23,136 bases of DNA, taken from positions 1 to 23,136 of IMG/VR virus record IMGVR_UViG_3300037502_003716, one strand, 5' to 3'. Both the position numbers and the translations under genes were made by a program. The number at the start of each line of letters is the position of its first letter. Position 1 is the stretch's first letter. Positions 1-23,136 of this stretch are shown in pieces. The notes below the pieces were generated by a model. The model was not told where the DNA came from. It made no database searches and worked only from the letters and a program-made list of their open reading frames with translations. The DNA comes from a virus.

Positions 1-209
1 TTTGTTTCTGGGTTATCTCGGACACTCTCAAGGAATCGCTGTTGATCCTCTGTTGGTTCGACTCCAATAAACCGAGAGAAACCTACGGGGTCATTTTTAA
101 ATCGAGTTAAGGAATTACGACCGGATTTAGTTTGTTTCTGCTGCCGTCGTTTCCTTGCTTCCCTTAATTCTTTCTTGAGTCGCTCCCCTTTTTGGATAGC
201 TCGAAGCAT
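1..209 (-). CDS. terL: Terminase large subunit, N-terminal part (cut by window edge)
   Basis: This is the first 69 codons of a gene that runs off the left edge. After a basic, Arg/Lys/Gln-rich start, the protein reads DPVGFSRFIGVEPTEDQQ and then RFLESVRDNPE. That pattern (a phage-type 'GVEPT..Q..fL..v.dNp' adenine-binding segment just before Walker A) is typical of the N-terminus of TerL, the ATPase-nuclease that packages DNA into proheads. The Walker A motif itself would lie outside the window. The ATG is five bases after the stop of the small-terminase-like gene, so the pair is probably co-transcribed in the usual terS-terL order. The family call rests on this short stretch and gene order; another DNA-packaging or helicase protein is possible but less likely. 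Confidence 0.66.
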   Translation of the reverse strand, partial: MLRAIQKGERLKKELREARKRRQQKQTKSGRNSLTRFKNDPVGFSRFIGVEPTEDQQRFLESVRDNPET

Positions 210-214
210 GATAT

Positions 215-694
215 CTAATCCTCACTATCATCTTCAGAGTTATCGAAGTTTTCAATAATAATACTGAGTTGATAACTATGTTCGTCTATCAACATAATTG
301 TTTTTAATCCGTCCATTGCATTTTTAGATTGGACATGAACCCCTGACTTTGTAGCTTTAGCGCAAGCCTTAACCGCATCCTGATCCTTGGCAAGATCACG
401 ATAGGCTTGATTCGTTACCTTGAAACATTGGGCTGTATTGTCTTTTAGTGCATTTCTAAAAATATCTATTTCGCGTTGTCGCTCTAAAAGTTTTTCTCTA
501 AGTTCGGTCTTTTCTTGTTCAGACATTGGTTTTAATACCTCTGCATATTTGTGGAATATCTTATATTTGGTTTCTTCCCATATCGGGTGTTTTTTCCAGT
601 GCCTTATAGAACTTTCGCTTACCCCAATCTGTTTGGCTATCTCACAGTTGGTTAGCCAAGGTTTATCAAGTAGGAGTTGAACCGCTTGCTCAAT
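215..694 (-). CDS. terS: Small terminase-like HTH protein (start codon uncertain)
   Basis: The first ATG is at 526 and would give 103 aa, but the same frame stays open upstream to about position 727. The upstream part encodes an obvious helix-turn-helix, CEIAKQIGVSESSIRHWKKH, followed by a coiled-coil region rich in E, K and R (EKTELREKLLERQREID). An N-terminal HTH plus a helical oligomerisation region, placed directly before a TerL-like start, is the classic layout of a phage small terminase, which recognises the packaging site. No ATG, GTG or TTG lies in frame upstream of 526. The likely starts are ATT at 694 (used here, 159 aa) or ATA at 718. The C-terminus is acidic (NSEDDSED). Without the HTH the 103-aa form would make little sense as TerS. 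Confidence 0.55.
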   Translation of the reverse strand: MEQAVQLLLDKPWLTNCEIAKQIGVSESSIRHWKKHPIWEETKYKIFHKYAEVLKPMSEQEKTELREKLLERQREIDIFRNALKDNTAQCFKVTNQAYRDLAKDQDAVKACAKATKSGVHVQSKNAMDGLKTIMLIDEHSYQLSIIIENFDNSEDDSED

Positions 695-784
695 TAAATC
701 AAGTCTGAATTTTTTTATTGCGGTTAATAACGAATAACTACTATTTTAAGTTAACATAGCTATAAACCTTTCTACAACTTAAAT

Positions 785-1327
785 ATGACTAAACCTAAAA
801 TTATTGAAACAAATATTTCAAATCTGACACCCGATCCGAATAATGCCCGCAAAAGAACGCCGTTATCAGCTAAGGTGATTTCCAAATCCTTAGAACAGTT
901 TGGGGCTTGCCGTTCTATTGTGATCGACGAGAATGATGTTATCCGTGCGGGGAATGGAACCTTTGAGGAGGCGGGTCAATTAGGGATTGAGAAGGTTTTG
1001 GTTGTAGAAGCCGATGGTAATACGATTGTTGCTGTTAAGCGTAAAGGGTTGTCAGAGTCGGATTGGAAACAATATGCGATCGCTGACAATACCGCCTCGG
1101 ATTTCAGTACATGGGATGTTGATCTATTGAATGATCTCGCTCAGGAAGTTGATCTGAGTGAGTTCTTCCCTGATTATAAATTAAATGAATTATTAGAATC
1201 GTTTGGCAAGGGTGAAGGGTTTGGACTGTCAGATCATAATCCTGAATCTTCCACTCAAGAGATTGATTCAGATAATTTTGAATTTGATTGCAAGTGTCCT
1301 AAATGTGGATTTGAATTTAACAAATAA
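785..1327 (+). CDS. ParB/sulfiredoxin-like domain protein coupled to a DNA methyltransferase
   Basis: 180 aa. Residues about 5-110 match the ParB N-terminal fold as found in phages: a start like ISNLTPDPNNARKR, then an RAGNGTFEEAGQLGIEKV segment in the position of the ParB 'G..R..A....g...v.v' box, and a YAIADNTAS motif typical of ParB-like proteins paired with DNA methylases. The C-terminus carries a half zinc ribbon, CKCPKCGFEF. The stop codon overlaps the ATG of the cytosine methyltransferase gene by one base (TAATG), indicating translational coupling. In phages such proteins usually sit beside or are fused to DNA methyltransferases, so a role in DNA modification or target recognition is more likely than plasmid partition; no ParA is present. 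The sequence just upstream holds a weak TATAAA-like -10 and no Shine-Dalgarno. Confidence 0.8.
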   Translation: MTKPKIIETNISNLTPDPNNARKRTPLSAKVISKSLEQFGACRSIVIDENDVIRAGNGTFEEAGQLGIEKVLVVEADGNTIVAVKRKGLSESDWKQYAIADNTASDFSTWDVDLLNDLAQEVDLSEFFPDYKLNELLESFGKGEGFGLSDHNPESSTQEIDSDNFEFDCKCPKCGFEFNK

Positions 1328-2370
1328 TGACTAATCCTTTAGCTTGGTTTCTGAAAGATTTAGACAATATTCCCAAGAATGGCTTGAAAGTGATGTCAAC
1401 CTTTGGCTGTGGCGGAGGATCTTCTATGGGATATAAACTAGCGGGTTGTGATGTGATTGCAGCTAATGATATTGACCCAGAAATGGCATATCATTACAAG
1501 TTAAATCTAAAACCCAAACATTATTATTTGTGTCCTATCAGGGATTTACTAACAACTAAGCTACCTGATGAACTGTTTAATCTTGACATCCTAGACGGCT
1601 CTCCACCCTGTTCAACGTTTAGCATGGCTGGCAGTCGAGAAAAGTCTTGGGGAAAAGATAAGCACTTTAGAGAGGGTCAATCAAAGCAAGTTTTGTCTGA
1701 TTTATTCTTTGATTATTTAGATTTGGTTCAACACTTAAAACCAAGGGTAGCTATTGCTGAAAACGTCAAGGGGATGATTCAAGGCAATGCCAAAGGGTAC
1801 GTTAAATTAGTGATAGAGAGATTCAAAGAAATTGGCTATAAACCTCAATTGTTCCTAGTAAATGCCGCCGACTGTGGAGTGCCTCAAAAGCGTGAGAGGG
1901 TGTTTTTTGTTGCACTCAGGAATGATATTGAAAAGCCTAAATTAGTGTTGACTCCTAAGCATAGATGGATTGGTGCGGGTGAAGCTACGAGCGATTTACA
2001 GGTGCTTACTGATGATGAGATTAGGGATACTAAGCCGCCACGTTGTTTTTCTAGCCTATATGATAAAACGAAAGAAGGGGAGAATTTCTCAAGAGCATAT
2101 AAAGACAAAACTGGGAAAAGAGGTTATTTTGCTGGTAAACTTTTAACAGAGAATGAACCTTCACCAGTTTTAATTGCTCAACATCAATTCTTCTTTCATT
2201 GGAAAGAAAACCGACTTTTTAGTTACCGAGAATGGAAACGCCTCGGCTCATTTCCTGATGACTACCAAGCCAAAACTGACAAGATAGGAAAATATATGAT
2301 TGGGATGAGTGTACCTCCTAGAATGACTGAACAAGTGGTACGGGCTGTCATTGATCAATGGTTAGTTTAA
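1327..2370 (+). CDS. dcm: DNA (cytosine-5) methyltransferase
   Basis: 347 aa, the normal length for a stand-alone C5 methyltransferase that transfers a methyl group from S-adenosylmethionine to cytosine. The conserved motifs are in order: motif I (SAM binding) STFGCGGGSS near residue 24; motif IV with the catalytic cysteine in GSPPCSTFSMAG (Cys95); motif VI AENVKGM (Glu145); motif VIII PQKRERVFF near 186; and motif X GMSVPPRMTEQVV near the C-terminus. The stretch between VIII and X (about 200-310) is the target-recognition region, so the site cannot be read from the sequence. All key residues are present and it should be active. No restriction endonuclease gene is next to it, so it is probably an orphan that protects element DNA from host restriction. 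Confidence 0.93.
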   Translation: MTNPLAWFLKDLDNIPKNGLKVMSTFGCGGGSSMGYKLAGCDVIAANDIDPEMAYHYKLNLKPKHYYLCPIRDLLTTKLPDELFNLDILDGSPPCSTFSMAGSREKSWGKDKHFREGQSKQVLSDLFFDYLDLVQHLKPRVAIAENVKGMIQGNAKGYVKLVIERFKEIGYKPQLFLVNAADCGVPQKRERVFFVALRNDIEKPKLVLTPKHRWIGAGEATSDLQVLTDDEIRDTKPPRCFSSLYDKTKEGENFSRAYKDKTGKRGYFAGKLLTENEPSPVLIAQHQFFFHWKENRLFSYREWKRLGSFPDDYQAKTDKIGKYMIGMSVPPRMTEQVVRAVIDQWLV

Positions 2371-2439
2371 TATTAGAGAAGTTTATAGGAATTGAGCCTA
2401 AGTTAATCGGAAGATTGCCAGATTAATTAATATTGATTG

Positions 2440-2448
2440 TGATATAAT
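2440..2448 (+). promoter_or_regulatory. Extended -10 promoter of the antirepressor gene
   Basis: TGATATAAT combines a consensus TATAAT hexamer (2443-2448) with the upstream TG of an extended -10 element. No good -35 lies at the right distance, as is common for extended -10 promoters. Transcription would begin near 2455, so the leader would start with the hairpin at 2462-2491. Confidence 0.55.
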
Positions 2449-2461
2449 ATTAATAGTAAAC

Positions 2462-2491
2462 GCCCTTCGCGGTGCATCAACACCCAAGGGC
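2462..2491 (+). promoter_or_regulatory. Leader hairpin upstream of the antirepressor ORF
   Basis: GCCCTT (2462-2467) pairs with AAGGGC (2486-2491), and inside it GGTG (2471-2474) pairs with CACC (2481-2484) around a six-base loop. It lies between the predicted transcription start and the ATG at 2517 and could affect mRNA stability or translation, or bind a repressor. There is no T-run after it, so it is not a terminator. Confidence 0.4.
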
Positions 2492-2516
2492 TGTAAACCT
2501 ACATAACAGGATCACA

Positions 2517-3293
2517 ATGATTGATTTTAGCAAAGAACTAGCTTTAAGTTTACTCGGTTCCGGTAAAGAATACCCCGTTGATTTTGAAGACGCTTGGCAA
2601 TGGTTAGGATATTCAAGTAAACAGGCTGCCAAAAAGAAGCTAACCCGCAACTTTGAACAAGGGGAAGACTATTTATCCGAATGGATGAAAACCCCTGATG
2701 GCGGTCGTCCTAGCGAATCCATCTATCTCACCGTCGATTGCTTTAAGGCGTTAGGCATGATGTCAGGGACGGAACAAGGGAAGGCAACTCGACAATATTT
2801 CCTCCGGTGCGAAAAGGAATTAAAATATTCTAAGTCCACTGGTGGGATGAACCTGTTGGACAAACCCTCACCTCAGTTGATTAGTGACGCGGTTATGGCA
2901 GTCTTCCGACCTACCAATGTTGACCCAACACTTGTCTCAGGGATTATTGCCAACAATATCGCTAAAACTTATCCGGCGTTGGCTCCTGCGATGGAAGAAG
3001 CTAAAAAACATCTAACCGTCGAAGTTGAGGAAAAACTTCTCACGCCCACCGAACTCGGATTAATTTTAGAACAGCGCACTGGTGTTAAACACTCGGCACA
3101 ACGAGTTAATAAACTATTAGCTGAGAATGGATTGCAAACCCCAAACCCTCACGGGAAAGATCCGGCTTGGTTGCCAACGTCAAAAGGATCAGGATTTTCT
3201 AAGTTGTTGCTCGCTGCACAGAAGGGCGTTAAGGATGCGACCCGTCAACACTTGCAATGGTTTGAATCCGTTGTTGATGTTTTGGCGGTGTAG
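2517..3293 (+). CDS. AntA/AntB-type phage antirepressor
   Basis: 258 aa from the ATG at 2517. A longer reading from GTG at 2472 is rejected because it would run through the leader hairpin. Residues about 15-105 resemble the AntA/AntB (BRO/KilA-related) antirepressor domain: YPVDFEDAWQWLGYSSK, then an EDYLSEW segment, SIYLTVDCFKALGM, and the signature RQYFLRCEKEL at 92-102. The C-terminal third (LTPTELGLILEQRTG, then SAQRVNKLLAENGLQ) looks like a second DNA- or protein-binding helical module, as in KilA-C antirepressors. Such proteins counter phage repressors or regulate the lytic switch. It stands alone between an extended -10 promoter and a strong terminator, so it is a single-gene transcript. 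Confidence 0.75.
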   Translation: MIDFSKELALSLLGSGKEYPVDFEDAWQWLGYSSKQAAKKKLTRNFEQGEDYLSEWMKTPDGGRPSESIYLTVDCFKALGMMSGTEQGKATRQYFLRCEKELKYSKSTGGMNLLDKPSPQLISDAVMAVFRPTNVDPTLVSGIIANNIAKTYPALAPAMEEAKKHLTVEVEEKLLTPTELGLILEQRTGVKHSAQRVNKLLAENGLQTPNPHGKDPAWLPTSKGSGFSKLLLAAQKGVKDATRQHLQWFESVVDVLAV

Positions 3294-3309
3294 GGTAGGG
3301 TGAAATAGC

Positions 3310-3341
3310 AAAAAGCCTAGGATTTAACCCCTAGGCTTTTT
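3310..3341 (+). terminator. Rho-independent terminator after the antirepressor gene
   Basis: AAAAAGCCTAG (3310-3320) is perfectly complementary to CTAGGCTTTTT (3331-3341), with a ten-base loop. It ends in a T-run on the plus strand and an A/T-run on the other side, so it could work in both directions; the convergent zinc-ribbon gene ends at 3443. Confidence 0.85.
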
Positions 3342-3372
3342 AGTGTGGATGTGTGTTTATTTGACCTCGTAG

Positions 3373-3417
3373 ACGCCTGTACTAGGTGAACTCACGTCCC
3401 CGAATGCGGAAACATTG
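3373..3417 (-). repeat. Copy A of a roughly 50-bp repeat with an internal hairpin
   Basis: The segment starting GCCTGTACTAGGTGAACTCA and continuing with GTCCCC...CGGGGAC is a degenerate direct repeat of the one at 3880-3927. Its arms GTCCCCGAATG and CATTGCGGGGAC pair with one bulged base around a short loop. It lies just after the stop codon of the zinc-ribbon gene. Relative to copy B, several stem bases change in a way that keeps pairing. Confidence 0.55.
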
Positions 3418-3442
3418 CGGGGACACTTATTATTATAACAAT

Positions 3443-3874
3443 TTAATCAGTCCCAAATTTTGCCTTGAGTGCCAACATAGCTTTTTTCTTCTTATGTCTG
3501 AGATATGATTCGGCATCGGTCAGGTTCCGACCTGGATAGATTCTCGGCCTCCCTACGGGCTTGGGGTCTGAGGTTGTTATTTTCTCATGGATTCTCGGTC
3601 GCCCCTCTGGTTTGGGATCTGAAATTTGGGACGCTCCGCAGGGTGTACAGCGCCACTTTTGTCTCCCGTCCGAATGAACCCCGTTTTTTTTCATCTTGTG
3701 TCCGCACTTTGGACATGGCGGGTTTTTCTTGGCTTCATTGGATTTTCGATTCCGCAACCAACAGGGATTGCAGAAATACTTTTGTTTTCCGGTTGGCGTT
3801 ATCCCAGACTTCCACATCTTCCCACCGCAAGTTAAGCAGCGCGGGTTATATTTTTCCGTGTTATCTTTGTCCAT
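3443..3874 (-). CDS. Double zinc-ribbon protein with two AT-hook-like motifs
   Basis: 143 aa. Two tandem zinc ribbons of the same layout are visible: Cys13-Cys16...Cys35-Cys38 and Cys54-Cys57...Cys76-Cys79, each with a G-x-Q/K-K-Y/W-x-C-x-x-C second half, resembling the zinc ribbons at the N-terminus of IS1-type InsA and related transposase proteins. They are followed by a 17-residue tandem duplication containing SDPKPEGRPRI (85-95) and SDPKPVGRPRI (102-112); GRPRI is close to the AT-hook core that binds the minor groove of AT-rich DNA. The tail is strongly basic. No catalytic domain is present, so it is probably a sequence-binding accessory or regulatory protein, not a transposase. Related hairpins lie directly before its ATG and after its stop. 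Confidence 0.7.
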   Translation of the reverse strand: MDKDNTEKYNPRCLTCGGKMWKSGITPTGKQKYFCNPCWLRNRKSNEAKKNPPCPKCGHKMKKNGVHSDGRQKWRCTPCGASQISDPKPEGRPRIHEKITTSDPKPVGRPRIYPGRNLTDAESYLRHKKKKAMLALKAKFGTD

Positions 3875-3879
3875 TAGTA

Positions 3880-3927
3880 GCCTGTTCTGTAGGTTTACTC
3901 AAGTCCCCAGATGTGGCAAAACATCGT
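3880..3927 (-). repeat. Copy B of the roughly 50-bp hairpin repeat, in the leader of the zinc-ribbon gene
   Basis: Shares GCCTGT, AGGT, ACTCA and GTCCCC blocks in the same order and spacing with copy A. The hairpin pairs GTCCCCAGATGT with ACATCGTGGGGA(T). Compared with copy A, a G-C pair has become A-T and an A-T pair has become G-C, so both sides changed together. It lies about 15 bases before the ATG at 3874 and next to the stop of the gene upstream (3941). Confidence 0.55.
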
Positions 3928-3940
3928 GGGGATAATTTTT

Positions 3941-4177
3941 CTAGGTACTCAATACAATTGTAGCCGGATAAATTGCCATATAATCGTTTTCACCTAAGCT
4001 AATTTTCTGCTGCTCAACTAAAGTAAAAATTGCAAACCAAAATACTTTTTCACTCAATCCCAAATCCTTCTGAGCTTTAGAGGGATAGATAAATACTGCC
4101 CTCTTTCCTAGGAATTGAGGGATTAACCATTTTTCCACAATGGTGATCGCATTCTCTAGTTCTTGAGTATTAATCAT
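3941..4177 (-). CDS. Small protein of unknown function
   Basis: 78 aa, not recognised. It is a compact alpha/beta sequence (ELENAITIVEKWLIPQFLGK, then KAQKDLGLSEKVFWFAIFTLVEQ and a short beta-like C-terminus) compatible with a small winged helix, but no family signature stands out. It has no signal peptide or clear membrane segment. It is the first gene of a two-gene minus-strand unit with the zinc-ribbon gene, with a hairpin repeat between them, and diverges from the surface-protein block through overlapping -10 boxes at 4206-4215. The shared location suggests a regulatory or DNA-binding role, which is only an inference. Confidence 0.5.
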   Translation of the reverse strand: MINTQELENAITIVEKWLIPQFLGKRAVFIYPSKAQKDLGLSEKVFWFAIFTLVEQQKISLGENDYMAIYPATIVLST

Positions 4178-4205
4178 AATTTAATCAGCACAAAACTATT
4201 GTTTT

Positions 4206-4215
4206 ATTATATAAT
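4206..4215. promoter_or_regulatory. Palindromic overlapping -10 boxes of two divergent promoters
   Basis: ATTATATAAT reads as TATAAT on both strands (4210-4215 plus, 4211-4206 minus). It lies about midway between the divergent starts at 4177 and 4243, giving predicted leaders of about 20 bases each way. Two polymerases could not use the boxes at the same time, so the two directions would compete. No clear -35 is seen on either side. Confidence 0.45.
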
Positions 4216-4242
4216 ATAAACAGTTCTAAATGCTAACAAAAT

Positions 4243-4599
4243 ATGGCAATTGCAACGAACCTAAACCAAAGAATAGAAGGGCAAAAACTTCTATTCACGG
4301 CTGCCACCGATACTATGATTATCGGGGGAATAGTTAGCAATCTTTCTGTAACGGATGCCTATTTTAGCTTAAAACCTTTTATGGTTAATGCTAAGATAGA
4401 TCGGGGTTTTCCATTCCAACTCCAGACTAAACTGCTGACACCCAAACTAACAGAGGTTAAGGCTTTTGCTGCTGATGCTCCTGTTAATTTATTATGGGAT
4501 TCTAGCGATGGTTGGAACTCGGAAGTTTTAGAAGATTGGAACGGTTCAATCCCTAACTTTATTCCTGTATTATCGAATATAACTATAGCGGAGATTTAA
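4243..4599 (+). CDS. Hypothetical protein, first gene of the surface/tail block
   Basis: 118 aa, not recognised. The sequence is beta-strand rich with alternating hydrophobic residues (TDTMIIGGIVSNLSVTDAYF, FPFQLQTKLLTPKLTE) and no signal peptide, TM segment or cysteine. It opens a run of eight plus-strand genes with gaps of a few bases or overlaps, which argues for one transcript. A small structural or adaptor protein of a virion tail is plausible from context only. Confidence 0.55.
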   Translation: MAIATNLNQRIEGQKLLFTAATDTMIIGGIVSNLSVTDAYFSLKPFMVNAKIDRGFPFQLQTKLLTPKLTEVKAFAADAPVNLLWDSSDGWNSEVLEDWNGSIPNFIPVLSNITIAEI

Positions 4600-4603
4600 G
4601 ATA

Positions 4604-5086
4604 ATGCCTTGGATGGGAAGTAAAGCCAATATAGCCGCGATTGTGGCTTTAGATGTGACAACTTTGCAGGATGGTATAACTTTCTGGGCTATTGCAGAAA
4701 AAACCTGGTTAGCATTGGTTAAAACCGACACGACTTCAACAGCAAATAGTAAAAGTTGCTACACTGCCACGGGCGGAGGTAGATGGTTTATATCCAGAGA
4801 TTCTACGGTTGTCGCCACTACCACGCCAACGGGGGCGGCTGCGATTGGAACCCGTTGGATATATCAAGAGAATGGGGCGGTCAATAACTATGATTCAGTC
4901 CTAACCTATGTCTACAACGGCACGGCATGGGTAGAGACAGATGCCAGAATGCGCGTACACACTAACACCCCGGCAAGTGTTTCCAAGACTCCAAATAGTG
5001 CGAGAGAGACGTGGCGAGATACCTCGACAGGGATTTTATATCGTCCCTTTAACGGGGGGTGGGTAGCAGGAGAGGGAGCTACTTAA
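4604..5086 (+). CDS. Probable tail or surface structural protein
   Basis: 160 aa. The composition (many T, S, G, N, W, Y; no cysteine pairs except one C; no TM) and motifs such as TGAAAIGTRWIYQENG, then YVYNGTAWVETDARM and GGWVAGEGAT, resemble the short aromatic-rich beta modules found in phage tail fibres and tip proteins. No enzyme motif is seen. It follows the previous gene by four bases and its stop overlaps the next ATG by one base (TAATG), so it is translationally coupled to the GH10-like gene. The exact family is not known. Confidence 0.55.
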   Translation: MPWMGSKANIAAIVALDVTTLQDGITFWAIAEKTWLALVKTDTTSTANSKSCYTATGGGRWFISRDSTVVATTTPTGAAAIGTRWIYQENGAVNNYDSVLTYVYNGTAWVETDARMRVHTNTPASVSKTPNSARETWRDTSTGILYRPFNGGWVAGEGAT

Positions 5087-5832
5087 TGATTCAATTTACC
5101 TGTGGAAGTTCACAACCTTTGGACTTAACGCTATTTGGCGGTGTAGTGATTGGCTACCATTGGCAGTTATTTGTTGACCGGAACGGGACTAAAAACCCTC
5201 TGGACTTCCCAGATAAAATTATCCGAGCGCAATTCCTTTATGGGCATAAACATCATAAGCCCTGTCCATTTTCCGGTTGTGAAACGATAGAACAATGGAT
5301 TAAAAAACGAGTTGCAAAATTCCCTAAGATTAATGAATGGGTATTAACAAATGAATTTACCGACGATCTAGGTGTCGGCTATCCTGGTTATAAACTTGAT
5401 AACCTAAAGCGATATTGTGAAGCCGCGCATATTGCCAATCCCAAAGCTCGATTAATTTTGGGAGATTTCAAACCCCACCTATTCAATAAATGGGATGCGA
5501 TCGCCAACATCTGCCACGAATTAGCCAAGGATTTTCCGGTAGAGGTAGGGATTCAAACTCATTTGAAAACCTATAATGCTCCGGTGATCCTAACCAGATT
5601 ACCTAAAATTATTGAGATGTTTGATGTTCCCGTGCATTTTATTGAGGCGAGTCTTTGGTATAAATCCGTTGCCGATAAAGCGATTTGTAATGGGCTATGG
5701 TCGGAGTTGATATCAATAGCCGAACAGCATCAAGTCCAATCATTTTGTAGTTGGTGGCTATGTTCTGAGGATGCGGAGGTTGGGCGGCGGATGCCTACTT
5801 TTGAGAAGTTAAATTTATATACTAATAGATAA
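5086..5832 (+). CDS. GH10-like (endo-xylanase fold) glycoside hydrolase
   Basis: 248 aa from the ATG at 5086; an upstream GTG reading is rejected because of the TAATG coupling to the preceding gene. The core motifs of glycoside hydrolase family 10 are in order: INEWVLTNEFTDD with the acid/base Glu90 (family pattern WDVVNE), EVGIQTHL at 153-160 (family GIG.Q.H.), VPVHFIEASLW with the nucleophile Glu197 (family 'lpv.iTElD'), and a C-terminal CSWWLCSED in place of the family W-G. The two catalytic Glu are 107 residues apart, as in classical GH10 enzymes. At 248 aa it is shorter than usual and has no signal peptide, which suits a virion-bound depolymerase acting on host sheath or slime polysaccharide. 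The substrate is unknown, since the family also includes divergent members. Confidence 0.72.
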   Translation: MIQFTCGSSQPLDLTLFGGVVIGYHWQLFVDRNGTKNPLDFPDKIIRAQFLYGHKHHKPCPFSGCETIEQWIKKRVAKFPKINEWVLTNEFTDDLGVGYPGYKLDNLKRYCEAAHIANPKARLILGDFKPHLFNKWDAIANICHELAKDFPVEVGIQTHLKTYNAPVILTRLPKIIEMFDVPVHFIEASLWYKSVADKAICNGLWSELISIAEQHQVQSFCSWWLCSEDAEVGRRMPTFEKLNLYTNR

Positions 5833-5837
5833 ATGCC

Positions 5838-6761
5838 ATGACGGAGAGTTTGCCACCAGAGGTTTTTGGTACGGGGGAGTTAATAACCTTTTTCCCTACA
5901 GTTGAATTTTTAAAGGAACAGGCAAAATATATCTGGGAAATGACAGGTGATTATTATGTCTGGATCAGTCACTACGACAAAGGTAGTTATACCGGCTCTA
6001 ATCCATATTTGTATATTGGAAATATTGCTGATATTCAGGAAAGAAATAATAAATCTTTTAAATTTTCTTCTGACGATATTAGATACTCTTATAACGAGTC
6101 GTCGGTTCTGTTCTCTGTCAGTCTACCAGAGAAGATTAGTTTTGATAGAGGTAAACTGTCTTCTGTTAAAACAATCTATGTTAGCCATGAAACAGTCCCA
6201 ATAATCGGGGGAAATTACGTCAAAACAGATAGCAATTTGCTTTTAGTTCCATTTTTTGAAAACGCAACAACAATTCACAGCAACTTTTTAAATACATCTA
6301 ATAGTTACTACTTAGGTGTTGCTAAGGATGTTGATATAGTTAAACACGATAACGAGACTAATGTATGTTTATATAATTCATCTCAAGATTTTATAGATAA
6401 GTGTTTAAATCAATTTGATAACACAAAAGATGGGGCAACATTCTGTCCTCTTGTTCCTGTATTGTCATTGGGGACTGTACCGGAAAGGCCTGGTGTGGTG
6501 ACGGATTACGCTACGACACCCGTATTGATTGAGTCCAATAAAGGTAATGTAATTTATGATTGCTTATTCTTATTTAGAGCTTCCGAACCTGATTATAGCG
6601 ACGCTCTTGTTTGCTATGCAGCCCCGCTAGAAAAAGACTATTGTATTATTAGTTCTTCTGAATCTGATACTATTCCCGATCAAGTGTTAAATGGTAGTAT
6701 CCTTGAGATTAGCGAAATAAGAATCAAGACAGAATTAACTTGGGAGACTATAATTATATGA
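5838..6761 (+). CDS. Hypothetical protein of the surface/tail block
   Basis: 307 aa, not recognised. It is rich in S, N, D, Y and beta-strand patterns (for example YYVWISHYDKGSY, NPYLYIGNIADIQER, NSYYLGVAKDVDIV), has no signal peptide and no TM segment. Its last bases overlap the next gene (ATGA), so the two are probably translated in series. Low complexity of charged residues and absence of catalytic motifs suggest a structural or ligand-binding role; this is inference from context. Confidence 0.55.
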   Translation: MTESLPPEVFGTGELITFFPTVEFLKEQAKYIWEMTGDYYVWISHYDKGSYTGSNPYLYIGNIADIQERNNKSFKFSSDDIRYSYNESSVLFSVSLPEKISFDRGKLSSVKTIYVSHETVPIIGGNYVKTDSNLLLVPFFENATTIHSNFLNTSNSYYLGVAKDVDIVKHDNETNVCLYNSSQDFIDKCLNQFDNTKDGATFCPLVPVLSLGTVPERPGVVTDYATTPVLIESNKGNVIYDCLFLFRASEPDYSDALVCYAAPLEKDYCIISSSESDTIPDQVLNGSILEISEIRIKTELTWETIII

Positions 6762-9463
6762 GCAAAAACAAGAAAACAAGCCAAGGAAATCACAGGCACG
6801 ATACGATAGGAGACGCAATTACAACAATCCCAGTAAAAGCTAATGTTTTTTGGGTTAAGTTTGTTAGAAAACCATCTCCCGTGGTCTTTAAGACTGGGCA
6901 ATCTTGGCTTTATGATTTTTCTGCGATGATTCGATATCCCTGTGCTAGTGCTTGGCAATTTGAGGATTATAGAAAATCTAGCAGTCTCCCGACCGCAGCA
7001 ATTGGGTCAGCTGAAAAAATCAGCGCGGGTAAAATAATATTACACAACCCCACAGAAAGGGATATTAGACTAATACTTAAACGCCCAGAATCACCCTCTC
7101 CCGGCAGTGGCTACAGTCCTGCTACGGTTTCACCTAACGGCAGTGGTGGATACGATGTCGGTGGTGCTGGCGGTAATCCTATAAGCACTAAAGATATCGT
7201 TTTAGTTCCTACCTATATCGGGAAATATACCGTTAGTGTTACAGCTACAATCACAGCAACTTTTGATGGTCAATATGCTCCATTTAACGCCCACCAATAT
7301 GTTTGGCTTGTTTCTGGCCCCCCAACAGAACCCGGTGGATTTACCTGTATTTACGATAAGATTCTGTTTTTTGAGGTAGGTTCTGGGATAGAGGGTTTTA
7401 AGGATGCAGAAAGTCGGGCTTCTAATATTAGATATGAACCTACAATATCAGGGGGTATGGCTTTCTTTGGTTTTGACACCTCTTTTACACCTGTACAGGG
7501 TGGTGGTGGCTATCATACAATGACAGCTATTCATAGTTCACCTGATGCTGGTATATGGGTAGGAAAAGGTAGAAAATTTGGACATGGACAATATTTTGAA
7601 GGCAAATGGACTGTTTTCCCTGACGATCCGCCAGTTGCACAAGGCGGCATTAGTGCTGTCATAAAGAAAATTGCAGTGTCTCCCAACCCCGGTTTTTTAC
7701 CTTTTGATATTTACTACAATAATGGTGGTGGCGGTGGCGGTGGCGGTGGCGGTGGTCAACCGTCCCACAGTCAAGCTGGAGAAAAATTACCTAAGAAAAA
7801 ATCAGATATTATTGATGCACCAAATTCAAAATACATGGCGGAGATATATTTTAATAACACTAAAATATATGAGACAACGGCTAGTGAACTTTTATGTACT
7901 TTTCCGATCAACATAATTGGGAGCTTGCCAGACAACGATCCTGAAACAAAAGATGATGACGCTATTCCCAATGATTGGATACACCCTTTGGATGTGATTT
8001 TAGATGACTTTACTTGGTCGGAAAATATTGGCTCTAATTGGGGTCTATTCCCTGGTAAAATGTCCGAAATTCTACTCACGAATAGAGAAAAGTTTAATTT
8101 TGATAAAACCAAGCCCGTTGGCGAAATGCTAGAACCTTTAGTCCCAAATTCGTTAAATCTGTATTCCAATACTAAAGCCTATTCGTTAGCAATGAATCAC
8201 CATGTTTTTTTATTACTAGAAGGTGCTGAACAGCAAATAAAGCTCGAAACTATTGGATCTAATTTAGCTATAAAAAGGAATTGCAAAAACAATTATTGTT
8301 GTTTTCAATTTAGAAGATTAACTGTTATTGAAGTTAATGGTAACTCTCCAAATGTTAAATATTACCCAATTAGAGATGGTGTTATAACAGGCTTACCAGA
8401 ATGGATAAAAGAACTAGATTATGATGGTTTTTTGAATCCTTATTTCTTTTTCCCAACATCAGATAACCTGTGTAGAGATGGTAGTAGTTATAGCCAATCT
8501 GCTTATGGATTAAATTCTCAAGGTCTAAGTACGTCAATGGGGGGTAAATATGGTTATGTTATTAGCCGCGAAGTACCGATGCCGAAAAAGGACAGCGATT
8601 TTAATTCAGTCTTTTCTGCTCAAAGGTTTAGCAAGTTTTATGTAGGAGCAAATTCTTATAAGCCAGATAATATTAAATTTATCTATGGGTTCCCTTTTGG
8701 CGTTTATTACAAAGGTGAAGGCTACACACTGGGAACTGGGTTAGTCACCGATGATGTTATTAGGTACTACAATAATATAAATTATTCAAACAATGACTTG
8801 TATCTTGCCGAAAGGATAAGTGCAGGAGAAGATGATGCCATTGACAATTTTGCGCTAGGTTTGTCGTTTCCCGTTCAAGATACCGTTAGGGTGGGCGAAA
8901 TGGTCGGTAGTAGTGCTTTCCTTAATTCCCTAAAAAACGGAACGGCAAAGGTGCAATTTAAGATAGCAGAGATCGAGGCTGTCAACAACGACGCATCGCA
9001 TACTATCAAGACCCACGGAAGAGCAGGCGAAGTAGCAGGCAATGTCGTCTATGGATTTTACCCTGGTTATTCTGGAAACATAACAAACCCCGATTGGATA
9101 ACCCCCGCAATACTCAAGGGGGTTTCAGATAATTACCCAAAAAGTTTTGATTATCCAACCCAAAAATACTACGGATTTTATGATCTAGCGGATTTGAGGG
9201 ATGATAACCTTGCTGCCAATGTTGGAAGAAGGCAGAAATTCCCTTATATTTCTGACAATGAAAAGATTTTCAATTTTTCTGACAATGCAAAGTTTAGACG
9301 TTCATCGCCAGTTAAGTTGCCGAAAATAAATAATATTGATAACAAAAGTTTGGTTTATTTTGTGACAGCGATTAGAACCGATGACGAAAAAGAGAAAGAG
9401 CGAGGTGATTATATTGACCCGTTTAGCATGACGAGAGAAGACCGCTTAAAATTAAGGGATTAA
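6758..9463 (+). CDS. Large glycine-rich surface/tail protein
   Basis: 901 aa from the ATG at 6758, which overlaps the previous stop (ATGA); an earlier TTG at 6740 is less likely. Not assigned to a known family. The N-terminal third is beta-rich with Gly/Pro/Ser-rich loops (SPNGSGGYDVGGAGG) and segments like YVWLVSGPPTEPGG. An uninterrupted run of eleven Gly near residues 325-335 (DNA about 7722-7756, GGTGGC units) separates it from a second, aromatic/Asn-rich half that contains many strands (IKFIYGFPFGVYYKG). The last 25 residues are highly charged. No signal peptide is present. As the largest gene of the block it is a good candidate for the main fibre or adhesin subunit, with the polyglycine as a flexible hinge. 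Confidence 0.6.
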   Translation: MSKNKKTSQGNHRHDTIGDAITTIPVKANVFWVKFVRKPSPVVFKTGQSWLYDFSAMIRYPCASAWQFEDYRKSSSLPTAAIGSAEKISAGKIILHNPTERDIRLILKRPESPSPGSGYSPATVSPNGSGGYDVGGAGGNPISTKDIVLVPTYIGKYTVSVTATITATFDGQYAPFNAHQYVWLVSGPPTEPGGFTCIYDKILFFEVGSGIEGFKDAESRASNIRYEPTISGGMAFFGFDTSFTPVQGGGGYHTMTAIHSSPDAGIWVGKGRKFGHGQYFEGKWTVFPDDPPVAQGGISAVIKKIAVSPNPGFLPFDIYYNNGGGGGGGGGGGQPSHSQAGEKLPKKKSDIIDAPNSKYMAEIYFNNTKIYETTASELLCTFPINIIGSLPDNDPETKDDDAIPNDWIHPLDVILDDFTWSENIGSNWGLFPGKMSEILLTNREKFNFDKTKPVGEMLEPLVPNSLNLYSNTKAYSLAMNHHVFLLLEGAEQQIKLETIGSNLAIKRNCKNNYCCFQFRRLTVIEVNGNSPNVKYYPIRDGVITGLPEWIKELDYDGFLNPYFFFPTSDNLCRDGSSYSQSAYGLNSQGLSTSMGGKYGYVISREVPMPKKDSDFNSVFSAQRFSKFYVGANSYKPDNIKFIYGFPFGVYYKGEGYTLGTGLVTDDVIRYYNNINYSNNDLYLAERISAGEDDAIDNFALGLSFPVQDTVRVGEMVGSSAFLNSLKNGTAKVQFKIAEIEAVNNDASHTIKTHGRAGEVAGNVVYGFYPGYSGNITNPDWITPAILKGVSDNYPKSFDYPTQKYYGFYDLADLRDDNLAANVGRRQKFPYISDNEKIFNFSDNAKFRRSSPVKLPKINNIDNKSLVYFVTAIRTDDEKEKERGDYIDPFSMTREDRLKLRD
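7722..7756 (+). repeat. GGTGGC microsatellite encoding polyglycine
   Basis: About 35 bases of GGTGGC/GGCGGT units code for eleven consecutive Gly in the 901-aa protein. Changes by whole units would alter linker length without breaking the frame; slippage by other lengths would truncate the protein. Confidence 0.7.
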
Positions 9464-9466
9464 CTT

Positions 9467-10180
9467 ATGCCTAATTATAAATCAAGTGCCTTCTGGGTGG
9501 CAAATACTCAGGAGTTAACTAATAATTTCACCTTTGACAGTACCGATGAAGATGGTTTATTCATGTTTGTTGGTATGGGTAGTGACCAAGCAATTTATGT
9601 TTGGCGTAAAACCGGTGTTGTTGAAAATCCGCAAGATATTCCTGCTACTCTAGGTTGTTGGAAGTTTTTTAGTTCAACTCAAAAAAGTGATAGTTTTGAA
9701 TTAGCAAATTGGACTTTGACTAAAGCATTAATAACCAATGGAATATCTCAGAATAGAGTTGATTTAAAATCTTATGTATTAGTTTCATGGGATGATATTT
9801 TACCTCGATTGATTCCGGTTATCAATGCCAATGAAATCACCGAAGAAAGCTATAATTTTGAAGTTGGTAACAGTGAATTATTGACTAATTTTTCTTATAT
9901 AAGTAGTCAACATTTTAAAGCAAGTTTAGATAATCAAAAATTAGCACCAGATGATATAAATACAACACTAACAGATTTTAGTTTTATCAACAAACAATAT
10001 TATTTTCAGACTATAGAAAATAAGAGAGGTTATCTTGATAATGATGTGAACACTTTGACTAATTATGATAGTATTAGAATAAGATTAGATAAAGCAATAA
10101 CAGAAAATAATAAAATAGATTATATTAGTAGTAGTTCATTGTTAACTGATTGGGGGTATATATGCCTTTTACGTTTGTAG
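9467..10180 (+). CDS. Hypothetical repeat-containing protein of the surface/tail block
   Basis: 237 aa, not recognised. The C-terminal half (about residues 130-230) is built of three to four degenerate repeats of roughly 28 residues with the pattern LT-x-F/Y-x-x-I...F....N.....DD-I/V-N: LLTNFSYISSQHF, TTLTDFSFINKQYY, NTLTNYDSIRIRL and LLTDWGYI begin successive copies. Each has an Asn/Asp-rich turn. The N-terminal half is beta-rich with GSDQAIYVWRKTG. No signal peptide or TM is present. Its last 19 bases overlap the start of the first beta-propeller gene. Repeats of this kind suit an elongated surface protein or a solenoid; function is inferred from the block only. Confidence 0.55.
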   Translation: MPNYKSSAFWVANTQELTNNFTFDSTDEDGLFMFVGMGSDQAIYVWRKTGVVENPQDIPATLGCWKFFSSTQKSDSFELANWTLTKALITNGISQNRVDLKSYVLVSWDDILPRLIPVINANEITEESYNFEVGNSELLTNFSYISSQHFKASLDNQKLAPDDINTTLTDFSFINKQYYFQTIENKRGYLDNDVNTLTNYDSIRIRLDKAITENNKIDYISSSSLLTDWGYICLLRL

Positions 10181-11145
10181 GAACCGGAGCAATAGCTGAT
10201 AAACCTTTGGGTGCTGTTTTACATTTTAACGGTAAAGTTTATTGTGGAACAGAAAATGGTGGTTCATCAAAGGGTTATATTTTTAACCCTGATGATAATA
10301 CTTTTACAACTTTTGTTTTACCGAATTCCGATTATTACCCAAGGGTTTTATTGTTAGATGGTAGAATGCTTTTTTGTGGAGTTTCATTTTCAAATAGAAG
10401 AAGTTGGTTATTGGTCAATGAAGATGGAACATATCAAACACTTAATGATTGGACTTTTGCTGTCAACGGTGCATCATTAATGCGTGATGGAAAAGTTGCT
10501 ATTTGTAACTATACTACTCACAGATTCGGTGTTTTTAACCCAAAAACTACATACTTAGAAAACTTTCCTAACATTCCGTCAGTATTGCTGACTCAATCAC
10601 CAATATCAACAACATTATTACCTGATGGTAAATTATTATTAATCAATGCGGATGCTCAGACACAAACCTGTTATATTTACAACCCATTTAATAATGTTTG
10701 GGAGCAAATATCTTTAAATGGATTTGCGGGTGACCAAGCATCAAAAAGTTCATTACTTTATGATGGAGGATTAGCTGTTTTTGGTAATGCTTTTGGGTTG
10801 AATTTAATTGACATATACAGTAAAAAAATAATTGGCCAAGAGGGGATGACCGGGACGCAACCAGTTGCATTTGTTAGAATCTCTCCTGATGGTGATGTTT
10901 TCTTAGCTAATGTCACACAAATAAATAAATACAATATCACAAATAATGTTTTGACTAATGTTGGCTATACCACCATGCCGACATTGCAGCAAAATCCTAA
11001 AGGTATGGTTATGCTACCATCAGGAAAAATGTTTTATTGTACCAATGGTACAGCATTAGATAACAATGGTTTTACAATTTGGGATAGTTCATTAGGGACT
11101 TTACCTAAAGAAGTTTGTTTAAGTGCTTTTTATAATAGAGGGTAA
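10162..11145 (+). CDS. Kelch-like beta-propeller protein, copy 1
   Basis: 327 aa from the ATG at 10162, preceded by a GGGG stretch; a TTG at 10150 is also in frame. Repeating blades of about 45-50 residues carry the kelch-type pattern 'lpdGkvl...g....YnP.tn.w': LLLDGRMLFCG, LMRDGKVAICNYTTHRFGVFNP, LLPDGKLLLINADAQTQ then CYIYNPFNNVWEQ, LLYDGGLAVFG, and MLPSGKMFYCTNGT. Such propellers bind ligands or other proteins and occur in phage tail tips and receptor-binding proteins. It has no signal peptide. It is paralogous to the next gene: similar blades and near-identical C-terminal ends (SAFYNRG versus SPFYNRS). Confidence 0.68.
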   Translation: MPFTFVGTGAIADKPLGAVLHFNGKVYCGTENGGSSKGYIFNPDDNTFTTFVLPNSDYYPRVLLLDGRMLFCGVSFSNRRSWLLVNEDGTYQTLNDWTFAVNGASLMRDGKVAICNYTTHRFGVFNPKTTYLENFPNIPSVLLTQSPISTTLLPDGKLLLINADAQTQTCYIYNPFNNVWEQISLNGFAGDQASKSSLLYDGGLAVFGNAFGLNLIDIYSKKIIGQEGMTGTQPVAFVRISPDGDVFLANVTQINKYNITNNVLTNVGYTTMPTLQQNPKGMVMLPSGKMFYCTNGTALDNNGFTIWDSSLGTLPKEVCLSAFYNRG

Positions 11146-11150
11146 ATTTT

Positions 11151-12173
11151 ATGTTATTTGTTGCTGATTCAGGTGCTTTTTTAAAAAGAATTGATAACAT
11201 GGTTTTACTTGCTGATGGTAATGTTTTCTGCAAGTTCACCGAGAAAACATGGGGTTATGCAATATACAACCCTTTGACAAATTCAAGGGGTCAAGACTTT
11301 GCTAACCATGAATATGCGACCAACTCGCCTAGTTATGGGAAAGGTGTTTTATGTGCTGATAAAAAAACAATTGTTTTCCCCCCTAGAAATTGGAAACAAC
11401 CGTTAATTTATAACAGTCAAGCAAACACTTTCAACATCACCTCAACATGGGAGGAAGAAATAATCACAGTCACAACCAATAGATATTTGGGGGGAACTTT
11501 ATTACCTGATGGTAGAGTATTCTTTCCCCCGTACAATGCCTTGTATGCAGCGATTTATAATCCTTTAGATGATAGTGTTCAAAAGATTACAACTGTTTTC
11601 TCAGGAGGTTCTACACCCGCTTATAACGGGGCATATTTATTGCCCAATGGTAAAATATTTTTGATTGCCGGAACTAAAGCATTTGCGATATTAGATTTAG
11701 GAAGTTTAGTTTTAACCGAGATTTCTGAATTGACAAATTATAAAAGATATTCCCATGCAATAATAACAGTTGATGAATTATTGATTTTATTTCCTGAACC
11801 TGGATATAACAATAAATGCTTGGTTTATGATTATGCTTCAAATAGTTTGATTAATTCAAATAGTATTGACCCAAATGATGCAACTTGTAAAGGTGTTTCA
11901 TTATTAGGTAATGGTAGTATTTTAGCTTTATATCCTACGGGATTATGGAGTATTAAAATTAAAAATAATGGTAGTTTATTTGAAAAAACAAAATTACACT
12001 TAAATACCGAATTAGATATTAATTCTAAAATGATTGGATTATTAAATGGTAACAGTTTAATAGTTCCTGAAGGTACGGGTGTGGGAAATATTCCATATAT
12101 TTTTAAACCAGGGATAGATTTAATTCCGTTTCATCCCTCGGTTTATTTATCACCATTCTACAATCGGAGCTAA
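11151..12173 (+). CDS. Kelch-like beta-propeller protein, copy 2
   Basis: 340 aa. Blade motifs include VLLADGNVFCKFTEKTWGY then AIYNPLTN, TLLPDGRVFFPPYNALYAA then IYNPLDD, and YLLPNGKIFLIAG followed by AILDLGS; the last part is more diverged. It starts five bases after copy 1 and shares its propeller pattern and C-terminal F-Y-N-R end, so it arose by tandem duplication. The two copies are diverged, so they probably recognise different ligands. It is the last gene of the plus-strand block; I see no convincing terminator after it. Confidence 0.66.
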   Translation: MLFVADSGAFLKRIDNMVLLADGNVFCKFTEKTWGYAIYNPLTNSRGQDFANHEYATNSPSYGKGVLCADKKTIVFPPRNWKQPLIYNSQANTFNITSTWEEEIITVTTNRYLGGTLLPDGRVFFPPYNALYAAIYNPLDDSVQKITTVFSGGSTPAYNGAYLLPNGKIFLIAGTKAFAILDLGSLVLTEISELTNYKRYSHAIITVDELLILFPEPGYNNKCLVYDYASNSLINSNSIDPNDATCKGVSLLGNGSILALYPTGLWSIKIKNNGSLFEKTKLHLNTELDINSKMIGLLNGNSLIVPEGTGVGNIPYIFKPGIDLIPFHPSVYLSPFYNRS

Positions 12174-12176
12174 CAC

Positions 12177-12346
12177 AATCAGTTGTCGTTGGCATTTCTC
12201 CCTCTGATCTCTCCAATAATATTCTAACACCCAAACCCATAAAACAAAAAGCCACCAAGCGGATGCCAGGTAACTTTAAGAGAGAATCTTTCCACCAATA
12301 TTATTATAACACGAAAACATTAACATAATCAGTCGTTGTTGGCATT
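12177..12346. repeat. Imperfect direct repeat at the end of the small minus-strand ORF
   Basis: Bases 12177-12196 and 12327-12346 share AATCAGT..GT.GTTGGCATT, and 12211-12230 resembles 12292-12311 (CCAATA.TATT.TAACAC). The second copy of the first motif codes for the C-terminus RNANND of the 78-aa ORF; on the minus strand the first would read NANDN-stop. The stretch 12174-12328 otherwise shows no gene and is probably a decayed duplicate of the ORF's 3' end. Confidence 0.4.
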
Positions 12347-12565
12347 GCGATCGCACTCCTCGTCCACGGGATAAAAAACTATATATCCCTTTGAATTTAT
12401 TGTCACTTTACACTTAATCGTCTTCCCTTGATTGTCGAGTAAATACCCTACAATCGACGGCGCAGCTATTTCCGTTGGTGCTGTTTCTGTTGTCACTTTT
12501 ATTTCCTCAATTCTTGAACCTATTTTTATCACAAGATTATGATAAAATAAACATAGCAAAACCAC
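12329..12565 (-). CDS. Small hypothetical protein
   Basis: Up to 78 aa, starting with GTG; an internal GTG (residue 12) is equally possible. Not recognised. The middle is Thr/Glu/Ala-rich (VTTETAPTEIAAP), and the C-terminal part KTIKCKVTINSKGYIVFY looks like two or three beta strands ending in an acidic DEECDRNANND tail. It contains a HIP1 octamer, has no neighbours in an operon and lies in a gene-poor zone, so it may or may not be translated. Confidence 0.35.
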   Translation of the reverse strand: MVLLCLFYHNLVIKIGSRIEEIKVTTETAPTEIAAPSIVGYLLDNQGKTIKCKVTINSKGYIVFYPVDEECDRNANND

Positions 12566-12634
12566 TAAAAATTCTCTACGTTTAATGGCGGTCAGAAAAA
12601 ATCAATGTCTAATCAAAACCCAAGAGGGATTACA

Positions 12635-12682
12635 GGGTGTCCCGAATAACGACTCCGATTTCAAATCGGAGTTGCTCCTGTG
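12635..12682 (+). repeat. Interspersed repeat, copy 1, with perfect palindrome
   Basis: Begins GGGTGTCCCGAATAACGACT (the full shared block is 21 bases, 12635-12655), continues with the palindrome ACTCCGATTT-C-AAATCGGAGT (12652-12672) and ends TGCTCCTGTG. Copy 3 at 12799 repeats the whole unit of about 48 bases with only the central base of the palindrome changed (C to G). Confidence 0.75.
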
Positions 12683-12742
12683 GTGACAACTAAAACGGTG
12701 TAAAAGTAACCTTGACAGTCTCGCGATAGATAACTGGTTAGA

Positions 12743-12763
12743 GGGTGTCCCGAATAACGACTC
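12743..12763 (+). repeat. Interspersed repeat, copy 2 (short form without palindrome)
   Basis: The same 21-base block as copies 1 and 3, but followed by TGAATGTCTGAAAGTCC instead of the palindrome. It is 108 bases after copy 1 and 56 bases before copy 3, in the same orientation. Confidence 0.7.
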
Positions 12764-12798
12764 TGAATGTCTGAAAGTCCCTTCTGGTAAAACTTTGA

Positions 12799-12846
12799 GG
12801 GTGTCCCGAATAACGACTCCGATTTGAAATCGGAGTTGCTCCTGTG
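12799..12846 (+). repeat. Interspersed repeat, copy 3, with perfect palindrome
   Basis: Same unit as copy 1: the 21-base block (12799-12819), palindrome ACTCCGATTT-G-AAATCGGAGT (12816-12836) and TGCTCCTGTG. All three copies have the same orientation. Apparent reading frames through this zone on the minus strand repeat the phrase SESLFGTP because of the DNA repeat and are not genes. Confidence 0.75.
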
Positions 12847-12863
12847 CGTGGAGGGAACCCACC

Positions 12864-13250
12864 TCAATACGTTTTTCTAACAGAAGTACACAGCCACTTT
12901 ATACGACTGTTTATATTCAGCGATTAGAGAATATGCGTGATCATGAAGTGGCTGATCACCTTTGGACTACTTTTCGTGAGGGCGCAGAAGTATTACTTCT
13001 TGTCGAAAAGGAATATCGCGTTCCTGTCAGCAAAATGGATTTGTGTGATGCAAGGAGCCAGTCTAGTTTTAGGTTTTGCAGAAAACTGGCTGCGCCATCT
13101 TCTGAACCGAGAAACTGGTACACAAATCAAAACCTTACGAGGATTGGGTTTTACTGAAGAAACTCAGAAAGTGGTACATGAATCAAACAAAGGAATCTTG
13201 GTGCATTGCAGCGTAAATTACCTGTTGAGGAAAAGGGGTCTTAGCAATTA
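12864..13250 (+). pseudogene. Possible decayed ORF, no family recognised
   Basis: One frame reads STQPLYTTVYIQRLENMRDH, then EVADHLWTTFREGAEVLLLV and EKEYRVPVSKMDLC; another takes over near 13050 with GASLVLGFAENWLRHLLNRE and TGTQIKTLRGLGFTEETQKV. The two parts look protein-like but are in different frames, have no convincing start, and the second frame runs on into the antisense of the KGG gene. This suggests a frameshifted remnant. I cannot name a family; it could also be chance coding-like sequence. It fills most of the roughly 700-base gap between 12566 and 13268. Confidence 0.22.
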
Positions 13251-13268
13251 CATCAACTCTAAATTTGT

Positions 13269-13541
13269 TCATGTTGATCTTTTCCACGCTTTTCTACAAT
13301 CTTCAGAAGTAAACTTATACAGTGTTCCTTTATCACGAGATGTCTTGCCGCCTTTACGACCTATCTCAGTCATGTAGTCTTTGTTTCGTGATGTGGAAAC
13401 CCCACCATCGCTACACTCGTCTGGCGTGAATTTATGAAGCGTTCCTTTATCGTGAGATGCTTTACCCCCTTTGCTAGAAACCTCCCGACGTTTTTCTGGG
13501 CTCATAGCAGCAAAACCACATTTCTTATTTTCTGATTTCAT
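13269..13541 (-). CDS. KGG-repeat stress-type protein
   Basis: 90 aa, very hydrophilic, with repeats of the KGG motif found in YciG/con-10-type stress-induced proteins: FAAMSPEKRREVSSKGGKAS, with the GTLHKFTPDE segment after it, and then YMTEIGRKGGKTSRDKGTLY followed by KFTSEDCRKAW. The pattern MsPEkrReiaskGGkash is characteristic of the family; the two halves are an internal duplication (HDKGTLHKFT and RDKGTLYKFT). Such small, basic, disordered proteins are linked to stress tolerance, and many occur on plasmids and phages, where their role is unknown. The gene is monocistronic and divergent from dam. Confidence 0.75.
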   Translation of the reverse strand: MKSENKKCGFAAMSPEKRREVSSKGGKASHDKGTLHKFTPDECSDGGVSTSRNKDYMTEIGRKGGKTSRDKGTLYKFTSEDCRKAWKRST

Positions 13542-13587
13542 AATTTTACTAACATCTAAGTTAATATTTATTTTAACACAAATACCT

Positions 13588-13593
13588 TATAAT
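13588..13593 (+). promoter_or_regulatory. -10 box of the dam promoter
   Basis: A consensus TATAAT; no good -35 is present 17 bases upstream. The predicted start near 13600 falls at the left arm of the hairpin at 13599-13636, so the transcript would begin with that hairpin. Confidence 0.45.
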
Positions 13594-13598
13594 AAAGA

Positions 13599-13636
13599 AA
13601 AAGTATCTGAGTTTGTAGAGAATCTCAGATACTTTT
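13599..13636. promoter_or_regulatory. 13-bp perfect stem-loop in the dam leader
   Basis: AAAAGTATCTGAG (13599-13611) is fully complementary to CTCAGATACTTTT (13624-13636) with a 12-base loop. It lies between the divergent KGG and dam genes, 29 bases before the dam ATG. It could be a 5' mRNA stabilising hairpin, a regulator site, or a terminator; the T/A-rich flanks make the last possible in either direction, but the position right after a -10 box favours a leader element. Confidence 0.55.
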
Positions 13637-13665
13637 AAAAAGTAAACACACAAAGCAACAACACA

Positions 13666-14217
13666 ATGATTATACAACAACTTTCACTATTTGAAACACA
13701 ACCCGTAATTCTTGATTCAAACGAAAATTATACCCCGTCTGATTTGATTGATTTAGTCCATGAGTTTTATGGATTTCCTGAATTAGACCCTTTTAGCTGT
13801 GAACAAGCCAATCAAATTATTAAAGCTCAAAAGATATTCACAATTCAAGATGATGGATTTAAACAGAACTGGAGACAGGCTAAGACACTCTGGTTAAACC
13901 CTCCCTATAGCGCGGGATTTGTTGAGAAGGTTGTTGATAAATTAATTCAAACCCTGAACGAGACGGAAGCGGAAGCATTCTTGTTAACCAATACTGACAA
14001 CAGTACAGCCTGGTATAAAAAGGCTTTGAATCGGTGCGATCGCTTCTGCCTACCCTCAACCCGACTCACATTCTACAGTCCCAAACGGGCGGCGGAAGGA
14101 AAAAAACAAGACCAAAACAGGTTCTCCCAAACTCTGTTTTATTTTGGATTGCAACCTCAAAGATTTGAGGAAATTTTTGAGGGGTGGGGAACTGTTTGTC
14201 AAACTTCTAAATGGTAG
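13666..14217 (+). CDS. dam: Phage-type DNA N6-adenine methyltransferase (Dam)
   Basis: 183 aa. It fits the phage N-6-adenine methyltransferase family: an N-terminal NENYTPSDLIDLVHEF helix, the SAM-binding motif LDPFSCEQAN (Asp41-Pro-Phe), the catalytic motif LWLNPPYS (Asn78-Pro-Pro-Tyr), then FVEKVVDKL, an EAFLLTNTDNSTAWYKKAL strand-helix (given in part), and RLTFYSP, all typical in order and spacing. The enzyme methylates adenine in element or host DNA, most often to avoid restriction. Together with the C5-cytosine enzyme it gives the element two kinds of modification. A structured leader precedes the ATG. Confidence 0.85.
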   Translation: MIIQQLSLFETQPVILDSNENYTPSDLIDLVHEFYGFPELDPFSCEQANQIIKAQKIFTIQDDGFKQNWRQAKTLWLNPPYSAGFVEKVVDKLIQTLNETEAEAFLLTNTDNSTAWYKKALNRCDRFCLPSTRLTFYSPKRAAEGKKQDQNRFSQTLFYFGLQPQRFEEIFEGWGTVCQTSKW

Positions 14218-14238
14218 TAATTTAATCAAAAATAGATT

Positions 14239-14535
14239 ATGAAAGAAGCGTTGGAATTATTGGAAGATAAGATTACTCAGATGGTTTTTGAATCCGACCT
14301 TGATATTTTTGTTAAGTGGCTCAAAAGCATGACAAAAGATGCAAGTGCTGACAATGAAGTGATAGTTTATCAAACCTTAGATGGTCGAAGTGGGGGATTT
14401 GATTTTAGATGCGACCCTTGTACAAAAGCTGCCATGATTGGATTTGCTTTGTCTGGGATTCTTTGGACTCGGACATTCCCTGGGTTGCTAATAAAAGTTA
14501 ATGCGGCATGGAAAAAAGCTAAAATAAAAAAGTAA
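14239..14535 (+). CDS. Small hypothetical protein with a hydrophobic segment
   Basis: 98 aa, not recognised. The N-terminal half is acidic and helical (ALELLEDKITQMVFESDLDI); a CDPC pair is followed by a hydrophobic stretch (AAMIGFALSGILW) that could be a membrane or amphipathic helix, and the C-terminus is Lys-rich (AAWKKAKIKK), a positive-inside pattern. It starts 21 bases after dam and ends before a strong terminator, so the two genes form one transcript. Confidence 0.5.
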   Translation: MKEALELLEDKITQMVFESDLDIFVKWLKSMTKDASADNEVIVYQTLDGRSGGFDFRCDPCTKAAMIGFALSGILWTRTFPGLLIKVNAAWKKAKIKK

Positions 14536-14552
14536 ACATGGATTGACGATCT

Positions 14553-14586
14553 AAAAAGCACCTCTATTAATTTAGAAGTGCTTTTT
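14553..14586. terminator. Bidirectional terminator between convergent transcripts
   Basis: AAAAAGCAC (14553-14561) pairs with GTGCTTTTT (14578-14586), with a further TCT/AGA pair inside. T-runs follow on both strands. It ends the dam transcript from the left and the long minus-strand operon (last stop at 14608) from the right. Confidence 0.82.
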
Positions 14587-14607
14587 ATTTGGCAAAGACT
14601 AGAAACC

Positions 14608-15180
14608 CTATACTCCTACTTTGTCCTGGCCTCCTGCTTTGCGCCGCAGATATTCAGCAAGGAGAAGTGCCTCGGCCCGCCCGTTGTATTTCTTGAGCTT
14701 TAATTCCATAGCCATCTGGGGGAATAACTGCACCGCAATAATCCTTGATGCGTCCTTGTCTTTCCCTATCAAGCCATAGTGTTTTTTCCATTCTTGAGGG
14801 GTCACCAACTCCATAGGAATATTTAACGCTGCGATCACTCCCAACCAAATGCCAAAATTCGTCCCAAAATCAAAGGTTGATCTAACTCCCTGTCCTGGCA
14901 TTGAATGAACGCTCTCTATGGCGATTATTGAGTTTGAGGTAATTGACTGTGCTAACTCCGATGCCATTAATGCAGGGCTTGACTTCGTTGTGATTTTAGT
15001 TTTGGACTTGACTGTTCCCTTGTCCGCAACCTGATTAAATAGCGTGAGGTTTGGCTTTTTGCTTTTAACCTTAGTTTTTATCTCAATAACTGGACAATCA
15101 ATGAGTTTGATTCCCGATGGAGAAATGATAGCGATCGCTCCGGTTTTGCCTGGGTCAATTCCGATAAAAGTATTGATCAT
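14608..15180 (-). CDS. RuvC-like phage Holliday-junction nuclease
   Basis: 190 aa from the ATG at 15180, which overlaps the stop of the upstream gene (TAATG). The RNase H-fold motifs of RuvC-type resolvases are visible: FIGIDPGKTGAIAII with Asp9; SIIAIESVHSMPGQG with Glu89; LVTPQEWKKHYGL; and the C-terminal NGRAEALLLAEYLRR, which matches the family 'dgrAeAlLia.yl'. Members cut branched DNA during replication, recombination or before packaging. A region of about 40 residues (roughly 30-75) rich in Lys and Thr is an insert compared with cellular RuvC, and is commonly variable in phage versions. It is the last gene of the minus-strand operon, just before the terminator. Confidence 0.78.
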   Translation of the reverse strand: MINTFIGIDPGKTGAIAIISPSGIKLIDCPVIEIKTKVKSKKPNLTLFNQVADKGTVKSKTKITTKSSPALMASELAQSITSNSIIAIESVHSMPGQGVRSTFDFGTNFGIWLGVIAALNIPMELVTPQEWKKHYGLIGKDKDASRIIAVQLFPQMAMELKLKKYNGRAEALLLAEYLRRKAGGQDKVGV

Positions 15181-15452
15181 TATTTCCATCCCTTCTTAAT
15201 ACTATTCTGATTAGCAAAAGCTACATGATCTCTGGTTATCTGCCACTTATAACGGGGTCTTAACTCCTCTCCAATCCTGACGCAATCGGAGTCGGTATCA
15301 GTCAAGGGAATCACACCATTCTGATATTTGAACAAGGTCTTAGTTACCCAATTGACATCTGTTAATAATTGATTCCCGCCGCGCTTTCTGGCAGTATCAA
15401 CAACTAACTCGACAATCTCTGGATAGTCTGATTTTGGTTTGGATTTTTTCAT
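15180..15452 (-). CDS. Small 'YPE' family protein, paralogue 2
   Basis: 90 aa, no known family. It shares with the genes at 15453-15782 and 19908-20204 a start like DYPEIVELVVDTA, then D.NWVTKTLF.YQ, a DCV..GEELRPR motif and a W-Q/N-I-T/S end (KWQITRDHVAF). The similarity to the 19.9-kb copy is the clearest: WVTNTLFTYQ and DCVWGAESIKPRSEW. No signal peptide or membrane segment is seen, so it is a soluble helical protein. It is one base apart from the next gene and touches the RuvC-like gene (TAATG), so it is in the same transcript. Function unknown; the fold could be a small helical adaptor. Confidence 0.6.
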   Translation of the reverse strand: MKKSKPKSDYPEIVELVVDTARKRGGNQLLTDVNWVTKTLFKYQNGVIPLTDTDSDCVRIGEELRPRYKWQITRDHVAFANQNSIKKGWK

Positions 15453-15782
15453 TTAAAACTCCTGTTCATTATCTATAGTTTTCTTCATCCCTGAGTTAAC
15501 AGGTGTTAGCCCCTCTCGCCACGCCAACCATCGGGTTTGTTGGTTTAGTTTGGCGGCGTTGTAATCCTCTAAGCTGATGTTCCAATCCTCAACAGGAGCA
15601 AACTCTAAACCAAGATCAAGAATGGTTTTGACAGCCCCTTCACGGGGGTATTTGGCTTTAGGGTTTGTCGTCCGGTGATAGAGTACCATCAAAATAAAGT
15701 CTTTGTTTTTGGGGATGGGATTGGGTTCTGGGATTAACAGGATTTGACTGTAGACTGATTCGACTACTTCGGGATAATTCAT
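15453..15782 (-). CDS. Small 'YPE' family protein, paralogue 3
   Basis: 109 aa from the ATG at 15782; an earlier TTG at 15818 is less likely because the other family members also begin a few residues before YPE. It starts MNYPEVVESVYSQILLIPEP, has PIPKNKDFILMVLYHRT in the place of the WVT.TLF segment, and DLGLEFAPVEDWNISLEDYN in the place of the R..W.IT end. It is the most diverged of the three paralogues and longer at the C-terminus. Its stop is next to the following ATG. In the ancestral order it would have followed the ATPase gene by about 40 bases; the secreted-protein cassette now lies between them. Confidence 0.58.
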   Translation of the reverse strand: MNYPEVVESVYSQILLIPEPNPIPKNKDFILMVLYHRTTNPKAKYPREGAVKTILDLGLEFAPVEDWNISLEDYNAAKLNQQTRWLAWREGLTPVNSGMKKTIDNEQEF

Positions 15783-15821
15783 GGGCTTGTGTTTTGCTTT
15801 GCTTGTAGGATAAATCAAGGG

Positions 15822-15846
15822 TTCTACTACATATCAGGTAAAAAGT
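15822..15846. repeat. 25-bp direct repeat, left copy (att-like)
   Basis: Starts TTCTACTACATATC and ends AGGTAAAAAGT; identical to 16321-16345. The right copy is the 3' end of the ATPase gene (codons NFLPDM-stop), whereas this copy is free of any gene, so it is the duplicated one. Confidence 0.8.
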
Positions 15847-15866
15847 AAAATAGTTTTAATTTTTTA

Positions 15867-16280
15867 TTATTTTAGATTGGAAAAAGAAATAGCTAATGTA
15901 TTTTTTATCCCACCATATAAATCATAAAATTCGACAATTATTGATTCATTTGGTTTCATCACTCGATAACTTCTATCAAAATATCCTGAACAATAGTCTG
16001 CACCGTAATCTTTTTCACAAATAACACGAAAAGGGATATCCGAAGTGATGTTTAATTGTTGAGGTATATCTAAAGGATTTTTTATTATGTGTTGTGTTTT
16101 TTTGTTTTTTGATATAAAAACTAAATAATTTCCTGAACGATTAAATATCGTTCTATTTGCATTAGCCAAACTATTTCCTGTATGATTACGCATGGTTTTA
16201 TTTTCATTAGCTAAACATGAATTAGCAAAAGATACGCTCAATAATGTAACAGTCAATAGTGATAAAAACAGTTTTTTCAT
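15867..16280 (-). CDS. Secreted protein of unknown function in a 25-bp-repeat-flanked cassette
   Basis: 137 aa with a clear Sec signal peptide: MKKLFLSLLTVTLLSVSFAN then SCLA, with likely cleavage after ALA-like SCLA (about residue 24). The mature part is about 110 aa and has a short internal duplication (NKTMRNHTGNSLANAN and NRTIFNRSGNYLVF), many Asn/Ser/Thr and a pair of cysteines in CEKDYGADYCSGYFD. This is the make-up of a small exported beta-rich protein. No family is recognised. It is the only secreted gene at the distal end of the operon and lies between two 25-bp direct repeats, so it appears to be a recent insertion ('moron'). It is more A/T-rich than its neighbours. Confidence 0.65.
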   Translation of the reverse strand: MKKLFLSLLTVTLLSVSFANSCLANENKTMRNHTGNSLANANRTIFNRSGNYLVFISKNKKTQHIIKNPLDIPQQLNITSDIPFRVICEKDYGADYCSGYFDRSYRVMKPNESIIVEFYDLYGGIKNTLAISFSNLK

Positions 16281-16320
16281 TATTTTTTCTTGTTTTTGTT
16301 TTATGATAATTTTACCATTA

Positions 16321-16345
16321 TTCTACTACATATCAGGTAAAAAGT
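16321..16345. repeat. 25-bp direct repeat, right copy (within the 3' end of the ATPase gene)
   Basis: Identical to 15822-15846. It covers the last six codons and the stop of the ATPase gene plus five further bases (to 16321). A target in a gene's 3' end that is recreated after insertion is the usual outcome of site-specific integration. Confidence 0.8.
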
Positions 16346-18218
16346 TTACACTTCTGAAACCATTAATTTCCTTGATTAGTTTTTGACCTAAACCAAAATT
16401 TTGCAATTCATCAAATATCAACTCAGTAGTTTCAGCATTTAATCCAAACTGAGTTCTGAGTGATGATTTGCGGTAACAGTCACGGGCTGGTATAGGTTCA
16501 CCCTTAAATATTTCCTTGATGAAATTAAACACCGCTTGAGCCGATTCAGAAAGTGTTTTATCGGGTAATGTTTTGTTAGCTGTTCCATTCCACGAAGGTT
16601 TATATTTAGCTTGTAATTCTGACTCAAGACTTAATCGTTTTTGCTCATCCCAATTTTTTGTGATGTAAAAAGCTATTTTCACCGATACATCACCAATTGA
16701 TTCAAGATGTTTTTTAACATGATGTTCCCAGTCACCTTTATTGTTCCAACGTCTCCAAAGGTCTTTAGATTGACCTACATAAAGAGGGTTTTGATAACCG
16801 TCAACAAATACACAATATACTCCCGCTTCGTATTGTGGTAGCCATTGCAAGCCACTGGGATAATCTATTGATTGCCAGGTATTACAATCTAAGGGATTTA
16901 TTGATTGTAACACTTTGGGAACATCATCTTTTTTTAGATTGATATTAGGTGATGGAACTATTTTAACATCTATTGGTTTATTTAAAAAAATAGGATTTAA
17001 TAAACCATCAGGAGCATTGCCTTTTTTTCTATACTCAAGATGATGTTTATGCGTTGGGTGTTCTGCGATTTGATGCTGATTAGAACCACAAACAACAACA
17101 GGATAGGCAGCACTTTGGATGTACTGAAATTCAGGGGTGTCATGTTTCCACAGGTTTTGAATCTCACTCCTAGCACTAGCACCACAAAGAATTAAAAGGA
17201 AATTATTTCTAAACTTCCCATCAATTCCTATGGCTTCGGTGTTATGACTTTGCATGAAACCGATTAAACAAATATCAAACTTTCTAGCATTAGAAAGTTT
17301 CCGAATCGCATAAGTAAAAGTCTTAACTCTTTTTTCCTTGTTTTGCAATGGTTTGATAGTGTCTAATTGTGCTAACTCGGACATCGTATCATTGATTTCA
17401 TCCAAGCAGACAATGATAGAATGCCCGTCTTTTTCTTTTCGGTTCTCGACTTCTTCAATTAGCCAGCACAAAATCTGATAAATTATTTCAACATCTGATT
17501 CAACCCTAGGGAAACCCATTTGTTGCCAGATAGGGTTTTTTGAAGCGTGGATATCCAAAACAATCACCTCGGCGGGTTTATGCTCAGTTAGTTTGCCAAT
17601 CACGAAACCAGCACCTAGAGATGTTTTTGCGCTCCCAGAATTTCCCCCGATTAATATTCCCGAAGACTCATCGGCTAACTTATCCCAGTTATAGAAGTTT
17701 AAGATATGATTGGAGGGAATATCGCAAGGAATAAATGATAGTTCATCTGAATAGATATCATGATTCTCTTGATTATATTCCACAGGACTCTCTCGGTCTA
17801 AAACCATCAATTGACTCCGGTGAAGATTCCCTTCATTGTCATCCGACCGTCTTTGTTGCGATGGTGGTAATGTTTGATCATGGCTTTTAGGCTGCGCGAT
17901 CGCTTGCTGACTTTCGTTCAAATATCTAATATCCCTAAATTTTTCTAACTCATATTCCATCCCCAACCGCCGCAGGAATATAGCCTCGGTTTGCTCCTCT
18001 ACCTTGGCTTGTAGCTTGATTGATTTCTCTGATTGACTCCCCATCACCCACCCCGCAACAGATAGCACCGCACCCGCAGATGTACCAACAATCCCTAACT
18101 GTGGGTTTTTGTTGATTGCCAAAGGTGAAAACATCGCCAGACTACAACCAGCGATGGTTAGACCTATTGACCATGCTGACAGGTGAGGATTTTTTAAATG
18201 TTCAGGGGTGTTATTCAT
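16326..18218 (-). CDS. Membrane-anchored FtsK/HerA-like ATPase fused to a GIY-YIG nuclease
   Basis: 630 aa from the ATG at 18218, which overlaps the stop of the previous gene. Order of parts: two N-terminal TM helices (about 15-35 SIGLTIAGCSLAMFSPLAI and 41-60 LGIVGTSAGAVLSVAGWVMG); a charged linker to about 180; an ATPase with Walker A IGGNSGSAKTS (189-200) and Walker B SIIVCLDEIND (267-277), followed by a sensor-like FDICLIGFMQSHN (314-326); a GIY-YIG nuclease (about 464-545) with GVYCVF, LYVGQSKDLWRRW and the acidic LESELQAKYKPSWN end, so all key residues are present; and a C-terminal helical/winged-helix part. TM pair plus P-loop with the VLD and LDE segments is the FtsK/VirD4/HerA DNA-pump plan. 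No relaxase or VirB4 partner is seen nearby. A C-terminal GIY-YIG domain on such a pump is unusual. It is likely to move or process DNA at the membrane. Confidence 0.75.
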   Translation of the reverse strand: MNNTPEHLKNPHLSAWSIGLTIAGCSLAMFSPLAINKNPQLGIVGTSAGAVLSVAGWVMGSQSEKSIKLQAKVEEQTEAIFLRRLGMEYELEKFRDIRYLNESQQAIAQPKSHDQTLPPSQQRRSDDNEGNLHRSQLMVLDRESPVEYNQENHDIYSDELSFIPCDIPSNHILNFYNWDKLADESSGILIGGNSGSAKTSLGAGFVIGKLTEHKPAEVIVLDIHASKNPIWQQMGFPRVESDVEIIYQILCWLIEEVENRKEKDGHSIIVCLDEINDTMSELAQLDTIKPLQNKEKRVKTFTYAIRKLSNARKFDICLIGFMQSHNTEAIGIDGKFRNNFLLILCGASARSEIQNLWKHDTPEFQYIQSAAYPVVVCGSNQHQIAEHPTHKHHLEYRKKGNAPDGLLNPIFLNKPIDVKIVPSPNINLKKDDVPKVLQSINPLDCNTWQSIDYPSGLQWLPQYEAGVYCVFVDGYQNPLYVGQSKDLWRRWNNKGDWEHHVKKHLESIGDVSVKIAFYITKNWDEQKRLSLESELQAKYKPSWNGTANKTLPDKTLSESAQAVFNFIKEIFKGEPIPARDCYRKSSLRTQFGLNAETTELIFDELQNFGLGQKLIKEINGFRSVNFLPDM

Positions 18219-18564
18219 TATTTTCAGGTTGAGGTAATGTGAAATATATCCAAATTGAAACAGTGACAATCAACAATAAAATCCATAATAATAATCTTAA
18301 AACTATCCAAGATTGACCTATTCCTAAAGCATAAAAAACACCAATCAATAAAGCTATAGCACCAAAAACTAATTCATCAGAGTTTACAGTATCTTGATTA
18401 TCAGAAATTAAATATAAAATAACACTACCAACAATCAAACCCAGATAAAGACAAATTAGCAATACTCTAGCTTCAGGATAAAGCAAAGCAAAATGTGATA
18501 ACAAAAAGGAACAAGATAAACCCGTTCCAAAGATTGAAAACTTTTTGACTTTCCATAGTTTCAT
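18211..18564 (-). CDS. Four-TM membrane protein
   Basis: 117 aa from the ATG at 18564 (MKLWKVKKFS); a TTG ten codons upstream would run through the hairpin at 18572-18594. About four hydrophobic helices are visible: IFGTGLSCSFLLSHFALL, VLLICLYLGLIVGSVILYL, ELVFGAIALLIGVFYALGI, and VLRLLLWILLLIVTVSIWIY. The loops are short and a small acidic C-terminal tail remains (PQPENNE). No family is recognised. The stop overlaps the ATPase ATG by eight bases, so it is likely to be made in step with the ATPase and could form a membrane platform or channel with it. Confidence 0.62.
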   Translation of the reverse strand: MKLWKVKKFSIFGTGLSCSFLLSHFALLYPEARVLLICLYLGLIVGSVILYLISDNQDTVNSDELVFGAIALLIGVFYALGIGQSWIVLRLLLWILLLIVTVSIWIYFTLPQPENNE

Positions 18565-18571
18565 GTTTTGA

Positions 18572-18594
18572 TTGGGGGAATGTTTCACCCCCAA
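18572..18594 (-). promoter_or_regulatory. Intergenic mRNA hairpin in the operon
   Basis: TTGGGGG (18572-18578) pairs with CCCCCAA (18588-18594) with a nine-base loop, in the only sizeable gap (36 bases) between two otherwise tightly packed genes. No T-run follows in the direction of transcription, so it is more likely an mRNA stability or processing element than a terminator. Confidence 0.45.
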
Positions 18595-18600
18595 ATAAAT

Positions 18601-19116
18601 TTACAGTTTCATCGAGTTTTCAATTTTGTCCAACTGGCGCATCACGTTAACAGCCCCTACATTTTCGTTAGCGTAATTACCAACGATTTGCATATATTTA
18701 GGAGCTTGACCATCTAACATTTTTTGAGTTTGAATCTTTTCCTCAAAACGTTTCAATGAACCTTCTGCCACACCTTTAACATATTGTTGGTCAGCTTCGT
18801 ACCACTCAGTACGAGCTTTATCAACTTTCAATTGAGCTTCGACAATTACCTTTTTATTTGACGCTGCTTTGATTGCATTTTCGGCAATAATCTTAGCTCC
18901 CTTAGCTTCATTTTCAGATGGGTTAACTCGGTCAGGAATATTAAACTGTTGGTCAAATTCATCGGTTCCTGCATAGGAGCGTTCACGGGTATAGGGGGTG
19001 ATATCACCTTTTCCTGTTGGACTCATCACCTTAGAGAAATTAGCGCCCGTACCAGCTTCTTTGATAATGTTTCCAGTTGAAAAACGATTGCGTAAACCGT
19101 CTAATTTAGTTGCCAT
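18601..19116 (-). CDS. Soluble coiled-coil protein of the membrane operon
   Basis: 171 aa from the ATG at 19116, which has an upstream GGAGAAAAAG; the earlier ATG at 19134 lacks this. No signal peptide or TM. The N-terminal 70 residues are low in helix and rich in G, S, T and P (GTGANFSKVMSPTGKGDITP), followed by a long alanine/lysine/glutamate helix (ENAIKAASNKKVIVEAQLKV, then KARTEWYEADQQYVKGVA) and a C-terminal helix. This looks like a dimerising or fibre-forming coiled coil. It is the main non-membrane protein between the TM genes and the ATPase, so it may be a scaffold, a pilus or capsid-like subunit, or a cytoplasmic adaptor; which of these is not decided. Confidence 0.6.
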   Translation of the reverse strand: MATKLDGLRNRFSTGNIIKEAGTGANFSKVMSPTGKGDITPYTRERSYAGTDEFDQQFNIPDRVNPSENEAKGAKIIAENAIKAASNKKVIVEAQLKVDKARTEWYEADQQYVKGVAEGSLKRFEEKIQTQKMLDGQAPKYMQIVGNYANENVGAVNVMRQLDKIENSMKL

Positions 19117-19372
19117 TTCTTTTTCTCCATTCAATAATTAGCTGTTCTTTGCACCCTTCGCCACCTTTGTTTTTCAGGCATTTTTCATAACCTGAAAGGT
19201 TGGCTACGGCTACAAACTTTTGAAACTCCTCTGTTGGTTTATTTGTCAACCTGACAACTTCAGAAGCTATCAAACCAACTAACAATAAACTCAACAACCC
19301 CATTGACCAATTAAATACCATCAATCCTGTTATCTGGGGGGAGGTCTGGGTTTCAGATTGTTGCAAATACAT
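19106..19372 (-). CDS. Small single-TM protein
   Basis: 88 aa with one TM helix (about residues 17-40: LMVFNWSMGLLSLLLVGLIA) followed by a charged helical C-terminal part with CLKNKGGEGC. The N-terminus is Gln/Thr/Ser-rich. No signal-peptide cleavage site is evident. The last eleven bases overlap the start of the coiled-coil gene. Not recognised. Its position beside the rhomboid gene makes it a possible substrate of that protease, which is only an inference. Confidence 0.6.
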   Translation of the reverse strand: MYLQQSETQTSPQITGLMVFNWSMGLLSLLLVGLIASEVVRLTNKPTEEFQKFVAVANLSGYEKCLKNKGGEGCKEQLIIEWRKRNGN

Positions 19373-19924
19373 TTAATTTGCCTCCAATTTTCTTTGAGAA
19401 TTTGCATCTAAATACCCCGCTATCGCACCACCAATAAACCCTGCTAGATGACCTTCCCAACTAATCCCTTGGGCAACCGATGGCAGCATTCCACCGATTA
19501 AATTTTGGAATATTATCCAGGTAATAACAGCGCATACCAGATTAGGAAAATCAAGACGAAAGACAGCACTAAGAAGACAAAATCCAAAAAAACCATATAT
19601 CACCCCGCTTGCTCCTATATGATTTGAACCAGGTTGACCAAAGAACCAAACACCAAAACCTTCAATTACTGAAATCACCCAAAAGTTGTAATTGAATTTT
19701 CCAGGGGCTTTGAAAATTGTCAGGGTTGCCAATGGCAAATATCCGACTGTGTTCCCTATCAAGTGTTGGGGGTCTCCGTGCAGGAATGGCGAGGTTATAA
19801 TTCCTAACATTCCTATGCCTTCCACTCCTGGTCTGATTCCAAAATAATCAAATTCGGGGAAAAACATTTCCAAAGCCCACATTATTCCCAGATAGGTAGC
19901 TGCACATTTAAAATCTTTGAGCAT
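19373..19924 (-). CDS. Rhomboid-family intramembrane serine protease
   Basis: 183 aa, about six hydrophobic helices. Family signatures are present: the first loop SPFLHGDPQHLIGNTVGYL, with His54 and Asn58 (oxyanion) of the H..GN pattern; the catalytic serine in HIGASGVIYGFFGF (Ser106, G-A-S-G); and the catalytic histidine in SWEGHLAGFIGG (His159). Both members of the Ser/His dyad are intact, so it should be active. Rhomboids cut TM segments of other membrane proteins. It lies among many small single-TM genes in the same operon, which would be natural substrates. The N-terminus overlaps the upstream gene by 17 bases. It starts MLKDFKCA and has no signal peptide beyond its first TM. Virus- or plasmid-encoded rhomboids of this kind are uncommon. 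Confidence 0.88.
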   Translation of the reverse strand: MLKDFKCAATYLGIMWALEMFFPEFDYFGIRPGVEGIGMLGIITSPFLHGDPQHLIGNTVGYLPLATLTIFKAPGKFNYNFWVISVIEGFGVWFFGQPGSNHIGASGVIYGFFGFCLLSAVFRLDFPNLVCAVITWIIFQNLIGGMLPSVAQGISWEGHLAGFIGGAIAGYLDANSQRKLEAN

Positions 19925-20204
19925 ATTTTTGTTTACGTTCAGCTATCCATTTTTCTTTCCATCTTTTAACTGAAATCTCATTTTGCTCTTTGGTGATATT
20001 CCACTCAGAGCGAGGCTTGATACTCTCAGCACCCCAAACACAATCTTGATGTGTTTCAGACATGGGTGAATATTCTGGCATTTGTTGATAAGTGAAAAGT
20101 GTGTTAGTCACCCAATCAGGGTCAAGCATTACATCTTTGGGTTTAAAAGTTGATTTTGCTTGTTCAATCAATAACGAAACTATCTCTGGATAATCATTTA
20201 CCAT
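19908..20204 (-). CDS. Small 'YPE' family protein, paralogue 1
   Basis: 98 aa; member of the small family also at 15180 and 15453 (see there). It begins MVNDYPEIVSLLIEQAKS, has DPDWVTNTLFTYQQMPEY, an HQDCVWGAESIKPRSEWNIT block, and a basic helical tail (KRWKEKWIAERKQKY). The ATG overlaps the stop of the 50-aa ORF (ATGGTAA). It is soluble and not recognised outside this family. Having the same family at both ends of the operon suggests it takes part in the operon's main function or binds one of its membrane proteins. Confidence 0.62.
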   Translation of the reverse strand: MVNDYPEIVSLLIEQAKSTFKPKDVMLDPDWVTNTLFTYQQMPEYSPMSETHQDCVWGAESIKPRSEWNITKEQNEISVKRWKEKWIAERKQKYAQRF

Positions 20205-20350
20205 TTCAAAGCTCCTGGTGTCTGGTGTTGCGGTGACTGTGATTGCTGTTGGTTAGGTAGGTTAATCTTTCCTGAGTAAAGGAAAAATGCTGCTGCAACG
20301 GCTGCAATTCCTAACCAAATCAAATTCTGTTTATTTTTTGTGAAATCCAT
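20198..20350 (-). CDS. 50-aa single-TM protein
   Basis: MDFTKNKQNLIWLGIAAVAA (residues 1-20), then AFFLYSGKINLPNQQ and a Gln/Ser/Pro-rich tail ending TPGALKW. One TM helix at about 10-26 and a short Gln-rich extracytoplasmic or cytoplasmic tail. Too short for many gene finders but supported by its overlaps: its stop lies inside the ATG region of the YPE gene downstream (ATGGTAA), and its start overlaps the 44-aa ORF upstream by 20 bases. Confidence 0.55.
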   Translation of the reverse strand: MDFTKNKQNLIWLGIAAVAAAFFLYSGKINLPNQQQSQSPQHQTPGALKW

Positions 20351-20465
20351 AATATCTGTTACAAACAATGTTGTTGTGAATTGCGACTAAAGGGGGGATT
20401 GTCAGGTAAAGAATGATTCCAAAAATCATCCATTGGATAATGAATCTATGGTTTATCGTTATCAT
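20331..20465 (-). CDS. 44-aa single-TM protein
   Basis: MITINHRFIIQWMIFGIILY continuing LTIPPLVAIHNNIVCNRYYGF and KK. One TM helix at about 10-28. The ATG overlaps the stop of the 53-aa ORF by the sequence ATGA, the standard coupling in this operon. Not recognised; could be a subunit of a membrane complex. Confidence 0.48.
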   Translation of the reverse strand: MITINHRFIIQWMIFGIILYLTIPPLVAIHNNIVCNRYYGFHKK

Positions 20466-20623
20466 AAATCCCCTTGAGCGTAGGCTTGACAGAAAGCTCC
20501 GGTATTGTCTGGGGTGCGATTATCAACAATATCAGCACCCCCTCTTTGTAAGCAAAGGAGATAAGTTAAGAACCAAACTACTATCCAAAACATCATTTCC
20601 TTTTTCGTGTACAAATTTGTCAT
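20462..20623 (-). CDS. 53-aa single-TM protein
   Basis: Starts MTNLYTKKEMMFWIVVWFLT and continues YLLCLQRGGADIV and DNRTPDNTGAFCQAYAQGDL. One TM helix at about 10-26, with a C-terminal part that includes a Cys and ends acidic. The ATG at 20623 overlaps the stop of the 88-aa gene (ATGA); inner ATGs at 20596 and 20593 are in the same frame and less likely because they lose this coupling. Not recognised. Confidence 0.52.
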   Translation of the reverse strand: MTNLYTKKEMMFWIVVWFLTYLLCLQRGGADIVDNRTPDNTGAFCQAYAQGDL

Positions 20624-20886
20624 CGCTGCATTTTATTGTTGTTGTTGATGATTATGTCGGGCGATGGTTGACTAGGACGTTCAATGTATCTTGTTCCTCC
20701 TACAACAATAGGTGAAATAAATATCAGGAATATAAAACCTATTGGCAAAAGCATTATATTTGAAGACATTCCTGATGATGTAGCATTCCGGTTTGGTTGT
20801 TGTTGGCAATCATCACTTGGTTGTTGATAGTTTTGACCGGGAGCTTCATAGTAATTGATATGGATTCCGTTCTTTCTGTTTGACAT
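20620..20886 (-). CDS. 88-aa single-TM protein with Gln/Asn-rich ends
   Basis: N-terminal 40 residues are hydrophilic (YYEAPGQNYQQPSDDCQQQP), followed by one TM helix (IMLLPIGFIFLIFISPIVVG) and a short tail PSPDIIINNNNKMQR. No signal peptide, so the N-terminus is probably on the cytoplasmic side. Not recognised. It starts five bases after the stop of the previous gene and overlaps the next by four bases. Confidence 0.6.
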   Translation of the reverse strand: MSNRKNGIHINYYEAPGQNYQQPSDDCQQQPNRNATSSGMSSNIMLLPIGFIFLIFISPIVVGGTRYIERPSQPSPDIIINNNNKMQR

Positions 20887-20891
20887 TGTTT

Positions 20892-21173
20892 TTAATTGTT
20901 TTCAAATTTGTACATATTCACTGCACCACCATTAGGAGTCATCACAGTGTTGGGTGAAACTTGCGGTTGTAATGTTTGAGGCTGTGGTCTTGTTACCATA
21001 TTTTGATAAATCAAACCTGCAACAATTCCAACTATTAACCACTGCCACCCATTTAACTTGTCAAAAAATTTATCTACCTTCATCGTTTTTTCTCCTAGTA
21101 ATTCGTTAATTATTGAAAGTTTTTCGAGGTCTTTATCAGAACATCTGTCCTGTGACAAGATTCTGTTTTTCAT
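20892..21173 (-). CDS. Small single-TM protein (start uncertain)
   Basis: The open frame reaches to 21416, but that part overlaps the secreted-protein gene at 21184-21570 and reads as a shadow. Two starts fit better: ATG at 21173 (93 aa; ten bases after the upstream stop) and ATG at 21083 (63 aa), which has the strong Shine-Dalgarno TAGGAGAAAAAACG. From 21173 the protein has an N-terminal helical part (CSDKDLEKLSIINELLGEK), then one TM helix (WLIVGIVAGLIYQNM) and a Pro/Gln/Thr-rich tail ending VNMYKFENN. The interval and TM pattern match the neighbouring genes. The sequence cannot decide between the two starts; both isoforms may be made. Confidence 0.52.
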   Translation of the reverse strand: MKNRILSQDRCSDKDLEKLSIINELLGEKTMKVDKFFDKLNGWQWLIVGIVAGLIYQNMVTRPQPQTLQPQVSPNTVMTPNGGAVNMYKFENN

Positions 21174-21183
21174 TTGTCTAAGC

Positions 21184-21570
21184 TCAGAAGAACTTAAAGA
21201 TGATTGTGTTTTGACTTCCGATGTTGAATCTGTACCCCGATAATCCTGAATCACCGTATCCGCGTTCTGCAATCTCTGGATTCTGTTGATACTGACGTGG
21301 CTCATATTCTTGGTTTTCTTGGGGTAATGTGTATTCGTATTCTTGGATGGTTCGACGGTTTTGGCACGGTCTTTGTGGCGTAGTTTCTGTTTGCAAATAT
21401 GCCTGTTGAAACTCATAACCTGGCGGGAGTTGTGCCAAGGCGTGACCTGTCATAGAGGGCGAGACAAGGCATAAGACAAGGCTTGTGCCAAGTCGTGCCA
21501 AGGTTTTGTGAGAAATTGCCGTGTCGCATGACAGGTTGTCGTGAACCAACGGGAGAAGAATTGTATCCAT
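21184..21570 (-). CDS. Secreted Tyr/Gln/Glu-rich protein
   Basis: 128 aa. A rather long N-region (about 26 residues) is followed by the hydrophobic core LGTSLVLCLVSPSMTGHALA and a likely cleavage at ALA-Q (about residue 47), so this is a Sec-exported protein, not a lipoprotein as no lipobox Cys follows. The mature part is 80 aa, rich in Q, E, Y, P and R (QEYEYTLPQENQEYEPRQYQQ) and ends with IGSQNTIIFKFF. No fold or family is recognised; such low-complexity exported proteins are often adhesive or surface-layer parts. Its ATG overlaps the stop of the 73-aa gene (TAATG). It is coupled to the TM genes, so it may be an extracytoplasmic part of the same complex. Confidence 0.6.
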   Translation of the reverse strand: MDTILLPLVHDNLSCDTAISHKTLARLGTSLVLCLVSPSMTGHALAQLPPGYEFQQAYLQTETTPQRPCQNRRTIQEYEYTLPQENQEYEPRQYQQNPEIAERGYGDSGLSGYRFNIGSQNTIIFKFF

Positions 21571-21764
21571 TATTTTGAGTCCTTTTGCACTATGTTAATG
21601 AATTGGTTTTTTGCAGAGAGTAGACTGCAAATACCGTTTGCATTTGCTTGTAGCATCCAGATGACACTACCACCTCCAATACCCGTTCCAATTATTAGGA
21701 GTATGATTGTGTTAATCATTGACTTCTTAATATTGTTTGCTGTTTTTGCGATAGATGACACCAT
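21570..21764 (-). CDS. Small single-TM protein
   Basis: 64 aa from the ATG at 21764 (MVSSIAKTANNIKKS); a TTG at 21791, preceded by CGGAGGGA, would give 73 aa and may be the true start. A basic N-terminus precedes one TM helix with a Gly-rich core (NTIILLIIGTGIGGGSVIWM), then a polar C-terminal part (NGICSLLSAKNQF) with one Cys. The size, positive start and single TM resemble inovirus coat-type proteins, but this is only a resemblance. It is the first of the membrane-protein series and its stop overlaps the next ATG (TAATG). Confidence 0.52.
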   Translation of the reverse strand: MVSSIAKTANNIKKSMINTIILLIIGTGIGGGSVIWMLQANANGICSLLSAKNQFINIVQKDSK

Positions 21765-21842
21765 AATCTGTACCTGGTTTTTGCTTAACAAATCCCTCCG
21801 TGCATAAGAAAAACCACATCGGGATATTGCTTTTTGATTGGT

Positions 21843-22388
21843 TTATTTGCCCTCTGGCAACGCAAAGTAATTGAGAACGTTTTCGCTTCCGGTAAGTTGA
21901 AATCGATCTGCTCTTTCAACCTCTCGAATCTCGGCATCAATAATCATTCCCACTTGATTGAAACAGGTTGTTACTTTTGCAAATTCAAAGCCTTGGGCAA
22001 AATGTTCTAAGACTTTCTCCTGTAGTTTTTCCGCAGCCAGTTCGACAACCTTGGGGGCTATTTGTTCGGCTAGATTGTCAGCCATTTTGTCGATTGTTTC
22101 AGCCATAGATCCGGCTGCGTGTTCTGTTTTTCCCCCCGCTTTCTTCTGTTGGGATTGCAAGTCTTTAACGTATTTTTCAACAGCTTGGGAAACAGACAAT
22201 GAGTGGGTTTGTTGTATTCCGATAATTGAAGAAAGAATCGCTACCATCCCATTTTGAGGAACATTTGTTGCGTCAAAATGGAAATTTTCTACCAGAGAGG
22301 AGATGATTAATCTGGCTCTTTCTGATTTGACTCCAACCGCAGATGCGATCGCGTCAAGGTCGTAGTTTTGTTGAGTTTGTGCTGTCAT
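21843..22388 (-). CDS. Hypothetical helical protein with N-terminal HTH-like part
   Basis: 181 aa. Residues about 9-30 (LDAIASAVGVKSERARLIIS) look like a helix-turn-helix; the centre has a long amphipathic helix (MAETIDKMADNLAEQIAPKV then VELAAEKLQEKVLEHFAQGF) that would form a coiled coil or bind membrane surface. No TM or signal peptide is seen. It overlaps the previous gene by the ATGA sequence, so both are co-translated. It is probably a DNA-binding or partition-like regulator for this operon or a cytoplasmic component of the complex; no family is recognised. Confidence 0.52.
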   Translation of the reverse strand: MTAQTQQNYDLDAIASAVGVKSERARLIISSLVENFHFDATNVPQNGMVAILSSIIGIQQTHSLSVSQAVEKYVKDLQSQQKKAGGKTEHAAGSMAETIDKMADNLAEQIAPKVVELAAEKLQEKVLEHFAQGFEFAKVTTCFNQVGMIIDAEIREVERADRFQLTGSENVLNYFALPEGK

Positions 22389-22642
22389 AATCCTCTTAAT
22401 TTAATGTCGTTTAAAATCCGTTCACGGGTTCGAGTTCTTGCCCTGTTTTTATACTCGATTAACTTGCTTGCAGCATCAGCCGAAATCATGCCGTCATTGG
22501 GTTGAAAATCAAATTCCTCTGGGCTTAAAACGCCTCGGAGGTCTTGACATAGGGTTCGGAGGTAATTAACCGAAACTCCTAAACTCTCGGCTACCTGCTC
22601 ACGGGTAAAATGGGTAATTTCCTCAATACTTGCGCTCCGCAT
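22385..22642 (-). CDS. Small HTH protein (MerR-like fold), first gene of the long operon
   Basis: 85 aa. FTREQVAESLGVSVNYLRTL is a typical winged HTH of the MerR/excisionase type; the C-terminal part (SADAASKLIEYKNRARTRTR) is a basic helix. Regulator of its own operon is the likeliest role. The operator palindrome and the direct repeats sit just upstream (22673-22756). Confidence 0.62.
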   Translation of the reverse strand: MRSASIEEITHFTREQVAESLGVSVNYLRTLCQDLRGVLSPEEFDFQPNDGMISADAASKLIEYKNRARTRTRERILNDIKLRGL

Positions 22643-22672
22643 AAATGATTACAAATCGTTTGGTTTTTGTTT

Positions 22673-22696
22673 GTTAAGCGAAATGAAACGCTTAAC
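22673..22696. promoter_or_regulatory. 24-bp palindromic operator-like site
   Basis: GTTAAGCG (22673-22680) and CGCTTAAC (22689-22696) are perfect inverted copies separated by AAATGAAA. It lies 31 bases upstream of the operon's first ATG, in the position of a repressor site for the HTH or XRE protein. No convincing -10/-35 pair is seen within it. Confidence 0.5.
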
Positions 22697-22735
22697 TAAC
22701 AACAACAATAAACCCATATCAAAGGGGCGACAATT

Positions 22736-22756
22736 CACTTGTGATTGCACTTGTGA
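22736..22756. repeat. Tandem direct repeats CACTTGTGA (iteron- or operator-like)
   Basis: Two identical nonamers at 22736-22744 and 22748-22756 are 12 bases apart, about one helical turn, so a protein dimer or two copies could bind on the same DNA face. The outer ends TTCAC and GTGAA also make the whole segment roughly palindromic. Confidence 0.5.
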
Positions 22757-22774
22757 ACAAGATTGATAGACACT

Positions 22775-22810
22775 AAAAAACCCTCCGCAGTAAAGGACTG
22801 GAGAGGGTTT
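22775..22810 (-). terminator. Rho-independent terminator of the XRE regulator gene
   Basis: AAACCCTC (22778-22785) pairs with GAGGGTTT (22803-22810), with an extra CAGT/ACTG pair inside. On the minus strand it is followed by a run of T (the AAAAAA at 22775-22780), so it ends the transcript of the gene at 22831. Confidence 0.8.
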
Positions 22811-22830
22811 GGTTTTGAGTTTTCAATTTG

Positions 22831-23019
22831 TCATTGGTAGTTGGCTAATACTTTCTGGGCTTCTTTTATAGCTCTTGGTGATGGGTTGCGATCGCCTGAG
22901 CTCCATTTGCTAACTGCGCTTACAGAATAATCCATTTCTTCGGCTATCTTTTCGATAGTCCAACCTAACCGACTTTGCAGTAAATGAACTGGGTTAATAC
23001 GGTCGCTTTGTGCAAACAT
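22831..23019 (-). CDS. XRE-family HTH transcriptional regulator
   Basis: 62 aa, almost only the DNA-binding domain: LGWTIEKIAEEMDYSVSAVSKWSSGDRNPSPRAI (given in two parts here as LGWTIEKIAEEMDYS and VSAVSKWSSGDRNPSP) is a clear Cro/C1-type HTH with the S-x-S-x-V-S-x-W-x-x-G recognition helix. It probably acts as a dimer and represses the nearby operon or its own gene. It is single, with its own TATAAT box (23120-23125) and terminator. A hairpin in its leader could be the operator. Confidence 0.82.
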   Translation of the reverse strand: MFAQSDRINPVHLLQSRLGWTIEKIAEEMDYSVSAVSKWSSGDRNPSPRAIKEAQKVLANYQ

Positions 23020-23060
23020 TGTAATAGCCTCAACTTATGGGTTAAAGAATGGGTTGGGGT

Positions 23061-23091
23061 GGGGCTGATCGGCTGATATCCGGTCAGCCCC
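23061..23091. promoter_or_regulatory. Hairpin in the leader of the XRE regulator gene
   Basis: GGGGCTGA (23061-23068) pairs with TCAGCCCC (23084-23091), with a further CGG/CCG pair inside. It lies between the predicted start near 23113 and the ATG. It could be a self-operator or an mRNA structure. Confidence 0.5.
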
Positions 23092-23119
23092 TTTCAGTAT
23101 TTGTGTTAATGTTATGCTG

Positions 23120-23125
23120 ATTATA
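23120..23125 (-). promoter_or_regulatory. -10 box of the XRE regulator gene
   Basis: ATTATA on the plus strand is TATAAT on the minus strand, about 100 bases upstream of the ATG at 23019. The -35 region would extend to the window edge and cannot be judged. Confidence 0.4.
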
Positions 23126-23136
23126 TGCTAAACGAC

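Follow-up and report, generated by a model that had tools for sequence, protein, structure and literature searches.

What use would a tailed cyanophage have for a membrane-anchored DNA motor encoded among small membrane proteins and a rhomboid protease? The question is raised by a stretch of 23,136 nt (the window, meaning all the DNA analysed: IMG/VR record IMGVR_UViG_3300037502_003716, positions 1 to 23,136, one strand, 5′ to 3′). Its virus belongs to the tailed cyanophages related to Planktothrix phage PaV-LD, a group whose hosts are filamentous cyanobacteria. The operon is real. The original prediction of about nineteen tightly packed minus-strand genes holds in coordinates and content, as 19 genes, all on that strand, span 14608-22642, and most are indeed joined by overlaps: with the starts chosen, 11 of the 18 junctions overlap, two abut and five have gaps of 5-51 bases. 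These overlaps suggest that the motor and small membrane protein genes are co-transcribed. In gene order the features are:

22385-22642, minus strand: HTH85, small HTH-like protein, the operon's first gene; weak matches only
21843-22388, minus strand: CC181, probable coiled-coil protein with, by reading, an HTH-like start
21570-21791, minus strand: TM73, single-TM protein (hydropathy)
21184-21570, minus strand: sec128, perhaps secreted (by reading); hydropathy stays under the TM threshold
20892-21305, minus strand: TM174, from its probable start; one hydrophobic segment by reading
20620-20886, minus strand: TM88b, single-TM protein (hydropathy)
20462-20623, minus strand: TM53, small, one hydrophobic segment by reading
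20331-20465, minus strand: TM44, small, one hydrophobic segment by reading
20198-20350, minus strand: TM56, single-TM protein, 50 aa from ATG (hydropathy)
19908-20204, minus strand: YPE3, small soluble protein; PaV-LD ORF121 matches at 39% identity
19373-19924, minus strand: rhomboid protease
19106-19372, minus strand: TM88a, single-TM protein (hydropathy)
18601-19116, minus strand: CC177, soluble, probably coiled-coil; two genes upstream of the motor
18211-18594, minus strand: TM127, multi-TM protein (hydropathy), directly upstream of the motor gene and overlapping it
16326-18218, minus strand: ATPase, 630 aa from ATG; TM hairpin, FtsK/TcpA-class motor, GIY-YIG, winged helix
15867-16280, minus strand: sec137, hydrophobic segment at the N terminus; an optional gene, homologous to PaV-LD ORF126
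15453-15818, minus strand: YPE2, small soluble protein
15180-15452, minus strand: YPE1, small soluble protein, 82% identical to PaV-LD ORF121
14608-15189, minus strand: RuvC-like Holliday junction resolvase, syntenic with PaV-LD ORF119 (54%)

Are so many small open reading frames conserved as proteins? Most are, and most operon genes are under purifying selection. Between divergent pairs, with 10 of 22 loci used, omega is 0.05-0.19 for the ATPase, TM127 (0.14-0.19), CC177 (0.05-0.16), CC181 (0.06-0.15), TM88a, the rhomboid, TM53 (0.12-0.19), TM73 (0.08-0.10) and YPE1; it is 0.22-0.30 for YPE3, 0.09-0.45 for TM88b and 0.23-0.57 for the overlapping sec128 and TM174, with no clear value for sec137, which several relatives lack, or YPE2. 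For RuvC, HTH85 and, except in one pair, TM56, values were saturated or sequences identical; HTH85 is 100% identical in seven of the nine loci with a match and about 55% in two. The 44-aa TM44, missed by the ORF list as it lies below the length cut-off, closes what looked like a gap and is matched in 10 of 10 loci compared. From the sequence, TM174 probably starts later than first called, giving a product of 137 aa. An ORF at 21785-21940, which overlaps CC181 in another frame, is probably no gene (omega 0.38-0.53 in seven computable comparisons).

The protein labels foreseen fared variously. The rhomboid stands (PF01694, E 1.2e-17; GASG serine and a later histidine by reading) and is found in 8/8 records of this phage group searched versus 0/15 other records, and the RuvC-like nuclease is confirmed by a match to PHROG 1770, Holliday junction resolvase, at 1.4e-36. 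Among the nine or so single-TM or secreted small proteins expected, TM73, TM88b, TM56 and TM88a are single-TM, while TM53, TM174 and sec128 fall under the hydropathy threshold, their membrane or secreted label coming from reading alone. The supposed four-TM protein, TM127, has three hydropathy peaks, with the fourth by reading only. As to three ‘YPE’ paralogues, only YPE1 and YPE3 are clearly such, both being matched by PaV-LD ORF121, but YPE2 has just a short N-terminal motif in common (E 0.019, single comparison). CC181 has no family match above noise, and CC177 is tied to plasmid proteins in the same position via a bridging sequence.

What kind of motor is at issue? Its parts, in 632-aa numbering, are:

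18042-18188, minus strand: two predicted N-terminal TM helices, residues about 13-61
16992-17714, minus strand: motor domain, residues 171-411, with Walker A GGNSGSAKTS, Walker B CLDE and QSHN (alignment)
16605-16874, minus strand: GIY-YIG nuclease domain, residues 451-540, at a Pfam score (18.3 bits) below the cut-off of 22.6
16329-16559, minus strand: C-terminal winged helix, residues 556-632, pLDDT about 90

Apart from the motor, the full-length protein is modelled poorly (mean pLDDT 55.9, pTM 0.43), and the two helices, with hydropathy peaks at residues 19 and 43, lie in its low-confidence part. Compared by fold, the modelled motor comes closest to TcpA of the conjugative plasmid pCW3 (Z 15.9, 3.0 Å over 199 residues), which a sequence profile also matches (E 0.003), followed by FtsK motors tied at Z 15.1, type VII secretion ATPases (14.1), HerA (11.9) and the STIV packaging ATPase B204 (11.5). 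Membership of the FtsK/TcpA class is well supported by this modelling; the class is assigned by fold, not by Pfam membership, because FtsK_SpoIIIE scores 13.7 bits, under its gathering score of 24. The predicted order of membrane anchor, motor and winged helix fits FtsK/TcpA-class translocases. Of the ‘TM-anchored FtsK/HerA-like ATPase’ with GIY-YIG first proposed, the anchor, the FtsK side and the sub-cut-off nuclease domain survive, and by fold the HerA side ranks below TcpA and FtsK. For the nuclease domain UvrC GIY-YIG chains top the Foldseek list (E 0.004, no match being under 0.001), and the C-terminal domain resembles winged-helix chains at Z 8.2-9.9. This winged helix recurs on plasmid AP017993, there in the protein that follows the motor (E 2.7e-31), and a tail akin to it is recognised by sequence in only 4/24 motor tails.

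Does such a motor build particles? Small TM genes around an ATPase, with B204 among the structural matches, recall the coat proteins and packaging or extrusion ATPase of a filamentous or membrane-containing virus. However, relatives of the window's record encode tailed-phage terminase, portal, head and tape-measure proteins (G008 has terminase, portal, major head protein and tape measure), and alignment with record G010 places a terminase gene next to the window's left edge, where the window's own 69-aa fragment has no PHROG match. Motor modules are also present on plasmids, down to 12.6 kb in size, and 6.4-kb pDU1 has a distant relative; in the stretches read the annotations of related plasmids name no particle genes. 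The virion reading is not supported and very improbable, and DNA pumping is preferred to particle building because operons of this type are also carried by cyanobacterial plasmids.

The nearest motor relatives found outside this phage group are on Planktothrix plasmids: there are 13 plasmid records, and in the 10 from Planktothrix the identity is 60-80%. AP017993 and three Planktothrix contigs (L063, L064, L065) carry a CyRepA1-like replication gene 0.7-2.4 kb beyond the motor, on its downstream side, and the 12.6-kb plasmid ABRG53g has one about 3 kb from the motor. Among 15 phage records searched only two have CyRepA1, so that a plasmid life of the window's own virus is conjectural. Directly upstream of the motor is a TM protein in 15 of 20 loci, the window included, versus 22% of 504 short ORFs of the same loci, which are not independent. 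Motor class, domain order, plasmid relatives and conserved neighbours are each supported by computation, and calling the locus a ‘membrane DNA-handling system’ was apt given the motor fold, winged helix, nuclease domain and plasmid relatives. On plasmids there are three motor types over 56 records (duplicates counted), perhaps of more than one family; that of PaV-LD and the third lean, below cut-off, to HerA (DUF87) in Pfam. All 56 records come from genera classed as filamentous, as against unicellular genera for at least 48 out of 227 CyRepA1 records from plasmids. This skew (Fisher p 1.3e-5, uncorrected for duplicates and relatedness) may reflect only shared ancestry and sampling.

Could the motor be a TcpA-kind coupling protein that hands the element to the type IV channel and relaxase of a co-resident plasmid? 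TcpA is the top structural match, the third motor type is on 18 mobilizable and five conjugative plasmids out of 36, and relaxase PF03432 is present in three of five motor-carrying bacterial genomes, there on other contigs than the motor; TcpA-type coupling proteins are described as common on mobilizable elements of streptococci (PMC5357655). Yet all 13 plasmids with the window's motor type are typed non-mobilizable, PF03432 is in one of six plasmids examined, and there would be no need for conserved membrane partners. Such mobilisation is unlikely. As anticipated, this is not a recognisable type IV system: the VirB4 N-terminal domain PF03135 is in 0/19 records, and PF03432, one relaxase family, is in 0/7 phage records. 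Nor are a relaxase and VirB genes constant neighbours of the ATPase.

Is the DNA of the element instead kept at home? An anchored translocase could pull or clear it at the septum during division, leaving each daughter with a copy, much as FtsK/SpoIIIE or a partition system does, with no passage between established cells. An FtsK-class motor with a winged helix would serve for this, the carrier plasmids are typed non-mobilizable, with replication genes near the motor on several, ParM/StbA is in the same stretch as other motor types on two Oscillatoria plasmids and one Nostoc plasmid, and a small DNA-binding protein heads the operon, as in partition operons. But ParA genes are also on P. pseudagardhii, Annamia and one Oscillatoria plasmid, which would make the module partly redundant, and the idea does not explain why PaV-LD and Oscillatoria plasmids have peptidoglycan hydrolases close to the motor, or why small membrane proteins are so many. 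Segregation is possible, though on the unlikely side, and is the main rival to the DNA-export machine, the best of the three readings offered at the outset.

The third of those readings was a membrane defence complex, in which a membrane ATPase-nuclease recognises and cuts incoming DNA, excluding superinfection. A GIY-YIG domain joined to a motor, many membrane proteins in the operon and competition of these phages with plasmids and other phages accord with it, and a match to mad8, from the MADS defence system, is given by PaV-LD ORF127 (E 5e-8, 30.8 bits) and, weakly, by a Tolypothrix motor (3.6e-4). Against it, five of the window's proteins have no convincing match in PADLOC (PADLOC-DB of 2023), the 6e-4 match of CC177 falling on a coiled-coil stretch, the GIY-YIG segment is absent from five aligned plasmid motor proteins, and the location is near replication genes. 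Defence seems quite improbable.

PaV-LD itself is instructive. Its ORF117-ORF133 is the same locus with conserved flanking genes; the motor encoded there, TM-anchored ORF127 (annotated FtsK/SpoIIIE), is a different one, and it has TM and coiled-coil-like partners of its own. Among ORF122-130 only ORF126 matches a protein of the window's module, sec137, and no rhomboid match was found in PaV-LD; by sequence the two modules are largely unrelated, with a similar layout. PaV-LD has M23 and GH108 enzymes, and on two Oscillatoria plasmids relatives of the ORF127-type motor lie three genes from a GH108 peptidoglycan hydrolase, in one fused to M23. Enzymes of this type would suit wall passage, and the reported PaV-LD lysis genes near such a motor, with counterparts on plasmids, merit a second look at their role.

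How might the parts work together? It is likely that the operon moves the element's own DNA; that it is a phage-borne plasmid module driving that dsDNA across a membrane or septum, in the manner of TraB/Spd, is our tentative reading. We infer DNA as cargo, its passage through the membrane and roles for the nuclease, rhomboid and adaptors as follows. The core would be an FtsK/TcpA-class dsDNA translocase held in the membrane by its N-terminal hairpin. Winged helices select DNA sites in FtsK and Streptomyces TraB, and the one here may pick sites on the element's own DNA. The membrane passage would be built from TM127, beside the motor, together with TM88a, TM56, TM44, TM53, TM88b and TM73, while CC177 and CC181 would act as adaptors in the cytoplasm and HTH85 would regulate the operon; the GIY-YIG domain might cut or nick the translocated DNA and the rhomboid process one single-TM protein of the operon. 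The DNA would most likely be driven through a membrane, our best guess being that it crosses the septum to the adjoining cell of the filament; such transfer between cells would let the element spread, or be regained, without a virion. A bolder and rather unlikely extension is that a tailed cyanophage also travels without particles, its plasmid-like or early-infection genome being pumped, TraB-like, through septa to filament neighbours along a route both shared and contested with resident plasmids.

With 13/13 plasmids of the window's motor type typed non-mobilizable, a motor with membrane partners, present on plasmids down to 12.6 kb, is a concrete lead on their spread and persistence in filaments. 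If DNA is moved between cells, dsDNA transfer by a single FtsK-like motor extends beyond actinobacteria and is available to phages too. No clustered 8-bp repeats like the target of TraB were found in the 23-kb window; clusters in five related phage records are CRISPR arrays, that in G008 is an iteron-like array, and there are plasmids with small clusters. The CRISPR arrays lie beside Cas12u2-like or IscB-like genes, and some of their spacers match sister phages and motor-bearing plasmids of this kind.

How does all this compare with known systems? FtsK has the order TM anchor, motor, winged helix, which the window's motor shares with FtsK/SpoIIIE together with the fold (Z 15.1), whereas it is element-encoded, has a compact TM part and carries a nuclease domain between motor and winged helix. 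TcpA of pCW3, described as Firmicutes-only or from a subset of Gram-positive systems (PMC5357655, PMC12857230), heads the solved structures both in the fold comparison and in the profile search, but acts with a relaxase and VirB-type channel. Plasmids 2-4 of P. agardhii NIES-204 have a motor 72-78% identical over the matched part, with no GIY-YIG inside it; on plasmid 2 the motor is followed by a GIY-YIG-like protein. A coiled-coil protein precedes the motor on plasmids 2 and 4, as in the window, with TM90 between both on plasmid 2; these two plasmids, unlike the window, lack a rhomboid. For dsDNA transfer the experimentally tested precedent is Streptomyces TraB/Spd, which serves dsDNA conjugation and intramycelial spread (PMC12857230, PMC4170104). 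It too has a single FtsK-like motor anchored in the membrane, small membrane proteins encoded in an apparent single transcription unit, no VirB4 found, small replication-gene plasmids among its carriers and filamentous multicellular hosts, though from another phylum and likened by layout. To that layout the window's operon adds a GIY-YIG domain, a rhomboid and carriage by tailed phages.

The window, a linear IMG/VR virus record of 23,136 bases, aligns over long stretches with the longer viral relatives G008 (98 kb), G010 (85 kb), G002 (78 kb) and G001 (57 kb), and its ATPase as query matched 22 loci in viral contigs. A terminase (PHROG 2) is present in 4 of the 15 records searched, and between G008 and the Planktothrix phage PaV-LD identity is 96.9% for terminase, 93.5% for portal, 98.4% for the major head protein and 84.7% for tape measure. 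The left edge of the window aligns at 98% to the stretch of G010 where the terminase match of G010 starts; the 69-aa fragment at that edge has no PHROG match on its own. Matches to PaV-LD DNA extend over 24% of the window and over 40% of G008. Because of the terminase, portal, head and tape measure genes and the PaV-LD DNA matches, the window's phage group is one of tailed cyanophages, and from PaV-LD kinship and the CRISPR spacer matches described below we infer a Planktothrix host. The original prediction had entertained a filamentous or membrane-containing virus module, a reading abandoned given the tailed relatives and the copies on plasmids. Among ten G008 proteins examined no lysis genes were found. 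At 785-3293 and 3443-3874 the window encodes a ParB-like protein, an anti-repressor and a Lar-like restriction alleviation protein (PHROG), in the same order as in PaV-LD, accompanied by what reads as a DNA methyltransferase; several relatives lack the segment at 12515-13258, with its 49-bp and 29-bp repeats.

The operon comprises 19 minus-strand genes running from 22642 to 14608, including an added 44-aa gene, and with the starts chosen 11 of its 18 junctions overlap. For dN/dS the window was compared with ten loci drawn from viral-contig and further relatives, the ranges being those of divergent pairs. Values are 0.05-0.19 for the ATPase, TM127, CC177, CC181, TM88a, the rhomboid, TM53, TM73 and YPE1, 0.22-0.30 for YPE3, 0.09-0.45 for TM88b and 0.23-0.57 for the overlapping pair sec128/TM174; sec137 and YPE2 gave no clear value, and RuvC, HTH85 and nearly all TM56 pairs were saturated or not computable. 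An ORF at 21785-21940 behaves like a non-gene in this comparison and was rejected. The sec137 gene is flanked by 25-bp perfect direct repeats (15822-15846 and 16321-16345), and the five relatives without it (L004, L006, L007, L009 and L019) are joined exactly at that repeat. Pfam and PHROG scans, which covered most of the small operon proteins but not TM56, TM44, TM53 and TM73, gave no result, an Rfam scan found nothing, and promoter and terminator matches were at shuffle level only.

A structure model of the motor protein (16326-18218, minus strand), built from 16 sequences, is confident for motor residues 171-390 (pLDDT blocks 67-89) and poor for the remainder (mean pLDDT 55.9, pTM 0.43). 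By structure it comes closest to TcpA of pCW3 (Z 15.9) and, tied, to FtsK (Z 15.1), followed by type VII secretion ATPases (14.1), HerA (11.9) and STIV B204 (11.5); no VirB4, VirD4, Zot or SpoIIIE chain is among the best 50 matches listed, which is no evidence against kinship. Modelled separately, the C-terminus (mean pLDDT 80) yields a GIY-YIG domain, for which UvrC chains top the Foldseek list at E 0.004-0.05 with no match below 0.001, and a winged helix of pLDDT near 90. Pfam matches to the protein are all below curated cut-offs. In plasmid AP017993 a separate protein after the motor bears the window's winged helix (E 2.7e-31), and its GIY-YIG half, assigned by reading, is supported by the name 'GIY-YIG nuclease family protein' of the match on the sister plasmid LR882956. 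In NIES-204 plasmid 2 the gene next after the motor gene (L024 21036-21764) encodes a separate GIY-YIG-like protein that has the winged helix of the window. A similar tail directly follows the motor in 4 of the 24 motor tails scanned, those of L025, L101 and, as one identical protein, L065 and L099 (small database, E 0.0003-0.003), with no recognised match in the other 20. In phage L023 (2289-4190) the motor domain is of another kind, with TM part, nuclease and winged helix retained, and its CC177 is 100% identical despite the changed motor domain; cyanobacterial plasmids with this motor type number 27, and 6 of the 25 matches listed carry an annotation as conjugative DNA transfer protein.

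What accompanies the motor elsewhere? A TM protein lies immediately upstream in 15 of 20 loci chosen, window and PaV-LD included, against a baseline in the same loci of 22.4% of 504 mechanically called ORFs under 400 aa; the loci without one are L025, L104, L111, L071 and pDU1. CC177 has no direct match to the Planktothrix plasmid proteins in its position, and a P. rubescens protein occupying that position bridges the two (pairwise hhalign E 4.9e-6 and 2.8e-10); no coiled-coil kinship of CC177 with the Annamia or PaV-LD proteins was found.

With the window motor as query PLSDB gave 13 plasmids (Planktothrix 10, Annamia 2, Pseudanabaena 1), all 13 typed non-mobilizable. Two related queries brought the set to 18 records, including the 6.4-kb pDU1 (twice in PLSDB) and, by a 92-residue match, Moorena. 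The distant motor relative on pDU1 of Nostoc PCC 7524 (HKK46_RS00030; L124 1557-2690), overlapped by a 49-aa gene, shares 32% identity with the P. rubescens motor L101 across 171 residues. A gene like that for the replication protein CyRepA1 follows the motor by 0.7-2.4 kb in AP017993, L063, L064 and L065 and is some 3 kb away from it in the Pseudanabaena plasmid ABRG53g, whose motor is a closer relative than that of pDU1; in LR882968 the motor is followed by a 1100-aa DUF3987 protein with no CyRepA1 match by BLAST and no NCBIfam family match. A PF03237 terminase search found none on plasmids, and as it also missed PaV-LD's own terminase these zeros say little. The PaV-LD motor type is on two Oscillatoria plasmids (29-30% identity) and the third type on 36, so that the three types together account for 56 plasmid records, some plasmids being duplicated. 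We take the genera of all 56 to be filamentous, and among the 227 records of CyRepA1 plasmids at least 48 to come from unicellular genera, which make up four of the ten named; this contrast gives a Fisher p of 1.3e-5, with duplicates and relatedness uncorrected. A phylum scan matched 9 of 386 genomes, some weakly, and a genome-contig scan with at least 594 candidates gave at least nine relatives, in Planktothrix, Phormidium, Tolypothrix, Nostoc, Pseudanabaena and Symploca among the matches listed.

The preferred reading is that the membrane-anchored motor would move the element's own dsDNA, with a neighbouring cell as the most likely destination. What weighs against this reading is that an 8-mer cluster search of the window revealed no recognition-site repeats for the winged helix, and that the module may serve DNA segregation only. 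The operon as a complete type IV secretion system was rejected, the VirB4 N-domain being absent and relaxases rare in the records searched, and within that scope the original view that no recognisable type IV system is present held up.

Since G008 encodes both a terminase and CyRepA1 (NCBIfam 436 bits, cut-off 200), it is a candidate phage-plasmid; CyRepA1 is in 2 of 15 phage records. Directly behind the G008 gene an 11-bp iteron-like repeat occurs about ten times (13212 onward, L033). Across the 85 kb of G010, the nearest relative at the window's left end, CyRepA1 gives no match, and G010 carries a PaV-LD-type helicase; therefore no plasmid state is claimed for the window's own virus. Phage-plasmids of glacial origin, with partition genes, are described in excerpts of PMC4490671.

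Five relatives carry CRISPR-like arrays:
G010 69914-70528 (L041 9914-10528), 9 repeats by script
G001 35781-36187, 6 repeats by script
G012 6043-6726 (L057), 10 repeats by script
G002 26024-27385 (L044), 17 repeats
G005 37674-38650 (L054-L056 stretch), 14 repeats
The first three are adjoined by proteins of 557-560 aa, which in G010 and G012, the two scanned, match Cas12u2 (PADLOC 356 and 364 bits), and the last two by a 432-aa IscB-like protein (Pfam RRXRR and HNH). Seven of 50 spacers taken from these arrays match other elements: the TM gene upstream of the motor in Planktothrix loci L024 and L063 (29/30 nt), NIES-204 plasmid 4 (L028; 36 nt exact), the Cas12u2-like gene of G010 and G001 (36/37 nt), G008, G001 and PaV-LD together with the spacer's own phage G002, G008 (two spacers, 88-92%) and, weakly, plasmid L025 (26/29 nt).

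At the same locus PaV-LD shares the window's flanks (methyltransferase, RuvC, YPE1, HTH62 and ORF133), whereas its ORF122-130 have no match to the window's module save ORF126, which matches sec137. The layout is similar, with a coiled-coil-like ORF130, TM proteins ORF129 and ORF128 and a TM-anchored ORF127, the last annotated FtsK/SpoIIIE, with only a weak HerA DUF87 match in Pfam and a match to PADLOC mad8 at 5e-8. ORF123 is an M23 peptidase and ORF122 a GH108 enzyme; ORF123/124 are treated in excerpts of PMC9096620 as lysis genes that inhibit growth. On both Oscillatoria plasmids the third gene after the PaV-LD-type motor encodes a GH108 protein, fused to M23 in pOSCIL6304.02, and GH108 is in 3 of 23 records, PaV-LD and these two plasmids only. 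Because of these plasmid neighbours a wall-opening role in DNA passage is allowed for ORF123/124, their lysis role being undisputed.

FtsK-class motors of mobile elements are already known. Literature searches among openly licensed PMC papers, on cyanobacterial phage-plasmids, Planktothrix prophage and plasmid systems and plasmid spread in filaments, yielded none about the module, and the excerpts of PMC10899382 mention neither ATPase, FtsK, phage nor Planktothrix. Nor did these searches bring up the gene combination, its carriage by tailed phages or its swap at one locus for a module unrelated to it. As for known systems, TraB, according to excerpts of PMC12857230, transfers dsDNA without other known type IV secretion parts and often has spd genes in its transcription unit, and, in those of PMC4170104, three to six spd genes are needed for plasmid spread along the mycelium.
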